Notes under the pieces: generated by a model | The model's database searches: none | What the model was told of the DNA's origin: nothing | Seen by the model: the letters and a program-made list of their open reading frames with translations, nothing else | From: Telmatospirillum sp. | Lineage (GTDB): Bacteria > Pseudomonadota > Alphaproteobacteria > CACIAM-22H2 | Reading direction: 5' to 3' | DNA length: 64,000 bases | Assembly: GCA_020248985.1 (NCBI GenBank) | Contig: JADCGL010000001.1 | Location: 1-64,000 of the forward strand | Made by a program: the position numbers and the translations under genes | Shown here: in pieces, positions 1-64,000 of the stretch | Numbering within the stretch: position 1 is the first letter of the stretch | Layout of the letters: every line of letters starts with the position of its first letter

Positions 1-487
1 AGCGCACATTGTCGATCGCGCAGAGGCGCTTTACGGTCTCAGGCCGCATATCCACGTTTGCGGTGGCGGGGTTGTTGTAGATCATGATCGGCATGCCGAT
101 CGCTTCGCCGATGCTTTTGTAGTGCGCGAAAAGTTCGTCCTCGGTCGGCGTGGAATAGAAAGGCGGGATCACCATCACGCCGTCGGCTCCCAGCTTTTCG
201 GCGCGTTTGGCGAGCCGCACGGCCTCGCGCGTGTCTTCCGCCCCGGTGCCGATCAGCACAGGCACGCGCCCGCGCGCGGCCTTGATCGTGGTCTCGGCGA
301 CGGCGGCCGCTTCGTCGTCGCTGAGCGACAGGAATTCGCCGGTCGAGCCCAGCGGGATGAGGCCGTGGATGCCTTCGGCGATCTGCCAATCGACCAGATC
401 GGCCATGGCCTTGAGATCGACCTTCTGGCCGCTTTCGTCGAACGGCGTGATGAGGACGGTGTAGGTGCCGCGGAACTGTTTCGCCAT
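1..487 (-). CDS. DapA/N-acetylneuraminate lyase family aldolase or deaminase (3' part cut by window edge)
   Basis: Class I aldolase-type TIM barrel of the dihydrodipicolinate synthase family; the first 162 residues are visible and the C-terminus with the Schiff-base lysine lies outside the window. The reading frame opens at ATG 487 with MAKQFRGTYTVLITPFDESG, followed by the family GSTGEF motif and the YNNP motif that carries the catalytic tyrosine. It is divergent from the phosphotriesterase-related gene at 584. DapA-family members beside oxidase genes of the HcnABC/LhpBEF type often act on imino-acid or keto-acid intermediates (for example the deaminase of hydroxyproline catabolism). That link to the fused oxidase at 2499-5378 is inference; true DapA of lysine biosynthesis is less likely in this context. 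Confidence 0.85.
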   Translation of the reverse strand, partial: MAKQFRGTYTVLITPFDESGQKVDLKAMADLVDWQIAEGIHGLIPLGSTGEFLSLSDDEAAAVAETTIKAARGRVPVLIGTGAEDTREAVRLAKRAEKLGADGVMVIPPFYSTPTEDELFAHYKSIGEAIGMPIMIYNNPATANVDMRPETVKRLCAIDNVR

Positions 488-583
488 GCCCGGATCCGAT
501 TGTATGATGTTGCGAACGATATTGCGCGCGGGCGACGCGATTGCGCAAGGGTGCGTTTGGGGGCGGTGCGTTTGGGGGTGGAG

Positions 584-1603
584 ATGGCAAGCGTAACCAC
601 GGTTCTGGGGCCCAAATCGGCCGATGCGCTGGGCATTATCCTGCCGCACGAACATGTTCTGTGCGATTTGACGCCGCTTGATCTGCGCGATCCGGCGATC
701 GCGGATACGCCGATCACGCTCGCGAATGCCCACGCGGTCGCCTATCGCCCGAACGACCACAAGGGCAACCATCGCCTCACGCAGCACGAAATTGCGCAAG
801 CCGAGCTTGCCGCCTTTGCGAAGGCCGGCGGCGGCACGGTCTTCGAGCTGTCGACGATCGGCATCGCCCCCGATCCGGTGGGCTTGCGCGACCTTTCGGC
901 GGCGACGGGTGTGGCCATTGTCGCAGGCGCGGGGTTCTACACGGCCCCGTTCGTGGCGCCCGAATTCCGCGCCCACGACGTGGGCTATCTCGCCGATTTC
1001 ATCGAGAGCCAGATCCGCGTGGGCTGTGCCGGCAGCGACGTCAAAGCGGGCCTCATCGGCGAAGTGGGCTGCAGTTGGCCGCTTGTGGATTTCGAGCGCC
1101 GGTCGCTGGCGGCAAGCGCCATCGCGCATCGGCGCACGGGCGTTTCGATCAATGTGCATCCCGGCCGCCATCCGCAAGCGCCGCACCAGATCCTCGATAT
1201 TCTCGCGGCCAACGGGGCCGATCCGGGCTGCATTGCGATCAGCCATATCGACCGCACCTATTTCGACTATCCGTCGATGGCGGCCCTCGCCAAGCGCGGC
1301 TGCTGGCTCGAATTCGATTTTTTCGGCATCGAAACCTCGAATTATTGGATGGGGGTCGCCGATTTGCCGACCGATTGGATGCGGCTGCGCTATATCCGTC
1401 AGGCGATAAGCGACGGCTGGGGCGACCGGCTGCTGCTCTCGCACGACATTTGCACGCGTTCGCGCTGGGCGGCCTATGGCGGGCACGGCTACGCGCATCT
1501 GCCGGCCAACGTGCCGGGCCTGATGCGCGACCGCGGCTTCACGCAGGCCGAGATCGCGATGCTGATGTGCGAAAATCCGCGCCGCTTCGTCTGCGGCGTC
1601 TGA
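584..1603 (+). CDS. Phosphotriesterase-related metal-dependent hydrolase
   Basis: 339-residue amidohydrolase-superfamily protein of the phosphotriesterase (PTE) family, which hydrolyses lactones, esters or phosphoesters with a binuclear metal site. Visible ligands: HEH at residues 22-24, a glutamate in the IGEVG motif in the position of the bridging carboxylate (Glu, as in E. coli PHP, rather than carbamylated Lys), His in NVHPGRH, His in ISHIDRT and the terminal Asp in LSHDIC. Start ATG 584 was chosen because similarity begins at once (MASVTTVLG); the frame is open much further upstream but that part overlaps the divergent gene. It lies 17 bp before the aminotransferase, so they are probably co-transcribed. 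The substrate is unknown; a lactone formed during amino-acid or opine catabolism is a reasonable guess. Confidence 0.88.
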   Translation: MASVTTVLGPKSADALGIILPHEHVLCDLTPLDLRDPAIADTPITLANAHAVAYRPNDHKGNHRLTQHEIAQAELAAFAKAGGGTVFELSTIGIAPDPVGLRDLSAATGVAIVAGAGFYTAPFVAPEFRAHDVGYLADFIESQIRVGCAGSDVKAGLIGEVGCSWPLVDFERRSLAASAIAHRRTGVSINVHPGRHPQAPHQILDILAANGADPGCIAISHIDRTYFDYPSMAALAKRGCWLEFDFFGIETSNYWMGVADLPTDWMRLRYIRQAISDGWGDRLLLSHDICTRSRWAAYGGHGYAHLPANVPGLMRDRGFTQAEIAMLMCENPRRFVCGV

Positions 1604-1620
1604 AGGCGGGGACAGGATCT

Positions 1621-2502
1621 ATGGCAAGCGAACCGATTCTCTATTGCGACGGCGCCTATGTGCCAGAAAGCCAGGCGCGGCTGTCGGCCTTCGATTTGGG
1701 CGTGCAGTTCGGCGACGGCGTATACGAGGTCGTGTCGGCCTGGAAGGGACTCGTCTTCCGTCTCGATCTGCATGTGGCACGCCTTGTCGACACGCTGCAT
1801 GCCGCGCGCATCGACACCGGCATCGATGCGGCCGGCTGGTCGCACATCGTATGCGAAACCGCGCGCCGCAACGGGCTTGTCGATGCGGCCGTCAAAATCA
1901 TCGTCACGCGCGGGATGCTCGCCCCCGGCAATGCCGATCCGCGCGCGGCCAAGCCCTCGGTGCGCGCGTTTGCCACGCCTTACGCGCATCTAGGCACGGC
2001 CGAACAACGCGCCTCGGGCATTCGCCTGCAGATCGGCCACCAGCGCGGCATGGCGCCCGATACGCTCGATCCGCGCTACAAGCACACGGCTCGCCTGCAG
2101 TACCAGCTTGCCAAGATCGAAGCGCTCGACTCGGGCTACGACGACGTGGTGTGGCTGTCGGCGCAGGGTTTTGTCGAGGAGGCGCCGCGCTCGAACCTGT
2201 TTCTGGTCAAAGACGGCGTGCTGCGCAGCCCCGCTTTGGGCGTGCTGCACGGCATCACGCGGCGCACCTTCTTCGAGCTTGCCGCCGAGCTTGGCATGCC
2301 GGTCGCCGAAGCGGCCGTGACGGCCTTCGATCTGTTCGTGGCCGACGAGGTTTTCACCTGCTCGACCTCGGGTGCGGCTTTGGGCGTGCGCGAAGTTGCG
2401 GGCCGCGCCATTCGCGGCGGCGCGCCGGGCCCGGTCACGCGCGCGCTCAACGAACTCTATTGGCGCAAGCGCGAGGCCGGTTGGCACGGGACGAAGCTTT
2501 GA
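1621..2502 (+). CDS. Class IV PLP aminotransferase (D-alanine/branched-chain type)
   Basis: 293-residue fold-type IV aminotransferase. It starts with the typical YCDGAYVPESQARLSAFD strand pair and FGDGVYEV motif. The PLP lysine should be in RYKHTARLQYQ (residues ~153-163), and the glutamate that contacts the pyridine nitrogen is in the GFVEEAPRSNLFLV segment. Length fits D-amino-acid and branched-chain aminotransferases; which one cannot be decided from sequence by eye. The stop codon TGA overlaps the proposed TTG start of the fused oxidase (TTGA, 2499-2502), so translation is probably coupled and the two enzymes likely handle the same amino compound or its D/L forms. Confidence 0.88.
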   Translation: MASEPILYCDGAYVPESQARLSAFDLGVQFGDGVYEVVSAWKGLVFRLDLHVARLVDTLHAARIDTGIDAAGWSHIVCETARRNGLVDAAVKIIVTRGMLAPGNADPRAAKPSVRAFATPYAHLGTAEQRASGIRLQIGHQRGMAPDTLDPRYKHTARLQYQLAKIEALDSGYDDVVWLSAQGFVEEAPRSNLFLVKDGVLRSPALGVLHGITRRTFFELAAELGMPVAEAAVTAFDLFVADEVFTCSTSGAALGVREVAGRAIRGGAPGPVTRALNELYWRKREAGWHGTKL

Positions 2503-5378
2503 CGCAGCGCCTCTCCGCCGCCCGAATCGGCGCAGCCATCGCGTTCCGCTTCGACGGCCAAACCGTGCCGGCGATCGCGGGCGAAACGTTGGCGGCGTCG
2601 CTGACAGCCGCCGGCTTGCGCACGCTGCGCCGTGCGCGCTCGGGTGCCCCGCGCGGGCTCTGGTGCGGCATGGGGGCGTGTTTCGAATGCGTTGTCGCGG
2701 TCGACGGCAAGCCCGAACAGCGCGCCTGCCTCGTCAAAGCCGAAGACGGCATGGATGTGCGCTCGGCCGCGTCGGCCGATCCGACGGCGCTGGTGCCGCC
2801 GCCAGCCGCACAGCCCGAGCGTCGCGCCGTGGACGTGCTCGTCGTCGGTGCCGGTGCAGCCGGCCTCAATGCAGCGCTCGTCGCAGCGCAGGCCGGCTTG
2901 AAGGTCGTGGCGCTCGACGAACGGCCGCAGCCGGGCGGCCAGTATTTCAAACCGCTCGCACCTGCCTACGCGGCTGCATCGCCGGACAAACAATTCCGCA
3001 GCGGCGCAGCTTTGGTTGCCGCCGCGCGCGACGCGGGCGTCGAGATTCTCAGCGACGCGCATGTGTGGAGCGCTTTTGCGCGCGACGAAATCGGCGCGCT
3101 CGTCGAAGGGCGCGCGGTGCTGTTTGCGGCCCAGCATCTTGTGCTTGCCGCCGGCGCCTACGAGCGTCCCGTGCCCATGCCGGGCTGGACCTTGCCCGGC
3201 GTGATGACGACGGGGGCCACGCAGACTTTGGCGCGCAGCTATCGCGTGGCGGCGGGGACGGCCACGATCGTGGCCGGCAACGGGCCGCTCAATCTGCAGA
3301 CGGCGGTCGAGCTGGTGCGTGGCGGTGCAAAGGTAGTGGCTGTCGTCGAGACTGCTCCGCGTCCCGGCTTTTCCGATCTTCGCGATGCAATGCGCTTGGC
3401 GCTCGTCGCCCCCGATCTCGCGTTCGACGGGATCGCGATGCTGCGCACGCTCGCTGCCGCCAATGTGCCGATCCTGTGGGATCGACATGTCGCGGCGGCC
3501 GAAGCGGGTGCGGACGGCGCATTCGCCGCAGCGATTCTCGACGACGGCACGCGCCTCGAAGGCGACGCGTTGGCGCTCGGCTACGGCTTCGTACCGTCGA
3601 GCGAATTGGCGCGCCAATTGGGTGTTGCGCATCGCTTCGTCGATAAACATGTCGGCTATCTTGCCGCCGATGCGGCCGACGATGGCAGCTGCAACGTGCC
3701 GGGCGTTTATGTCGTGGGCGACGGGGCCGACATCGGCGGTGCGCGCATCGCCGCCGCGCGCGGCCAATTGGCGGGCGCTGCCATCGTGGGAAGCACGCCG
3801 CCGGCCGAGACGGTGCGCGCGCTTGCGGCTGCGCGCCGTTTCCAAGACGCGCTCTGGCGCTTGTACCCGCAGCCCGCCTTCGATGCGCAAACGCTTGCCG
3901 ACACGACGATCGTGTGCCGCTGCGAGGAAGTGACCGCGGGCCGCGTTCGCGCGTGTTTGGACGAGGGTGCTTCGTCGCTGGGGGCGATCAAGCGCATGAC
4001 GCGGGCGGGCATGGGCCGCTGCCAGGGCCGCAACTGTGCGGCCACGCTTGCGCGCCTCGTGCAGGCGCGCGCGGGCGTCGTTCCTGGCATGTACGATTTT
4101 TTCGCCCCCCGCGTGCCGGCGAAGCCTGTACCCGTCGCCGCCCTCGCCTTCGAGCAAGGCGAATGGGGCGGGCACAAAGAAGTCGAAGCGCCATTGCCGA
4201 TCCCGGCGCGCACGCGCCTTGCGCATGCGGGCCCGAGCTTCGACCGCACGACAGATGCGCTTGTGATCGGCGGCGGCATTCTGGGGGCGTCGTGCGCGCT
4301 CGCCCTTGCCGAGCACGGGATCGAAACTTTGGTCGCCGAGCGCGACGCGCCGAATCTGCAGGCCTCGGGCGCGAATGCCGGCAGCCTGCATGTGCAGTTG
4401 CTGTCGTTCGATTTCGGAAGCAAAGCGCAGGCCGGCGGCGGACCTGCGGCACAGACTTTGGTGCTGGGCCCGGCCGCCATCGAACTCTGGCGCAAGATCG
4501 AGCGCGAGTCGGGTCTCGATCTTGAGATCCGCACGACGGGCGGCCTCATGGTCGCCGAAACGAAGCGCGACATGGAGTTCCTTGCGGCAAAAACCGCGCT
4601 GGAGAAATCCTACGGCGTCGACTGTTCGGTGATCGGCGCCAACGAACTGCGCAGTCTTGCACCGGCTTTGTCCGACAAACTCATCGGGGCGGCCTATTGC
4701 CCGTCCGAAGGCAAGATCAATCCGGCGACCGCGACCTACGCGGTCGTGCAGCTTGCCCAGCAGCGTGGTGCCCGTTTCGAGACCGGTACCGAGATCCGCG
4801 CCATCGAACGCGACGGCACCGGTTTCCGCGTGACCGCCTCGAACGGCGCGATCCGGTGCAAGCGCATCGTCAATGCGGCCGGCCCGTGGAGTGCCGCGAT
4901 CGGGCGCATGCTCGGCGTGGGCGTACCCGTGAAGGGGGCGCCCTTGCAGATCGTCGTCACCAATCCGGGGCCGAAGATCGTCTCGCAGCTTGTGGCGCAT
5001 GCCGACCGCCATCTCACGCTGAAGCAGGCCGACACCGGCGGCTTCATCGTCGGCGGCGGCTGGACGGCGGCCTCCGATCCGGCCACCGGCCTGCCGCGCG
5101 TGCTGCGCGCCTCGATGGAAGGAAATCTGTGGGTGGCGCGCCGCGTCGTGCCTGCGCTGGACGGCTACAATGTGCTGCGCGGGTGGGCGGCGATGAACGT
5201 CAATCTCGACGGCGCACCGTTGGTCGGCGAAGTGCCGGGCGTGCCGGGTTTCTTCAATGCGGTCACGTCGAACGGCTACACGCTGGGGCCAATCGTGGGC
5301 AAAATTGCCGCCGATCTGGTCGCGGGCCGCAAAGCCGACTTCGACGTGACGTCGTTTTCGATCGAACGTTTCGGCTAG
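2499..5378 (+). CDS. Three-in-one amino/imino-acid oxidase: [2Fe-2S] domain + FAD oxidoreductase with BFD-type cluster + DAO-family oxidase
   Basis: 959-residue single polypeptide joining three modules normally encoded as separate subunits (HcnA/B/C, octopine/nopaline oxidase, LhpBEF D-hydroxyproline dehydrogenase). Residues ~15-95 are a ferredoxin-like [2Fe-2S] domain with Cys 56, 61, 64 and 77 (GLWCGMGACFECVV...RACL). Residues ~110-560 are an FAD/NAD(P)-disulfide-oxidoreductase-type subunit with VVGAGAAGLNAAL at ~115 and a second dinucleotide fold around IVAGNGPLNLQTA, ending in a BFD-like cluster (CRCEEV near 471, CQGRNC near 507). Residues ~585-959 are a DAO/glycine-oxidase domain (VIGGGILGASCALALAE). 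No stop or frameshift interrupts the modules. Start TTG 2499 overlaps the aminotransferase stop. The role is inferred as oxidation of a secondary amine or D-/imino-acid, with electrons passed to the respiratory chain; the substrate is unknown. Confidence 0.88.
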   Translation: MTQRLSAARIGAAIAFRFDGQTVPAIAGETLAASLTAAGLRTLRRARSGAPRGLWCGMGACFECVVAVDGKPEQRACLVKAEDGMDVRSAASADPTALVPPPAAQPERRAVDVLVVGAGAAGLNAALVAAQAGLKVVALDERPQPGGQYFKPLAPAYAAASPDKQFRSGAALVAAARDAGVEILSDAHVWSAFARDEIGALVEGRAVLFAAQHLVLAAGAYERPVPMPGWTLPGVMTTGATQTLARSYRVAAGTATIVAGNGPLNLQTAVELVRGGAKVVAVVETAPRPGFSDLRDAMRLALVAPDLAFDGIAMLRTLAAANVPILWDRHVAAAEAGADGAFAAAILDDGTRLEGDALALGYGFVPSSELARQLGVAHRFVDKHVGYLAADAADDGSCNVPGVYVVGDGADIGGARIAAARGQLAGAAIVGSTPPAETVRALAAARRFQDALWRLYPQPAFDAQTLADTTIVCRCEEVTAGRVRACLDEGASSLGAIKRMTRAGMGRCQGRNCAATLARLVQARAGVVPGMYDFFAPRVPAKPVPVAALAFEQGEWGGHKEVEAPLPIPARTRLAHAGPSFDRTTDALVIGGGILGASCALALAEHGIETLVAERDAPNLQASGANAGSLHVQLLSFDFGSKAQAGGGPAAQTLVLGPAAIELWRKIERESGLDLEIRTTGGLMVAETKRDMEFLAAKTALEKSYGVDCSVIGANELRSLAPALSDKLIGAAYCPSEGKINPATATYAVVQLAQQRGARFETGTEIRAIERDGTGFRVTASNGAIRCKRIVNAAGPWSAAIGRMLGVGVPVKGAPLQIVVTNPGPKIVSQLVAHADRHLTLKQADTGGFIVGGGWTAASDPATGLPRVLRASMEGNLWVARRVVPALDGYNVLRGWAAMNVNLDGAPLVGEVPGVPGFFNAVTSNGYTLGPIVGKIAADLVAGRKADFDVTSFSIERFG

Positions 5379-6172
5379 ACGGCCACGCGCGCCACGCGGC
5401 GGCGCAGCACGCGCATGAGGCTGTAGGTCGTGTAGTCGGCCGGATCGCCGCCCGGTGCGACCGTGCGCCCGCCGATCTGCAAGGTCGCCGTACCCGGATC
5501 GGCCACGATCTCGAGCGTATGAGTCGTCGCCGTCGCGGCCGGGTCGGCCACAAGCTCGATGCGCGTGCGGTCGAGCCCGAGCCCTGCGAGTGCGATGCCG
5601 ACCGAAACGTTGAGATTGTTCGGAAACTTGGCTGCGATCTCGCGCACGCTGCCGGCGAGAAACACGCTGCGCGCGGCAATCGCGTCGAGATCGACCAAAG
5701 TCGCGGCCGGCGACACGCGCCACGCCGCAATCGATTTCGACTGGCGATAGACCACACTTGCCAAGCCCGCCTCGCGCGCCGCCGCCAGCAGATCGAGCGT
5801 GCCGATCGCTCCCGGCGGAATCTCAAGCCGCCCGGGGCCGCGTGCGGCGGCTTGCGTCAGTGCTGCCTCGACCGCCGGCTCGCACAAAGCCGTCAGCGAA
5901 AGCGGCACGAGATCGATGCCTGCGGCAAGCAGCTTGGGACCCAGTGTCGCCAGCGTTTCGCGCGAAGCACACTCGACGACGATGTCGGGTCGGCGCGCGA
6001 CGAACGCATCCCAATCGGCGCAGACGAGGTCGCGCGGTGCGCTGCCAGCGTCGCGCCGTGCCAGGACTGCGGCAACCCGCAAGCCGTCGCCCGCACCTGC
6101 CAGCAAGCGCACAAGCCGTGTGCCGATGCGGCCCAATCCAAGAATGCCGACCGTGACCGCGGGAGCGCTCAT
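5375..6172 (-). CDS. L-aspartate dehydrogenase-like NAD(P)-dependent amino-acid dehydrogenase
   Basis: 265-residue protein with an N-terminal Rossmann fold (VGILGLGRIGTRLVRLL) and the C-terminal domain typical of NadX-type aspartate dehydrogenases: IPPGAIGTLDLLAAA, the FPNNLNVSVGIALAGLG segment and IELVADP. The family catalyses reversible oxidative deamination of aspartate to iminoaspartate/oxaloacetate, either for NAD synthesis or catabolism. Its stop overlaps by 4 bp the end of the convergent fused oxidase, and its start overlaps by 4 bp the stop of the upstream histidine kinase, so kinase and dehydrogenase form one minus-strand unit. Substrate could be another amino acid, since catalytic-domain paralogues differ; no nadA/nadC is present nearby to support NAD biosynthesis. 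Confidence 0.8.
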   Translation of the reverse strand: MSAPAVTVGILGLGRIGTRLVRLLAGAGDGLRVAAVLARRDAGSAPRDLVCADWDAFVARRPDIVVECASRETLATLGPKLLAAGIDLVPLSLTALCEPAVEAALTQAAARGPGRLEIPPGAIGTLDLLAAAREAGLASVVYRQSKSIAAWRVSPAATLVDLDAIAARSVFLAGSVREIAAKFPNNLNVSVGIALAGLGLDRTRIELVADPAATATTHTLEIVADPGTATLQIGGRTVAPGGDPADYTTYSLMRVLRRRVARVAV

Positions 6173-7908
6173 GCGGCGGCCGGCAGGCGCAGCCGAATTT
6201 CCGCCCCGTGGTCGGCGGCGTTGGCGATTTCGACTGCACCGCCCATCAATTCGGCGAGGCGCCGCGCGATCGACAGACCGAGACCCGAGCCGCTTATGGC
6301 CTGCGTCCGCGCCTGCTGCGTGCGGAAAAAGACTTGGCCCACGCGCGCGAGTTCGTCGTTTGCGAAGCCGCGGCCTTCGTCGACGACCGCAATGTCGTAG
6401 AAGCGCTCTTTAACCGTTGGCTGCCCGGAAATCCGCACATGCGAGCCGGGCGGGGAGAATTTGATCGCGTTGGACATGACATTGACCAGAATCTGGCGCA
6501 CCGCGCGCGCGTCGCCGGCGATGCTACCCGCTTCAAGCTCGACGGCAAAGTCGATCCGGCGCGCCTCGGCGAGCGGGCGCATGATCTTGAGCGCGTCGCC
6601 GACGCTGACCGCAACGTCGATGGCGGCCACCTCGAGCGGCCGATGGCCCGAATCGATCGCCGAGAAATCGATGATGTCGTCGATGAGGGCCAGCAGATGC
6701 GTGCCCGACATTTCGATGTCGCGCGCATATTCCCCGTAGCGCGCATTGCCGATCGGGCCCAGCACTTGGCCCGAGATCATCTGCGAGAAGCCGATCACCG
6801 CGTTGAGCGGCGTTCGCAGCTCGTGGTTCATGTTGGCGATGAAGGCCCCGCGCGCGTCGGCGGCGCTGCGCGCATGGGCTTCGGCCTGCCGCAGGTCGGC
6901 GTTCGATTTGCGCAAGGCAAGCGTGGCGTCGAGCGAGCGCCACGCGAACACGAAGGCTGCCGCAAGGGCCGCCGCCGAAACCGCGATCAGCGGCCAGTAG
7001 CGCAGCAGGGCCGCCCAGGTAAGGCCGCGCTCTTCGATCGCGTAGGCCAGAACCAGCGGCAGGGGCGCAAGTCCGCGGAATACGATCGTGCGCGCTCTGC
7101 CGTCGGCATGTTCGGCGGCGGCGAAGCTGCCCGCGCGTGCGTTCGGGTCGTGCGCCCAGAGCGGCGCATTGGGAATCATGCGACCGCGAACGGCGGCATC
7201 GTCCGGTGCGCGCACGAGCATCGTGCCGTCGGTGCGCCACAGCGCGAAGAAGTCGGCGGGGTCGGCCAGCAGTGCGCGATAGAGATTGTTGAAAATCTCC
7301 AGCGGCACGGCGACGGCGACAACACCCGCCGTCCGGCCATCGGGCCCCAGGATCGGGCGCGAGACGTTGATCATCCAGCTGTTGGAATGCCGCCCTAGGA
7401 CCGGCGCGCCAACCACCAAATCGCTGCGCGTATCGGCAAGTTTCGCGCGTTCGGGCGAGGCACGCCCCGCATCGGTCTGTGCGGCGAAATAGTCGCGGTC
7501 GGCGACGTTCACGGTCGGCGCCAGCAATTTGCTGGTGCCGCCGGGGCCGTAAAGATAGAGGCGCATGACCTGGGTGAGGCTGCCCACCGCACCGCGCTCG
7601 ATTTCGGCCAGTTCAGCGGCGTCGAGCGTGTCGGGGTTGCGGCCCCGCAGGGCCGTCAGTGCGTTCTGCAGGATCGTGTCGGAAAGCGCCAGCGTCTGGT
7701 CGGCGTGGCTTGCGGCGGCGCGCAACGTGCGCTCGACCTCGGCGATGCGAAAAGCAGTTTCTTCATTGCGGATCCAATTTGCGGCGAACAGCATCGCCAG
7801 GGCAAAAACGGCGACGATCGCAAAAGGCCAGGCGGCGGAACGCATTCTGTATCGCTCGTGTCCAACAGCATATCCGTCCGCGGGGCTGCGGACGTCGATT
7901 GGTCGCAT
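6169..7908 (-). CDS. Membrane sensor histidine kinase with periplasmic dCache-like domain
   Basis: Up to 579 residues. One membrane helix near the N-terminus (PFAIVAVFALAMLFAANWI, ~residues 29-47), a ~250-residue extracytoplasmic region with dCache-like motifs (DRDYF, VSRPI, GVVAVAVPLEIF), a second helix (~303-322), then HisKA with the phospho-accepting His near residue 360 in NMNHELRTPLNAVIGF, N-box NVMSNAIKFSP, G1 VVDEGRG and G2 GSGLGLSIARRL. Periplasmic dCache domains commonly bind amino acids and other small metabolites. No response regulator gene is adjacent. The start is uncertain: ATG 7908 is used, but an in-frame ATG about 20 codons later, just before the first helix, is equally plausible and neither has a clear Shine-Dalgarno site. 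Translationally coupled to the aspartate-dehydrogenase-like gene. Confidence 0.9.
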   Translation of the reverse strand: MRPIDVRSPADGYAVGHERYRMRSAAWPFAIVAVFALAMLFAANWIRNEETAFRIAEVERTLRAAASHADQTLALSDTILQNALTALRGRNPDTLDAAELAEIERGAVGSLTQVMRLYLYGPGGTSKLLAPTVNVADRDYFAAQTDAGRASPERAKLADTRSDLVVGAPVLGRHSNSWMINVSRPILGPDGRTAGVVAVAVPLEIFNNLYRALLADPADFFALWRTDGTMLVRAPDDAAVRGRMIPNAPLWAHDPNARAGSFAAAEHADGRARTIVFRGLAPLPLVLAYAIEERGLTWAALLRYWPLIAVSAAALAAAFVFAWRSLDATLALRKSNADLRQAEAHARSAADARGAFIANMNHELRTPLNAVIGFSQMISGQVLGPIGNARYGEYARDIEMSGTHLLALIDDIIDFSAIDSGHRPLEVAAIDVAVSVGDALKIMRPLAEARRIDFAVELEAGSIAGDARAVRQILVNVMSNAIKFSPPGSHVRISGQPTVKERFYDIAVVDEGRGFANDELARVGQVFFRTQQARTQAISGSGLGLSIARRLAELMGGAVEIANAADHGAEIRLRLPAAA

Positions 7909-8059
7909 ATTGCAGACAAAGCTGCACGCAAATCGTTAACGTCCCGTAAAGGCGGGTGCGGCGATTTCCTTTGGCGCTGGACCGGCTGCGGCGGTTCGGC
8001 TAAACGAAAAGCCTTCGCGCCTGCGGCATGGCCGTACCGATCTTTGTGGTGTCTTTCGC

Positions 8060-10294
8060 TTGGCTGATTCTTCCGCGTCATCCGCCCTGGCCGTTTCGCG
8101 TGCAAGGCTCGAACGCAAACAAGCGCTGCACCGCCGCCCCGCCACATATTTGCTGTTCGGCTTGGTCCTTTCGCTTGCGTTGACGGCTCTTGCATGGCTC
8201 GAGCGTCGCACGGACGTCGAAACGCGCTTTGTGATCCAGACCGAACGGTTCGTGGCCGCCCTTGCAAGCCATTTGCAGGTCTACGAAATGGCCCTGTCCG
8301 GCGGGGCGGCTTTGTTCGCGGCGTCCGACGACGTCACGCGGGCCGAATGGGCGACCTATGTGGCATCGACGCGCGTGCGCGACACGCTGCCCGGGAACCA
8401 GGCTTTTGGCTTTGCCGCCTTCGTGCCGGCAGCGGGCCGCGAAGCGCATGTGGCCGCCCTGCGTGCCGAGTTGGGGGGAGCCGAAGCGGGATCCGAGTAC
8501 GAGATCAGGCCGCCGGGCCTGCGCACGGCCTATGTGCCGATCGTGTTCAACGAGCCCTATGTCGGCCGCAATCGCGGCGTGGTCGGTTTCGACATGTATT
8601 CCGAGTCCACGCGCCGTGCGGCGATCGATACGGCGATCAAAGCCCGGCAGCCGACCATGTCGGGCAAGGTCGTGCTGGCGGGCGAGCAGGGCGATGCGCG
8701 TCCGCCGGGTTTCGTCATCTATGCGCCGGTCTTCAAGAGCGGAGAGCACAAGCCGCTGGGCTTTGTCTTTGCGCCGTTTCGCATGCCCGATCTGATGGCG
8801 GGGCTGCAGCGCAGCTGGGATTCGGGCCTCGCTTTCTGCATCTACGACGGCACGGAGAAAAGCGAGGCCACTTTGATGCATGCGGCCTGGCCGCAGAGTC
8901 TCGTTGCCCCGCACAACGCACGCGACGTCGTGTTTGAGGCGCTTGGGCGCAGCTGGACGATCGAATTCGGCGCCGGGCAAAGTTTCGAGCGCAACGACGA
9001 GATATGGGCGCCGTGGCTGGTGCTTGCCTTCGGGTTTTCGGCGAGTCTGCTGGTGTTTGCCCAGGCGCGTGCGCTCGTCAAGATCCAGGCGAGCGCGCAA
9101 GAGCTTGCGGACGCCAAAAACGCGTCGGAGGCGGCCAACCTTGCGAAGTCCAATTTCGTGGCGACCGTGAGCCACGAGATCCGCACGCCGATGAACGGCA
9201 TCATGGGCATTTCGGGGCTATTGCTCGACACGCCGCTCGACGCCAACCAGCGCGAACTCGCCGTCGCCATCCGCGATTCGAGCGAGAGCCTGCTGTTGAT
9301 CGTCAACGACGTGCTCGATCTCTCGAAGCTCAATGCCGACCGGCTCGAGTTCGAACAGATCGCTTTCGACCTGCGCCAATGCGTGCGCGCCGCACTCGAG
9401 GTCGTGCGCCCGCGCGCCGACGCCAAGGGCCTGGCGCTCGAATTCGAGGCCGATTCGAGCCTCCCGGCCGCGGTTTCGGGCGATCCGGGCCGGCTGCGCC
9501 AGATTGCCCTCAATCTCGTTTCGAACGCCGTCAAGTTCACGGACACCGGCACGGTGCGCGTCGAACTTGCCGTGGATCGCGGTGCGGTTGCCGTCGAGGG
9601 CCGCGTGGCGCTGTGCCTTGCGGTCAGCGACACGGGCATCGGCATTGCACCCGCCTATCTGCCCAATCTGTTCGAGGAGTTCGTGCAAGGAGACGCGTCG
9701 GTTGCGCGGCGTTTCGGCGGCACGGGCCTCGGGCTGGCGATCGTGCGGCGCCTTGCCGAGCGGATGGGCGGCACGGTGCAGGCCGCCAGCACGCTCGGGC
9801 GCGGCAGCCGCTTCGAGGTGCGCCTGTCGCTGCCCGTCGCCCTAAGTGCCGCCTCCAAGCGCGAGAATGTGGCGCTGACCAGCGCCATCGCCCGGCTCGA
9901 AGAAGTTTCCGAAACGCTCGGCCGCCCGATCCGTCTGCTGCTGGCCGAAGACAACGCCACCAATCGCCTCGTCGCGGTCGAGATGCTGAAGCCCTATCCG
10001 GTGCGCGTCGATGCGGCGGCCAATGGACTCGAAGCGGTCGAGGCGGTGCGCACCACGCCCTACGATCTCGTGTTGATGGACGTGAACATGCCCGAAATGG
10101 ACGGGCTCGACGCGACGCGCGCCATCCGCACGCTGCCGGGCGAGGCGGGCCGCGTGCCGATCGTGGCCGTGACGGCAGGGGCTTTCGACGACGACCGCGC
10201 GCGGTCTCTTGCTGTCGGAATGACGGGCTATCTTGCGAAGCCGTTCCGCAAGGCAGCCTTGCTCGACGAAATCGCCAGCGCCTTGGCGCTCTAG
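8060..10294 (+). CDS. Hybrid sensor histidine kinase with CHASE domain and receiver
   Basis: 744 residues from TTG 8060. N-terminal membrane helix (~residues 28-45), an extracytoplasmic CHASE domain (~60-290; [18 protein letters not shown] and [12 protein letters not shown] are typical), a second helix (~315-335), HisKA with His ~372 in [16 protein letters not shown], HATPase with [21 protein letters not shown] and [10 protein letters not shown], and a C-terminal receiver with phospho-acceptor Asp 674 ([14 protein letters not shown]) and KPF lysine. Divergent from the dCache kinase with a ~150 bp shared upstream region. TTG start is by default: no better ATG lies in front of the first helix and no clear ribosome site is visible. 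The output partner is unknown; no phosphotransfer protein is in the window. Confidence 0.9.
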
Positions 10295-11745
10295 GCGCTG
10301 GGGCCCGGCAGCAGAATCTCGCGCTCGTCGAAGGCTTCGAGGCTCGGCATCAACATGTCGGCCTGTTCGAGGAACAGCGAGCGCGCCACGCCGCGCACGA
10401 GGCGCGGCAGCGCGAATTTGTGGCCGCTGATCGAAGTGCATTGCCCGCCATGGCTCGCCATCGCCGCGTAGCTGAAACAGAAGAGATGTTTGAGATAGGG
10501 CGCCGCGCCCGGCCGGCGTTCGAGAAATTCGAAATCGGGACCGAGATAGGGCGAGGCGCCAAGCCCCGCATGCGCAAGTGCCGGCGGCGGCGTGTAGCGG
10601 TCGGCCCACAAGGCGATCTGGTCGCGCACAAGATCGAGCTCGGGCCGGCGCGCAAGGTCGGTCGCAAGGCCGGTGGCGCAGATGAGGAAATCGGCGACAA
10701 GCGCCCCTTTGGGCGTGTCGATGCGGATCTCGTTGCCGGCAACGGCGACAGACAGCCAGTCGCGGCCCGGATGCGCGGCGAAGTTCGCATAGGCCGTGGC
10801 GGCCGCAACGCCGTTTGCCGTCGGCGGCTGGTCCATGCGGCGGAAGGCGACGCCGAGCTGCCAGCGCAGCGCATCCGGCAGATCGTAGAAATGGTCGAGA
10901 AAGCCCGCCTGCTCGGCCCAGCGATGCGGATTGATCTCGGGCAGTTTGGCGCGCCGGAAACACAGATCGACGCGCGTTGCCCCGTTCGCCAACGCCCAGG
11001 CCGCATTGTCGAAGGCCGACGCGCCATGGCCGAGCACGGCGACGCGCTTGCCGGCCACTTGTTCGACCGCGATCGGGCCGTTGGAATGCGCGAATGCATG
11101 CTGGGGCAGGTTGTTTTTGATGTGGTCGGGCACATCCCAGCCGCCGCTGCCCTCGAAGCCCGTGGCGAGCACCACGCGGCGTGCGTTCAGCGTGTGCGGC
11201 CCGCCGGGGCCATTCAGCGCCAACGCAAAGCCGCCGGCGATCGGGCGGATTTTTTCGACATTCGTGCGATGGCGTATCTTGGCATCCGTGACGGCTGCGT
11301 ACCAATCGAGATAGGCCGCCCAGTGCACGCGCGCGATGCGGCCGAGCGCGTCCCACGCTTGTGCGCCGAACTGCACTTCGTACCAACGGCGAAAACCCAG
11401 ATTCGGCAGCCCGAATTCGAGGCCGACAAGATCTTTGGGCGTGCGCAATGTCGCCATGCGCGCATAGGTCTGCCACGGTCCCGCCTCGCCGGGCGCTGCC
11501 GCACTTAAACACAGCGTGTTGGGCACGCCGGCACGCTGCAGGCCGAAAGCAAGACCCAGTGCGGATTGCCCGCCGCCGACGATGGCGACGTCGCACCCTT
11601 CTTCGCCGGCAGAGGCATGCCGGTCGACCCAGCTGCGCGCCGGATAGGCCAGGGCCGCGATCTCGGCGCGCGCCTGGCCGGCGAGGGCCTGCAGCGCCGG
11701 GCTTGCGAGATCGATCGTCGGATAGCCGTCTTGTTCGTAGCGCAT
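10291..11745 (-). CDS. FAD-dependent NAD(P)-binding oxidoreductase, N-hydroxylase/FMO-like
   Basis: 484 residues from ATG 11745. Two dinucleotide folds are visible: FAD-type [18 protein letters not shown] (~residue 50) and NADPH-type [19 protein letters not shown] (~residue 235), plus the FLICATG motif near residue 360. This is the layout of flavin monooxygenases and of N-hydroxylating monooxygenases. The last 4 bp overlap the convergent hybrid kinase. Upstream, a plus-strand ureidoglycolate-lyase-like gene separates it from the phosphoramidate operon, so membership of that pathway is only possible, not shown. Substrate unknown. Confidence 0.8.
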
Positions 11746-11811
11746 GCGGTTCTTGCCAAGGGGGAAGGGGCGGCCAATGATGTGCAATTCCCACGCCGGA
11801 GCAAGTGCCTC

Positions 11812-12309
11812 ATGACCCCGACCCAAACCGCCGACATCGTCGATCTCGTGCCGCAGCCGATTGCAGCTTCGGCGTTTGCCCCCTATGGCCAGCTTATCGC
11901 GGCCACGCAAGACGGCGCTTTGTTCGGGCCGCAGGATGCGCAGCTTGTGCTGTCGGCCGGCACGCCGCGCTTCTACATCATGGCGCTGTCGCGGCGCGAG
12001 CCGGTGATCCGCGGCATCACGTGCCATGTGCGCGTCACGCAGTGTCTGGCGAGCGTGGGCGGCGTGCCGTGGTATCTGCTCGTCGCCCCGCCCGGCGACG
12101 TGCCCGATCCCAAGCGTCTTGCCGCTTTCGTGACTCCGGGCAATGTCGCGGTCAAACTGCATGTCGGCACGTGGCATGCGGGGCCGTATTTTGCACCCGC
12201 CACCTGCGACTTCTTCAATCTCGAACTTTCCGACACCAACGAGACCGACCATCGCACGCTGCCGCTCGACCGTGCGTATCGGCTGGTCTATCCGCCCGCT
12301 ACGGCATGA
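11812..12309 (+). CDS. Ureidoglycolate lyase family protein (AllA-like cupin)
   Basis: 165 residues from ATG 11812, with a GGAG about 10 bp upstream. Family features: N-terminal IAASAFAPYGQLI, a mid-protein TCHVRVTQCLASVGG where AllA proteins carry the HxxTxQ-type strand (here RVTQ), LLVAPPGDVPD, LHVGTWHAGPY and FFNLELSDTNETDH near the end. AllA proteins are small cupins that release urea and glyoxylate from ureidoglycolate in purine breakdown. The gene stands alone on the plus strand between the flavoprotein and SDR genes, and its last 11 bp overlap the SDR gene. The only other ureide-type gene here is the pucG-like aminotransferase 31 kb away. Confidence 0.8.
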   Translation: MTPTQTADIVDLVPQPIAASAFAPYGQLIAATQDGALFGPQDAQLVLSAGTPRFYIMALSRREPVIRGITCHVRVTQCLASVGGVPWYLLVAPPGDVPDPKRLAAFVTPGNVAVKLHVGTWHAGPYFAPATCDFFNLELSDTNETDHRTLPLDRAYRLVYPPATA

Positions 12310-13054
12310 TCTCGCCGCCATTCGGGTGCAGGAGCTGGCCGCAGAAATAGCGGCTCTCGTCGCTCGCCAGAAACACGAAAGCGGGCGTCATGTCGGCGGG
12401 CGTGCCGAGCCGCTTCAACGGCAGCGCTTGCGCATGCGCGCGTTTGGCGGCATTCGACAGCGGATCGAAGCCCGTATCGACAAGACCGGGCGCCACGCCG
12501 TTCACGAGAATGCCGGCCGGGGCGAGTTCCTTGGCAAGGGCGCGCGTGAAGCCGATGAGCCCGGCCTTGGCGGTGCTGTAGCCAAGATATTCGGCCCGCC
12601 CGATATAGCCGAGCTGGGAACACACATTGACGATGCGCCCCTGTTTCTGCCGGCGCATCAAGGCCGCGGCAGCGCGCGAACACAGGAAGGCACCGCGCAG
12701 ATGCACGGCCAGCATGCGCTCCCAATCGGCGAGCGTCGTCTTCTCGAGCTTCTGCGATTTCTGGATGCCGGCATTGTTCACGAGGATGTCGAGCCGGCCG
12801 AAACGTTTGCGGTGGGCGGCGAACAGCGCCGCCACACTTGCCTCGTCGGTCACGTCGGCGCGCACGGCGATCGCCTGGCGACCCGACCGCACGATCGCGG
12901 CGACGGTTGTTTCTGCGGCTTTCGGGTCCGCATGCCACGCCACCGTCACGTCGGCCCCTTCGGCGGCATAAGCAAGCGCCACGGCGCGGCCGATACCCGT
13001 ATTGCCGCCGGTAATCAGCGCCTTCCGGCCGTCGAGTTTTCCCGCTTTCGCCAT
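12299..13054 (-). CDS. Short-chain dehydrogenase/reductase (last gene of the phosphoramidate operon)
   Basis: 251-residue classical SDR: cofactor motif ITGGNTGIGRAVAL at ~15-28, an NNAG motif at ~93-96, catalytic Ser in VCSQLG and YSTAK near 161-165. It resembles 3-oxoacyl-ACP-reductase/glucose-dehydrogenase-type SDRs. Its ATG overlaps the stop of the nucleotidyltransferase by one base (TGATG on the coding strand), so it is translated as part of the phosphoramidate operon. The role there is inference: oxidation or reduction of the acceptor molecule that will carry the phosphoramidate, since the core donor pathway needs no redox step. Confidence 0.88.
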   Translation of the reverse strand: MAKAGKLDGRKALITGGNTGIGRAVALAYAAEGADVTVAWHADPKAAETTVAAIVRSGRQAIAVRADVTDEASVAALFAAHRKRFGRLDILVNNAGIQKSQKLEKTTLADWERMLAVHLRGAFLCSRAAAALMRRQKQGRIVNVCSQLGYIGRAEYLGYSTAKAGLIGFTRALAKELAPAGILVNGVAPGLVDTGFDPLSNAAKRAHAQALPLKRLGTPADMTPAFVFLASDESRYFCGQLLHPNGGEIMP

Positions 13055-13776
13055 CACACGCTCCAAGTTCTGTAGAGTTCGAGGTCGTTCGCACTGTCGA
13101 CTTCGCCCCACGGGCCGTCGACCGCGACTGTTTGGATCGCAGTGCCTTGGGCGAGCAGCGCTTTGAGCAGGCCCGTCATGTCGAGCCGGTCGGCCGCAGC
13201 GGCGGGAAGGCTCGCCAAATAGGCCGCAACGACTGCCCAGCCGGCGGGGGCGAATCGCAGCAGGCCCATATACTGGCCCTGGATCTCGGCGGCGTTTTTC
13301 GTCTTGCCGCCGATTTCGAGCAACTGCCCGTCGGCGCCGCGGCGGAAGGTTTCGGCGTCGGCTAACGGATCGGCGAAGCGCTGCTGCCACAGCGTCAGCC
13401 ACTGCGGATCGTAGGCGATCGCCAAAGGTGCGTCGCACGCGCCGAGTTTGGCGGCGGCGGCCGCGGGATAAAAAATGTCGCTGTAGCTGACTAGGCAAAT
13501 GTCGGCGCGAAGCCACGCGGCCGCGCATTCGAGCGAACGCACCATATTGGTCGTCTGCCAGTGCGGATTGGCGAAAAGTGCGAGCCCTTGTTGCGCCAGC
13601 ATATGGCCTTGCCAGCCCTGCACGATGCCGATCTCGGCGCAGCCCGCCGCCTTGAGCGCTGCGATCTGGCGGTCGAGCAGGCTGCGCCCGCCGATCTCGA
13701 CGAGGCATTTGGGCTTGGCGTCGGTCAAAGCACCCATGCGCGAGCCGCGCCCGGCGGCCAGGATCAGGCCTTTCAT
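13054..13776 (-). CDS. Nucleotidyltransferase, probable CTP:phosphoglutamine cytidylyltransferase
   Basis: 240-residue sugar-nucleotidyltransferase-fold enzyme: start motif LILAAGRGSRMGALTDAKPK (residues 4-23), uridyl/cytidyl-binding region and a metal-binding Asp in VSYSDIFYP. By itself it would be called an NDP-sugar pyrophosphorylase of the LicC type. Context changes the call: it sits 4 bp inside the amidotransferase gene and directly after the glutamine kinase, the same order and families as Cj1417-Cj1416 of Campylobacter jejuni, where the enzyme couples CTP with L-glutamine phosphate to give gamma-glutamyl-CDP-amidate. The specific substrate is inferred from synteny and is not readable from motifs. 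Confidence 0.78.
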   Translation of the reverse strand: MKGLILAAGRGSRMGALTDAKPKCLVEIGGRSLLDRQIAALKAAGCAEIGIVQGWQGHMLAQQGLALFANPHWQTTNMVRSLECAAAWLRADICLVSYSDIFYPAAAAAKLGACDAPLAIAYDPQWLTLWQQRFADPLADAETFRRGADGQLLEIGGKTKNAAEIQGQYMGLLRFAPAGWAVVAAYLASLPAAAADRLDMTGLLKALLAQGTAIQTVAVDGPWGEVDSANDLELYRTWSV

Positions 13777-14357
13777 GCGGACCCCCCGAAAAACGCCGCG
13801 AAGGTTTCGATGTCGCGCGCCGCAAACGGCGCCTCGCGCTCGGGATGCCACATCTGGCCTGCGAGCGCACCGAGGTCGGCGCGTGCGGCTTCGAGCGTGC
13901 CGTCCAGTGCCCGCGCCGTTGCCGCCCAGCCTTTCGGCACTTGCGCCGTACCCCAATCGTGGAAGCTGTTCACGCTTGTGCCGTCGCTCAGCGCGTGGCG
14001 CACCGCGACATGGCCCGCGACGCGTTCGAGTTTTGCGCCCGCGCGCGCGAGCAAAAACTGGAAGCCGCGGCACACGCCGTAGACGGGTCGCGCGTTAGCG
14101 AGCGCCCACGCGACCGCGATTTCTTCGGATGCGTCGCGCTCGGGTGCGTCGCCGAGATCGCCGCCGCCGGTCAGCAGCACGCCGACAGGATCGAGCGTCG
14201 CGACGAAGGCGGCGGCGTTTTGCGGATTGTTCGGCAAGGCGACGCACATGAACCCGGCGGCTGCGAGAAAAACATTCCAGCGCTGGTCGAGCGCGTCGCG
14301 CCGTTCGCCGTGGCGGGGATCGACGACCACACGCTGGCTTGCGAGCAGCACCCTCAT
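13773..14357 (-). CDS. Class I glutamine amidotransferase-like hydrolase, probable gamma-glutamyl-CDP-amidate hydrolase
   Basis: 194-residue triad amidotransferase domain: Cys96 in YGVCRGFQ, His171 and Glu173 in MWHPER, and the TGGGDLGD loop. It has no fused synthetase partner. Free-standing proteins of this group hydrolyse gamma-glutamyl amides. In the C. jejuni phosphoramidate pathway the homologue (Cj1417) removes glutamate from gamma-glutamyl-CDP-amidate to leave cytidine diphosphoramidate. Start ATG 14357 overlaps the stop of the glutamine kinase by 4 bp, and its own stop overlaps the nucleotidyltransferase start by 4 bp, which argues for matched synthesis of the three enzymes. Alternative: gamma-glutamyl-GABA hydrolase (PuuD) in polyamine use, but no Puu genes are present. 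Confidence 0.82.
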   Translation of the reverse strand: MRVLLASQRVVVDPRHGERRDALDQRWNVFLAAAGFMCVALPNNPQNAAAFVATLDPVGVLLTGGGDLGDAPERDASEEIAVAWALANARPVYGVCRGFQFLLARAGAKLERVAGHVAVRHALSDGTSVNSFHDWGTAQVPKGWAATARALDGTLEAARADLGALAGQMWHPEREAPFAARDIETFAAFFGGSA

Positions 14358-16696
14358 TGGATCGCCACAATGCGCCGGTTCGCGCAGTCGAGATCGAGGG
14401 CGCGCGCGCGGCGATAGGTTTCGAAGGCGCGCTCGCCCACGCCGATGGCGGCGGGCGTGCCGGTTTCGCCGGCCCGGATCGCCATGTGCGAATTCGCACC
14501 GCCATAGGCCGTCACGAAGCCCGCAATGCGGCGCGAGAACAGCCAGTCGAAGCCCGGATCGGCATTGGCCACGACCACGATCTTGCCGGTCAGATCCAAC
14601 GCGGCGTCGGCCGCACTCACCGTGCCCTGCGCGCGGCTGCGGCCGACGAAATTGGGTTCGCTCGGCGGGAAGTGGAAGGCGCGCACATGCGCTTGCGTGT
14701 AGATGAGCGGCGGCAGCACCAAGCGCTGGGCGAGCTTCTGGCGCGCCCGGCCCGCCGCAACGCTGTCGCGCAACGCAGCGCCGATATCCGCACTGCCGAC
14801 ATAGAGTTCGTAGATGGTGCGGATGTCGAGATGCGAGGCGTCGTCGAGATCGAGCCCGTGCGCGGCGGCGAGCTTGCCGATCTCGGCCAAGGCCAGCGAC
14901 AGATTGCGCGAGAACAGGAATTTGGCGCGCTCGCGCCCGCGAATGCCGCCTGCCAGAAACGCGAACAGCCCGTCCACGTCCGTGTCGAGCCCGTGCCGGT
15001 CCAGCAACGCGGCGATCTTGGCGCGCATCGCATCGTCGGGGGCGAAGGGCGTGTGCGGCGCGGGGGCGGGCGCCTTTGCGGCTTGCGCGAAATCGAAATA
15101 GAGGTCGGGCGCTTCGTCGTAGCGCGGCGACAGAATGTCGTAGGCGCCGGGCCGCAGATGGCCGTAGGTCTCGAGGAACTGCCAGCGCGGCATGGCGGCC
15201 AAATCGCGGCCGATGCGCGTGCCCACCGTGTCGACCGAGGCCATGAAGGCGGCAAGCCCGTCCTCGTCGAGCGCGCCCACGGCCACAAGCGAGCGCAGGA
15301 TCTGCATGGCGATGAAGCCCGCGCGCGCCAACCCGGCGAAAGGCAGCGTGCCGTAGCGCTTGCAGTCTTCCAGCAGCCAATAGATGCGCGCGACCGGATC
15401 GAGTTTGGCCTGCGCCAGCGCCTGGTAGCGCCGGTCGAGATCGACGAGTCGCGCTTCGTCCTGGCGCCACAGCCCGTCGGGCCGCAGGATGTTGTTGGTA
15501 AGGGCGCGCAGCGATTCCGCCAACGCGGCGCGCTCGGGCGCGGAAAAGCCGCGCTCGTCGAGGGCAGCCAGACGTTCGCGCAACGTGAAATCGTAGCACG
15601 AGAAGACGATGTCGAACTCGACCTTGTCGTGCAGCACGGGTGCCGCGATGAGCCGCCCGATATAGTGCGCCACAAGCCGTTCGGCCAAAGCGGGCGAAAC
15701 GTCGCGCGGCACGAAGCTGTTGAAGCTCAGCCGCACGTCGATATAGGGCAGCCCCTCGAACGACACCATCAGCGGAAAGCTGCGCAGATTGCGGTAGCCG
15801 TAATTGTCGCGCTGGTAGGCCCAGATCGCGTCGGTGACGAGTTCGCGATAGAGCGACAACGCAAGCGGGCGCGGCCGGAGCCCGATGATCTCGGCCGGGT
15901 TCCAGTCCGGCATCACCGCGAACACGGTGCGCGGCCCGAACAAAAACGGATGCGGCCGCAAGCCGGCCGCGACTTTTTCCGAGATGCGGTCCAAGGCCGC
16001 GTGCAACGCGTCGTCGATGGCCGCACCGGGCGGGCAGGCAAGGGCGCGCACCTGCAGGATGGCGACCGCCCCCGTCTGGTCGATGGCGAACTCGACATCG
16101 AGCGCGGGCACGCCGAACGATTCTTCGAGCGCGTCGAGGCAGCGGTCCAGCACCGCGAATTCCGATGGGATCGCCTCGCCCGCACCCGCGATATAGACGA
16201 GCGTTTGCAGCTCGGCCTGTTTGCCGGCCGTCACGGCGGCCGTGTCGGCGCCGATATGGTAGTTGACCGTGCGATAGGGGGCGCCGGTCGCCGGATCGCG
16301 CGTGAAGGCGACGCCGGAAAGGCGCGGCGCAGCCAGCATCGGCTGCACGAGCACGCGGCTCTCGTCTTGCGCCGCCGCGTCGCCGTAGGACGCGACGACC
16401 GCATCGATCGCCGCCGCAAGTGCGCCCGCATCGGCCACATTCGCGATCGACAAAAAGCGCCCGGCCTGCGACGCACTGGCGGCATCCTCGCCCGCCGCAC
16501 TCGAGCGCACGATCAGCGGAAAGGCGAGTTCGGCGTCGCGGCCGAGCCGCGCCAGCACGGCTTCGCGTGCGGTCCGCCATTCGGCGGTCGCAAAATGCTG
16601 CAGCGGCAGCACGTAGCCATGCGCAAGCCGGCCGCGCAACGCTTCGAGCGTCTTCGCCTTGCCGGCAAGTTCGAGGCGGGCGGGCGGCGCACTCAT
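14354..16696 (-). CDS. PEP-synthase-like phosphotransferase, probable L-glutamine kinase
   Basis: 780 residues. The N-terminal ATP-grasp nucleotide-binding domain shows FPLIVRSSAAGEDAASASQAG (~60-80) and LDVEFAIDQTGAVAILQVRA (~200-220), as in PEP synthase/PPDK. A middle region of ~430 residues has no obvious PEP/pyruvate TIM barrel. The C-terminal swivelling domain carries a phospho-histidine at residue 737 in GGANSHMAIRAGETGTPAAIG. N-ATP-grasp, middle, C-swivel order and ~770-residue length match the C. jejuni glutamine kinase Cj1418, which phosphorylates the amide nitrogen of glutamine via phosphohistidine (ATP to AMP + Pi). Start ATG 16696 overlaps the methyltransferase stop by 4 bp. Rifampicin-phosphotransferase-like enzymes share the architecture, so the call depends on neighbours. 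Confidence 0.82.
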   Translation of the reverse strand: MSAPPARLELAGKAKTLEALRGRLAHGYVLPLQHFATAEWRTAREAVLARLGRDAELAFPLIVRSSAAGEDAASASQAGRFLSIANVADAGALAAAIDAVVASYGDAAAQDESRVLVQPMLAAPRLSGVAFTRDPATGAPYRTVNYHIGADTAAVTAGKQAELQTLVYIAGAGEAIPSEFAVLDRCLDALEESFGVPALDVEFAIDQTGAVAILQVRALACPPGAAIDDALHAALDRISEKVAAGLRPHPFLFGPRTVFAVMPDWNPAEIIGLRPRPLALSLYRELVTDAIWAYQRDNYGYRNLRSFPLMVSFEGLPYIDVRLSFNSFVPRDVSPALAERLVAHYIGRLIAAPVLHDKVEFDIVFSCYDFTLRERLAALDERGFSAPERAALAESLRALTNNILRPDGLWRQDEARLVDLDRRYQALAQAKLDPVARIYWLLEDCKRYGTLPFAGLARAGFIAMQILRSLVAVGALDEDGLAAFMASVDTVGTRIGRDLAAMPRWQFLETYGHLRPGAYDILSPRYDEAPDLYFDFAQAAKAPAPAPHTPFAPDDAMRAKIAALLDRHGLDTDVDGLFAFLAGGIRGRERAKFLFSRNLSLALAEIGKLAAAHGLDLDDASHLDIRTIYELYVGSADIGAALRDSVAAGRARQKLAQRLVLPPLIYTQAHVRAFHFPPSEPNFVGRSRAQGTVSAADAALDLTGKIVVVANADPGFDWLFSRRIAGFVTAYGGANSHMAIRAGETGTPAAIGVGERAFETYRRARALDLDCANRRIVAIQ

Positions 16697-17481
16697 GCGC
16701 GCCGGCGAGCGGCCCAAGCGCGCGTGAGATACACGGCTTCGATCGTCTTGTGGCCTGCGATGCGCTTTTCGACCCAGGCGAGGAAATCGGCGAAGCCCGC
16801 CTCGCCCAATTTCGCGCGCACGTCGTTCACGCTGCGCCAAGCGCCCATGTAGATCTCGGGTGCCAGATGCGCCACGTGGCGGCCTTCGAGATAGACGATG
16901 TCTTCGAACAGGGGATGCGCCCACAGCTGCGCAGTCAAGGTCTGCGTGATGCCCGAACGGCCTGAAGAGACGCGCGGCTTGCCCACGAGCCTGCGATCGA
17001 GCTCGGTTTCGATGGCCGCCGTCAGCGCGTTGGCCTCGACGAGGCGCGGATTCCAAAGCGCGCAAAAGCGCCCGCCGGGCCGCAGCACGCGCGCGAACTC
17101 GGCGGTTCCCTTGTCGAAATCGACCCAATGGAAGGACGACGCCATGGTCAGCAGATCCACGCTGTTTGCTTCCAAGCCCGTCGCTTCGCCCGAGCCGTTG
17201 CGCCACGCGATGGCGCCGTTTTCGCGATGTGCGCTGCCTTTGCCGCGCATGTCGTCGTTGGGTTCGACCGCGACCACGCTGCGCAAGCCCGCTTGCGCCA
17301 GGATGCGCGACCAAATGCCGGTGCCGGCCCCCACGTCGGCTGCGTCGCAGTGGGCGGCGGGCCGGTCGAGCAGGCCCAGCAAGGCTTTCACCACGCCCGG
17401 CGCATAGCCTTGGCGGTAGCGCGTATAGTCGGCCGCAAGCCCGGTGAAATCGCCCAGTTTGGTTTCGCCTGCCATAATCAT
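16693..17481 (-). CDS. Class I SAM-dependent methyltransferase (phosphoramidate operon)
   Basis: About 262 residues. SAM-binding motif I is DVGAGTGIWSRILAQAG, followed by the acidic VVAVEPNDDM end of strand 2 and LTMASSFHWVD, the pattern of the UbiE/Methyltransf_11 group. ATG 17481 (reading MIMAGETKLGDF) is used; ATG 17475 two codons later and TTG 17505 are alternatives. It lies between the cytidine-diphosphoramidate-kinase-like gene (42 bp upstream) and the glutamine kinase gene (4 bp overlap). C. jejuni also has methyltransferases next to its kinase gene (Cj1419, Cj1420), where the final group is O-methylated. Methylation of the phosphoramidate or of its acceptor is inferred from that. Confidence 0.82.
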   Translation of the reverse strand: MIMAGETKLGDFTGLAADYTRYRQGYAPGVVKALLGLLDRPAAHCDAADVGAGTGIWSRILAQAGLRSVVAVEPNDDMRGKGSAHRENGAIAWRNGSGEATGLEANSVDLLTMASSFHWVDFDKGTAEFARVLRPGGRFCALWNPRLVEANALTAAIETELDRRLVGKPRVSSGRSGITQTLTAQLWAHPLFEDIVYLEGRHVAHLAPEIYMGAWRSVNDVRAKLGEAGFADFLAWVEKRIAGHKTIEAVYLTRAWAARRRA

Positions 17482-17523
17482 TTTTCCGTTCGTATCGGGG
17501 ACCAAAAGAAAAGCTAGTCGGGA

Positions 17524-18063
17524 TCACGCCCGCCTGTCGAGCCATGCCAGGATCGCGGCCACGCATGCGTCCGGCGGCGGCAACGGATCGGGCCCGAAGA
17601 CGAGATCGGGTGCTTTGGGCGCTTCGAACGCGTCGTCGAAACCGGGCACGGAAGCTTCCGTGCCGGCCTGCGCACGCGCATAGATGCCCTTGGGATCGCG
17701 GCGCACGCGCTCGGCCAAGGCGACGTCGAGATAGATCTCGACGTACGACGCATTGTTGGCGCGGTTCCAGTCGCGCACCGCATCGAACATCGAGATGGTG
17801 GCGCAGACCGCGTCGATGCCTTGGGTGGCCAGCGCGTGCGCGAGCCGCGCATAGACAAAAGCGAGCTCGCGCCGCGCGTCGCGGTCGTAAGAGCCCGCGT
17901 CGCGGCCCAGGATCGCGCGCAGCATGTCGCCGTCGAGCAGCGCGCAAGCCCGGCCGCGCGCGCGCAAGGCGGGGACCAGCGATTGGGCAAGCGTGGTCTT
18001 GCCGGCCCCGGAAAGGCCCGTAACCCAGAAGACCGTGCCGGGTGTGGCGTCAGGGAAAGCCAT
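17524..18063 (-). CDS. APS-kinase-like protein, probable cytidine diphosphoramidate kinase
   Basis: 179 residues with the complete adenylylsulfate kinase layout: Walker A GLSGAGKT at 16-23, LDGDMLR at 43-49 and RRDPKGIYARAQAG in the lid region. No sulfate adenylyltransferase (cysDN/sat), PAPS reductase or transporter accompanies it. Instead it sits in the operon with the glutamine kinase, cytidylyltransferase and amidohydrolase, exactly as C. jejuni Cj1415, an APS-kinase homologue that phosphorylates the 3'-hydroxyl of cytidine diphosphoramidate. Its first 14 bp overlap the end of the hydrolase-sulfotransferase gene. The nucleotide specificity is inferred from synteny; a moonlighting or true APS kinase remains possible because sulfotransferase-like sequence follows upstream. 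Confidence 0.82.
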   Translation of the reverse strand: MAFPDATPGTVFWVTGLSGAGKTTLAQSLVPALRARGRACALLDGDMLRAILGRDAGSYDRDARRELAFVYARLAHALATQGIDAVCATISMFDAVRDWNRANNASYVEIYLDVALAERVRRDPKGIYARAQAGTEASVPGFDDAFEAPKAPDLVFGPDPLPPPDACVAAILAWLDRRA

Positions 18064-19714
18064 AGCCGAGCCTTGCCGCTTCGCTGCCGAAGGTCGCTTT
18101 GGCCTTCGCCCAATCGGCGTCCGTCAACTGGCCCTTGCCGTAGTCGGACAGGCCCTTGCCGTGGTAGCGCCATCCCGCTTCGTAGAGCGGCGCCAACTGC
18201 GGCACATAAAATCGGCATGGCAGCTTGGCCGCGATCGTCGCCTCTTCCAGCTGGCGCGAATGGCCGATCGTCGCGGCCTCGACGGCGGCCGCGATCGTCG
18301 CGTCGTCCGGCGTCAGGCCGAGTAGGGATGCGATCTGGCGGCAGGCGGCGGTTTCGTCTTTGCGAACGTCTTCCAGGCGCAAGCGCAGATACGGCACTTT
18401 CGTCTGTTCGGCAAAATCGCGCCACAGCCGCGCATGCAAGGCCCAGGTGCCGAAGCCGTAATTGGCATAGAGGGCGAGCGTGCCGAGATCGAGAAACTCG
18501 TGCACGAGCTCGCGCGTGCGCGTGTTGCGTTGCTCAGGCGACATCGCCAAATAGTCGCCGTGGAATGGCAGCGCGTAGGACGCGGTCGAAAACGCAATGT
18601 CGACCGGATGGCGCACGACCTGCACGATCGCCGCCGTGTCGTAGGTCGTGGACAAAAACGGCCCCGGCAGATGGTGCGTGAAGATCGGCTCGACCGCACG
18701 TCCCATCGGATCGGGCGGCATGTTGTAGTCCACCAGCATCGGCGGCACGATCTCGTCCATATGCGCAAGCGACCGGATCGGCCCGGCCTTGGCTTCGGCC
18801 GCCAGCAAATGGGCCGCCATCATCTGGACCTTGACCGTGCCCGACGACGGGAAACCGGAGAACCACAGCACGCGGCGCCGCGCATTGGCCGGGCGCGGCG
18901 TCGGCGCCTGGGCGGGCCCTTGCATCGGCGTTGCGTCGAGGCGCGCCAGAAACGCTTCGATTTCGGCGCGCATCGCGTCGGGCGCGTCGTGGAACGGGTT
19001 GTGGTTGAGGCCGGCCACGCGTCGACACGCAAACCGCGCGCCCAAACGCAAGCGCAAGGCGGCTTCGTCGGCAGCGCCGAAACAGCAGGGTTTGCTGGCG
19101 GCATCGGCGTTTTCGGCCGCATCGTCGTCGTTTGCCTCGCCGGTCACGACCGCGACCGGCAGCGAAGGCGGCAGACGCTCGAACAGATCGTAGTACGACA
19201 CGGGCTGCGCTTGGCCGCTCAGCACATTGTAGCCGAAGCTCGCCTGCGCCATCGCGAGCCAGAAGGGCGGGCTCTCGGCATTGGCGTAGCGTTTGAACCA
19301 GCTCGCGACCTGCGCCATGCCGCGCGCGCCCACGGGCGGATCGACCATCAGCACCGCGCGCACGCTTTGCTGCAGCAGCGGCACGGCGGCGACCAGCACA
19401 TTGGCGCCGATCGACTCGCCGATCAGCACCAGCGGCTGCGTGCGGCGCGCATTGAGATAGACGGCGACGCGTTGCGCCATCGCAGCGACCGTCGGCGGAA
19501 AATCGCATGCCGAGCGTCCGTGGCCCGGCAGATTGACGAGATAGATCTCGCAGTCGCGGCTCAGCGCTTCGGCGATTTTTTCGAAATGGGCGGCCGTGCC
19601 GAAGGCGCCGTGCGTGAACACGAGTGTCGCGACAGGGTTCGGCGTCTGCGCTTCGACGCGCACGGCCTGCAGATAGCCGTCGGCATGATGCTGGCTGGCA
19701 TTGACGGTCGCCAT
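18050..19714 (-). CDS. Alpha/beta-hydrolase fused to a sulfotransferase-fold domain; candidate phosphoramidate transferase
   Basis: 554 residues from ATG 19714 (ATG 19828 would add 38 residues of low-complexity, Gln/Arg-rich sequence, thought untranslated). Residues ~1-265 are an alpha/beta hydrolase: VFTHGAFGTAAHFEKIAEAL, nucleophile Ser101 in LIGESIGANVLVA and a candidate His in GLNHNPFH (238 or 242). Residues ~280-554 are a sulfotransferase fold: 5'-phosphate loop FSGFPSSGTVKVQ (~285-297; the usual PKSGT lysine is replaced by Ser) and 3'-phosphate motif VVRHPVDIAFSTAS (~366-379) with the conserved Arg and Ser. First gene of the operon. Because the kinase downstream should make a 3'-phosphorylated CDP-phosphoramidate, structurally a PAPS analogue, transfer of the phosphoramidate by this domain is a reasonable inference; ordinary sulfation is the alternative. 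Confidence 0.82.
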   Translation of the reverse strand: MATVNASQHHADGYLQAVRVEAQTPNPVATLVFTHGAFGTAAHFEKIAEALSRDCEIYLVNLPGHGRSACDFPPTVAAMAQRVAVYLNARRTQPLVLIGESIGANVLVAAVPLLQQSVRAVLMVDPPVGARGMAQVASWFKRYANAESPPFWLAMAQASFGYNVLSGQAQPVSYYDLFERLPPSLPVAVVTGEANDDDAAENADAASKPCCFGAADEAALRLRLGARFACRRVAGLNHNPFHDAPDAMRAEIEAFLARLDATPMQGPAQAPTPRPANARRRVLWFSGFPSSGTVKVQMMAAHLLAAEAKAGPIRSLAHMDEIVPPMLVDYNMPPDPMGRAVEPIFTHHLPGPFLSTTYDTAAIVQVVRHPVDIAFSTASYALPFHGDYLAMSPEQRNTRTRELVHEFLDLGTLALYANYGFGTWALHARLWRDFAEQTKVPYLRLRLEDVRKDETAACRQIASLLGLTPDDATIAAAVEAATIGHSRQLEEATIAAKLPCRFYVPQLAPLYEAGWRYHGKGLSDYGKGQLTDADWAKAKATFGSEAARLGYGFP

Positions 19715-19903
19715 GATGCGGCGTTGACCTTGTTGCTGCGACTCGGGGGATGCTTGCTGGCGATACCAACGCCGAGTCTCGCGCGATTCGGGGCCTTCGC
19801 GCAGCAGGTTTTTGGGCCGCTCGGCCATCGCGAAAAAACCGTTGCTTCAGCCTGCGTCTGCGACGACTCTTCGTGGGGGTTTTCGCAGGAGCTGCCGCCG
19901 CAT

Positions 19904-20746
19904 ATGTCCACACCGCGACGTTTTCATCTGGCCGGGGTCATGGGCTGGCCGGTGCTGCATTCGCGCTCGCCGCTCTTGCACAACCATTGGCTTGCGCAAG
20001 CTGGGCTCGAGGGGCGCTACGTGCCGCTCGAGATCCCGGTAGCAGGCCTTGCGGCCGCCTTGCGCGCTTTGCCCGCACTCGGTTTTGCGGGCTGCAATCT
20101 CACCATTCCGCACAAGATCGAAGCGGTGAAAATCGTGGATCGGCTCGACGCCACGGCGCGCCGCATCGGCGCCACCAATACGATCGTCGTCGAAAAAGAC
20201 GGCAGCCTTTCGGGCACCAACACGGATGCGTGGGGCTTCGTGGCCAGCGTTGCCGAAGCCATTCCGGCATGGCGCGCCGATGCAGGCCCCGCGACCGTGA
20301 TCGGGGCAGGCGGCGGCGCGCGCGCGATCGTGGACGGCTTGCTGCAGCAAGGCTGCCGCGAGATCCGGGTGGTCAACCGCACGCAGGCGCGCGCAGAGGC
20401 GTTGCGCGCCGATTTCGGCAGTGCACTTGTATCCGTTGGGTGGGAAGACCGGCATGCGGCCGTGGCCGAAGCGGCGATGTTGGTCAATACCACGAGCCAA
20501 GGCATGAAAGGCGAAGCAGCGCTCGATCTCGCCCTCGACCGCCTGCCGCGCGACGCGGTCGTGGCCGACATCGTCTATACGCCACTCGCGACACCGCTGC
20601 TTGCGGCCGCGCGCGCGCGCGGCAATCCGGCCGTGGACGGGCTCGGCATGCTGATGCACCAAGCCCGCCCGGCCTTCCAGGCGTGGTTCGGCATCCTGCC
20701 CGAGATCAGCCCGGCTTTGCGCGCCACGCTCGAGGCGACGCTTTAG
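19904..20746 (+). CDS. aroE: Shikimate dehydrogenase
   Basis: 280 residues. N-terminal substrate domain with GVMGWPVLHSRSPLLHN (the SxS shikimate-binding serines are in HSRSP), FAGCNLTIPHKIEAV with the catalytic Lys, GATNTIV and GTNTDAWGF with the Asn/Asp pair; NADP-binding domain with VIGAGGGARAIV and VNRTQARAEAL; C-terminal DGLGMLMHQA. All catalytic residues are present, so this should reduce 3-dehydroshikimate in aromatic amino acid synthesis. AGGAG lies about 10 bp upstream of ATG 19904. Divergent from the phosphoramidate operon, with ~190 bp between starts that presumably hold both promoters. Confidence 0.92.
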   Translation: MSTPRRFHLAGVMGWPVLHSRSPLLHNHWLAQAGLEGRYVPLEIPVAGLAAALRALPALGFAGCNLTIPHKIEAVKIVDRLDATARRIGATNTIVVEKDGSLSGTNTDAWGFVASVAEAIPAWRADAGPATVIGAGGGARAIVDGLLQQGCREIRVVNRTQARAEALRADFGSALVSVGWEDRHAAVAEAAMLVNTTSQGMKGEAALDLALDRLPRDAVVADIVYTPLATPLLAAARARGNPAVDGLGMLMHQARPAFQAWFGILPEISPALRATLEATL

Positions 20747-20773
20747 GCGATCATCGTTTTTTCGAGGGACGTC

Positions 20774-21100
20774 TCAGCCGCTGCCGAGATGTGCCGCGAT
20801 GCGCACGCGCTCGTAGTCGGGCACGTTGATTTCCATGTGGTGGCGCACCTGCATCAGCATTTCGAGCTGCTTCAGCGAGAAGAATACGCGGCCGGCGGCG
20901 AGCGAACGCGAAATTGCGGTCTGGTTCTTCGGCGCATCGAGGAACACTTGCTTGGCCAGCAAGCACGGTTTGCCCTGGTTGAAGCCGAGTTCGATGAACC
21001 ACCGCGCCACCGAGTTGGACCCGATATAGATGGTGCCCTCGGGAACCTCGAAGGCGGGTTCGGCGGGCACGGCCGACAGCTTGTTGGCGGGGTCTGTCAT
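20774..21100 (-). CDS. Hypothetical protein, 108 residues
   Basis: Not recognised. Protein begins MTDPANKLSAVPAEP and contains IYIGSNSVARWFIELGFNQG and a C-terminal VRIAAHLGSG. No signal peptide or membrane segment. Codon use and GC match the neighbourhood, and conserved-looking aromatic and charged residues suggest a real cytoplasmic protein. It is convergent with aroE, with 27 bp between the two stops, and its upstream side faces the AT-rich island, so its promoter is probably in 21100-21240. Confidence 0.6.
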   Translation of the reverse strand: MTDPANKLSAVPAEPAFEVPEGTIYIGSNSVARWFIELGFNQGKPCLLAKQVFLDAPKNQTAISRSLAAGRVFFSLKQLEMLMQVRHHMEINVPDYERVRIAAHLGSG

Positions 21101-21536
21101 GGCGGAACTCGGGGGGCCGGGGGTGAAGAAAAAACAAACGGGAATGGCCGGTAATCTGCGGTGCGTGGGCGGGAAGTTCAAGCCCCCTGCAGCTGCAGCC
21201 TAGCGAGAAAGTGCCGGCGGCGGGCACAAAGTTTTGCGCTGCAAGGATCCTTGCCTTCGTGCCCGTTATGTGGATAATAATCTTATGTTTTGGTGTTCCC
21301 AAAGCGGCGCTGTTTGACATGGTGAAAAAGGATCTTCCCGCCGGTCGTCGCGGTGGTATGGGCATGGTTGCGTCGAATGGCGAAATAGGTGACGCCAGAA
21401 AACTTCGTCACTTGGTCTCTTAATTCAGTCAAATTGTTGATTTATATATACAATAAATAGGTTGCAAAGGTCACCCGAAGGTCGCCAATGGACGCCGATG
21501 GTAACCTATTTCGGTGTCTAAACGAGGTTGTCTGTC
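21101..21536. other. AT-rich intergenic island with a candidate promoter and an inverted repeat
   Basis: No supported gene. A plus-strand promoter-like pair TTGCCT (21251-21256) and GATAAT (21273-21278), spacing 16, precedes a 34-codon ORF at 21319-21423 (MVKKDLPAGRRGG...), which has no clear ribosome site and is left unannotated. A 9-bp inverted repeat, AAATAGGTT at 21455-21463 and AACCTATTT at 21503-21511, lies just beyond the stop of the small membrane protein gene and is followed, in its direction, by an A/T run, so it may act as its terminator. Base composition around 21240-21480 is clearly more AT-rich than the rest of the window. Confidence 0.45.
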
Positions 21537-21677
21537 TCAGTTCGCGTAGCGGTTTGCGCGGATCCGTGCCTCGTGTCGTCCCGCCCAGGCAAACACGCCC
21601 GCGAGCAGTGCGACGACAAGATCGAGAAGGAAAACAAACGCAATATAGATGGCAAGGCCCCAAAACAACGTGACCAT
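21537..21677 (-). CDS. 46-residue single-pass membrane peptide
   Basis: Small ORF with a strong ribosome site: GGAGG ends 7 bp before ATG 21677. The peptide reads MVTLFWGLAIYIAFVFLLDL, then VVALLAGVFAWAGRHEARIR and NRYAN. It has one long hydrophobic helix (~residues 3-33) and a basic C-terminal tail, so by the positive-inside rule the C-terminus would be cytoplasmic. It lies 47 bp upstream-side from the gluQ stop on the same strand and could be on the same transcript. Function unknown; too short for family assignment. Confidence 0.55.
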   Translation of the reverse strand: MVTLFWGLAIYIAFVFLLDLVVALLAGVFAWAGRHEARIRANRYAN

Positions 21678-21723
21678 GGCTCAATCCTCCATATCGAGAA
21701 TTTAGCCATAATTTTAGCAAAAG

Positions 21724-22569
21724 TCAACTAAAACCCAAATCATCTCGCAGGGCCCTGGCCGCCATCCCGGCATTGCGCAAATCGCGCAGGCTTGCCGACC
21801 CGGCGCGCTTGGCGAGGCGCTGGCCGTCCGGATCGGTCAACAATTTGTGGTGATGGTAGGCAGGCGTGGGCAAGCCCAGCAGCTTCTGCAGCAGGCAGTG
21901 CAGATGCGTGGCGCCGAATAGATCTTGTCCGCGCGTCACGAGGCCGATGCCCTGAAGATGGTCGTCGACCGTCACGGCCAGATGGTAGCTCGTCGGCACA
22001 TCCTTGCGGGCCAGCACCGCATCGCCGAGCAATTCGGGCCGGGCGATCTGCGTGCCTTCGGTCCGGTCGTGCCACGCGAGCGGGCCTGCGATCGCAACGG
22101 CTGCCGCAAGATCGAGGCGCAGCGCATAGGCCGCCCCGTTTGCAACCAGCTTGGCCACTTCGCTGACCGGGCGCTTGCGGCATGTGCCGGGATAAAGCGG
22201 TTCGCCGCCGTCGCCGGCGAGATGGGGGGCTGCACCCGCCGCGGCGATCTCGCGTTTGATGTCGGCGCGCGTGCACACGCATTTGTAGAGCACGCCCAGC
22301 CCTTCGAGCTTCGCAAGGGCGGCTTGGTAATCGGCCATGTGTTCGGACTGGCGGCGCACCGGCTGTTCCCACTGCAAGCCCAGCCAGGCGAGATCTTCGA
22401 AGATCGCGTCCGTGTATTCGGGCCGGCAGCGGCTCCGGTCGATATCTTCGATGCGCAGGATGAAGCGCCCGCCGCTCGTGCGGGCCGCTTCTGCCGCGAA
22501 CAGGGCCGAATAAGCGTGGCCGCGATGCAGATAGCCTGTCGGCGATGGGGCAAAGCGGGTATCGGACAT
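21724..22569 (-). CDS. gluQ: Glutamyl-Q tRNA(Asp) synthetase
   Basis: 281 residues, the length of GluQRS and far shorter than GluRS because the anticodon-binding domain is absent. HIGH-like motif in FAPSPTGYLHRGHAYSAL, RIEDIDRSR, zinc-site cysteines in YKCVCTR and YPGTCRKR, and a KMSKR-equivalent LAKRAGSASLRDL. The enzyme attaches glutamate to queuosine at position 34 of tRNA-Asp. Divergent from the carboxylesterase gene, with ~80 bp between starts. Confidence 0.93.
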   Translation of the reverse strand: MSDTRFAPSPTGYLHRGHAYSALFAAEAARTSGGRFILRIEDIDRSRCRPEYTDAIFEDLAWLGLQWEQPVRRQSEHMADYQAALAKLEGLGVLYKCVCTRADIKREIAAAGAAPHLAGDGGEPLYPGTCRKRPVSEVAKLVANGAAYALRLDLAAAVAIAGPLAWHDRTEGTQIARPELLGDAVLARKDVPTSYHLAVTVDDHLQGIGLVTRGQDLFGATHLHCLLQKLLGLPTPAYHHHKLLTDPDGQRLAKRAGSASLRDLRNAGMAARALRDDLGFS

Positions 22570-22648
22570 GGCTCCGCGTCTGTGGCAGGCTCGACTTTGG
22601 GGGGCAGGCAGGCTAGGGAATCCGGGGCGAAAACAGGGGGACGGCTCT

Positions 22649-23311
22649 ATGGCGTTTTTCGAACTCGACGGTCCGCGGGCAGGGGCAAACAAACCCGACT
22701 CGCTGGTGGTGCTGCTGCACGGGCTCGGGGCCGACGGCAACGATCTTATCTCGCTCGCACCTTTGTGGTCGCGGTTTTTGCCGCGCACGCATTTTGTGTC
22801 GCCGCACGCGCCCTTCCCGTGCGACATGGCGCCCTACGGCCGCCAATGGTTCAGCCTGCAGGACCGCACGCCCGAACGCGTCGTGGCCGGCGTCGCCGCC
22901 GCAGCCCCGATCCTCGACGGATTTCTCGATGCCGAATTGGAGCGCTTCGGCCTGCCGCCCGAGCGCTTGGCGCTGGTCGGGTTCAGCCAGGGCACGATGA
23001 TGTCGCTTTATGTGGCGCCGCGCCGCGAAATCGCGATTGCGGGCGTGCTCGGCTATTCGGGCGCTTTGGTGGATGCCGCGCAATTTGGTTCGGCCGTGAA
23101 GTCGCGCCCGCCGGTGCTGCTCGTGCACGGCACGGCCGATCCGATCGTGCCGTTCGAGCGCATGGCGCAAGCCGCAACAGCTTTGGGTGATGCGGGCATG
23201 GCGGTTGAAACTTTGGCGTGTCCGGGCCTGCTGCACTCGATCGACGAGGCGGGCTTGCAGGCCGGGGCCGAGTTCCTGCGGAACCGGCTCGGCGCCGTTT
23301 TGTCGGCCTAA
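22649..23311 (+). CDS. Carboxylesterase/phospholipase-type alpha/beta hydrolase
   Basis: 220 residues of the YpfH/carboxylesterase 2 group. Oxyanion region VVLLHGLGADGNDLI, nucleophile Ser in LVGFSQGTMMSLY, acid in HGTADPIVPF and His in PGLLHSIDEAG, so the triad is complete. Cytoplasmic, no signal peptide. Such enzymes hydrolyse short-chain esters or lysophospholipids. A GGGGG run lies 8 bp upstream of ATG 22649. A short hairpin (CCCCT at 23361-23365 with AGGGG at 23373-23377) follows the gene without a T-run. Confidence 0.88.
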   Translation: MAFFELDGPRAGANKPDSLVVLLHGLGADGNDLISLAPLWSRFLPRTHFVSPHAPFPCDMAPYGRQWFSLQDRTPERVVAGVAAAAPILDGFLDAELERFGLPPERLALVGFSQGTMMSLYVAPRREIAIAGVLGYSGALVDAAQFGSAVKSRPPVLLVHGTADPIVPFERMAQAATALGDAGMAVETLACPGLLHSIDEAGLQAGAEFLRNRLGAVLSA

Positions 23312-23423
23312 AATGTCACGCCGCTGTAACCGGCCAACGCATTGCTTTTGAAGGCAAGATCCCCTATCAAAGAGGGGCTGAAGGTGAACGTCGATTCTCG
23401 AAGCGGTTAGCGGAGGGGCAGGC

Positions 23424-24077
23424 GTGGACGGTGAAGCGTTTGGGGCACTCGCCACAAGATTGGATCCGGCACCGCTGGATCCGCGCCGGGTTCCTTTCGC
23501 CGAAATGGGTTCGCGCAGCAGCCGCGCCGAAGCATGCCCCGCCCTGGTGCTGAACGCGGATTTCCGGCCGCTCTCGTATTTTCCGCTGTCGATCTGGTCC
23601 TGGCAGGACGCAATCAAAGCGGTGTTCCAGGATCGCGTAAACGTCGTCTCGGAATACGATCGTGTGGTGCGCTCGCCCTCGCAGGCCTTCCGTCTGCCGT
23701 CGGTGATCTCGCTCAAAGAATACGTGCCGGCCGCGCGCCGTCCGGCTTTCACGCGTTTCAACGTGTTCCTGCGCGATCGCTTCGAGTGCCAGTATTGCGC
23801 GGAAGCGTTCCCCGCCCCGGAACTCACCTTCGACCATGTCGTGCCGCGCTCGCGCGGCGGGCGCACCACGTGGGAGAACGTCGTCACGGCCTGCTCGTGC
23901 TGCAATCTCGTCAAAGGCAGCCGCTTGCCGGCCGAGGCAAAAATGTTCCCGCGCCATCGGCCGGTCCAGCCGACTTCGGCGGCCCTGCAGGAAAACGGCC
24001 GCGCGTTTCCGCCCAACTATCTGCACCAGAGCTGGCGCGATTTTCTCTATTGGGACGCCGAGCTCGAGCCGATCTGA
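23424..24077 (+). CDS. HNH endonuclease family protein
   Basis: 217 residues from GTG 23424, chosen because GGAGGGG sits 6 bp upstream. The C-terminal half has a zinc-finger HNH module: CQYC, then LTFDHVVPRSRGGRTTWENV with the catalytic His pair/Asn, then ACSCCNLVKG. The N-terminal half (ALVLNADFRPLSYFPLSIWS) is the conserved region of a chromosomally encoded HNH family found across alphaproteobacteria, often outside phages and restriction systems. No methylase or phage genes are near, so a repair or housekeeping role is more likely than restriction; the actual substrate is unknown. Confidence 0.88.
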   Translation: MDGEAFGALATRLDPAPLDPRRVPFAEMGSRSSRAEACPALVLNADFRPLSYFPLSIWSWQDAIKAVFQDRVNVVSEYDRVVRSPSQAFRLPSVISLKEYVPAARRPAFTRFNVFLRDRFECQYCAEAFPAPELTFDHVVPRSRGGRTTWENVVTACSCCNLVKGSRLPAEAKMFPRHRPVQPTSAALQENGRAFPPNYLHQSWRDFLYWDAELEPI

Positions 24078-24087
24078 GCGGGTCGAT

Positions 24088-24252
24088 CTAGGCCGGGATT
24101 TTTTCGAGCTTGAGATGCTTCTGGGCGGCGCGGATCACTTCGATCAGCCCTTCGCGCGAAACGCGGTCGCGCGCCATCACGGCGCGCACCATCGGATCGT
24201 CGATGAGTTCGGCCAAGGGCGGTTCGTCGTGGAGGAATCGGCGAGTGCGCAT
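24088..24252 (-). CDS. Small hypothetical protein, 54 residues
   Basis: Short ORF after coq7: starts MRTRRFLHDEPPLAELIDDP and continues through VRAVMARDRVSREGLIEVIR to a Lys-rich end. Acidic, probably helical, with no membrane segment or cysteines. Same strand as coq7 and dsbB, 65 bp downstream of coq7, so it may be their third gene. The ribosome site is weak; TTG 24273 is an alternative start. Codon positions look protein-coding; function unknown. Confidence 0.5.
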   Translation of the reverse strand: MRTRRFLHDEPPLAELIDDPMVRAVMARDRVSREGLIEVIRAAQKHLKLEKIPA

Positions 24253-24317
24253 GCCAAGCTTATTGCCCGCCAACCATGGCGGAAAAGCGGCAGGTGCGAG
24301 AAACCTTTGCGGCAGTT

Positions 24318-24872
24318 TCAGAGGCGCGAGGACAGCCAGATCGCCGCGCGCGAGCCGGCCTTGATGGCGCCGCGCAAGAGCTCGAAGCCGGGGGCGGCTT
24401 CCGCCCCTTGGGCAAGCGCTTCGTCGCGATGCTCGACTTCTTCGCGGCGGAAATCTTCGAGCGTGGTCTTGAGCTCGGCTTCGCTGTCGGGCAGGGTCGC
24501 GATCTGCTCGCGATAATGTTCGTCGATCACTTCTTCGACCGCGACCGTGCAGGCCATCGCACCCTTTGGCCCCAGCATCGCGGTCGCAGCCCCCAGCGCG
24601 AACCCGGCCACGTGCCACAAAGGCTGCAGCAGAGTGGGCCGCGCGCGGCGTTCGGGCACGAGGCGTTCGAAAGCTTCGAGATGGCGGCGTTCTTGTTCGG
24701 CCATGTGCGCAATCGCGGCCCCGGCCGGACTCGTGCGGCCGAGCACGGCGAGCTGGCCCTCGTAGATGCGCACGGCCCCGTATTCGCCGGCCAGATCCAC
24801 GCGCAGCACGCGGTCGATCAGTTTCTCGCCGGCAGGTTCGCCGGGCAGGCCCAGATTGCGTGCGGCACTCAT
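24318..24872 (-). CDS. coq7: Demethoxyubiquinone hydroxylase (COQ7 family)
   Basis: 184 residues of the di-iron COQ7/CAT5 family: DLAGEYGAVRIYEGQLAVL, MAEQERRHLEAFERL, VEEVIDEHYREQI and the final REEVEHRDEAL supply the two ExxH-type iron motifs. It hydroxylates 3-demethoxyubiquinol in ubiquinone synthesis at the membrane. ATG 24872 overlaps the dsbB stop by 4 bp. The coq7 form (instead of ubiF) is usual in alphaproteobacteria. Confidence 0.93.
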   Translation of the reverse strand: MSAARNLGLPGEPAGEKLIDRVLRVDLAGEYGAVRIYEGQLAVLGRTSPAGAAIAHMAEQERRHLEAFERLVPERRARPTLLQPLWHVAGFALGAATAMLGPKGAMACTVAVEEVIDEHYREQIATLPDSEAELKTTLEDFRREEVEHRDEALAQGAEAAPGFELLRGAIKAGSRAAIWLSSRL

Positions 24873-25360
24873 GTTTGATCGCCCTTCCAGCGCTTCAGCG
24901 CCGTCCACCCGGCCGTAAGGCCGAGGGCCGTCGCGATCAGCATATTATAGGCCGCCATCGACAGGCCGGCCAGGGTCCAAGCCGGGGAATCGCAGCGCAC
25001 GATGGGGGCGGCGAGCAGGCGGGCGCGCAATTCCTCGAGGCTCGAAGCCGGGCCCTGGCTGCTGCCGCAGGCACTCGTGCCCTGCCACCAATGCTGCTCC
25101 ACGCCCACATGGAAGCCGCCGATGCCGGCCGTCGCGGCCAGGCACAACGCGGCACCCGCGAGGCACAAGGCACCCGCCCGACCCGGCAGCACGGCACCGA
25201 GCATCGCCAACGGAATCGCCCCCCAATAAGGATAGCGCTGCCAATAGCAGAGTTCGCACGGCGCCAAGCCGCCCAAATGCTGGAAAGCGAGGGCTGCCCC
25301 CAATGTGGCGGCTGCCCCTGCAGCCACGGCAGCGGCGCTGATGCGCAAATTCGTTTCCAT
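24869..25360 (-). CDS. dsbB: Disulfide bond formation protein DsbB-like
   Basis: 163 residues with four hydrophobic segments. The first periplasmic loop has the CxxC pair in LAPCELCYWQRYPY, and the second loop has the other cysteine pair in SACGSSQG and VRCDSP. DsbB re-oxidises DsbA and passes electrons to ubiquinone, which fits its overlap with the ubiquinone-biosynthesis gene coq7. ATG 25360 starts the first membrane helix directly (METNLRISAAAVAAGAAATL). tRNA-Leu lies divergently ~90 bp away. Confidence 0.92.
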   Translation of the reverse strand: METNLRISAAAVAAGAAATLGAALAFQHLGGLAPCELCYWQRYPYWGAIPLAMLGAVLPGRAGALCLAGAALCLAATAGIGGFHVGVEQHWWQGTSACGSSQGPASSLEELRARLLAAPIVRCDSPAWTLAGLSMAAYNMLIATALGLTAGWTALKRWKGDQT

Positions 25361-25449
25361 GGCCGCGATCCTAGCCGCGGCTGCGGGGATTCCCAAGGGG
25401 TTGACCCCGGCAAATTCGCCCCTATGATCGCCGCTTCGTTCGGCCCGGT

Positions 25450-25535
25450 GCCCCAGTGGCGAAACGGTAGACGCGGCAGACTCAAAATCTGTTGTCCGCA
25501 AGGACATGTTGGTTCAAGTCCGACCTGGGGCACCA
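25450..25535 (+). tRNA. tRNA-Leu (anticodon CAA)
   Basis: Acceptor stem GCCCCAG (25450-25456) pairs with CTGGGGC (25525-25531), followed by discriminator A and an encoded CCA (25533-25535). The anticodon stem GCAGA/TCTGT encloses the loop CTCAAAA, giving anticodon CAA for UUG codons. The TTGTCCGCAAGGACA segment forms the long variable arm typical of tRNA-Leu, and GGTTCAAGTCC is the T arm. No integrase or target-site repeat is visible beside it. Confidence 0.95.
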
Positions 25536-25773
25536 CCGACGGCCGAAACATTGTCCGGCAAGCCGTAAGCGCGGCGCATCGAGAATACGCAGGCGCCGCG
25601 CCCCGGCGTGTTTTTCCCCGACGATCTCGCTCCGCGCGATACCGACCGCCAGCCTGCGGCATAGTCTTGATCCGATATGGCCGAGTTGCCTTATTCTGAT
25701 CCCAGGTGCCGGTACAACGATTGCCGGACGTTGGGCTGTGATTCGGCGTGATCGAGGTGGCCGGAGGCGCCAG
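25536..25773. other. Intergenic stretch downstream of tRNA-Leu
   Basis: Together with the promoter and leader up to 25874 this is about 340 bp without a gene. Short ORFs in it show no ribosome sites or recognisable motifs. No terminator hairpin, integrase remnant or repeat was seen. Confidence 0.5.
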
Positions 25774-25804
25774 TTGAACGTTGGCGGAGGCCGGTTCGTA
25801 TAAT
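25774..25804 (+). promoter_or_regulatory. Sigma-70-type promoter for the Gfo/Idh/MocA gene
   Basis: TTGAAC (25774-25779) and a perfect TATAAT (25799-25804) separated by 19 bp. The -10 match is exact; the spacing is longer than ideal. The predicted transcript would have a ~60-base leader before ATG 25875, which is preceded by GGGAGGA. Confidence 0.55.
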
Positions 25805-25874
25805 CGCGGCAGCCACGCAGAAAGACGACAGAGTTTATCGGCTCCAGCGGGGAGCCTCGCAGGGAGGACAAAAA

Positions 25875-26885
25875 ATGGCCAACGCACCTTCGCCCGTCCG
25901 GTGGGGCATTCTCAGCACCGCCAAGATCGGCCGGGAGAAAGTCGTTCCCGGCATGCTGCGCAGCAAGGAACTGCAGATCGTCGCAGTGGCATCGCGCGAC
26001 GCCGCCCGGGCCGCCGAGTTTGCGGCCGCGTGCGGTGCAGCGCGCGCCTATGGATCGTACGAAGCGCTGCTGGCCGACCCGGAGGTGGAGGCGGTCTACA
26101 ACCCCCTGCCGAACCACCTGCACGTGCCCCTCACGCTGGCGGCGGCCCGTGCGGGCAAACATGTGCTGTGCGAGAAGCCCATCGCCATCACCGCAGCGGA
26201 AGCCGAGGCGTTGCGCGATGTGCCGCCCGGAATCCATGTCGCCGAGGCTTTCATGATTCGCCACCACCCGCAGTGGCAGAAGGCGATCGAGATTGTGGCG
26301 TCGGGGCAGATTGGCGAATTGAGCGTCGTCCAGGTCGCGTTCAGCTATTTCAATGCCGATCCCGCCAACATCCGCAACCGCAAGGACATCGGCGGCGGCG
26401 GCCTGCTCGACATCGGCTGCTACGCGCTCATGTCGGGGCGTCTGCTCTTCGGCGCCGATCCAATGCGGGCGACGGCAATCATCGAGCGTTCGGCCGCGTT
26501 CGGCACCGACACGCTGTCCAGCGGCCTGTTCGATTTCGGCGCCGGACGCCATCTTGGCTTCAGCGTCTCGACGCAACTCGTGCCGTTCCAGCGGGTCCAA
26601 GCGCTGGGGACGAAGGGCCGCATCGAGATCGAGATTCCTTTCAACCCCCCACCCGACGCGACGACGCGGATCTTCGTCGATGACGGCACGCGCCTGGGCG
26701 GTCGCAATGCCCGCGAGATCGTCTTCCCGCCGGTCGATCAGTACCAGTTGCAGGCAGAAGCCTTTGGCCGGACGGTCCGCGGCCTCGCCCCCGTCGTCGG
26801 CGGCATCGAGGATGCGATCCTAAACATGCGGGCACTCGACGCGCTGGTGCGCGCCGGCGACAGCGGTCGCTGGGAGGCCGTGTAA
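25875..26885 (+). CDS. Gfo/Idh/MocA family NAD(P)-dependent oxidoreductase
   Basis: 336 residues. N-terminal Rossmann fold with WGILSTAKIGREKVVPGM, then VYNPLPNHLHVPLTLAAARAG and the family EKPI motif (LCEKPIAI, Lys ~98) that carries the catalytic lysine; C-terminal alpha/beta domain with GGGLLDIGCYAL. Closest in style to dehydrogenases acting on sugars or cyclitols (D-xylose/scyllo-inositol type). GGGAGGA 8 bp upstream of ATG fixes the start. It is a single-gene unit; the substrate cannot be told from sequence. Confidence 0.9.
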   Translation: MANAPSPVRWGILSTAKIGREKVVPGMLRSKELQIVAVASRDAARAAEFAAACGAARAYGSYEALLADPEVEAVYNPLPNHLHVPLTLAAARAGKHVLCEKPIAITAAEAEALRDVPPGIHVAEAFMIRHHPQWQKAIEIVASGQIGELSVVQVAFSYFNADPANIRNRKDIGGGGLLDIGCYALMSGRLLFGADPMRATAIIERSAAFGTDTLSSGLFDFGAGRHLGFSVSTQLVPFQRVQALGTKGRIEIEIPFNPPPDATTRIFVDDGTRLGGRNAREIVFPPVDQYQLQAEAFGRTVRGLAPVVGGIEDAILNMRALDALVRAGDSGRWEAV

Positions 26886-27352
26886 CTGGGCAGCAGCGGG
26901 AATGGCGCATCCAAGCTTGTTTGCGCCCTTTGCCACGCAAATCTTGGGACAAGTTTGGAACAGGGCGAACGAAAATGCCGGGAGACCGCGAATCGTTCCG
27001 TGCCTTGGGCTGCCGCATCTCGGGGTTGCCGATGACACGCCCACCCGTGGCGCCTTGCGGGCGGGCTTGCCGATCTCGCGAAATTCTGGCCGCTTGTGTC
27101 GGAGAATCCCGCGCGTGCTGCTGGTCTGGCTGATCGCGGTCCGCTCGCACCGGGCAAGCGCACACAATATTGTGCTCGTCGATATGGTGCACGGCGCACC
27201 GCGTGCGGTGGCCACGTTCGTGGGCGGGCGCATCCGCAATTAAGGTTTATGTCGCGATTCTGAAACAAATTTGCCCGCCAAAGTTCACGCGGACGTAACT
27301 CTCCGCCCGCCATATGCCGCGTATCCCGAACGCATTGCAAAAGGGAACGCGC
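26886..27352. other. Intergenic region before phnC
   Basis: About 470 bp with no supported gene. A 113-codon plus-strand frame (26902-27243) ends in VLVDMVHGAPRAVATFVGGR, but it has an atypical first half and no ribosome site. A promoter for phnC must lie here or upstream; no clear Pho box and no copy of the CTTGTATAGACAAG operator was found. Confidence 0.45.
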
Positions 27353-28180
27353 ATGCTGCAGATCGTCGATCTGAACAAACGTTTTGGCACCACGGCCGCC
27401 GTCGATGGCGTGAGCATCGACATTGCCGAGGGTGCGATGGTCGGCATCATCGGCCGCTCGGGTGCGGGCAAATCGACGCTGCTGCGCATGATCAACCGCC
27501 TCGCCGACCCCAGCAGCGGGCGCATCCTCGCGGGCGATGTCGATGTGGCGAGCCTGAAGGGCGCGGCACTGCGCAAATGGCGCGCCCAGTGCGCGATGAT
27601 CTTCCAGCAATTCAATCTCGTGAAGCGGCTCGATGTGGTCACCAACGTTCTCGTCGGCAGGCTTGCCTATCGCAGCCTCGTGCCCTCGCTGCTGATGCAG
27701 TTCACGGCCGCGGAACGCGCGCTCGCCATTCGCTGCCTCGAACGCGTCGACATCGCCGAATTGGCCCTGCAGCGCGCCGACACTCTGTCGGGCGGCCAGC
27801 AGCAGCGCGTCGCCATCGCGCGCGCGCTGAGCCAGCAGCCGCGCATGATTTTGGCCGACGAACCGATCGCCTCGCTCGATCCGCGCAGCGCGCGCATGGT
27901 CATGGACACGCTGGCGCGCATCAACCGCGCCGACGGCATCACGGTCGTCGTGAACCTGCACGACCTCGACGCGGCGCGCACCTACTGCAAGCGCATCGTC
28001 GGCATGCGCGGCGGCAAAATCGTGTTCGACGGCACGCCCGACCTGCTCGATGCCGCCGCCGTGCGCACGATCTACGGCGACGACGTATCGGCCGAAACCG
28101 GTGCCGATGCAGGGTTCTCGCGCCTCGTCGCCACGGAAGCGGCGGCGCGCGCCGACGCGCCGCGCCAACTCGCGAACTGA
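27353..28180 (+). CDS. phnC: Phosphonate ABC transporter ATP-binding protein
   Basis: 275-residue ABC ATPase. Walker [10 protein letters not shown]-loop [13 protein letters not shown], signature [15 protein letters not shown], Walker B MILADEP, and the H-loop histidine in [10 protein letters not shown]. The [19 protein letters not shown] segment is characteristic of PhnC. Start ATG 27353 follows AAGGGA; an upstream in-frame ATG at 27314 lacks one. First gene of the phosphonate import operon phnCDEE. Confidence 0.92.
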
Positions 28181-28211
28181 TCTTTCCACCCCGCCAACCA
28201 GGAGTCCCACA

Positions 28212-29141
28212 ATGAAAACGACCCGCCGTCAAATCATCGCCGGTGCCGCCGGTGCAGCCTTGTTTGCGCCCGCTCTTGCCGCCACGCGTGCCCAGGCGCA
28301 GGCGAGCTGGCGCGCCCAGTTTCCGACGCTGAACGTCGCCGTCATCCCGTCGGAAAACCAGCAGACCGTCATGAGCCGCTACACGGCCCTGCAGGAGTAT
28401 TTTGCCAAGAGCTTCGGCGTGCAGGTCCGCCTGTTCACGGCGACCGACTATGCCGGCATCATCGAAGCCGTGAAGTCCAAGCGCGTCGAACTCGCCTTCT
28501 TCGGCCCTGCGTCGTATGCGCGCGCTTTCGAGGTGACCGACGGCAACGTCGAGCCGCTGGTGATCGAAGCCGACATCAACGGCGTGGCTGCCTATCGCGC
28601 GGTCATGATCGTGCGCAAGGACAGCCCGGCCCAGAAGATCGAAGATCTGCGCGGCAAGACGCTGGCCTTCGTCGATCCGAACTCGACCTCGGGCTTCGTT
28701 GCCCCCAACTTCTTCCTGTCGAAGGCGGGTACGCCGGCCAATACGTACTTCTCGCGCACGGGTTTCGCGGGCAGCCACGACAACGTGGCGCTCGCCATCG
28801 TCAACGGCCAGTACGATGCGGGCTTCGTGTGGTACCGCTCGGCGACCGACAGCGTGTTCCAGCGCATGTGGGACAAGAACCTGATCGCGAAGGATTCGGT
28901 GCGCGTCGTGTGGACGTCGCCCGACATTCCGGAAAGCCCTTGGGCCGCGCGCAAGGATCTGCCGCAGGCCATGCGCGACGATCTGCGCAAGGCGATGATG
29001 GACATGCCGACCAACGATCCGGCCGGCTTCAGGCAGATCACGGAAGGCAACTCGAAAGGCTTCGTGCTCGGTTCGCACGCCGTGTACGAGCCGATCATCG
29101 AGATGATCAAGTTCAACCAGGCCCAGCGTCGCGCGTCCTGA
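28212..29141 (+). CDS. phnD: Phosphonate ABC transporter substrate-binding protein
   Basis: 309 residues. N-terminus has a twin-arginine-like signal (TRRQIIAGAAGAALFAPALA followed by an AQA cleavage site). Mature protein shows PhnD features: LNVAVIPSENQQTVMSRYTA, FFGPASYARA, FVDPNSTSGFVAPNFFL and the SHDNVALAIVNGQYDAG segment of phosphate/phosphonate-binding proteins. It captures phosphonates in the periplasm for PhnC-PhnE. GGAG lies 8 bp upstream of ATG 28212. Confidence 0.92.
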   Translation: MKTTRRQIIAGAAGAALFAPALAATRAQAQASWRAQFPTLNVAVIPSENQQTVMSRYTALQEYFAKSFGVQVRLFTATDYAGIIEAVKSKRVELAFFGPASYARAFEVTDGNVEPLVIEADINGVAAYRAVMIVRKDSPAQKIEDLRGKTLAFVDPNSTSGFVAPNFFLSKAGTPANTYFSRTGFAGSHDNVALAIVNGQYDAGFVWYRSATDSVFQRMWDKNLIAKDSVRVVWTSPDIPESPWAARKDLPQAMRDDLRKAMMDMPTNDPAGFRQITEGNSKGFVLGSHAVYEPIIEMIKFNQAQRRAS

Positions 29142-29148
29142 TCGCCCG

Positions 29149-30024
29149 ATGAGCGTTGCTGCGACAGCAATCGATGCGGTCGAACGGTTCGAGACCGCCT
29201 GGCAGAGCCAGCGCCGCGAGAAGCGGCGCCAGCTCTGGCTGGGCGGCCTCGTGCTGCTCGTCTGCACGGCCTTGGCGTCGTACATGGCCGAAATCAATCC
29301 GCGCAATCTGTTCGAAGGCCTGCCGGGCGCTTGGAACTACATTTGGCGTACGGTGCCCGTGCTGCGCATCGAAACCTTCCGCGCCGACATGGCGGAATGG
29401 TACTGGGGCTTCTGGCACTGGCTCAAACTTCTGTTTGAAACGATTCTGATCGCAGGCCTTGCCACATTGCTCGCGTTTGGCGCGGCCTATGTCGGCTGTT
29501 TCTACGCGTCGGCGAATTTGAACGGCTCGCGCAAGGGCATTTGGGTTGTGCGGCGCGTCTTCGAGATCTTTCGCGCCGTGCCCGAACTCGTATATGCGTT
29601 GATTTTCGTGTTCGCGTTCGGCCTCGGCGCCTTTCCGGGCATGCTGGCGATCGCGATCCATTCGGCGGGTGCCCTCGGCAAGCTGTTTGCCGAAGTGAAC
29701 GAAAACGTCGACACGCGCTCGGTCGAGGGCGTGCAGTCGGCCGGTGCCTCGTGGTGGCAGACGATGGTGTTCGCCGTGTCGCCGCAAGTGATGCCGAATT
29801 ACGTCAGCTACGCGCTGCTGCGTTTCGAGATCAATGTGCGCTCGGCCGCCGTGCTGGGCTTCGTGGGGGCGGGCGGAATCGGCGAAGAATTGCTGCTGGC
29901 GGTGCGCCAATTCATCTATCCGGAGATCTCGGCCATTCTTCTGATGATCATTGCGACCGTGGCGCTGATCGACATGGTGTGCGAACGCCTGCGCACGAAT
30001 CTGATGGGCGAGGGGCGCCAATGA
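29149..30024 (+). CDS. phnE: Phosphonate ABC transporter permease (first copy)
   Basis: 291 residues with six hydrophobic segments and the permease EAA-type loop (NENVDTRSVEGVQSAGASWW...GFVGAGGIGEEL). N-terminal ~30 residues are charged and cytoplasmic. It forms the membrane channel with the second PhnE; the two permease genes overlap by 4 bp (ATGA), as is common in loci with a heterodimeric permease. Confidence 0.92.
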   Translation: MSVAATAIDAVERFETAWQSQRREKRRQLWLGGLVLLVCTALASYMAEINPRNLFEGLPGAWNYIWRTVPVLRIETFRADMAEWYWGFWHWLKLLFETILIAGLATLLAFGAAYVGCFYASANLNGSRKGIWVVRRVFEIFRAVPELVYALIFVFAFGLGAFPGMLAIAIHSAGALGKLFAEVNENVDTRSVEGVQSAGASWWQTMVFAVSPQVMPNYVSYALLRFEINVRSAAVLGFVGAGGIGEELLLAVRQFIYPEISAILLMIIATVALIDMVCERLRTNLMGEGRQ

Positions 30025-30893
30025 CGAGTCCGCGCATGGAAACCGCCTTGCCGCACGCCAGCGAGATCGCCGCCCTGAAGGCGCGCTATCCGCAGATCTA
30101 TGCGGCCGAGCAGCGCCGCAAGCTCAAGCAATTCGCCGTCGCGGCGGCGATCGCGGCCTTTGTCGGCTATTGCTTCTGGTGGATCGGCATGGGCTGGGAC
30201 CGCTTCTTCGCCGGGCTCGGCAAACTCGGCTGGCTGTTCCAGTTCCTGTTTCCGCCGAGCAGCGGCGGCTGGTTCACGTACTTCCTGACCGGCATGGGCG
30301 AAACGCTGGCCATGGCGTTCCTGGGCACGATGCTGGCGGCCCTTGCCGCCATCCCGCTCGGCTTTCTGGCCGCGCGCAACATCGTCTCGAACCGCGTTTT
30401 CCATTTCGGCATCCGCCGCAGCCTCGACGGGTTTCGCGGCGTGGATGCGCTGATCTGGGCATTGGTGTTCGTGAGTGCGGTGGGCTTGGGGCCGTTTGCG
30501 GGCGTGATGGCGCTTGCTTTGTCCGATGTCGGCACGCTTTCGAAGTTGTTCTCGGAAGCCATCGAAAATGTCGAGCGCGAGCAGGGCGAGGGCGTGCGCG
30601 CGGCAGGCGCGAGCAGCCTTCTCGAAACGCGCTTCTCCGTGGTGCCGCAAGTGCTGCCGGTGTTCGTTTCGAACGTGCTCTATTATTTCGAGAGCAACAC
30701 GCGCTCGGCGACCGTGCTGGGCGTGGTCGGGGCCGGCGGCATCGGGCTTGCCCTTGCCGACCGCATTCGCATCAACGATTGGGACCAAGTCTGTTTCATC
30801 GTGATCATGATCCTGATCACGGTTTCGATCATCGACGTGCTGTCGCGGTCTTTGCGCGAAAAACTCGTCGGCAAGCAGCCGCTGCCGGTGTGA
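30021..30893 (+). CDS. phnE: Phosphonate ABC transporter permease (second copy)
   Basis: 290 residues, homologous to the preceding permease: ENVEREQGEGVRAAGASSLL and VLGVVGAGGIGLALADRI match its EAA loop region. It ends 8 bp from the convergent stop of phnF. Two PhnE genes plus phnC and phnD make the transporter complete. Confidence 0.92.
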   Translation: MTSPRMETALPHASEIAALKARYPQIYAAEQRRKLKQFAVAAAIAAFVGYCFWWIGMGWDRFFAGLGKLGWLFQFLFPPSSGGWFTYFLTGMGETLAMAFLGTMLAALAAIPLGFLAARNIVSNRVFHFGIRRSLDGFRGVDALIWALVFVSAVGLGPFAGVMALALSDVGTLSKLFSEAIENVEREQGEGVRAAGASSLLETRFSVVPQVLPVFVSNVLYYFESNTRSATVLGVVGAGGIGLALADRIRINDWDQVCFIVIMILITVSIIDVLSRSLREKLVGKQPLPV

Positions 30894-30901
30894 GTGCAGC
30901 T

Positions 30902-31633
30902 TTACGGTGCTTCGACCATGAGCTGGACACGGTCGGCGGCAAAGCTCGTCATGCCGAAATCGATCGGCACGTCGGCGGCAGAGACGTTCACGCTCTCGGT
31001 CACAAGCACCGGCCGTGCGGGCGTGAGGGCGAGCAGCTCGATCTCGTCGGTCTCCGCCAAGCGCGCTGTGATGCGCGTCCATTTGCGTCGATAATCGGCA
31101 TGGCCCAACGCCGCCATCGCCTTGGAGATCGAGCGCTGCGTGCGCAACGCTTCGGCAATGCCCGGCAGCCTTTCGGTCGGGAAGAAGTGCAGCGCATAGC
31201 TCGTCGGGCTGCCGTCGGCACTGCCGACCGACCGCCACGCCACCACCGGCCGGCCGACGCGCAAACCCAGCGCCTTGGCGATGGGCTTCGATGCGAACAC
31301 TTCGGCGATGCCGAGAATTTCGTGGTGCGGGGATCGGCCTTGGCGCAGCAGGTTTTCCGAAAAGCGCGTGCGCGGCCCGAGCGCGTATTCGACGGCCGCC
31401 CCCACCAGAAACGAGCCGCGCCCGCGTTCCACGCGCACAAGGCCGCGCTGCACGAGCCCGCCGATGGCGCGGCGCACTGTATGCCGATTCACGCCGAAGC
31501 GGCGCGCAAGTGCTCCTTCCGATTCCAGCCTCTCGCCCGGCTTGTTGCCGCGCGCGGCGATCTCGCGGAACAGCGCTTCTTCGATGCGCTTCCACACGGC
31601 CGGGCTCGTATCGTCGCCGTAGATCGGTTCCAT
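30902..31633 (-). CDS. phnF: GntR/HutC-family regulator PhnF
   Basis: 243 residues. N-terminal GntR winged helix (AVWKRIEEALFREIAARG, RLESEGALARRFGVNRHTVR, GLVRVERGRGSFLV) and a C-terminal UTRA ligand domain, the HutC layout of PhnF. ATG 31633 is chosen because GGGAGAG lies 5-10 bp upstream; TTG 31636 is possible. It is divergent from phnG, and the shared ~150 bp region contains two identical inverted repeats that resemble known PhnF operators, so it should repress phnG-N and itself until phosphonate or phosphate signals change. Convergent with phnE. Confidence 0.9.
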   Translation of the reverse strand: MEPIYGDDTSPAVWKRIEEALFREIAARGNKPGERLESEGALARRFGVNRHTVRRAIGGLVQRGLVRVERGRGSFLVGAAVEYALGPRTRFSENLLRQGRSPHHEILGIAEVFASKPIAKALGLRVGRPVVAWRSVGSADGSPTSYALHFFPTERLPGIAEALRTQRSISKAMAALGHADYRRKWTRITARLAETDEIELLALTPARPVLVTESVNVSAADVPIDFGMTSFAADRVQLMVEAP

Positions 31634-31715
31634 CAACGCTCTCCCTCAAGGCGTCCGCAAAGCGCCACAAAAACTTCTCGGAGCTGCGCTATTGGGCGCG
31701 GCCGCGTGAACGTAT

Positions 31716-31729
31716 CTTGTATAGACAAG
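31716..31729. promoter_or_regulatory. PhnF operator 1
   Basis: Inverted repeat CTTGTATAGACAAG, nearly palindromic around TATA. It has the TATAGAC core reported for PhnF sites (for example TGGTATAGACCA in mycobacteria) and lies in the phnF-phnG divergent region, 37 bp (centre to centre) before an identical copy. Confidence 0.72.
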
Positions 31730-31752
31730 TTCACCAGGTTGGTCTAAACAAA

Positions 31753-31766
31753 CTTGTATAGACAAG
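31753..31766. promoter_or_regulatory. PhnF operator 2
   Basis: Second exact copy of CTTGTATAGACAAG, ending 15 bp before the phnG start codon, where a bound repressor would block transcription or elongation. Three and a half helical turns separate the two centres. Confidence 0.72.
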
Positions 31767-31781
31767 TTGGATGACGCGCCA

Positions 31782-32243
31782 ATGACAGTTTCAATGCCAA
31801 AAGACCCTGCGAACGCTGCACGCCAGCGCTGGATGCGCGTTCTGGCCAAAGCCCAGCCGGGCGAATTGGCCGAGGCGTGCGCCGCGCTGGGGGCAATGCC
31901 GCAGGTCCAGTTCGTGCGCCCCCCCGAAACGGGCTTGGCGCTGCTGCGCGGCCGCGTCGGCGGGCGCGGGGCGCCGTTCAATTTCGGCGAAGCCACGGTC
32001 ACGCGCTGCGTCGTGCGGCTTGTGGGCGACGAAACCGGCCCGATGGGCTTCGGCTATGTGATGGGTCGCGACAAAGACCGTGCCGAAAGGGCAGCGCTGT
32101 TGGACGCGATTCTGCAGCGTGGCAATGCTGCCGCGGTACGCCAGATCGACAAACTGGAAGCAGCCCAGACCGCGCGTGTTGCCGCTCAAGCCGCACAAGC
32201 TGCGACGAGCAAGGTGGATTTTTTCACGCTGGTGCGGGAGTAG
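31782..32243 (+). CDS. phnG: C-P lyase complex subunit PhnG
   Basis: 153 residues. PhnG-type sequence: RQRWMRVLAKAQPGELAEAC, FVRPPETGLALLRGRVGGRG and PFNFGEATVTRCVVRL, with a C-terminal Ala-rich helix. PhnG joins PhnH, PhnI and PhnJ in the core complex that moves phosphonate onto the ribose of ATP and cleaves the C-P bond. ATG 31782 is used; TTG 31767 upstream would overlap operator 2. Confidence 0.92.
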   Translation: MTVSMPKDPANAARQRWMRVLAKAQPGELAEACAALGAMPQVQFVRPPETGLALLRGRVGGRGAPFNFGEATVTRCVVRLVGDETGPMGFGYVMGRDKDRAERAALLDAILQRGNAAAVRQIDKLEAAQTARVAAQAAQAATSKVDFFTLVRE

Positions 32244-32246
32244 CGG

Positions 32247-32825
32247 ATGATCGCGATGCAAGCCGGTTTCGCCAATCCAGTGGACGACGCGCAAGCCGCA
32301 TTCCGCGCCGTGCTCGATGCGATTGCGCGTCCGGGGCGCTTGGCGCATTTTGCCGCACCCGCCGAGTTGCCGCCAGGTTTGGGCCGCGCAGCAGCAGCGC
32401 TGGCGCTGACGCTCGTCGATATGGACACGGCCGTGTGGCTCAGTCCGGCTTGTGCGCCGTCCGCCGACTGGCTGCGGTTCCACTGCAGTGCGCGCGTTGC
32501 GGCAAGTCCGTCGGCCGCGCGCTTTGCGTTCGCAAACGCCGCCGAATGCCCGCCGCTCGCAAACTTCGACCTTGGCACCAACGAATATCCGGACCAATCG
32601 ACCACGCTCGTTCTCGAAGTGCCGAGCCTCGCATCTGGCGGGTCGCTCGCTCTGCGCGGCCCCGGCATCGAAACAGTCGAGCATGTCGGCATTGCAGGGC
32701 TGCCGGCCGGCTTTTGGGGCCAGCGCGACATGCTGCATGAGCTGTTTCCGCGCGGTCTCGACGTCGTTTTTGTCGCGGGCGATGTGGCTCTTGCATTACC
32801 GCGCACCACGCGCGTGGAGGGTTAG
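32247..32825 (+). CDS. phnH: C-P lyase complex subunit PhnH
   Basis: 192 residues with PhnH features: GFANPVDDAQAAFRAVLDAI and ARPGRLAHFA near the N-terminus, LTLVDMDTAVWL, and C-terminal GIAGLPAGFWGQRDMLHELF plus FPRGLDVVFV. Structural, non-catalytic subunit of the C-P lyase core. It begins 3 bp after phnG. Confidence 0.92.
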   Translation: MIAMQAGFANPVDDAQAAFRAVLDAIARPGRLAHFAAPAELPPGLGRAAAALALTLVDMDTAVWLSPACAPSADWLRFHCSARVAASPSAARFAFANAAECPPLANFDLGTNEYPDQSTTLVLEVPSLASGGSLALRGPGIETVEHVGIAGLPAGFWGQRDMLHELFPRGLDVVFVAGDVALALPRTTRVEG

Positions 32826-32828
32826 GCC

Positions 32829-33905
32829 ATGTATGTTGCCGTCAAAGGCGGAGCCAAGGCGATCGAGGCCTCGCATGCATTGCTCGACCAAGCACGGCGC
32901 GGCGATCCGGCAACGCCCGAATTGGCGCTGGCGCAGATCGCAAGCCAACTCACGCTGTCGGTCGATCGCGTGATGGCCGAAGGCTCGCTCTACGACCGCG
33001 AGCTTGCCGCCCTTGCCGTCAAGCAGGCGCGCGGCGATCTTGTCGAAGCGATTTTCCTTCTGCGCGCCTATCGCACCACCTTGCCGCGCCTCGCCGAGTC
33101 GCTGCCGGTCGATACGGACGCGATGCGCCCGATCCGGCGTATTTCGGCCGCGTACAAGGATCTGCCCGGCGGCCAGATGCTGGGCCCCACCTTCGACTAC
33201 ACGCATCGTCTGCTCGATTTTGCGCTCGCAGCCGAAGGCAAGCGCAAAACGGTCGAGCCCGTCGCGGCCGAGCCGCAGGCTGATTGCCCGCGCGCCCTCG
33301 ACATTCTCGACCGCGAGGGGCTCATCGAAAAGGTCGCCGAAAGCGACGCGTCCCCGCCCGACCTCACGCGCGATCCACTGCAGTTCCCGGCAGAGCGCGC
33401 GCTGCGTCTGCAGAATCTCGCGCGCGGCGACGAAGGCTTCCTGCTCGCCTTGGGCTATTCGACCCAGCGCGGCTATTCCTCGACTCATCCGTTCGCGGGC
33501 GAAATCCGCATCGGCGACGTCGATGTGGAAATTGTGCCCGAGGAGCTCGGCTTTGCCGTGTGCATCGGCGAAATCCGCGTGACCGAATGCGAGATGATCA
33601 ACCAGTTCCAAGGCTCGCGCGATTTGCCAGCGCAATTCACGCGCGGCTACGGGCTCGTGTTCGGCGAAGGCGAGCGCAAGGCGATGGCGATGGCGCTCGT
33701 CGATCGTTCGCTGCGCGCGGGCGAACTCGGCGAGGAGCGCACGTCGCCCGCCCAAGACGAAGAGTTCGTGCTGTCGCATGCCGACAATGTCGAAGCGTCG
33801 GGCTTCGTGCAGCATCTGAAGCTGCCGCACTACGTCGATTTCCAGTCCGAGCTCAATCTCATCCGGCGCATCCGCGCCGATCAAACGCGCGAGGCGGCCG
33901 AATGA
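32829..33905 (+). CDS. phnI: C-P lyase core nucleosidase subunit PhnI
   Basis: 358 residues matching PhnI: MYVAVKGGAKAIEASHALLD, RISAAYKDLPGGQMLGPTFD, FLLALGYSTQRGYSSTHPFA and the C-terminal HYVDFQSELNLIRRIR. PhnI exchanges the adenine of ATP for the phosphonate, giving ribose-phosphonate triphosphate. Stop overlaps the phnJ start by 4 bp. Confidence 0.95.
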   Translation: MYVAVKGGAKAIEASHALLDQARRGDPATPELALAQIASQLTLSVDRVMAEGSLYDRELAALAVKQARGDLVEAIFLLRAYRTTLPRLAESLPVDTDAMRPIRRISAAYKDLPGGQMLGPTFDYTHRLLDFALAAEGKRKTVEPVAAEPQADCPRALDILDREGLIEKVAESDASPPDLTRDPLQFPAERALRLQNLARGDEGFLLALGYSTQRGYSSTHPFAGEIRIGDVDVEIVPEELGFAVCIGEIRVTECEMINQFQGSRDLPAQFTRGYGLVFGEGERKAMAMALVDRSLRAGELGEERTSPAQDEEFVLSHADNVEASGFVQHLKLPHYVDFQSELNLIRRIRADQTREAAE

Positions 33906-34771
33906 TCGAAGGCTACAATTTCGCCTATCTGGACGAGCAGACCAAGCGCATGATCCGCCGTGCGCTGCTCAAAGCCGTCGCGATCCCGGGCTACCAGGTG
34001 CCGTTTGCGAGCCGCGAAATGCCGCTGCCCTACGGGTGGGGCACCGGCGGCATCCAGGTGACGGCCGCGATCGTCGGGCGCAGCGACGTTTTGAAGGTCA
34101 TCGACCAGGGGGCCGACGATACGACCAATGCCGTGTCGATCCGCCGCCTGTTTGCCAACACCACCGACGTCGCCACAACCGAACGCACGCAGGACGCCAC
34201 AATCATCCAGACGCGCCATCGGATCCCCGAAACGCCGCTCCGCGAAGGCCAGATCATGGTCTTCCAGGTGCCGATCCCCGAGCCGCTGCGATGGCTCGAA
34301 CCGCGCGAGGCCGAAACCCGGCGCATGCACGCGCATGCCGACTATTCGGTCATGCATGTGAAGCTCTACGAAGACGTGGCACGCTACGGCCATATCGCCA
34401 CGGGCTACGACTACCCCGTCGTCGTCGACGGGCGCTATCTCATGAAGCCGTCGCCGATCCCCAAATTCGACAATCCGAAGCTCGACCGCAGCCCGGCTTT
34501 GATGCTGTTCGGCGCGGGGCGCGAAAAGCGTATCTACGCGGTCCCGCCTTACACGGCCGTGCGCTCGCTCGATTTCGAAGACCATCCGTTCCGTATCGAA
34601 AAATGGGACGAAAGCTGCGCGCTCTGCGGCGCGACCGACTCTTTCCTCGACGAGATCGTCGTCGACGACCGCAACAAGCGCATGTTCGTGTGCTCGGACA
34701 GCGACTATTGCCAGACGCGCCGCGCGCATGGCCACGGCCCCGCAACCGACAGCCAGGAAGCCGCCGAATGA
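33902..34771 (+). CDS. phnJ: Radical SAM C-P lyase PhnJ
   Basis: 289 residues. The four cysteines lie at 239, 242, 264 and 270 (CALC...CSDSDYC), exactly two residues earlier than in the E. coli enzyme (241, 244, 266, 272), and the glycyl-radical position corresponds to Gly30 in IPGYQVPF. ADDTTNAVSIRR, RHRIPETPL and PIPKFDNPKLD are family signatures. It cleaves the carbon-phosphorus bond of 5-phosphoribosyl-1-phosphonate. All catalytic residues are intact, so the pathway should be functional. ATGA overlap with phnK. Confidence 0.96.
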   Translation: MIEGYNFAYLDEQTKRMIRRALLKAVAIPGYQVPFASREMPLPYGWGTGGIQVTAAIVGRSDVLKVIDQGADDTTNAVSIRRLFANTTDVATTERTQDATIIQTRHRIPETPLREGQIMVFQVPIPEPLRWLEPREAETRRMHAHADYSVMHVKLYEDVARYGHIATGYDYPVVVDGRYLMKPSPIPKFDNPKLDRSPALMLFGAGREKRIYAVPPYTAVRSLDFEDHPFRIEKWDESCALCGATDSFLDEIVVDDRNKRMFVCSDSDYCQTRRAHGHGPATDSQEAAE

Positions 34772-35553
34772 GCGCCAGCAGCGACGAACCGATTCTGCGC
34801 GTCGAGGGCTTGCGCAAGAACTACGGCAGCCGGGCGGTGTGCGACGGCATTTCGTTCGATCTATGGCCAGGCGAAGTCCTGGCCGTGGTCGGCGAGTCTG
34901 GGGCGGGCAAAACCTCGCTCCTCAAATGCCTGTCGGGCCAGACGCCGATCGACGCGGGACACGCCTTCTATCGAAATGCCAAGGGCCGCGAGATCGACAT
35001 TGCGGCCAGCGACGAAACGCTGTTGAAGCGCCTGCAGCGCACGGAATGGGGCCTCATCCACCAGAACCCGCGCGACGGCCTGCGCTTCGGCGTGTCGGCC
35101 GGAGCCAATGTCGGCGAGCGGCTGATGGCCTTGGGTGCCCGCCACTACGGCAATATCCGCCACGAGGCGGGCGATTGGCTGCAGCGGCTCGAGATCTCGG
35201 GCGACCGTATCGACGATCTGCCGTCAAAATTTTCGGGCGGCATGCAGCAGCGCCTGCAGATCGCGCGCAATCTCGTGACCAAGCCGCGCCTCGTGTTCAT
35301 GGACGAGCCGACCGGCGGGCTCGACGTGTCGGTGCAAGCGCGCCTGCTCGATCTGCTGCGCGTGCTCGTGCGCGATCTGGGGCTCGCCGCCGTTCTCGTC
35401 ACGCACGATCTGGCGGTCGCCCGCCTGCTCGGCGACCGGCTGCTCGTGATGAAAGACGGCAAAGCGGTCGAGCTCGGTCTTGTCGACCAGGTGCTCGACG
35501 ATCCGCAAACGCCGTATGCGCAACTGCTCGTTTCCTCGGTGCTGCAGATATGA
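34768..35553 (+). CDS. phnK: C-P lyase ABC-type ATPase PhnK
   Basis: 261-residue ABC ATPase: Walker A GESGAGKT, signature FSGGMQQRLQIARNL, Walker B LVFMDEP, and the H-loop VTHDLAVARL. WGLIHQNPRDGLRFGVSAG is the PhnK Q-loop region. PhnK docks on the PhnGHIJ core and is not an importer subunit. 4-bp overlaps on both sides. Confidence 0.93.
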   Translation: MSASSDEPILRVEGLRKNYGSRAVCDGISFDLWPGEVLAVVGESGAGKTSLLKCLSGQTPIDAGHAFYRNAKGREIDIAASDETLLKRLQRTEWGLIHQNPRDGLRFGVSAGANVGERLMALGARHYGNIRHEAGDWLQRLEISGDRIDDLPSKFSGGMQQRLQIARNLVTKPRLVFMDEPTGGLDVSVQARLLDLLRVLVRDLGLAAVLVTHDLAVARLLGDRLLVMKDGKAVELGLVDQVLDDPQTPYAQLLVSSVLQI

Positions 35554-36248
35554 CGACGCTGCTTGAAGTGCGCGATTTGCGCAAAAGCTTTCGCCTGCAC
35601 AATCGCGGCGGCCTCGAGTTGCCCGTGCTCGGCGGCGTGTCGCTCGATGCGTTTGCGGGCGAATGCTTGGTGCTCGCGGGCCCCTCGGGGGCCGGCAAAT
35701 CGACGCTGCTGCGCTGCGTCTACGGCAACTACGTGGCCGATGCGGGCTCGATCAAAATCGCCGACGGGGCGGCCAAGATCGAGATCGTGGGGGCCGGCCA
35801 TCGCACGATCCTCGACCTGCGCCGTCGCACGCTCGGCTATGTGAGCCAGTTCCTGCGCGCGATCCCGCGCGTGGGTGCGCGCGACGTCGTCGCCGAGCCG
35901 TTGCGCCGCATCGGCTGGGACGAGGACCGCGCGCGCGAACGCGCGGGCACGCTGCTCGACGGTCTCGGCATCGCGCAAAAAATGTGGGATCTGCCGCCGG
36001 CCACTTTCTCGGGCGGCGAGCAGCAGCGCGTCAATCTCGCGCGCGGTTTTGCGGTCGAGTATCCGCTGATGCTGCTCGACGAGCCCACTTCGGCGCTCGA
36101 CGCTGAAAATCGCCGCCGCGTGGTGGCGCTGATCGAAGCGGCCAAGACGCGCGGGGCCGCCGTGCTCGGCGTGTTCCACGACCACGACATGGCCGACGCC
36201 GTCGGCACGCGCATTTTCAACGTCGAACCCGCACGGATGGCCGCATGA
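35550..36248 (+). CDS. phnL: C-P lyase ABC-type ATPase PhnL
   Basis: 232 residues. Walker A GPSGAGKS, YVSQFLRAIPRVGARDVVAE, signature FSGGEQQRVNLARGF, Walker B LMLLDEP and H-loop FHDHDMADAVG. Conserved partner of PhnK on the C-P lyase core complex. Overlaps phnK and phnM by 4 bp each. Confidence 0.93.
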   Translation: MTTLLEVRDLRKSFRLHNRGGLELPVLGGVSLDAFAGECLVLAGPSGAGKSTLLRCVYGNYVADAGSIKIADGAAKIEIVGAGHRTILDLRRRTLGYVSQFLRAIPRVGARDVVAEPLRRIGWDEDRARERAGTLLDGLGIAQKMWDLPPATFSGGEQQRVNLARGFAVEYPLMLLDEPTSALDAENRRRVVALIEAAKTRGAAVLGVFHDHDMADAVGTRIFNVEPARMAA

Positions 36249-37387
36249 GCAGCGAAATCGTATTCCGCAACGCGCGCGTGGTGCTGCGCGACCGCGTCCT
36301 CGAAGGGGCGGCGGTGCGCGTCAAGGACGGCCGTATTGCCGACATTGCCGAAGGCGGCAGTGCGGTCGGCACGGATCTCGACGGCGAATTTCTGATGCCG
36401 GGTTTCGTCGAGTTGCACACCGACAATCTCGAGAAGCACATGAGCCCGCGCCCCGGCGTGCACTGGCCGGCCGAAGACGCTGTGATGGCGCACGACGCGC
36501 AGATCGCAGCGGCCGGCATTGTGACGGTGTTCGATGCGGTGGGCTTGGGCGACGTGTTCGAGCGCAGCGACCGCGTGGAAAATCTCGAGCGCATGCATGC
36601 AGCGCTGATGGCGACGGGGGCGGCGGGCGCTTTGCGCGCCGAGCACCTCATCCATGTGCGTTGCGAGGTCACGTATCCGAACGTCGAAGCGCTCGCCAAG
36701 CGCATGATGGATTTTCCCGAGGTCAAGCTCGCCTCGATCATGGACCACACGCCGGGCCAACGGCAGTTTGTGGACGAGGGCAAGCTTCGCCTCTACTACA
36801 CCAAAAAATACGCGATGACCGACGAGGCCTTCCGCGAGTTCGTGGCCGAGCGCCACCACATGCACCTGAACTACGCCGTCGCCAACCGGCGTCTGCTCGT
36901 GGACCACGCGCATCGCAAGGGTATCGCACTCGCAAGCCACGACGACGCCACGCTTGCCCATGTCGACGAAGCGATCCGCGACCGCATGCAGATCGCCGAG
37001 TTCCCGACCACGCCGGAAGCCGCCGCCGCCTCGCATGCGGCGGGCCTCGCCGTGCTCGTGGGCGGGCCCAATCTGGTGCTCGGCGGCTCGCATTCGGGCA
37101 ATGTCGCGGCCGTCGATCTCGCGCGCACCGGCCATGTCGATATCGTGTCGTCGGACTATGTGCCCGCCAGCATCCTGCCCGCGGCCTTGAAGCTCGCCCG
37201 CGCCGATATCGGCATCGATTTGGCCGCAGCGGTCGCCAAGATCAGCTACAACCCTGCCCATTCGGTGGGGCTCGACGACCGCGGCGAGATCGCGCTCGGC
37301 AAACGCGCCGATCTCGTGCGTGCGCGCATCGCGGGCGATCTGGCGCAGATCCGCGAAGTGTGGCGCGAAGGGCGCCGCGTCGTTTGA
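36245..37387 (+). CDS. phnM: Triphosphoribosyl-phosphonate diphosphohydrolase PhnM
   Basis: 380-residue amidohydrolase-superfamily enzyme. PhnM motif LHTDNLEKHMSPRPGV supplies the HxD/N metal region; IMDHTPGQRQF, LASHDDATLAHV and SSDYVPASILPAAL follow. It releases pyrophosphate from ribose 1-phosphonate 5-triphosphate before PhnJ acts. Its TGA overlaps the TTG start of phnN. Confidence 0.94.
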   Translation: MSSEIVFRNARVVLRDRVLEGAAVRVKDGRIADIAEGGSAVGTDLDGEFLMPGFVELHTDNLEKHMSPRPGVHWPAEDAVMAHDAQIAAAGIVTVFDAVGLGDVFERSDRVENLERMHAALMATGAAGALRAEHLIHVRCEVTYPNVEALAKRMMDFPEVKLASIMDHTPGQRQFVDEGKLRLYYTKKYAMTDEAFREFVAERHHMHLNYAVANRRLLVDHAHRKGIALASHDDATLAHVDEAIRDRMQIAEFPTTPEAAAASHAAGLAVLVGGPNLVLGGSHSGNVAAVDLARTGHVDIVSSDYVPASILPAALKLARADIGIDLAAAVAKISYNPAHSVGLDDRGEIALGKRADLVRARIAGDLAQIREVWREGRRVV

Positions 37388-37947
37388 GGGTGGGCGCACT
37401 TGCCTATGTGATGGGCCCGTCAGGGGCGGGCAAAGACACGCTGCTGAATGCCGCACGCGCCGCCCTCGACGGCCAGGGTTTTGCGTTTGCGCATCGCTAC
37501 ATCACGCGCCCGCCTGTACCGGGCGACGAAGTGTTCGTGCCGCTGACCAAGGCCGAATTCGCGGCGCGCAAAGCAGCTTCCCTGTTTGCGTTCGATTGGC
37601 ACGCGCGCGACGTCGGCTATGCGATCGGTGCTGAGATTGCGCTGTGGCGCCAGGCGGGTTTGACCGTTGTCGTCTCCGGCAGCCGGGCCGATTGGGCCGC
37701 CGGCAAGCCGGCTGCTGCGGGTGCAATCCCAGTGCTGATCGAAGCAAAACCGGCGATTCTTGCGGCACGCCTCGCGGCACGCGCGCGCGAGCAAGCGGCT
37801 GAAATCGAAGCGCGGCTGGCGCGCGCAGCCGCACTCGAAGCGGCGATCCCGCAGGCGGTGCGCATCGACAATAGCGGCGCACTCGACGTCGCCGTCGCGG
37901 CGTTTGTCGCCGCCCTCAAGCAGATCCAAGTCGGAAGCGCTGCGTAA
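37384..37947 (+). CDS. phnN: Ribose 1,5-bisphosphate phosphokinase PhnN
   Basis: 187 residues of the guanylate-kinase-like fold: P-loop VMGPSGAGKDTLLNAA, RYITRPPVPGDE, and the lid region. It converts ribose 1,5-bisphosphate to PRPP and closes the C-P lyase route. TTG 37384 is chosen because it overlaps the phnM stop (TTGA); GTG 37390 is the alternative. Its last 32 bp overlap the convergent DUF1045 gene. Confidence 0.9.
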   Translation: MRVGALAYVMGPSGAGKDTLLNAARAALDGQGFAFAHRYITRPPVPGDEVFVPLTKAEFAARKAASLFAFDWHARDVGYAIGAEIALWRQAGLTVVVSGSRADWAAGKPAAAGAIPVLIEAKPAILAARLAARAREQAAEIEARLARAAALEAAIPQAVRIDNSGALDVAVAAFVAALKQIQVGSAA

Positions 37948-38575
37948 GCAAAAAATCGGCACCGGCTTGCGGTTCCCTGAACAACGCGATCTCGCGCACG
38001 GCAAGCGGGCGCTTCAGCATGTCGGCGGTGGCGCCTGCCAACTCGGCTTCAAGCTTGGCCGCCGTCGCATCGTCGAGCCGCCCGGACAAAGTCATGTGGA
38101 AGCGGAACGTGTCGAACACGTACGGATAGCCCCAGCGTCCGAGATGTTCGTCCTCGCGCGCACTCAAACCGCCTCTGCGCCGTTTGGCGAGCTCCGCTTC
38201 GCCGGCAGGTGCCCGAAAATGGTCGAATTCGCGTACGCAGGCATCGGCAAGCGCGTGCAGGGCGGGCGCAGGCGTGCCGGGTACGATCGCGAGGAACCGA
38301 CCGAGCTTCGCCACGCGCATATCGGGCACGTCGAACGGGGCCGTGCGTCGCGCGAATTCGGCGAGGGCGGCGACGAGCTCGGCTTCGTGTTTGCCGGGGG
38401 CGAGCGCAAAAGGCGGTTTCAGCGTGGCGTGGAAACCGTAGCGGCGCGGATCGGCGACGACGGCCAAGTCGCAGTCGAAAACCGCCCCGGTTTGGGGATC
38501 GCGGCCAAGCCAGCGATTGGCGAATTCCCACAAAGGATCGTCGGAAGTCGGCACGAAATAGATCGCGTAGCGCAT
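37916..38575 (-). CDS. DUF1045 phosphonate-metabolism protein, 2H phosphoesterase-like
   Basis: 219 residues. Two HxT motifs typical of 2H phosphodiesterases, HATLKPPF (~residue 49) and HMTLSGRL (~160), with YAIYFVPTSDDPLWEFANRW at the start. DUF1045 genes are regularly found at the end of C-P lyase loci and are thought to act on a cyclic or phosphodiester ribose intermediate, a job done by PhnP elsewhere (no phnP is present here). Convergent and overlapping phnN, so it has its own promoter. Confidence 0.88.
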   Translation of the reverse strand: MRYAIYFVPTSDDPLWEFANRWLGRDPQTGAVFDCDLAVVADPRRYGFHATLKPPFALAPGKHEAELVAALAEFARRTAPFDVPDMRVAKLGRFLAIVPGTPAPALHALADACVREFDHFRAPAGEAELAKRRRGGLSAREDEHLGRWGYPYVFDTFRFHMTLSGRLDDATAAKLEAELAGATADMLKRPLAVREIALFREPQAGADFLLTQRFRLGSA

Positions 38576-38604
38576 GCGCCCAACTATGGCGCGGCGCATC
38601 GATC

Positions 38605-38633
38605 TTGTCTGCCGGATTTCCAAGGCCTATAAA
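38605..38633 (+). promoter_or_regulatory. Promoter for the Bcr/CflA-type exporter
   Basis: TTGTCT (38605-38610) and TATAAA (38628-38633) with an ideal 17-bp spacer, starting 29 bp upstream of the DUF1045 start codon on the other strand. Transcription would begin near 38640, 34 bp before ATG 38674. Confidence 0.55.
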
Positions 38634-38640
38634 AATTCCA

Positions 38641-38654
38641 GGGCCGATCGGCCC
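38641..38654. promoter_or_regulatory. Perfect 14-bp palindrome, candidate operator
   Basis: GGGCCGATCGGCCC sits right at the predicted transcription start of the MFS exporter gene. Position and symmetry suit a dimeric repressor such as TetR or MarR; no such regulator gene is adjacent, so the assignment is tentative. Confidence 0.4.
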
Positions 38655-38673
38655 CAACAGGGGGCAGCCGCTG

Positions 38674-39897
38674 ATGTTCGACGGATTGAAGGGCGGCCCG
38701 CGGCCGCCGGGGTGGCGCGGCGATGTCGGATTCATTTTCATGCTCGGCGCGCTGATGGCGATCACGCCCAGCGCGGTCGACATGTATCTGCCCGCCTTGC
38801 CCACGATCGGGCGCGCCTTTAACGCGACGCAAGACCAGGTACAATTGTCGCTGTCGGGCTTCTTTCTTGCGTTTGCGTTCGGCCAATTGGCCTGGGGGCC
38901 GATCGGCGACCGCTATGGGCGGCGCGGCCCGACCTTGATGGGCATTGCGCTGTTCGCGGTCGGCAGCATTGGCTGCAGCTTCGCGCGCGATCCGATCGAG
39001 CTCGCCTTGTGGCGCGTGGTGCAAGCACTGGGGGCGGCCGCAGGCGTCGTTCTCGCACGCGCCATGGTGCGCGATGTGTTCGACCGCGACCGCAGCGCCA
39101 GTGTCATGTCGCTGATGATGCTGGTGATGGGGGCTGCCCCGATGCTCGCTCCCATTCTCGGCAGCCAAGTGCTGAAGCTGTTCGATTGGCGCGCGATTTT
39201 CGTGGTGCTGGCGGCCCTCGGGCTCGTGGCGGGTTTGCCCCTGCTGCGCCAGCCCGAAACCCTGTCGGAAAACAACCGCCGCTCGGCCGGTTTTGCGTCG
39301 GTCATGGGCGCGTATGCGCGGCTGCTGCGCGACCCGCGCTATTTGGGCTACGTGATCGGCGGGGCCGGCATTTTCGGCGCGATGTTCGCCTACATCTCCG
39401 GCACGCCGTTTGTGTATATCGAGCTCTTCGGCGTGGCGCCGGACACGTACGGCCTGCTGTTCGCGCTCAATGTCGTCGGCATGATGGGCTCGAATTTCCT
39501 CAACAGCCGCCTCGTGCTCGGCATGGGCAGCGATGCGGCATTGCGCATCGGGCTGTTGGCGTCGGTCGTGTGCGGGGCTGTGCTGCTGGCCATCGCCGCC
39601 ACCGGCGCGTTCGGCCTTGCGGGCATTGTCGCTGGCTTGGCGATCATGCTCGCTTGCATGGGACTCATAGGCTCGAACGCGATGGCAGGGGCCCTTGCCG
39701 ACCATCCGCAGATTGCCGGTGCGGCATCGGCCTTGGCGGGCTTCACGCAGTTCGTGCTCGGCGCGATTTCGGGCTTGATGGTCGCCGTGCTGGCCGACGG
39801 CACGGCCGTGCCGATGTGCGCCACGATGTTCGCGATGGCGCTGCTCGGCTACGGCGCGCATGCGTTGCTGGTCGGCAAGCGCCCGGCGGTGGCGTGA
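38674..39897 (+). CDS. MFS multidrug exporter, Bcr/CflA type
   Basis: 407 residues with 12 hydrophobic segments. MFS motif A-like [16 protein letters not shown] after TM2, [17 protein letters not shown] in TM1 and the [20 protein letters not shown] segment typical of drug:H+ antiporters of the Bcr/CflA group. Exports small molecules with proton exchange. Its TGA shares one base with the hydroxypyruvate isomerase start (TGATG), so the pair is co-translated; what they have in common is unclear. Confidence 0.88.
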
Positions 39898-40664
39898 TGC
39901 CGAAATTCGCAGCCAATCTTTCGTTCCTCTATACCGAGCACGCGTTTCTCGACCGCTTTGCCGCCGCCGGCGCCGACGGGTTTCGCGCGGTCGAATTCCT
40001 GTTCCCGTACGACGAAACGCCCGAACGCGTTGCGGCTGCGGCCAAAGCCGCCGGTGTCGCGATCGTGCTGTTCAATCTGCCGCCCGGCAATTGGGAGCGC
40101 GGCGAACGCGGGCTTGCGGCTCTCAAAGGCCGCGAAGCCGAGTTCGATGCGGCTCTCGCCAAAGCGCTCGACTATGCGCAAGCGCTCGGCTGCAAGCGCG
40201 TGCATGCGATGGCGGGCCGCGTCGAGGACGGGGCGGATTTCGCGACGTATCTCGCCAATCTGCGGCGTGCGGCACCGATCGCGCAAGCGCGTGGTATTGG
40301 GCTTGCGATCGAGCCCATCAACACGCGCGACATACCTGGCTATTTCCTCAATCGCCAGGACGAGGCGCACGCGATCTGCACGGCTGTCGGTTCGCCCGCG
40401 TTGGGCGTGCAGATGGATCTCTACCATTGCCAGATCGTCGAAGGCGACGTGGCGCGCAAAATCGAAAAATTTCTGCCCGGCGTTTGCCACATGCAGATCG
40501 CGGGCGTGCCGGATCGGCACGAGCCGAGCGAAGGCGAGCTTGCCTATCCGTATCTGTTCGATCTCATCGATCGGCTCGGCTATGCGGGCCATATCGGCTG
40601 CGAATATAGACCGCGTGCCGGCACGTCGGCGGGTTTGGGTTGGCTCAAACCCTATTTGGCGTAG
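39897..40664 (+). CDS. hyi: Hydroxypyruvate isomerase
   Basis: 255-residue AP-endonuclease-2-type TIM barrel of the Hyi/OtnI group: [75 protein letters not shown] with the metal Glu, [13 protein letters not shown] and GHIGCEYRP with the second Glu. Converts hydroxypyruvate to tartronate semialdehyde in glyoxylate metabolism, which fits the glyoxylate-using aminotransferase at 43822. Ends 13 bp inside the convergent MFS gene. Confidence 0.9.
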
Positions 40665-41806
40665 CCGCGGGCCAACGCGCGCGCAAAGCGCACGCCGATC
40701 GCAAGCAGGATGGCCGCACTCGCCAGGAACAGCGGCTCGGCGCCGAAGCGGTCGAACGCAGCTCCGCCGGCGGCAACGCCCACGGCTTGACCAGCGAAGA
40801 ACACGGCCGCAAATGTCGCCACCGCATGGCCGCGCGCTTGCGGCAGCATCTGCGTTGCTTCCGTCTGCAGCGAGGAATGCATCGCAAAGAAGCCCCAGCC
40901 CATCAAAGCCAGCAGCGGCCCCGCGTAGAAGGCGCCTGGGATCGCGGCCATTCCCGCAAACGCGACAGCCAAAGCGCAGGCCCCCAGCAGCGGCACGCGG
41001 CCCGCAGGTGCGGCCCCGAAAAGGCGCGCGAATGTGAAGGCAAACAGAAGGCCGCCCGCACCGAAGGTCAGCAGTACAAGGCCGGCCGTTGCAAGATCGA
41101 GCGCAAAGCGCGTCTGAAGATCGGCCGCGACGAACGCCAAGCTGCCGTAGAAGAAAAACCCCTCTAATGCGACCGTGGCCAGCACCATGCGCGCGCGCGG
41201 GCTTGCAACCCAGCCATAGCCCGGGCTGCCGCTGGCGGCACTTGGCGCCCGTGCCGGCGCGTTCCGCAAGATCGAGGCCAGCACGACGGCACCCAAGCCG
41301 AAAGCTGCCGCCAGCACCAAAAACACGCCCTGCCAACCGAGGGCGGCACCGACCACGCCGCCGCCGACTTGGCCCGCCATCGTGCCCAATATCTGCATCG
41401 AGGACAGGCGGATGAGGGCCCGCTGGCGCTGTTCGTAGGCGACACTGTCGCCGATATAGGCAATGCCGAGCGGGATGATGCCGCCTGCACATGCACCCGC
41501 GATCGCGCGCAGCACGATCAGCATGTCGAGCGAGGTAGCAAGCGCGCACGCCCCCGTCGCCAAAGCTGCGGCGAGTGCGGCCGCCGCGATCGTCTGCGGC
41601 TTGCCCCAGCGATCGCCGATGCGCCCCGAGACGAACTGCACGCCGCCATAGGCGATCGAATAGGCCGTGATCACGATGCCGACGGCACCGGGCAGCGTGC
41701 CGAAACGCTCGGCAAGATCCGGCAACAGCGGATCGACTGCGCGCAGCGTGGCCGCACTTGCCATCGTGCACATCAGCACGCCGACCAAGGCGGAGCCCGT
41801 CTTCAC
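40652..41806 (-). CDS. MFS transporter
   Basis: 384 residues, 12 hydrophobic segments, with the motif A-like [16 protein letters not shown] after TM2. GTG 41806 is chosen because it overlaps the cysteine dioxygenase stop by 4 bp (GTGA); ATG codons 11 and 14 codons later would cut into the first helix. Third gene of the serS-cysteine dioxygenase-MFS unit, so a sulfinate, taurine-precursor or cysteine-related export role is a reasonable guess. Confidence 0.85.
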
Positions 41807-42402
41807 GAAAGCGACGCGCGGATGTCGGCCGAACGGTCCCACAGATTGGGCTGGATCGCGGCGGCATAGCCCGACACGAAGTTCTTCGCAGCGCCCGTCG
41901 CGGGATCGAACACGTGGCGGGCGACCGCGCCGATATTCGCCCCGTAGACATGAATTGCGACCGACACGCGGTCGGCATAGGCGTTGGCGACTTCGTGGAT
42001 ATCGCCGCTCAAGGGCCCAAGCGTGCTGAGCTGGCCCTGTTCGAGCCGCTCTTCGCCCGCGGCCTCGAGCCTGCCATCGGCTGCGCGCGCGTAAAACCGG
42101 CATTGCTCGGCGCCGCGCAGAATGCCGATGAGGCCCCAGACCGTATGGTCGTGGATCGGCGTTTTTTGGCCCGGGCCCCACACGAAGCTCGCCACGCTGA
42201 AGCGCTCTAGCGGGTCGCAATGCAGCAGATACTGGCGGTAATGCACGGGATCGGGTTCGGCAAAGGCGGGCGGCAGCCAATCGTCGATCGCGACGAGCGC
42301 GCGTAAGTGCGGCCCGAGTTTGGCGTGCGCTTCGCCTTCGTCGAGGCCGTCGGGGCCCATGGCCCGCGTGGCGGCGACGACGAAGTCGCGCAAGCGTTTC
42401 AT
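41803..42402 (-). CDS. Cysteine dioxygenase family protein
   Basis: 199-residue cupin. Iron ligands in TPIHDHTVWGLIGIL (first two His) and IHVYGANIG (third His); GDIHEVANAY is typical of bacterial cysteine or 3-mercaptopropionate dioxygenases. It oxidises a thiol to the sulfinic acid with O2. 4-bp overlaps with serS upstream and the MFS gene downstream. Thiol specificity (cysteine or mercaptopropionate) cannot be decided by eye. Confidence 0.88.
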   Translation of the reverse strand: MKRLRDFVVAATRAMGPDGLDEGEAHAKLGPHLRALVAIDDWLPPAFAEPDPVHYRQYLLHCDPLERFSVASFVWGPGQKTPIHDHTVWGLIGILRGAEQCRFYARAADGRLEAAGEERLEQGQLSTLGPLSGDIHEVANAYADRVSVAIHVYGANIGAVARHVFDPATGAAKNFVSGYAAAIQPNLWDRSADIRASLS

Positions 42403-43676
42403 GCTTTGGCCGCGCGCGGACGGATATGCGTCTGGCCCATGAAAGCCTGCAAGGCGGCCGGCAGGCGTACGCTGCCGTCGGCTTCCTGATTGTTCTCGAG
42501 GATCGCGATCATGGCGCGGCCGAGCGCAATACCCGTGCCGTTCAGCGTGTGCGCGAAGAGCGGCTTTTCCTTCGGCCCCTTGCGGTAGCGGATATTGAGG
42601 CGTCGCGCCTGGTAGTCGGTGCAGTTCGAGGTACTCGTGACCTCGCCAAACTCGCCGCCGTTCCCGCGGCCCGGCATCCAGGCTTCGAGATCGTATTTGC
42701 GATAGGCCGCCCCGCCCAGATCGCCCGTGCAGATGTCGAGCACGCGATAGGGCAGTTCGAGCGCATCGAAAATCGCGCGCTCGTTGGCGAGCAGTTCGGC
42801 GTGGATCGCTTCCGACTGTTCGGGTGTCGCGATCACCACCATCTCGACCTTCGTGAATTGGTGGACGCGGTAGAGGCCGCGCGTGGCGCGGCCCGCCGCG
42901 CGCTCGGTGCGGAAGCAGTGCGACACGCCCGCAATGCGGATCGGCAATTCGGCTTCGTCGAGGATCGTGTCCTGGTAGAGGCCGCACAGCGTGATCTCGG
43001 CCGTCGCAATCAAAGACATGTCGTGGTCTTCGATGCGGTAGGTGTTGGTCTCGGCCCCGCGCGGCACGAAGCCGGTACCCTGCAGGATCGTATCGCGCGC
43101 CATGTCGGGCGTGATGTGCGGCACGTAGCCGCGCTTGGACAGAAACTCGACCGCGAAATTCTGCAGTGCCAATTCCAGGCGCGCCCCGTCGCCCTTGAGG
43201 AAATAGAAGCCGGGGCCGGCGACTTTGCTGCCGCCTTCGGTGTCGATGATGCCGAGCAGGTCGCCGAGCGCCACATGGTCGCGCGGCGCGAAATCGAATT
43301 TGGGGTGCGCCACCGCGTTGCGGTCGATCTCTTTGTTGTCCTTGTCGTCGCGCCCGACGGGCGAGGCCGGATGCGTCATGTTGGGGATGCGCAGCAGCAG
43401 CGCATCGGCCTCGGCTTGTGCGGCGTCGAGCTCGGTCTTCAGCGCCTCGCGCTTCTCGCGCAACAGGCGGCCTTGTTCGCGCTTTTGATCGACCGACAGA
43501 TTCTTGGCGGAGGCGAGCGCATTGGCTTCGCGCTGGGCGTCCTGCAGGGCTTGGTCGGCTTTTTTGCGCGCGGCCTCGATTTGCGCGAAGCGGTCGAGAT
43601 CGATTTCGACGCCGCGATTGCGGCAATTGGCGGCGATATCGGCGAGATGGGCGAGGACGAAATTGCGGTCGAGCAT
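42399..43676 (-). CDS. serS: Seryl-tRNA synthetase
   Basis: 425 residues. N-terminal coiled-coil tRNA arm (~30-105, many Lys/Glu/Ala), then class II motifs: motif 2 FRTERAAGRATRGLYRVHQF and motif 3 near NGTGIALGRAMIAILEN, plus FYFLKGDGARLELAL. Full length and apparently the only copy here, so housekeeping. It starts at ATG 43676; the divergent pucG-like gene begins at 43822. Unusually, it leads a tightly overlapping unit with cysteine dioxygenase and an MFS transporter. Confidence 0.95.
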   Translation of the reverse strand: MLDRNFVLAHLADIAANCRNRGVEIDLDRFAQIEAARKKADQALQDAQREANALASAKNLSVDQKREQGRLLREKREALKTELDAAQAEADALLLRIPNMTHPASPVGRDDKDNKEIDRNAVAHPKFDFAPRDHVALGDLLGIIDTEGGSKVAGPGFYFLKGDGARLELALQNFAVEFLSKRGYVPHITPDMARDTILQGTGFVPRGAETNTYRIEDHDMSLIATAEITLCGLYQDTILDEAELPIRIAGVSHCFRTERAAGRATRGLYRVHQFTKVEMVVIATPEQSEAIHAELLANERAIFDALELPYRVLDICTGDLGGAAYRKYDLEAWMPGRGNGGEFGEVTSTSNCTDYQARRLNIRYRKGPKEKPLFAHTLNGTGIALGRAMIAILENNQEADGSVRLPAALQAFMGQTHIRPRAAKA

Positions 43677-43821
43677 CGGTCTATATGTCCTGTTTTGGCG
43701 GTCGGGTTGGATAGCATGCGCCGGGGCTTTGTGGCAAAAGCCGTGGCCCCTTGCGCTGCGGCGAATTTCGCGGGAAAACCGGGCGGAATTCCTGTTTTCC
43801 TCCAGCATCCCGGCTGCCCCC

Positions 43822-45075
43822 ATGACCGTTTTCGCCGATCTGAACCCGCCTGCCCGCCTGCTGATGGGCCCCGGGCCCATCAACGCCGATCCGCGCGTGC
43901 TGCGCGCCATGGCAACGCCCTTGGTTGGGCAGTTCGACCCGTCGATGACCGCCTTGATGGCCGAGACGATGGCGCTCTACCGCCAGGTCTTCCGCACCCA
44001 AAACAAATGGTCGCTGCTGGTCGACGCCACGGCGCGCGGCGGGATCGAGGCCGCGATGGTTTCGCTGATCGAGCCCGGCGACAAGGTGCTGGTCCCGGTC
44101 TTCGGCCGTTTCGGCCATTTGAAGGCCGAAATCGCGCGCCGCTGCGGCGCCGACGTGGTCGAAATCCACGCCGAATGGGGCACGGTCTTCGCGCCCGAGC
44201 AGATCGAGGCGGCTTTGAAGCAGCATCGCCCGAAATTGCTGGCCGTGTGCCAGGGCGACACCTCGACCACCATGCTGCAGCCCTTGAACGAGCTCGGCAA
44301 ACTCGCGCGGGCCTACGACGCGCTGCTCTACACCGACACGACCGCGTCGCTCGGCGGCAACGATCTGCGCGCCGACGAATGGCAGCTCGATCTCGTCTCT
44401 TCGGGCCTGCAGAAATGCCTCGCCGGGCCGTCGGGCTCCGCGCCGATCACGATCGGCCCGCGTGCCGAAGAAGCGATCATGCGCCGACGCCATGTCGAGC
44501 AGGGCATTGCGACGGCTTCCGACGTGGCCGGGCCCGGGCGCCGCATTGCGTCCAACTATTTCGACCTTGCGATGATCATGGATTACTGGGGCGAAAAACG
44601 CCTCAACCACCATACGGAAGCCACCTCGATGCTGTACGGCGCGCGCGAATGCGCCAAGATCCTGGTCGAAGAAGGGCTCGAGACGGCCTTTGCGCGCCAT
44701 CGCCTTGCGGGCGACGCAATGGCGCAAGGGCTTGCCGCGATGGGCCTCAAACTCTTCGGCGACCAGCGCCACAAGATGGCCAATGTCGTCGGCGTCTACA
44801 TCCCCGAGGGCGTTGCAGGCGAAGCCGTGCGCCGCGCGATGCTCGAAGATTTCGGCATCGAAATCGGCACCAGCTTCGGGCCGCTGCACGGCAAGATCTG
44901 GCGCATCGGCACCATGGGCTACAATGCGCGCAAGGATTGCGTGCTGACCACGCTCGCTGCACTCGAATCGGTGCTGCTCGCCAATGGCGCCAAGATCGCG
45001 ACCAATGCGGCTATCCCGCAAGCGCTCGCCTGCTATCGCGACGCCGCGCAAACCGCGCGCAAAGCCGCCGACTGA
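43822..45075 (+). CDS. pucG: (S)-ureidoglycine-glyoxylate aminotransferase type, class V PLP enzyme
   Basis: 417-residue fold-type I class V aminotransferase. PLP Lys198 in SSGLQKCLAGPSGSAP. Two residues point to PucG over serine/alanine-glyoxylate transaminases: Gln37 in LVGQFDPSMT and Asn262 in KRLNHHTEATSM, corresponding to Gln37 and Asn264 described for the B. subtilis PucG active site. It would transaminate ureidoglycine with glyoxylate in purine degradation. No allantoin genes are adjacent; the AllA-like gene at 11812 and hydroxypyruvate isomerase at 39897 fit a ureide/glyoxylate theme. AGT/SGT activity remains possible. Confidence 0.78.
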   Translation: MTVFADLNPPARLLMGPGPINADPRVLRAMATPLVGQFDPSMTALMAETMALYRQVFRTQNKWSLLVDATARGGIEAAMVSLIEPGDKVLVPVFGRFGHLKAEIARRCGADVVEIHAEWGTVFAPEQIEAALKQHRPKLLAVCQGDTSTTMLQPLNELGKLARAYDALLYTDTTASLGGNDLRADEWQLDLVSSGLQKCLAGPSGSAPITIGPRAEEAIMRRRHVEQGIATASDVAGPGRRIASNYFDLAMIMDYWGEKRLNHHTEATSMLYGARECAKILVEEGLETAFARHRLAGDAMAQGLAAMGLKLFGDQRHKMANVVGVYIPEGVAGEAVRRAMLEDFGIEIGTSFGPLHGKIWRIGTMGYNARKDCVLTTLAALESVLLANGAKIATNAAIPQALACYRDAAQTARKAAD

Positions 45076-45080
45076 ACCCG

Positions 45081-45776
45081 ATGCGCGACCACCCGACTGA
45101 CCTTGCCCTGGTCGGCGGGATGGACGCGGGCGGCATCGCGGCAGCGTTGGTTCTGGCGGGGTTCGCGGGCAGTTTCCTGCATTGCGCGGCGATGTGCGGC
45201 CCGTTTGTGATGGCGCAGACCTTGGCGCGGATGGAAGCCGCGTCGTTGCGGCGCCTACAGGGTGCTGTGCTGCTGCCCTATCATCTCGGGCGTGCGACCA
45301 GCTACATCCTGTTGGGCGCTTTGTTGGGTGCGCTTGGTGGCGCCATCGCCGATCTGCCGGGCGCGCGTTATGCGCTCGCGGCCGCATTGGGGCTCGCCGG
45401 CGTGTTGTTTGTGCTGCAAGCCTTCGGTCGCTCGGCCGCGACGATTGGCGGTTTTTGGCTGACCAACACCGTGCGCGGCTTGTTGGAAGCGCCCACGGGT
45501 TTGCGCGGCTACGCGTTGGGGGTTGCACTCGGCTTTTTGCCGTGCGGCTTTCTCTATGGCGCCCTTGCTGCAGCCGCAGGGGCGGGGTCTGCCGCCGGCG
45601 GAGCTTTGGCAATGGCGGGGTTTGTCATCGGCACCGCACCCGCACTCTTGGCGGTCGGATTTGCCGGTGCGATGGCCGCCAAACGCATGCGCACTTCCAT
45701 GGGCCGCCTCGCACCGGCTTTGCTGCTGTTCAATGCGGGCGTGTTGTTCTGGCTCGGTTGGCGCGCCCTTGGTTGA
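45081..45776 (+). CDS. TauE/SafE-family membrane protein linked to cbb3 oxidase
   Basis: 231 residues with six hydrophobic segments. It has the FAGSFLHCAAMCGPFVMAQ motif (HCxxxC) and LGFLPCGFLYGALAAAAG, features of the DsbD_2/SafE membrane proteins that often accompany cco gene clusters and are associated with copper or thiol handling during oxidase assembly. It begins 5 bp after the pucG-like stop and lies 0.9 kb from ccoN. Sulfite export is the annotation-default alternative and is less likely here. Confidence 0.82.
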   Translation: MRDHPTDLALVGGMDAGGIAAALVLAGFAGSFLHCAAMCGPFVMAQTLARMEAASLRRLQGAVLLPYHLGRATSYILLGALLGALGGAIADLPGARYALAAALGLAGVLFVLQAFGRSAATIGGFWLTNTVRGLLEAPTGLRGYALGVALGFLPCGFLYGALAAAAGAGSAAGGALAMAGFVIGTAPALLAVGFAGAMAAKRMRTSMGRLAPALLLFNAGVLFWLGWRALG

Positions 45777-46565
45777 TCATGCGTCGTCGTGCACGACCAC
45801 GTCTTTGTAGCAATGCCAGCTCGCATAGCCGATCAACGGCATCGTCACGGCAAGGCCTAGAAATGCCGGGATCATGCCGAAGCCCGTGAAGGCGCAGATC
45901 AGCGCGGACCACAGCGCCATCGGCTTCGAGTTGGCGCGCACCGCTTCGATCGAGGTACCGATCGCGACCCAGATCGGCGTGCCGGGCCGGTCGAGCAGCA
46001 TTGGGATCGACACGACCGAAATCGAGAATGTGATCGTCGCCAGCACGAAGCCCACGAAGCCGCCGACCAGCAGGAACGGCAACGATGCGGACGAAAATAG
46101 CGTGAGGTCGATGAGGTCCTGCAGATTGCCGCGCGGACTGCCGAAGAAGATCGCGAAGATCAGCGTCGCCATGCGCGTCCAGAACAGATTTATAAGCATG
46201 AGGACAAGACCCATATAGGCGACCTGCTCGATATTGCTTTTGAACGCCCCGATCGCGGCCCCTAGATCGGGGGCTTGGCCTTGGGCGATGCGTCGGCTCG
46301 TCTCGTAGAGCCCGACCGCCAGCAAAGGGGCCAGCAACATGAAGCCGGCTGCCAGCGGCAGCAGCAGATAGATCGACTCGGCCAAGAACAGCAGCAGCGC
46401 AATCGCACCGCCTGTCAGCACAAAAGCGCCGCCATAGGCCACGCTCACGCGGGGGGCGGCGGCCAAATCGCTCCAGCCCTGCGCAATCCAAATCCAGGGC
46501 CGATCCAGTGCGACCGCACGGATGCGTGGGACGGGTCCCACGATGATCGGGATTACGGGCTGCAT
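45777..46565 (-). CDS. DUF2189 inner-membrane protein
   Basis: 262 residues with about six hydrophobic segments: WSDLAAAPRVSVAYGGAFVL, LPLAAGFMLLAPLLAVGLYE, SRRIAQGQAPDLGAAIGAFK and LLDRPGTPIWVAIGTSIEAV are typical of DUF2189. GGAGGA 8 bp upstream fixes ATG 46565. The family is widespread next to cbb3 oxidase genes in alphaproteobacteria; function unknown. It is divergent from ccoN, so the FNR-type box between them could control both. Confidence 0.85.
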   Translation of the reverse strand: MQPVIPIIVGPVPRIRAVALDRPWIWIAQGWSDLAAAPRVSVAYGGAFVLTGGAIALLLFLAESIYLLLPLAAGFMLLAPLLAVGLYETSRRIAQGQAPDLGAAIGAFKSNIEQVAYMGLVLMLINLFWTRMATLIFAIFFGSPRGNLQDLIDLTLFSSASLPFLLVGGFVGFVLATITFSISVVSIPMLLDRPGTPIWVAIGTSIEAVRANSKPMALWSALICAFTGFGMIPAFLGLAVTMPLIGYASWHCYKDVVVHDDA

Positions 46566-46617
46566 AGCGATTTCCTCCGCCGTTTCAGGGAGTTTGAAGC
46601 AATTTTCCGTCGGCGCC

Positions 46618-46631
46618 TTGATGCAGGTCAA
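46618..46631. promoter_or_regulatory. FNR/FixK-type box upstream of ccoN
   Basis: TTGATGCAGGTCAA matches the TTGAT-N4-ATCAA consensus at 9 of 10 defined positions. It lies between the divergent DUF2189 gene and ccoN, about 87 bp before the ccoN ATG, a distance compatible with class II activation (-41.5) and a ~50-base leader. Low-oxygen induction of a cbb3 oxidase by FNR/FixK is well established. Confidence 0.72.
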
Positions 46632-46717
46632 TGCGCCCGGGCGACACGGGCAGCAATGTCGGCAGCATATGCGTCGCCGACTGTGCGGCGATCGGTAGCA
46701 AACGGGGGTAGATCACA

Positions 46718-48196
46718 ATGGCATCGGCCAGCGTCGCCTTGGGCGGCATCAATGCGAACGCGGTTTCGGCGCACGACACGGCAGCCCCCGCCTACCACGA
46801 CGACGTCATTCGGGCAGGCATGATCGCGACCGTCTTCTGGGGCGTGGTCGGCTTCCTCATGGGCAACGTCATCGCTTCGCAGCTCGCCTTCCCGGCGATG
46901 AATCTCGGCCTCGAATGGACGAGCTTCGGGCGCCTGCGGCCCGTGCACACCTCGGCCGTCATCTTCGCCTTCGGCGGCAACGCAATGATCGCCGCCTCGT
47001 TCTACATCGTGCAGCGCACCTGCCGCACGCCGTTGTTCCTGGGCTCGCTCGGGGCTTGGTGCGTGTTCTGGGGCTACCAGATTTTCATTCTGCTGGCGGC
47101 TTCGGGCTACGTGCTCGGCATCACCTCGGGCAAGGAATATGCCGAGCCCGAATGGTATGTCGATTTGTGGCTCACGCTCGTGTGGGTGCTCTATCTCGTC
47201 GTTTTTGCGGGCACTTTGATGCTGCGCCGCGAGCCGCACATCTACGTCGCCAACTGGTTCATCCTCGCCTTCATCGTCACCGTGGCGATGCTGCATATCG
47301 GCAACAACATCCAGGTGCCGGTCTCCTTCCTGGGCTGGAAGAGCTACACCGTGCCCGGCGGCGTGCAGGATGCGATGATCCAATGGTGGTACGGCCACAA
47401 CGCAGTCGGCTTTTTCCTCACGGCCGCGTTCCTCGGCATGATGTATTATTTCATCCCGAAAGCTGCGAACCGCCCGGTCTATTCCTATCGTTTGTCGATC
47501 GTGCATTTCTGGTCGCTGATCTTCCTCTATATCTGGGCGGGTCCGCACCATCTGCACTACACCTCGCTGCCCGACTGGGCGCAAACGCTCGGCATGACCT
47601 TCTCGATCATGCTGTGGATGCCGTCCTGGGGCGGCATGATCAACGGCCTCATGACGCTGTCGGGCGCTTGGGACAAGCTGCGCACAGATCCCAGCTTGCG
47701 CTTCTCCGTGACGGCCCTCGCCTTCTACGGCATGTCGACCTTCGAAGGGCCGATGATGTCGATCAAGGCCGTCAACGCGCTCTCGCACTACACCGATTGG
47801 ACCGTGGGCCACGTGCATTCGGGCGCCATGGGGTGGGTCGGCTTCATCACCTTCGGCATGCTCTATTGGCTCGTCCCTCAATTGTGGGGCCGTGCGGGTC
47901 TCTATTCGCAGCGCCTGGCCAACTGGCATTTCTGGATCGCGACCCTCGGCATCGTCTTCTACATCACCTCGATGTGGGTGTCGGGCATCATGCAGGGCCT
48001 CATGTGGCGCGCGTACGACGAATACGGGTTCCTGCAGTACTCGTTCTCCGAATCCGTCGCGGCGATGCATCCCTTCTACGTGATCCGGCTGTTGGGCGGG
48101 CTGCTCTACCTCGTTGGCGCCCTCATCATGGCCTACAACCTTTGGAAAACGGTTACGTCGGTCGCACCGGTCCGTGCCGCCACCGCAACCGCCTAG
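46718..48196 (+). CDS. ccoN: cbb3-type cytochrome c oxidase subunit I
   Basis: 492 residues, 12+ membrane helices. Haem/CuB ligand histidines are visible in [44 protein letters not shown] and [12 protein letters not shown]. Catalytic subunit of the high-affinity proton-pumping oxidase for low oxygen. First of an eight-gene run ccoNOQPGHIS. Confidence 0.96.
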
Positions 48197-48212
48197 AATC
48201 GGGGAACCGAAA

Positions 48213-48938
<726 letters not shown>

Positions 48939-48952
48939 CGGGAGCACGACCG

Positions 48953-49108
48953 ATGGACCAAGCCCAGCTCATGGCGATTCTCGGCACGGTTTCGACCGTG
49001 TGGTTCTTCCTGTTCTTCGTGGCGATGCTCGCCTGGGTCTATTGGCCCAAGCACAAGGCGCGCATGGACCACCAAGCCCAGATTCCGCTGCGCGACGACC
49101 GTATCTGA
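48953..49108 (+). CDS. ccoQ: cbb3 oxidase small subunit CcoQ
   Basis: 51 residues, too short for usual ORF cut-offs: a single membrane helix (VSTVWFFLFFVAMLAWVYW) and a basic tail KHKARMDHQAQ. Position between ccoO and ccoP, 14 bp from each, identifies it. It stabilises the oxidase complex. Confidence 0.9.
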   Translation: MDQAQLMAILGTVSTVWFFLFFVAMLAWVYWPKHKARMDHQAQIPLRDDRI

Positions 49109-49121
49109 AGGAACCCTGCAG

Positions 49122-49991
49122 ATGCCGACCAAGATCGAAAAAGACGCCGTCACCGGGACCGACACCACGGGCCACGAATGGGACGGCATCAAGGAACTCA
49201 ACACGCCGCTGCCCAAATGGTGGCTCTACACCTTCTACGCCACGATCCTGTGGGCGCTCGGCTATTTTGTGCTCTATCCGGCGTGGCCGGGCCTCTCGGG
49301 CCACACGACGGGCGTGCTGGGTTGGACGATGCGCGGCGAGATTTCCGAAAGCCTCGCGCAAGCAGCGGCAGCACAAGCGCCGTTCGTGAACCGCATCGAT
49401 GCCGCAAGCCTTGAAGACATCGCCAAATCGACCGATCTGCGCAATTTCGCGATCGCGGGCGGGCGCTCGGTCTTCGCCGTCAATTGCGCGCCGTGCCACG
49501 GGGCGGGGGCTGCGGGCAGCAAAGGCTTCCCCAATCTCGTCGACGATAATTGGATCTGGGGTGGCACGCTCGACGACATCCACACGACGATCCAGAACGG
49601 CATTCGCAATTCCAACCCGGACTCGCGCATCTCGCAGATGCCGCGTTTCGGCGCGGACAAGATCCTCGATGCCAAGCAAATCGACGACGTCGCCGAATAT
49701 GTGCTGTCGCTGTCGCGCCGCTCGCGCAACGCCGCCGCTGCCGAACGCGGTGCTGTCGTCTACAGCGAAAACTGCGAGGCCTGCCATCTGCAAGGCGGGG
49801 TTGGCAATGCCGAGATGGGGGCGCCGAGCCTCGCCGCCAACATCTGGCTCTATGGCGGCGACAAGGCCACGCTCGTCGAGACGATCACCAACTCGCGGGC
49901 GGGTGCGATGCCAGCTTGGACCGACCGGATCGATGCCGCGCGCATCAAGATGCTGACGGTCTATGTGCATTCGCTGGGCGGCGGCAAATGA
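49122..49991 (+). CDS. ccoP: cbb3-type cytochrome c oxidase subunit III (di-haem)
   Basis: 289 residues. N-terminal EWDGIKELNTPLPKWWLYTF and a membrane anchor, then two cytochrome c domains with CAPCHGAGAAG and CEACHLQGGVG; axial Met in SQMPRFG and GAMPAW. Accepts electrons from soluble cytochrome c or bc1. Confidence 0.96.
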   Translation: MPTKIEKDAVTGTDTTGHEWDGIKELNTPLPKWWLYTFYATILWALGYFVLYPAWPGLSGHTTGVLGWTMRGEISESLAQAAAAQAPFVNRIDAASLEDIAKSTDLRNFAIAGGRSVFAVNCAPCHGAGAAGSKGFPNLVDDNWIWGGTLDDIHTTIQNGIRNSNPDSRISQMPRFGADKILDAKQIDDVAEYVLSLSRRSRNAAAAERGAVVYSENCEACHLQGGVGNAEMGAPSLAANIWLYGGDKATLVETITNSRAGAMPAWTDRIDAARIKMLTVYVHSLGGGK

Positions 49992-50022
49992 CGTCGTCCG
50001 CGGCACCAGGCGCGTGACGAAG

Positions 50023-51522
50023 ATGGACGGCGGCGTGGCTCCGGGTCCGGCGCATGCGCCGGAGGTCGATTCGGCTGTTTCGATCAAGACGCAGAAAGCG
50101 GCGATGCCGCTCTATGCGAGCCGCATCAAGGTCCATCCCAAAAACGTCTCGGGCCTTTATCGCAACATCAAATGGGGCATGCTGGTCGCGTGCCTTGCGG
50201 TCTACTACATCGCCCCTTGGCTGCGCTGGGATCGCGGCCTCTTCGCGCCCGACCAGGCGATCCTGATCGATCTGCCGGGCCGGCGTGCCTATTTCTTCTT
50301 CCTCGAAATCTGGCCGCAGGAGGTCTACTTCCTGACCGGCATCCTGGTGCTGGCGGCGTTCGGGCTGTTTCTGGCAACCGCCTTGTTCGGGCGCATCTGG
50401 TGCGGCTATGCGTGCCCGCAGACCGTGTGGACCGACCTGTTCATGCTGGTCGAGCGCTGGATCGAGGGCGACCGCAATGCGCGCATCCGCCTCGACGCCG
50501 CTCCCGCTTCGTTTGGCAAATTCGCCAAGCGCACGGCCAAACACGCAAGCTGGATCGTGCTGTCGCTGGCGACGGGCGGGGCTTGTATTCTGTTTTTTGG
50601 CGACGCGCCTACTTTGCTGACCGAGCTCTTCACGGGCCGTGCCTCGGCGTCGGAATATTTCTTCGTTGGGCTGTTCGCGACGACGACCTACGTACTAGCG
50701 GGATTCGCGCGCGAGCAGGTCTGCACCTATATGTGCCCGTGGCCGCGCTTCCAAAGTGCGATGCTCGACGACCGCTCCTACGTCGTCACCTACGAGTCTT
50801 GGCGCGGCGAACCGCGCGGGCGGCTTGCCAAGAAGGCCGACGGCTCGGATCCGTTCGTCGGGCGCGGCGACTGCGTGGACTGCAACGCGTGCGTCGCCAC
50901 ATGCCCGACCGGCATCGACATTCGCGACGGCCAGCAGCTTGAATGCATCGGCTGCGGCCTGTGCATCGATGCGTGCAACGCGGTCATGGACAAGGTCGGC
51001 CGGCCGCGCAGCCTCATCCGCTTCGACACGCTCGACAACCAACGCGCCCGCGCCGAGGGCCGCGCACCCGTCCATCGCCTGATCCGCGCGCGCACGGTGC
51101 TCTACACGCTGCTGCTGGCGGTCGTCGGTAGCATCATGCTGGTCGGAGTGGTGTTTCGCAGCACGGTCGAACTCACGGTCCAGCGCGACCGCAATCCGCT
51201 CTATGTGCGCCTCGTCGACGGCAGCGTGCGCAATGCCTACACGGTGCATGTGCTGAACAAGACGCACAATATGCGCGACTACACGCTCGCCCTCGAAGGC
51301 CTGCCGACGGCACGGCTCTCGATGGTGGGCGGCGAGGGCGCCGGCGACAGGCTCGTGCTGTCGGCCAAGCCCGACCAGGTCGCAAGCTACCGCGTGTTCG
51401 TGACCTTGCCCGACGGTGCGGCTACGAAGCACGAATCGACGCAGATCGAATTCAAGCTGCGCGCCGCCGACGGGCGCGACCGCACCGAACGCGAAACCGT
51501 CTTCATCGCCCCGCCAAACTAG
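50023..51522 (+). CDS. ccoG: cbb3 oxidase assembly polyferredoxin CcoG
   Basis: 499 residues. Membrane helices, then CGYACPQTVW, CTYMCPWPRFQ and two [4Fe-4S] motifs (CVDCNACVATCP and CIGCGLCIDACN), and a C-terminal Ig-like IG_CcoG domain. CcoG reduces Cu(II) for oxidase copper centre assembly. ATG 50023 is used; GTG 50014 is an in-frame option. Confidence 0.94.
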   Translation: MDGGVAPGPAHAPEVDSAVSIKTQKAAMPLYASRIKVHPKNVSGLYRNIKWGMLVACLAVYYIAPWLRWDRGLFAPDQAILIDLPGRRAYFFFLEIWPQEVYFLTGILVLAAFGLFLATALFGRIWCGYACPQTVWTDLFMLVERWIEGDRNARIRLDAAPASFGKFAKRTAKHASWIVLSLATGGACILFFGDAPTLLTELFTGRASASEYFFVGLFATTTYVLAGFAREQVCTYMCPWPRFQSAMLDDRSYVVTYESWRGEPRGRLAKKADGSDPFVGRGDCVDCNACVATCPTGIDIRDGQQLECIGCGLCIDACNAVMDKVGRPRSLIRFDTLDNQRARAEGRAPVHRLIRARTVLYTLLLAVVGSIMLVGVVFRSTVELTVQRDRNPLYVRLVDGSVRNAYTVHVLNKTHNMRDYTLALEGLPTARLSMVGGEGAGDRLVLSAKPDQVASYRVFVTLPDGAATKHESTQIEFKLRAADGRDRTERETVFIAPPN

Positions 51523-51534
51523 GGAGCCACTGCC

Positions 51535-52011
51535 ATGCTCACGCAATCCGCAATCGATCTTCGCAACCGCTACCTGTGGCTCGTCTTTCCGGCCATGTTC
51601 GCGATCGTACTGGCGGCGAATGTGGTGCTTGTCTATTTCGCGCTCGCAAGCTGGCCGGGCCTGGCATACGAAAATCCGTCCGAGCGCGGCCGCAAGTTCA
51701 ATCAAGTTCTGCAGGCCGAAGAGAAAGCGCATGGACTCGGCTGGCGCTTCGCGCTGCGCTATGTTGATCGGTCCGTCGAAGTGCGCATCGTCGATGCAAG
51801 CGGTGCGGCCCTCGACGATCTGGCGCTGACGGGCACGTTGGTTCGTCCTTTGGGCGAGATTGCCGACACGCGGCTTGTTTTCGGCGTCGTCGCACCGGGG
51901 GTTTATCGCGCGCCCGTCGATCTCGTCGCCCCCGGCCAATGGGAAGTGCGGGTTGCCGCCATGCGCGGCGACGCGCGCGCGCATGAAGCTGTGCGCTTCG
52001 TCGTGCGCTAG
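51535..52011 (+). CDS. ccoH: cbb3 oxidase assembly protein CcoH/FixH
   Basis: 158 residues: one N-terminal membrane helix (PAMFAIVLAANVVLVYFALA), YENPSERGRKFNQVLQAEEK and a periplasmic beta domain, the FixH layout. Assembly factor of the cbb3 oxidase, needed with the copper ATPase that follows. Confidence 0.92.
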   Translation: MLTQSAIDLRNRYLWLVFPAMFAIVLAANVVLVYFALASWPGLAYENPSERGRKFNQVLQAEEKAHGLGWRFALRYVDRSVEVRIVDASGAALDDLALTGTLVRPLGEIADTRLVFGVVAPGVYRAPVDLVAPGQWEVRVAAMRGDARAHEAVRFVVR

Positions 52012-52026
52012 CCAGGGAGCATCGCC

Positions 52027-54393
52027 ATGGCGCCTCTCGACGGTTCGACCGGCATCGTTGCGCAGACGACAAGCTGTTTGCATTGCGCAAGCCCGGTTGC
52101 CGAGGCGGATGCGCGCTTCTGCTGCACGGGCTGCGAAGCGGCCTACGAGGCCGTGCAGGGTCTGGGCCTCGAGGCGTTCTATCGCCGCCGCACGCTTGGC
52201 GCCGAGGCGCGCAAACTGCGGCCCGAGCCCACGCCCGACTACGACTATGCGCAGCGCGTGCATTTGGCGGCAGACGGTTTGGCCACGCTGCATCTGATGG
52301 TCGACGGGATGCAATGTGCGGCCTGCGCCTGGCTCATCGAAAGCGTGTATGCGCGCGATGCGGATGTGGCCGATGCGCGCGTCAATCTTTCGACCGGCCG
52401 CATGGTGCTCAAATGGCGCGGCGATGCCGACAGCGCGGACGACCTCGTCGGGCGTGTCGCACGCCTTGGGTTCCGTCTCGTGCCGTACGATCCGGGTTGC
52501 CTCGGCACGGTTGCTGAAGTCGAAGAGATGCGGCTTTTGAAGGCGCTTGGCGTTGCGGGCTTCGGTGCCGGCAACGTGATGATGCTGTCGGTCGCCGTCT
52601 GGGTCGGCATCGATATGGGCCCAGCGACCAAAGACTTGCTGCATTGGGTGTCGGCGCTGATCGGCCTGCCCTGCATCTTCTACGCGGGCCTGCCGTTCTA
52701 TCGTTCGGCCTGGGGCGCTTTAAGCGCCAAGCGCCTCAACATGGATGTGCCGATCGCGGTCGGTGTGACGATGACGGCCGCGATGAGCCTGTCCGAGACG
52801 CTGCGCGGCGGGCCCTACGCGTATTTCGATGCGGCCCTCACGCTGCTGTTCTTCCTGCTGGCCGGCCGCTATCTCGATGCGCGCGCGCGCGGCAAAGTGC
52901 GCGCGACGGCAACGCAGTTGCTGGCTTTGGCGGTGCGCCCTGTCACGGTCGTCGATGCGTCGGGCGCTTTGCGCAGCGTGGCGGCCGATGCGGTCGTACC
53001 GGGCGAGACCGTCTATGTGGCGTCGGGCGAGCGGATCGGCATCGACGGGCGCGTCGTGCAGGGCCAATCGCTCGTCGATGCGGCCCTCGTCACGGGTGAG
53101 GCCGTCCCGCAGGCCGTTGCACCCGGCGCCCAGGTGTTTGCGGGCATGGTCAATCTCGGTTCGGCCTTGCGCATCGTTGCGACTGCAACCGGCGAGGGCA
53201 CATTGCTGGCCGAAATCGTGCGCCTCGTCGAAGCCGCCGAGCGTTCGCGCGGGCGCTATGTGGCGTTGGCCGAGCGCGTGACGCGCGCTTACGCACCTGT
53301 CGTGCATGCGACGGCACTTGCGACCTTCCTCGCTTGGTATTTCGGAGTCGGTGTGGATTGGCAGGTTGCCCTGCTCTACGCGGTGGCGACCTTGATCGTA
53401 ACGTGCCCGTGCGCGTTGGGCTTGGCCGTGCCGGCCGTGCAGACGGTCGCAACCGGCCGCCTGCTCAAGAGCGGCATTCTGCTCAAGAACGCGACGGGGC
53501 TTGAGCGCCTGGCCGATATCGACATGGTCGTGTTCGACAAGACCGGCACGCTCACACAAGGCCAGCTTGTGCTGCGGCCCGATCCTGCTCGTGATCCCGC
53601 GTTGCTGCCCCTGGCGGCGAGCCTTGCGACCGCTTCGCGCCATCCGCTTGCACGCGCGCTGGCCGCTGCGTGCCCCGACCAGCCGATGGCGGCTGGCGTG
53701 GTCGAACATCCGGGCTTGGGTCTTGCGTGCGGCGACATGCGGCTCGGCAGCCGCATCTATTGCGGCATCGACGATGCGCTTGTCGGCCCTGCCGACGGGC
53801 CGGAGATTTGGTTTGCAACCGGCGACGGCAAGCCCTTGCGCTTTGCCTTCGACGATGCGTTGCGCGACGATGCAGCAGCGACGATTGCGGCGTTGCAGGC
53901 GCAGGGTTACGGCGTGGCGCTTTTGTCCGGCGACCGTGCCGAGGTCGTCGGCGACATTGCGAACAAGCTCGGCATTGCCGACTGGCAGGGTGGGGTCGAT
54001 CCCGCCGGCAAGGCCGCGCGTTTGGCGCAGTTCGCGGCAGCTGGGCGCAATGTGCTGATGGTCGGCGACGGGCTCAACGATGCGCCGGCCTTGGCGGCGG
54101 CCTCTGCGTCTTTGTCGCCTGCGACGGGGACGGACGTCGCCCAGGTTGCGGCCGATGCCGTGTTCCAAGGGCGCGGGCTTGTCGCCGTGGTCGTGTTGCT
54201 GGCGGCCGCCCGCAAGGCGCGGCGGCTCATGCGCCAGAACATCGTCTTTTCGATTCTCTACAATGCGATCGCCGTCCCGCTCGCCATGCTCGGCATGGTC
54301 ACGCCGCCCATCGCGGCGGCTTTGATGTCGAGCTCGTCGCTGGTTGTCGTCGCCAATGCGCTGCGCCTGTCGCGCGCCAAGGGAGAGTTCTGA
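52027..54393 (+). CDS. ccoI: Copper-exporting P1B-type ATPase for oxidase assembly (CcoI/FixI)
   Basis: 788 residues. N-terminal cysteine cluster (CLHCASPV, CCTGCEAAY), an HMA-like metal-binding motif MQCAACAW, eight membrane helices with VTCPCALGLAVPA (CPC), phosphorylation motif FDKTGTLTQG, SRHPLARAL (HP locus) and hinge GDGLNDAPALAAA. Supplies copper to the cbb3 oxidase. Its TGA shares one base with the ccoS start. Confidence 0.95.
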   Translation: MAPLDGSTGIVAQTTSCLHCASPVAEADARFCCTGCEAAYEAVQGLGLEAFYRRRTLGAEARKLRPEPTPDYDYAQRVHLAADGLATLHLMVDGMQCAACAWLIESVYARDADVADARVNLSTGRMVLKWRGDADSADDLVGRVARLGFRLVPYDPGCLGTVAEVEEMRLLKALGVAGFGAGNVMMLSVAVWVGIDMGPATKDLLHWVSALIGLPCIFYAGLPFYRSAWGALSAKRLNMDVPIAVGVTMTAAMSLSETLRGGPYAYFDAALTLLFFLLAGRYLDARARGKVRATATQLLALAVRPVTVVDASGALRSVAADAVVPGETVYVASGERIGIDGRVVQGQSLVDAALVTGEAVPQAVAPGAQVFAGMVNLGSALRIVATATGEGTLLAEIVRLVEAAERSRGRYVALAERVTRAYAPVVHATALATFLAWYFGVGVDWQVALLYAVATLIVTCPCALGLAVPAVQTVATGRLLKSGILLKNATGLERLADIDMVVFDKTGTLTQGQLVLRPDPARDPALLPLAASLATASRHPLARALAAACPDQPMAAGVVEHPGLGLACGDMRLGSRIYCGIDDALVGPADGPEIWFATGDGKPLRFAFDDALRDDAAATIAALQAQGYGVALLSGDRAEVVGDIANKLGIADWQGGVDPAGKAARLAQFAAAGRNVLMVGDGLNDAPALAAASASLSPATGTDVAQVAADAVFQGRGLVAVVVLLAAARKARRLMRQNIVFSILYNAIAVPLAMLGMVTPPIAAALMSSSSLVVVANALRLSRAKGEF

Positions 54394-54563
54394 TGGAATC
54401 GCTGCTGATCTTGATCCCGGTGTCGCTGCTTGCGGCGGGCGTGGGGCTGGCGGCGTTCCTATGGTCGCTGCGCAGCGGCCAGTACGACGACATGGAAGGG
54501 GCGGCCAACCGCATCCTCTACGACGACGATGTGCCGCTGCCGCCGCGCAAACGTCAAAGTTAA
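54393..54563 (+). CDS. ccoS: cbb3 oxidase maturation protein CcoS
   Basis: 56 residues: a membrane helix (LLILIPVSLLAAGVGLAAFLW) followed by the CcoS signature SGQYDDMEGAANRILYDDD. Needed for cofactor insertion into the oxidase. Last gene of the cco run. Confidence 0.93.
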   Translation: MESLLILIPVSLLAAGVGLAAFLWSLRSGQYDDMEGAANRILYDDDVPLPPRKRQS

Positions 54564-54571
54564 CCCCCGCG

Positions 54572-54766
54572 TTAATGCATCTTTGCGGCGATGTAGCGCG
54601 CGATCTCGTCGATCGCGTCGCGCTCGGCCGACGGCAATTCGGCAAAACCAGCTTCGACGATCAGTTCGTCGAGCGCATCGCCGCTGCGCTGGGCGCGCGC
54701 CAGATCGCGCACAACCGGATGCGCATTGCCGAGAACCGCGAGCGTTGCTTGGAATTTGGGCGTCAT
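54572..54766 (-). CDS. Hypothetical protein, 64 residues
   Basis: Small acidic, mostly helical protein: MTPKFQATLAVLGNAHPVVR, DELIVEAGFAELPSAERDAI, then DEIARYIAAKMH. Not recognised. Convergent with ccoS, 8 bp between stops. Codon positions look coding. Its upstream side (54767-54901) is a short AT-richer gap shared with the divergent esterase. Confidence 0.5.
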   Translation of the reverse strand: MTPKFQATLAVLGNAHPVVRDLARAQRSGDALDELIVEAGFAELPSAERDAIDEIARYIAAKMH

Positions 54767-54901
54767 GGGGCGGTCTGCCGCTTGATGCGAAATAGCCACT
54801 TGAACGCTGTACAAGTGATGCCGCTGCTTTGCTGTTTCAAGGGGTCTTGCGTAAAATGATACCGTTGAATTTGCCCGCAAACTTGTGGCAAATTTTTCGC
54901 A

Positions 54902-55861
54902 ATGAGCGCGCTCGATCCTGAGATTCAAACCGCCTTAGCATTGGATTTGCAACGCTTTGGTCCTGCACCGGCGCATCTGCCGGGCGATCCCGCGGCGGCC
55001 CGGGCCGAGCAGGAGCGCCGCCGTGCGCCCTGGAATGTCGGCGGGCCGCAGATGGCGATCCAGCGCGATATTGTGATCACGCTGCCGGATCGGACGCTGA
55101 CCGTTCGCCTCTATGTGCCCAAACTGCCGGCCGACGGGTTGGTGTTGTATCTGCACGGCGGCGGCTGGGTGATCGGCAGTCTCGAAACGCACGATCGCTT
55201 GACGCGCGCTCTGGCGGCCGCCTCAGGCCTCGCATTTCTGGCGATCGGCTATCGCAAAGCGCCCGAGCATCCTTATCCGGCCGCCCTCGAAGACACGCTC
55301 GACGTCTGCGATTGGCTGGCCGCCAATCCGGACATTCTGGGTTTCCCCGTGCGCATGGACCGGCTCGCCGTGGCTGGCGATTCGGCCGGGGCGACGATCG
55401 CCGTTGCCGCTGCAATGGCGCTGGGGGCGACGTCCAAGCCTGTGCCGATCGCCGTCGCCTCGATCTACGGCGCCCTCGACAGCGATCTCGATACGGTTTC
55501 GTATCTGATGCGCGGCGACGGACGATACGGACTTTCGCGCGCCAATATGGGGCTTTACTGGTCTTTGTACTGCGCCGATCCTGCGCGTCGGCGCGACGCT
55601 CTCGTGGCCCCGGCGCGCGCACCAGCAAACTATCTGGCCTATCTCAAGCGGCCCTTCCTGCTGGCGGCCGGGCTCGATCCGTTGCGCGACGACAGCCGCC
55701 GCATGCGCGATCTGCTGTTGGCGGCCGGCATCGATACGGCCTATGTCGAATTTCCGTGTGCGAACCACGGCTTTGCGCATTTGTCGTCGGTCTCGGCAGC
55801 GGCGCGTTCGGCGATCGCCGCCACGGCGAGCCATCTGCGCACGGCGTTCGACGCTCAGTAG
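54902..55861 (+). CDS. Alpha/beta hydrolase of the hormone-sensitive lipase family
   Basis: 319 residues. HSL family marks: oxyanion motif YLHGGGWVIGS, nucleophile Ser in VAGDSAGATIAV, acid in GLDPLRDDS and His in CANHGFAH. No signal peptide, so a cytoplasmic esterase on short acyl esters. Single gene; substrate unknown. Its last 7 bp overlap the convergent NrsF-like gene. Confidence 0.9.
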   Translation: MSALDPEIQTALALDLQRFGPAPAHLPGDPAAARAEQERRRAPWNVGGPQMAIQRDIVITLPDRTLTVRLYVPKLPADGLVLYLHGGGWVIGSLETHDRLTRALAAASGLAFLAIGYRKAPEHPYPAALEDTLDVCDWLAANPDILGFPVRMDRLAVAGDSAGATIAVAAAMALGATSKPVPIAVASIYGALDSDLDTVSYLMRGDGRYGLSRANMGLYWSLYCADPARRRDALVAPARAPANYLAYLKRPFLLAAGLDPLRDDSRRMRDLLLAAGIDTAYVEFPCANHGFAHLSSVSAAARSAIAATASHLRTAFDAQ

Positions 55862-56499
55862 GCCGGCTTGCCCAAGGCGCGCTCGCCGAGCGGCAGGGCG
55901 ACGAGGGTCACGAACGCGACCGTGCCCAAATGCCAGACCAGCACCATTGTCGAAGTTTGCAGATGGTGGAACAGCTCGAGCCCGGCCGAGGCAAACGCAG
56001 CGGCCGCCAAGGCGCCCATGGCGAGCGTGCGCGACGGGGCAAGCGGGGCTGCTTTGCGCAGCATCAGCGCCATCGCGACGCCGAGTGCCGAGCCGGTCAG
56101 CACGATGAATTTGAAGCACGCCCAGCTCGTGCCGAAGGCGGCGGAGCCCATGTCGGACAATTCGGCCGCACAGCCGGTCCCAAGCGTGCCGAGCCACACG
56201 GCGAGCGGCAACGCCGGCAGCAATTCAATGGCGCGCTTGCTGCCCGGCACCGACATCTGGAAGGCGGCGAAAGCCGCCGTGAGGGCCACCAGAACCGACG
56301 CGATCCAGGGGATGGCGAAGGCCGGATCGGCGAAGCGGGCGGCAAGATCTTCGCGCGGCCCATGCATTGCCACCAACAGGCCGACGACGCCGGCGGCGAA
56401 TGCCAGCCATTTGCCGGCACGCACTTCAGGCGACGCCAGGCGCTTCACGGGTGCGACCGCTTCGCTCAAAGCGGCGATGAGTTTGTCGGTAGGTGTCAT
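55855..56499 (-). CDS. NrsF-like anti-sigma factor (DUF1109)
   Basis: 214 residues with six hydrophobic segments and a short cytoplasmic N-terminus (MTPTDKLIAALSEAVAPVKR). GTLGTGCAAELSDMGSAAFG and LELFHHLQTSTM, with conserved Cys and His residues, are typical of the DUF1109/NrsF membrane anti-sigma family. It starts 4 bp inside the ECF sigma gene, and the pair forms a classic sigma/anti-sigma unit. Caulobacter NrsF partners respond to metals, chromate or cadmium; the signal here is unknown. Confidence 0.88.
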   Translation of the reverse strand: MTPTDKLIAALSEAVAPVKRLASPEVRAGKWLAFAAGVVGLLVAMHGPREDLAARFADPAFAIPWIASVLVALTAAFAAFQMSVPGSKRAIELLPALPLAVWLGTLGTGCAAELSDMGSAAFGTSWACFKFIVLTGSALGVAMALMLRKAAPLAPSRTLAMGALAAAAFASAGLELFHHLQTSTMVLVWHLGTVAFVTLVALPLGERALGKPAY

Positions 56500-57059
56500 C
56501 GGTCCTGTTCTTCTTCGCGTTTCCAGATCTTCCGCAGACTTGCAAGAGCGCGATGCGTTGCGACTTTCAGCGCGCCGACGGATTGTCCGGAAACGGCAGC
56601 CGCTTCGTTTAGGCTCAATTCGCGCAGTTTCAGCAATTCGACCGCTTGGCGCTGGCCGGCCGGCAACTCCGCCAGCCAACGCCGGATCGAGGCGGCCGCT
56701 TCCGACTTCTCTTTGTCACGGTTCGCAAGCGGATCGGCAAAGGTTTCGTGTGCCGTGTCGTCGAGCGGCGTTTCGTAGCGGTTGGCGGAATTGCGCCGCC
56801 GCCGCCAATCGACGGCCCGGCGCCGTGCGACCGCCACCAGCCACGGTTTGATCGGCCGTGCCGTGTCGTAGGTGTGGCGGATCGCGTGCAGGCTGATCAG
56901 CGTTTCCTGCGCCACGTCTTCGATCTGGTCGAACGGAATGCCGGTCCGCCCGATCACGATCCGCAAGAACGGCAGCACTTCGGACAGAAACCGACGATAC
57001 GCTGCGGCATCGCCTGCCTGCGCACGCCCCATCAATTCCGGCCACGAATCGCTGTCCAT
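56496..57059 (-). CDS. ECF sigma factor (SigF/NrsF-linked type)
   Basis: 187 residues: region 2 (ETLISLHAIRHTYDTARPIK, PWLVAVARRRAVDWRRR) and region 4 (AELPAGQRQAVELLKLRELS, LNEAAAVSGQSVGALKVATH). Sequence VAQETLISLH replaces the usual VQDVF. ATG 57059 is used; an ATG seven codons earlier (MPWCAAMDSD) is possible. A small cysteine-protein gene lies 50 bp upstream on the same strand and may be co-transcribed or be a target. Confidence 0.92.
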   Translation of the reverse strand: MDSDSWPELMGRAQAGDAAAYRRFLSEVLPFLRIVIGRTGIPFDQIEDVAQETLISLHAIRHTYDTARPIKPWLVAVARRRAVDWRRRRNSANRYETPLDDTAHETFADPLANRDKEKSEAAASIRRWLAELPAGQRQAVELLKLRELSLNEAAAVSGQSVGALKVATHRALASLRKIWKREEEQDR

Positions 57060-57109
57060 CGCCGCGCACCATGGCATATTTGTGCGGCGCAAACAGCGAT
57101 GCCGCAAGC

Positions 57110-57286
57110 CTAGGCGCCGAAATTCACCTGGGTGCCGCGAAGGCCTTGCCCAAACGGTTCGTTCGGGCTTGCGAATGTCCGCAAGGCGGCGTTTTGCGTT
57201 TCGGGTGGGCGCGGTTCGGTAATGGCCTTTTTGGCTTTTTCCACGTCCGTGCAATTGAAACACGCCACGCCATTGACGATTTCCAC
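57110..57286 (-). CDS. Small CxxC protein upstream of the ECF sigma operon
   Basis: 58 residues from GTG 57286, which has GGAGA 7 bp upstream. The sequence begins (M)EIVNGVACFNCTDVEKAKKA and ends in PFGQGLRGTQVNFGA. Only two cysteines, as CFNC, within a short beta-helix-like start; the rest is Pro-rich. No signal peptide or membrane helix. Same strand as and 50 bp upstream of the ECF sigma gene. It resembles short CxxC proteins of alphaproteobacteria that I cannot name; a metal- or redox-responsive role with the ECF/NrsF pair is inference. Confidence 0.5.
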   Translation of the reverse strand: MEIVNGVACFNCTDVEKAKKAITEPRPPETQNAALRTFASPNEPFGQGLRGTQVNFGA

Positions 57287-57374
57287 GACGGATTCTCCAT
57301 CTTTCGAGAGGACGGCGCGCGTTTTGCGCCCCGCTACGTTCCCGTTTCGACAGTTCGGCCCTGTAGGTTACGTG

Positions 57375-57406
57375 GGGACAACACACAAAAACTGTCCCGT
57401 TTTTTG
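57375..57406 (+). terminator. Weak terminator/attenuator-like hairpin in the leader of the solute-binding protein gene
   Basis: GGGACA (57375-57380) pairs with TGTCCC (57393-57398) around a 12-base A/C-rich loop, then G and six Ts. It lies 64 bp before the ATG of the NMT1-like gene. The stem is only 6 bp. No gene precedes it on this strand within 1 kb, so it would act on the leader itself. Confidence 0.3.
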
Positions 57407-57469
57407 CATGCAGCGGGCACTCCAGGTCGGCCCTCCCCCCGCCGGGCCCCCGATTCAGGAGAAACATCG

Positions 57470-58498
57470 ATGAAAACTGCGTTTTTTGTCGCCGCCGCTT
57501 TGGCGCTCGCCACCCCCGTTCTGGCGCAAGCCCCGGAACAGCCGAATGTCCGCCTGTCGCTCGATTGGGCCTTCCAGGGGCCGCAATCGGTATTCACCTA
57601 TGCGGCCGAGAAGGGCTTCTTCCGCCAGGAAGGCCTCAACGTCACGATCGACCGCGGCATGGGCTCGGGCGACACGGTCACGCGCATCGCCTCGGGCGCC
57701 TACGACATGGGCTTCGGCGACATCAACCCGATGATCAAATTCTCGGCCGAGAATCCGGGCCGCGAACTGACGGCCGTCTACATCGCCTACGAGCAGGCGG
57801 CCCTTGCCGTGATGACGCTGAAGCGGACGGGCATCACCAACTTGAAGCAGCTCGAAGGCCGCAAGCTCGGTGCGCCCACGGTCGATGCCGGCCGCCAGAT
57901 GTTCCCGGCGCTCGTCCAGGCCCAGAAGCTCGACCCGGCCAAGATCGAATGGGTCACGATGAACGCGCCCTTGCGCGAGCCGATGCTCTATCGCGGCGAG
58001 GTCGACGCGATCACGGGCTTTATCACCTCGGGCATCTTCTCGCTGAAGGCGCTGGGGGCCAAGGACGAGGACATCGTCACGTTCCGCTACCGCGAATTCG
58101 GCGTCGACGTCTATTCCTCGGCGATCTACACGACGCAGGATTTCGCCGCCAAGAATCCGCGCACCGTGGCCGCCATGGTGCGCGCCATCAATCGCGGCAT
58201 GAAGGAGTCGATCCTCAATCCGCGCGAGGCGGCCGCTTCGCTCAAAACGCGCGACCAGCTCGTCGACCTTGCCCTCGAATACGACCGCCTGCTGCTGTCC
58301 TTGCGCGAGCTTGTGATGACGCCGCACACGCTGGCCAACGGCATGTCGGACGTGCGCGAAGACAAGATGCGCGAAAACATCCGCATCGTGAACGAGGCGT
58401 TCGAGGTCAAGAACAGCACGCTGACGCCGGGCAAGGTCTTCACCGATCGCTTCCTGCCGCCGAAGGCCGAACGCATGCTGCCGCAACTCGGCAGCTAG
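57470..58498 (+). CDS. ABC transporter substrate-binding protein, NMT1/THI5-like
   Basis: 342 residues. Sec signal peptide (MKTAFFVAAALALATPVLAQ), then VRLSLDWAFQGPQSVFTYAA, EKGFFRQEGLNVTIDRGMGS and GAYDMGFGDINPMIKF, the pattern of binding proteins for nitrate, sulfonates, taurine or pyrimidine precursors. AGGAG lies 9 bp upstream. No permease or ATPase gene follows; instead a large hairpin and an unrelated kinase gene come next, so the transporter partners must be elsewhere. Ligand unknown. Confidence 0.88.
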   Translation: MKTAFFVAAALALATPVLAQAPEQPNVRLSLDWAFQGPQSVFTYAAEKGFFRQEGLNVTIDRGMGSGDTVTRIASGAYDMGFGDINPMIKFSAENPGRELTAVYIAYEQAALAVMTLKRTGITNLKQLEGRKLGAPTVDAGRQMFPALVQAQKLDPAKIEWVTMNAPLREPMLYRGEVDAITGFITSGIFSLKALGAKDEDIVTFRYREFGVDVYSSAIYTTQDFAAKNPRTVAAMVRAINRGMKESILNPREAAASLKTRDQLVDLALEYDRLLLSLRELVMTPHTLANGMSDVREDKMRENIRIVNEAFEVKNSTLTPGKVFTDRFLPPKAERMLPQLGS

Positions 58499-58523
58499 GC
58501 ATTCTTCGCGTTCCGACGGTCAC

Positions 58524-58572
58524 ACAGCCGACTTGAAGGCGTGCCATGCTGGGTACCCTTCGAGTCGGCTGT
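58524..58572. repeat. Large imperfect palindrome (16-bp stem)
   Basis: Left arm 58524-58539 (ACAGCCGACTTGAAGG) and right arm 58557-58572 (CCTTCGAGTCGGCTGT) pair at 15 of 16 positions, with the remaining one a G-T pair; loop 17 bases. No T-run follows on the plus strand, so not a standard terminator. It lies between the solute-binding protein stop and the kinase gene and could be a transcript-stabilising or REP-like element. Confidence 0.7.
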
Positions 58573-58621
58573 TCCGATTCGGCCCCTTGACCGCTGCCAA
58601 CGGAGACTGCACAAGCAGGCG

Positions 58622-60037
58622 ATGCGCAGTCCGCCCGAAGATTTCTGGACGACCACGCTGGCGTTGACGGCACCCGCCTCGCTTGTGCTTGTCGTTTTTG
58701 CGGTGGCCCACCAAGTCTCGTGGCTGTGGGCGATCGTCGCCATTGCCGCCACCGGCCTGTGCACGGGCTGGCTCGTGCGCCGCCATCTCGAACGGCTCGC
58801 CCAGCACGCCGCCCGGCTCGAGGCACTCGCCAAAGGCGATCCGCCCAACGCGTTGGCCACATCCCAGGAAGAGGGCCCCACATCCCCCTTGGCCGAGGCG
58901 GTGGCGAAGCTCGAGCGCGCCATGCCCGAACGCGCCCAGCCGATGGCAAGCGAAGCCGCCCTCGAATCGATCGTCGATGCCTTGCCCTACGCGATCCTGC
59001 AGCTCGACAGCGACGAGCGCATCGTGCGCGCCAACACGGCCGCCCGCGCGTTGTTCGGCTCGGACCTCGAAGACAAACCCTTGGTGGCCTATCTGCGCGA
59101 CCCCAGCACGCTCGATGCGGTGGCCGAAGCTTTGTCCGGCCGCCATCCGGAAGCGACCGAAGCGCGCCTGGCAGGCTCGGTCGAGCGTGCTTTGCGCGTG
59201 CGCGTCGTGCCTTTGCCGCGCCCGCTCGGCACCGCACCGGCGGCCCTCGTCGCGATCGCGGACGTCACGGCCGTGCAGCAGGCCGAACGCATGCGGCGCG
59301 ACTTCGTGGCCAATGTCAGCCACGAGCTGCGCACCCCGCTTGCCACATTGACGGGCTTCATCGAAACCTTGCAGGGCCCCGCGCGCGACGATGCCGAGGC
59401 CCGCAAACGTTTCCTCGGCATCATGGATGCGCAGACCCAGCGCATGACCCGCATCGTCAAGGATCTGCTGTCGCTGTCGAAGATCGAAGAGCTCGAACAC
59501 AGCCCGCCCGCCTCCTATGCCGACATCGGCAAGACGCTGCAGACGACGCTCGATTCGCTCGCACTCGCCGCCAAGGCGAAAAACACGGCGCTCGACGTGC
59601 ACATCGCCGACATTATGCCGCCCGTGCGGGGCGACAGCGACCAGCTCGCCCAGGTGTTCCAGAACCTCGTCGACAACGCGATCAAATACGGCCGCAGCGG
59701 CGGCACGGTGCGCGTGCGTGCGGCCGTGGCCGCCCGCCTGCCGGCGGGTTTTGCCCCGCGTGCCGAGGCCTATGTCGAGATCACGGTGGCCGACGACGGC
59801 GAAGGGATCCCGCGCGAACATCTGCCGCGCCTGACCGAGCGTTTCTACCGCGTGGATGCCGGCCGCTCGCGCGACATGGGCGGAACGGGCCTCGGCCTCG
59901 CGATCGTCAAACACATCGTCAACCGCCATCGCGGGGCGCTCGACATCGCAAGCGAGATCGGCAAGGGCACGATTTTCTCGGTCTATTTGCCGATCGCCCC
60001 TGCCGCCGCCCAAAACGCCCGCGCGACCGGCACCTGA
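58622..60037 (+). CDS. PhoR-like sensor histidine kinase
   Basis: 471 residues: two close N-terminal hydrophobic helices (~13-52), a HAMP-like linker, a PAS domain (IVDALPYAILQLDSDERIVR), HisKA with His234 in VANVSHELRTPLATLTGFIE, N-box FQNLVDNAIKYGRSGG, VADDGEGIP and [17 protein letters not shown]. Membrane topology and the GFIETL segment are those of PhoR, the phosphate-regulon kinase. The expected phoB, pstSCAB and phoU are not next to it, so the PhoR assignment is by domain style only. Followed at once by an 11-bp tandem repeat. Confidence 0.82.
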   Translation: MRSPPEDFWTTTLALTAPASLVLVVFAVAHQVSWLWAIVAIAATGLCTGWLVRRHLERLAQHAARLEALAKGDPPNALATSQEEGPTSPLAEAVAKLERAMPERAQPMASEAALESIVDALPYAILQLDSDERIVRANTAARALFGSDLEDKPLVAYLRDPSTLDAVAEALSGRHPEATEARLAGSVERALRVRVVPLPRPLGTAPAALVAIADVTAVQQAERMRRDFVANVSHELRTPLATLTGFIETLQGPARDDAEARKRFLGIMDAQTQRMTRIVKDLLSLSKIEELEHSPPASYADIGKTLQTTLDSLALAAKAKNTALDVHIADIMPPVRGDSDQLAQVFQNLVDNAIKYGRSGGTVRVRAAVAARLPAGFAPRAEAYVEITVADDGEGIPREHLPRLTERFYRVDAGRSRDMGGTGLGLAIVKHIVNRHRGALDIASEIGKGTIFSVYLPIAPAAAQNARATGT

Positions 60038-60045
60038 CCTACGAA

Positions 60046-60100
60046 ACATCCACGCAACATCTGCGCGACATCGACGCGACCTGCGCGCGACGTCTACGCG
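60046..60100. repeat. Five tandem copies of an 11-bp repeat
   Basis: Units at 60046, 60057, 60068, 60079 and 60090, consensus ACATCNACGCG; a partial sixth (ACATTC) follows. It starts 8 bp after the stop of the PhoR-like gene. The 11-bp period equals one DNA helical turn. The rest of the gap to 60324 shows no gene; it ends in AT-richer sequence. Confidence 0.75.
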
Positions 60101-60324
60101 ACATTCTTCCGGTCAACGCGTTGATTTTGCTTGATTCGTTGCGCAGATTTCGCAGAAATCCCGCGCGACCCTTCGAAGCGCCGGGCCAGGCAAAAACCTA
60201 TTCACGATGTCAAACAGCACATGAAAGGCTAAACATCCTTTCAATGCTTATAATCTAACACAGGATCCGTGCCGTGTCACCGCTTCGATGCGTCGGCCGC
60301 AGCAGCGGGCGCGCGCACGAAGCC

Positions 60325-60597
60325 CTAGCTGCGCATGCAACTGGTGCGGTCGAAGCCGGGTGCCACGAACCGGTCGGGCACAAACAGCGTTTCCATGCGC
60401 CCGTCGCGCGTGCGCGTGAAGACCGGCACGGTCACCTGCGTCGTGTGCCGCGCCTCGCGCGCGATGCAATCGGCGAGTGCCGCCTCGGTCGCGGCTGCGT
60501 CCCGTTCGGCGTGCGCCCAGCGCTGCGCGCTGCAGGCCGCAAGCGCTGCCGCATTCGCATGACATGCCGCAATCCGGATCAAGCGACGCATTCCCAT
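60325..60597 (-). CDS. Small putative lipoprotein, 90 residues
   Basis: Starts MGMRRLIRIAACHANAAALA and continues ACSAQRW, which would be a lipobox (LAAC) with a rather weak hydrophobic stretch before it. The rest is Ala/Arg/Thr-rich, with CIAREARHTTQVTVPVFTRT and a C-terminal cysteine. No known domain. Isolated minus-strand gene; the lipoprotein call is tentative. Confidence 0.45.
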   Translation of the reverse strand: MGMRRLIRIAACHANAAALAACSAQRWAHAERDAAATEAALADCIAREARHTTQVTVPVFTRTRDGRMETLFVPDRFVAPGFDRTSCMRS

Positions 60598-60729
60598 GGC
60601 CCTACAAGCTTAGCACGCATTGAGGAAAAGGCGAAAACACGCTACGAATAGCAGACAGGGGTGGTGCGGGCGTTGCGGCCATTCCGCAGGCAAGGGGCGC
60701 CGCTAGACTGACAGCAACGAGGATCTGAG

Positions 60730-61515
60730 ATGTGGGCGATAAATAAATTCGCATTTCTCTCGCTGTTGCTTCTGGTGTCGCTGCAAGGCGCATACGCAAG
60801 CGCACTGGAGGACAAGGTTGGGCGCTGGCTGAAAGTTTGGATGAGCGAAGACGATGCGGTGTGCGGGAAGGTTTTCGACACTCTCGAACTGTCGCTGAAT
60901 TCGGACCAGCGTCCCGAAACGCTCGACCCGATGTTCGTGGAATGGCGCGCTGCACCGGAGATAGGGATTGATGGACCCGATCGCTACAATCGAATTCCAT
61001 TCGAAGTTGCCCAGGCCGACATTACAAATGCAGGCAGCAACTTCTATGTCGTCAGATGGCATTACTCGGACGCAACAGCAGAACATGCGGAGCAAATTTA
61101 TATTTTTCCGAGCCGGAATCCGGAATCCGAGGAGCCAGTTGAAAAGTTTTTTGAATTCTTTGATCTGGAAGCAAATGCTCGAGAGATGCAGTTTGGGATC
61201 CCAATTGATCCCAACAACCCGAATATGCGCAAGATGATCAACCTATATGAAATTGTAAATTCTCGGCCAGCTCCGAGTGGACGGCACTGGCGCATTGATA
61301 AAGGCGTCGAGCTCAGCATTTTTAGGTTAGGCAACGCGACTTTTGTAATGTTCCAATTCTCGGAGGCCGGGAATTGGGCGGGGGATGGAGACTTCGGGTT
61401 TCGATACTATCGAAAAAGCCCTCGCACGCACGGCGGCGATGCTTGGGCAGGTGTTCTGAAGTTTACGCCGGATGGTCGGGCTGTGGCTGTTTGCCAGTTC
61501 CAACCAGTTCTATGA
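60730..61515 (+). CDS. Secreted hypothetical protein with atypical base composition
   Basis: 261 residues. Clear signal peptide (NKFAFLSLLLLVSLQGAYAS), then a soluble, acidic protein with many aromatic residues (FYVVRWHYSD, YIFPSRNPESEEPVEKFFEF, FGFRYYRKSPRTHGGDAWAG). GAGG upstream of ATG 60730. GC and third-position GC are visibly lower than in neighbours, and Asn, Ile and Lys codons ending in A/T are common, which suggests recent acquisition. Not recognised; no domain assigned. Confidence 0.7.
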   Translation: MWAINKFAFLSLLLLVSLQGAYASALEDKVGRWLKVWMSEDDAVCGKVFDTLELSLNSDQRPETLDPMFVEWRAAPEIGIDGPDRYNRIPFEVAQADITNAGSNFYVVRWHYSDATAEHAEQIYIFPSRNPESEEPVEKFFEFFDLEANAREMQFGIPIDPNNPNMRKMINLYEIVNSRPAPSGRHWRIDKGVELSIFRLGNATFVMFQFSEAGNWAGDGDFGFRYYRKSPRTHGGDAWAGVLKFTPDGRAVAVCQFQPVL

Positions 61516-61595
61516 GTTGTGATTCCGGAATTCCGGCGGACACAATACTTAATTGCGTTCGACACGGAGGTTGGCGATGCCCAAGCGCGACATAG

Positions 61596-61784
61596 ATGAC
61601 GCGGCAGCGCATTGCGCATCTAAGGGCATTGGTAAAGGAAGGGATCGACGACCTCGATCGAGGTCGGTATGTCGAGTTGACGACCGACGACCTCGAAGCG
61701 CAGCTTGAACGACTCTTCGCAGAAAAATCGCCGTCTTTCGGCAAACGGCGTGTGCCGATACCTGAAATCAAGAAAAAGACTTAA
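61596..61784 (+). CDS. ParD-antitoxin-like fragment, 62 residues
   Basis: The peptide HLRALVKEGIDDLDRGRYVE, then LTTDDLEAQLERLFAEKSPS, resembles the toxin-binding tail of ParD antitoxins; the N-terminal ribbon-helix-helix is missing. The good ribosome site (GGAGG) belongs to an ATG at 61577 in another frame, and an in-frame TAG directly precedes ATG 61596. This fits a frameshifted or truncated gene. No ParE toxin is next to it. Confidence 0.4.
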   Translation: MTRQRIAHLRALVKEGIDDLDRGRYVELTTDDLEAQLERLFAEKSPSFGKRRVPIPEIKKKT

Positions 61785-61851
61785 GCAACGGCGTGCCAGC
61801 TTCGTTTGCCGTATTTGACGCGGACGAAGACGCCCTCCCCGCCGCGCCCGC

Positions 61852-62736
61852 TCACAAGCTCGCGAACAAGTCGCTCGGGTCGGCGACGCGCTTCACGACG
61901 GCTTCTTTGAGCTTGATGAGGGCGCGGTGTTCGATCTGGCGCACGCGTTCTTTGGAGATGCCGAGGCGGTCGCCGAGCGTTTCGAGCGTCACGTTGTCTT
62001 CGCCCAGGCGCCGTGCCTCGATGACCGCGCGCTCGCGCGCATTGAGATCGCCCAAGGCGGCGCGCAGCAGGTTCTTGCGCGCGTCCTCGTCGTGCAGCGA
62101 CATCGTGGTTTCTTCGGGTGTCGGGCGGTCGTCGGCCAGCGCCGAGACCCAGGCGTTTTCGTTCTCGTCGCTGGCGGGCGCGTCGAGCGAACGGTCGCCG
62201 GCCGAGAGGCGGCCTTCCATCGTTTCGACGTCCGACAGATCGACGCGCAAACTGGTTGCGATCTGCTTGCGCTGCGCATCCGTCATGCGGTCCGACGACG
62301 GATCGTCGAGCTTGGCGCGCAGGCGGCGCAGATTGAAGAACAGGGATTTGTGCGCGGCCGTGGTGCCTGTGCGCACGATCGACCAATTGCGCAGCACGAA
62401 ATCCTGAATCGCCGCGCGGATCCACCATTGCGCGTAGGTGGCAAAGCGCACGTCGCGCGATGGCTCGAAGCGCTGGGCGGCTTGCATCAAGCCGATATTG
62501 CCTTCTTGGATCAAATCGCCGACGGGCAGGCCGTAATGGCGGAATTTGAGCGCCATCGACACGACCATGCGCCCATAGGCGCCGACGAGCTCGGCCAAGG
62601 CCGTTTGGTTGCCGGTCTCGCGCCAAGCGAGGGCCAGTTCCATCTCGCGCGCGCGCTCGAGCATCGGCGTTTTCATCGCGCGGCGAATCACGATCAGATT
62701 GTCGCGCTGGGTATGGGCGTCGTCGAAATGGGCCAT
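61852..62736 (-). CDS. rpoH: RNA polymerase sigma-32 factor
   Basis: 294 residues. Region 2 with GLPVGDLIQEGNIGLMQAA and FATYAQWWIRAAIQDFVLRN, the RpoH-box variant HKSLFFNLRRLR that separates sigma-32 from sigma-70, and region 4 with LETLGDRLGISKERVRQIEH. Directs heat-shock transcription. Alphaproteobacteria often have two rpoH genes; this is one. The start MAHFDD is at ATG 62736. Confidence 0.93.
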   Translation of the reverse strand: MAHFDDAHTQRDNLIVIRRAMKTPMLERAREMELALAWRETGNQTALAELVGAYGRMVVSMALKFRHYGLPVGDLIQEGNIGLMQAAQRFEPSRDVRFATYAQWWIRAAIQDFVLRNWSIVRTGTTAAHKSLFFNLRRLRAKLDDPSSDRMTDAQRKQIATSLRVDLSDVETMEGRLSAGDRSLDAPASDENENAWVSALADDRPTPEETTMSLHDEDARKNLLRAALGDLNARERAVIEARRLGEDNVTLETLGDRLGISKERVRQIEHRALIKLKEAVVKRVADPSDLFASL

Positions 62737-62860
62737 TCGAACGAACTTTCCGGCTATGCCCGGGGCGGCACCCCAGGTCTTGCCCCGCCATTAAGGGGGC
62801 TTACCGAACGTTTACGCGCTGGCCCAAAAATCGGATCACAGGAATTCCAAAAAACCCTAT

Positions 62861-63694
62861 TCAGGCTTCTATTGTTTCAAGAATTTCGCCATCCGGCCCG
62901 ATACTTGCCGCCAAAAGCGGGCCGCCGAAACCGCAGCCGCCGTCGAGCGTGAGGGTGAAGGGGCCTGCCGCACTGCCCGGATGGGTGGGCGCGTAGCCGC
63001 GCACGATGCGGGCATAGCTCTCGAAAGGTGCGTCGCGTTTGTCGAAGCCGCGCCCGCCCCACCACAACGCATCGCCCTGGGCCTCGAGCGGGCGGTCGAA
63101 ATCGAGACCCGCGCTCACGAACAGGCGTTTGCCGATTTCGTCGGTCGCGGCTCGGCGCATGGCAAGCGTGAGTTCGCGGTGGCCCGGCTTCGCATCGAGA
63201 CCGCGGCGCACGAGGCCGGTCCAGCGCGCTAAGGCGGTTGCACCCTCGCGCGCGGCCACGAGGCCCGCACGAATGTCGGCGCCGTAGGCTTCGAGTGTCG
63301 CAGCCAAACCCTGCTCGAGCATCCAGGCGAAGACCTCGCCGGGATTGACGGCGAAATGCAGCTGCAGGCATTTCTGCAGCATCTCTTCTTGCATGCCGCG
63401 CAGGAACACGACGTCGGCCGCGAAAAAGCCGGGCAGGGCCAGGATCTCGCGGCGCATGCGCAGCATTTCGTCGATGGCGGCACCAATGCCGGGGCCGCGG
63501 CCGAGCCAATTGCCGAGATAGACGAGCCGGTCGCCGGTTTGCCAGCGCTCGGCCAACGCCTCGTGCAGGCGCACGAGTTTTTCGTCCGACCCATGGATGC
63601 TCGAAACCGCCCACACGCGCTTGGCTTTGCGCAGCACGGCAAAACGTTCGTTCCGGGCAGTGCTGGTCGGGCGTGCGGGCGAGGACGAAGCCAT
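62861..63694 (-). CDS. Metallophosphatase-fold protein with lost metal ligands
   Basis: 277 residues, laid out like PP2A/PrpE-type serine/threonine phosphatases, but all three signature motifs are altered: GDIHG is SSIHG (Ser32 for Asp), GDxxDRG is GNWLGRG (Asn for Asp, Gly for Asp) and GNHE is GMQE. The distal LDGGCGFGG motif is kept. It is therefore probably an inactive, binding-only phosphatase. ATG 63694 is used; the frame extends further upstream but only through the terminator of the next gene. It is between rpoH and carD, same strand. Confidence 0.78.
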   Translation of the reverse strand: MASSSPARPTSTARNERFAVLRKAKRVWAVSSIHGSDEKLVRLHEALAERWQTGDRLVYLGNWLGRGPGIGAAIDEMLRMRREILALPGFFAADVVFLRGMQEEMLQKCLQLHFAVNPGEVFAWMLEQGLAATLEAYGADIRAGLVAAREGATALARWTGLVRRGLDAKPGHRELTLAMRRAATDEIGKRLFVSAGLDFDRPLEAQGDALWWGGRGFDKRDAPFESYARIVRGYAPTHPGSAAGPFTLTLDGGCGFGGPLLAASIGPDGEILETIEA

Positions 63695-63751
63695 TCGCGC
63701 AAAACTACCGTGCGCGCTCGCGCCGCCCCAAACAAAAAAGCCCCAAACGAA

Positions 63752-63781
63752 AAACCCCGCCGGCATGGGCCGGCGGGGTTT
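63752..63781 (-). terminator. Intrinsic terminator of carD
   Basis: 12-bp perfect stem: AAACCCCGCCGG (63752-63763) with CCGGCGGGGTTT (63770-63781) and a 6-base loop. In the minus direction it is followed by a further T-rich run (TTTTCG and, later, a second T tract). It lies 30 bp after the carD stop. Confidence 0.9.
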
Positions 63782-63811
63782 CGCAATTTGCAAAGAAACG
63801 ACGTGTCGGCT

Positions 63812-64000
63812 TCAGGCAGCCTTCAGCATCGCTTCGAGGCGCTGCACGGCCACTTCTTCCGTGATCTTTTCGACGGCCGCGAATTCGCGCACCAGACGGT
63901 CGAGAGCCGCCTGGTACATCTGGCGTTCGCTGAACGACTGGTCGGGCTGGCCGGCATTGCGGTGCAGGTCGCGCACGACTTCGGCGATCGCCTTGGGGTC
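63812..64000 (-). CDS. carD: CarD/CdnL-family transcription regulator (C-terminal part; N-terminus outside window)
   Basis: The last 62 residues are visible: DPKAIAEVVRDLHRNAGQ, SFSERQMYQAALDRLVREFA and AVEKITEEVAVQRLEAMLK. This is the helical DNA-binding domain of CarD-type RNA polymerase-binding regulators, which stabilise the open complex at rRNA and other promoters. A strong terminator follows. Confidence 0.9.
   Translation of the reverse strand, partial: DPKAIAEVVRDLHRNAGQPDQSFSERQMYQAALDRLVREFAAVEKITEEVAVQRLEAMLKAA

Follow-up and report, generated by a model that had tools for sequence, protein, structure and literature searches.

Phosphorus-nitrogen bonds are rare in known biology. 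Campylobacter jejuni uses a phosphoramidate pathway for its capsule (PMC3907429), and its transferases Cj1421 and Cj1422 were first annotated as glycosyltransferases, not as sulfotransferases (PMC9561416). The glutamine kinase was still called specific to C. jejuni in a 2022 review (PMC9561416), and in the open-licence literature we found no paper tying sulfotransferases to phosphoramidate transfer. Here we analyse a stretch of 64,000 nucleotides from contig JADCGL010000001.1 (hereafter the window) of Telmatospirillum sp., a free-living alphaproteobacterium. Its operon appears to encode a Cj1415-Cj1418-type phosphoramidate-donor pathway, an assignment that is well supported, although homology to these proteins and to Cj1421/Cj1422 is indirect, being traced by way of NCBIfam profiles and of the genes that occur together.

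Organization of the operon

The operon is real and consists of seven minus-strand genes between positions 12299 and 19714, all of them open reading frames. As described in the initial annotation, they mostly overlap by 1-14 bp (five of the six junctions), the exception being a gap of about 42 bp between the APS-kinase-like and the methyltransferase genes. The genes and two conserved neighbours are the following:

18050..19714, minus strand: HydST, 554 aa, alpha/beta hydrolase domain (about 1-270, Ser101 in GESIG) and sulfotransferase fold (about 271-554); Pfam Abhydrolase_6 and Sulfotransfer_1
17524..18063, minus strand: APS-kinase-fold kinase, 179 aa, proposed CDP-amidate 3'-kinase (Cj1415-like); PF01583, E 2.6e-33
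16693..17481, minus strand: class I SAM methyltransferase, 262 aa, proposed to O-methylate the phosphoramidate; Methyltransf_11
14354..16696, minus strand: glutamine kinase homologue (PEP-synthase-like), 780 aa, with His737; NF004508, 864 bits
13773..14357, minus strand: class I amidotransferase, 194 aa, proposed gamma-glutamyl-CDP-amidate hydrolase with Cys96/His171/Glu173; best model NF045546
13054..13776, minus strand: MobA/LicC-type nucleotidyltransferase, 240 aa, proposed phosphoglutamine cytidylyltransferase; NTP_transf_3
12299..13054, minus strand: FabG-like SDR, 251 aa; adh_short_C2, E 2.3e-58; adjoins the nucleotidyltransferase in same-genus loci too
11806..12309, plus strand: ureidoglycolate-lyase-like protein, conserved neighbour probably outside the operon; PF04115; same position in loci L003 and L102
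10291..11745, minus strand: FAD/NAD(P) oxidoreductase, conserved downstream neighbour of uncertain operon membership; Pyr_redox_3; same position in L003 and L102

The profile matches uphold the families first proposed for the kinase, the amidotransferase, the nucleotidyltransferase, the APS-kinase-like enzyme and the methyltransferase. The locus had also been described as free of glycosyltransferase, kps and wz genes, and none of these families was matched among 30 further open reading frames of the window, which are a part of its total and of which several are probably spurious frames.

Enzymes of the proposed donor pathway

The kinase scores 864 bits against NF004508/PRK05849 (cut-off 501), a model whose own name is only "hypothetical protein", and at most 53 bits, far under the cut-offs, against the PEP synthase and rifampin phosphotransferase (Rph) models. 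A best match to pyruvate- or drug-phosphotransferases, which the initial annotation had named as evidence against itself, was thus not observed. On profile scores we rejected PEP synthase, pyruvate phosphate dikinase and rifampin phosphotransferase as identities for this protein. The residues singled out at the start are invariant: all 80 kinase homologues have His737, and all 78 amidotransferase homologues have Cys96/His171/Glu173. The amidotransferase reaches 67 bits against NF045546 (gamma-glutamyl-CDP-amidate hydrolase, cut-off 250), still its best-scoring model, and all 37 sampled cassette amidotransferases match this model above any other; the window's enzyme is filed as a distant homologue, not as an equivalog. 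The nucleotidyltransferase matches the CTP:phosphocholine cytidylyltransferase 1jyk.

Conservation of the cassette

Five of the genes, those for the glutamine kinase, the amidotransferase, the cytidylyltransferase, the APS-kinase-like kinase and the methyltransferase, make up a cassette. This core was found again in most of about 80 loci from many phyla, a recurrence far beyond chance, with a methyltransferase match in most cassette loci. The gene-neighbourhood survey thus shows the set to be conserved in relatives, and the lack of conservation that had been named as counting against the pathway did not occur. The cassette is widespread. Many related cassettes lie in or beside glycan or flagellin loci. 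Within the window's genus the core is constant and the type of transferase varies, with a fused HydST in L102 and a PF13469-type protein between the APS-kinase-like and methyltransferase genes in L004. In L006 and L105, from the same family as the window's organism, the hydrolase and sulfotransferase domains are encoded by separate genes. A search for HydST-like fused proteins in 385 genomes of the class matched only the window itself and L107, where the protein is an unlinked sulfotransferase with canonical motifs.

Sulfate activation

Automatic annotation names an adenylylsulfate kinase and a sulfotransferase in this operon, and the former enzyme does pass the broad PRK05541 subfamily model (156 bits, cut-off 127) and is the only strong APS-kinase match in the genome. 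A sulfate-activation and sulfation operon, with a true APS kinase, a sulfotransferase and a PEP-synthase-like protein acting on another substrate, is nevertheless highly improbable. The APS-kinase-like enzyme falls below the cut-off of TIGR00455, the model of true APS kinases (114 against 138.7 bits), and the asparagine of the RxxN motif is absent from it, as from most cassette kinases. Such an operon would also leave the conserved trio of kinase, amidotransferase and cytidylyltransferase unexplained. Moreover, no ATP sulfurylase of the Sat family (PF01747) was matched in the window's genome (G000; a draft, 98.9% complete) or in the draft genomes of the cassette-bearing relatives G017, G018, G019 and G001, and the CysD/CysH family (PF01507) was likewise without a match in these five; positive controls were recovered in 14 of 14 genomes for CysD/CysH and in 5 of 14 for Sat, and the first filter of this profile search can miss divergent proteins, as it once did HydST itself. 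As neither an ATP sulfurylase nor an APS/PAPS reductase was detected, APS and PAPS should be absent from the window's organism and its cassette-bearing relatives, as judged from gene content.

A sulfotransferase fold linked to the cassette

In 21 of 50 cassette genomes a sulfotransferase-family gene lies no more than 6 kb from the kinase, where chance would give 0.5 (about 40 times fewer), although the lineages in this comparison and in that of residues below are not independent and the statistics are descriptive only. The other 29 show no recognised sulfotransferase over that distance, so that other transferases must serve there.

The AF2 model of the C-terminal domain of HydST has high pLDDT and resembles Teg12 (Z 25) and StaL (Z 24); the hydrolase domain is poorly modelled, and its nearest solved sequences are esterases and thioesterases with weak matches. 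Of the features expected in a PAPS sulfotransferase, HydST has the fold and the 3'-phosphate motif (R368/S376), together with His347, and lacks the basic P-loop residue and the KTH lysine. Compared with unlinked relatives, the P-loop Lys is replaced by Ser290, the base-stacking Trp by Lys295 and the KTH Lys by Phe345, whereas the unlinked proteins keep the P-loop Lys and, in all but some, KTH or KVH. More generally, the P-loop residue is basic in 7 of 20 linked against 38 of 39 unlinked sulfotransferases, as scored by eye and with a sampling bias, the unlinked set being mostly strong Pfam matches; in a score-matched subset of the unlinked proteins it is basic in 12 of 13. Some linked sulfotransferases retain Arg or Lys at this position.

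It is unlikely that the cassette makes a phosphoramidate donor for a transferase located elsewhere, HydST being a true PAPS sulfotransferase plus hydrolase that merely shares the operon. Sulfotransfer_1 is named for PAPS enzymes, the solved structures closest in fold use PAPS, and in more than half of the cassette genomes no sulfotransferase was recognised near the kinase, all of which this explanation would accommodate; it sits poorly with the altered PAPS-contacting residues, with the lack of any detected sulfate-activation family in the genome or in cassette-bearing relatives, and with a genomic linkage some forty times that expected by chance. HydST is more likely a phosphoramidyl transferase than an accessory protein. 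The phosphoramidate pathway of the initial annotation is retained on the kinase profile, the 37 amidotransferases and the conserved gene set, while its treatment of the hydrolase-sulfotransferase as an added gene is not, since linkage and the failure to detect sulfate-activation genes lead us to read it as the key one.

Proposed pathway and acceptor

We consider it probable that 3'-phospho-CDP-amidate, a compound resembling PAPS, is the donor made by this operon, and that the sulfotransferase-fold domain of HydST transfers the (methyl) phosphoramidate from it. We infer every reaction in this organism from published C. jejuni biochemistry, and wholly infer the transfer step by HydST. The 780-aa kinase would N-phosphorylate L-glutamine via His737, the nucleotidyltransferase would join phosphoglutamine to CMP from CTP, and the amidotransferase would remove glutamate to give CDP-amidate, to which the APS-kinase-fold enzyme would add a 3'-phosphate, yielding 3'-phospho-cytidine-5'-diphosphoramidate. 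The sulfotransferase-fold domain would hold this 3'-phosphate and move phosphoramidate, not sulfate, to an acceptor hydroxyl, releasing 3',5'-cytidine bisphosphate. The methyltransferase may cap the phosphoramidate before or after transfer. The SDR and the hydrolase domain of HydST probably act on the acceptor, either readying it or setting it free.

With the same donor and transferase, the acceptor might be a surface glycan, lipid or protein from genes outside the window, in which case the phosphoramidate would decorate the envelope, as it does in Campylobacter, and would not belong to a free small molecule. This falls a little short of an even chance. The C. jejuni pathway serves its capsule (PMC3907429) and many related cassettes adjoin glycan or flagellin genes; on the other hand, the window's tested reading frames include no glycan gene, the operon has a hydrolase and an SDR in place of such genes, and the solved sulfotransferases closest in fold are enzymes that tailor antibiotics. 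A non-capsular small molecule is a possible product, and genes in another part of the genome could supply the acceptor.

Beyond this locus, we lean towards a class of sulfotransferase-fold enzymes that accompanies the cross-phylum cassette and transfers phosphoramidate, not sulfate, from 3'-phospho-CDP-amidate, and that, in this genus, may modify a small molecule or a lipid. If so, the 3'-phosphate would be explained as a fit to the sulfotransferase pocket, missing transferases would be named in many genomes, and a recurrent mis-annotation would be corrected, part of the bacterial "APS kinase plus sulfotransferase" annotation being really phosphorus-nitrogen chemistry. A genome apparently unable to make PAPS offers a clean system for testing this idea.

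Comparison with known systems

The operon resembles the O-methyl phosphoramidate (MeOPN) pathway of C. jejuni (Cj1415-Cj1418) in the clustering of the same four enzyme families with a methyltransferase, in the catalytic-type His of the kinase and the Cys/His/Glu triad of the amidotransferase, and in the expected product, 3'-phospho-CDP-amidate; it differs in having no capsule genes found nearby, and in its fused hydrolase-sulfotransferase and SDR. Its APS-kinase-like enzyme shares with CysC the fold, the Walker motif, DGDxxR and the Arg of RxxN, but scores below the equivalog cut-off, misses the RxxN asparagine and has no ATP sulfurylase partner found. HydST, finally, is like the PAPS-dependent sulfotransferases (Sulfotransfer_1; Teg12, StaL) in fold, 3'-phosphate motif and catalytic-type His, and departs from them in the replaced P-loop Lys, KTH Lys and base-stacking Trp, in its fusion to a hydrolase, and in belonging to a genome that shows no PAPS synthesis.

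Operon structure and family assignment

The initial annotation had placed seven mostly overlapping (1-14 bp) minus-strand genes at 12299-19714; the window sequence bears out these coordinates, and five junctions overlap, by 14, 4, 4, 4 and 1 bp. Upstream is a divergently transcribed aroE.

Genes of the operon (12299-19714, minus strand), with family matches and junction to the next gene listed
HydST, fused alpha/beta hydrolase and sulfotransferase-fold protein: Abhydrolase_6 + Sulfotransfer_1; 14 bp overlap
APSK, APS-kinase-like kinase: APS_kinase; gap of ~42 bp
MT, methyltransferase: Methyltransf_11; 4 bp overlap
Kinase, glutamine kinase homologue: PPDK_N + PEP-utilizers; 4 bp overlap
Amidotransferase: Peptidase_C26/GATase; 4 bp overlap
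Nucleotidyltransferase: NTP_transf_3; 1 bp overlap
SDR: adh_short

The kinase passes NF004508 (PRK05849) with 864 bits (cut-off 501), a model named only "hypothetical protein" that we read as the Cj1418 family. PEP synthase and Rph were also considered for this protein, and their models gave at most 53 bits, far under their cut-offs. The best model for the amidotransferase is the gamma-glutamyl-CDP-amidate hydrolase, although its 67 bits stay far below the cut-off of 250; the model was matched by 37/37 sampled cassette amidotransferases. The catalytic residues proposed from the sequence are confirmed as invariant among the matches listed, the swivel histidine of the kinase (His737) in 80/80 homologues and the amidotransferase triad Cys96/His171/Glu173 in 78/78.

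A C-P lyase (phosphonate utilisation) cluster is present on the plus strand at 27314-37387, ~8 kb from the operon. It encodes PhnI, a PhnM-like amidohydrolase and a transporter of the phnC/D/E type.

Distribution

Scanning genome contigs with the kinase as query gave at least 80 loci in Alpha-, Beta- and Gammaproteobacteria, Acidobacteria, Planctomycetes, Verrucomicrobia, Cyanobacteria, Nitrospina, Balneolaceae and Firmicutes, in contrast with the description of the glutamine kinase as "C. jejuni-specific" in a 2022 review (PMC9561416). The neighbourhood survey called for initially finds a conserved core (APSK, MT, kinase, amidotransferase, nucleotidyltransferase) co-occurring in most of these loci. 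The kinase exceeds the family cut-off in four genomes of the genus, including that of the window, and in one other genome of the family. All seven genes are kept at locus L102 (genome G019), in the same order, with ~85-96% identity and the same flanks; in L003 (G018), cut short by a contig end, the genes from MT to SDR are seen; L004 (G017) keeps the core, but its sulfotransferase is of another type (PF13469) and sits between APSK and MT; and in L006/L105 (G001) hydrolase and sulfotransferase are two adjacent separate genes.

Other contexts are varied. In L019, L020 and a number of Pseudomonas loci the cassette adjoins flagellin or flagellar hook genes, an arrangement known from flagellin glycosylation islands. 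In L004 its flanks hold genes for type I secretion, a methyltransferase resembling FkbM and a TPR/OGT-like protein, which hints at decoration of a secreted surface protein. Gene names in these two contexts were read from the sequences. A Cupriavidus taiwanensis plasmid (L111) has a glutamine-kinase homologue in the vicinity of nifK, together with genes for a TPP enzyme, an aminotransferase and an efflux pump. Finally, a kinase-like stretch (31.7% identical) occurs at 970-2994 of MT837632.1, a 9.5-kb faecal phage record that carries no annotation.

Sulfate activation and the APS-kinase-like enzyme

Searches for PF01507 (CysD, APS/PAPS reductases) and PF01747 (Sat) gave no match in the window's genome, which is 98.92% complete, or in the cassette-bearing G017, G018, G019 and G001; positive controls of the same searches gave matches in 14/14 and 5/14 genomes. 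The only strong APS-kinase match in the window's genome is the operon's own APSK, and no other sulfotransferase was found there by a search of limited sensitivity, which missed HydST too. If APS and PAPS are indeed not made, APSK and the sulfotransferase need another substrate, and the remaining operon genes provide a candidate for it. Aligned cassette APS-kinase-like proteins show no variation in DGDxxR or at the Arg of RxxN, but the Asn position of RxxN, which we take to be an APS contact, is Asn in only 6/73. Most of the same-genus genomes examined (among G011, G012 and G016-G020), with or without the cassette, likewise gave no match to sulfate-activation families; G015, of the same genus, has PF01507 matches.

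Sulfotransferase linkage and active site

When PF00685 or PF13469 matches were mapped relative to the kinase in 50 kinase-bearing genomes, 21 had one within 6 kb, against 0.5 expected from the number of matches and genome size; 200,000 simulations never gave more than 5 such genomes. Pfam scans of kinase neighbours agree, and plasmid DNA of Azospirillum lipoferum carries the core with annotated sulfotransferases. Three plasmid lineages have kinase, amidotransferase and nucleotidyltransferase with no APSK within 9 kb, and CDP-alcohol-type transferases in place:

Transferases beside the trio lacking APSK
L112, Agrobacterium vitis plasmid: CDP-OH_P_transf
L110, Vibrio alfacsensis plasmid: Glyphos_transf
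L109, Pseudohalocynthiibacter plasmid: sub-threshold Glyphos_transf match

These trios suggest direct use of CDP-amidate. The few examples fit a rule in which the 3'-kinase goes with a sulfotransferase fold, and its absence with a CDP-donor transferase.

The HydST sulfotransferase domain is predicted with high confidence (the hydrolase half poorly) and resembles Teg12 (Z 25) and StaL (Z 24). In sulfotransferases, PAPS is bound through a P-loop lysine, a base-stacking tryptophan, the KTH lysine and the 3'-phosphate motif, next to a catalytic-type histidine. HydST keeps His347 and the 3'-phosphate motif (R368/S376); aligned with unlinked relatives, it has FPSSGTVK for YPKSGNTW and FTH for KTH/KVH, so that both lysines (P-loop and KTH) and the tryptophan are replaced. 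Across genomes, a basic residue occupies the P-loop position in 7/20 linked sulfotransferases versus 38/39 unlinked ones (12/13 in a score-matched unlinked subset). From the linkage, the missing PAPS synthesis and the altered residues, we infer that the sulfotransferase fold transfers phosphoramidate. The fused hydrolase, the SDR and nearest structural relatives that are antibiotic-tailoring enzymes speak somewhat for a small molecule or lipid as acceptor; an envelope target, to which glycan and flagellin contexts at other cassette loci point, is about equally likely.

Comparison with the Campylobacter jejuni pathway

In C. jejuni, the order of steps leading from N-phospho-L-glutamine to 3'-phospho-cytidine diphosphoramidate is known from published work. 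These two compounds are the first and last P-N intermediates (PMC6429109). Likeness of the operon to this pathway was judged indirectly, through profile models and gene set. The phosphoramidate interpretation of the initial annotation is partly supported and sharpened, by the kinase and amidotransferase models, the invariant catalytic residues and the recurring core; donor synthesis is the stronger half of the mechanism. The parent pathway is known and the operon is a variant of it; the predicted transferase chemistry, which is testable, would be new.
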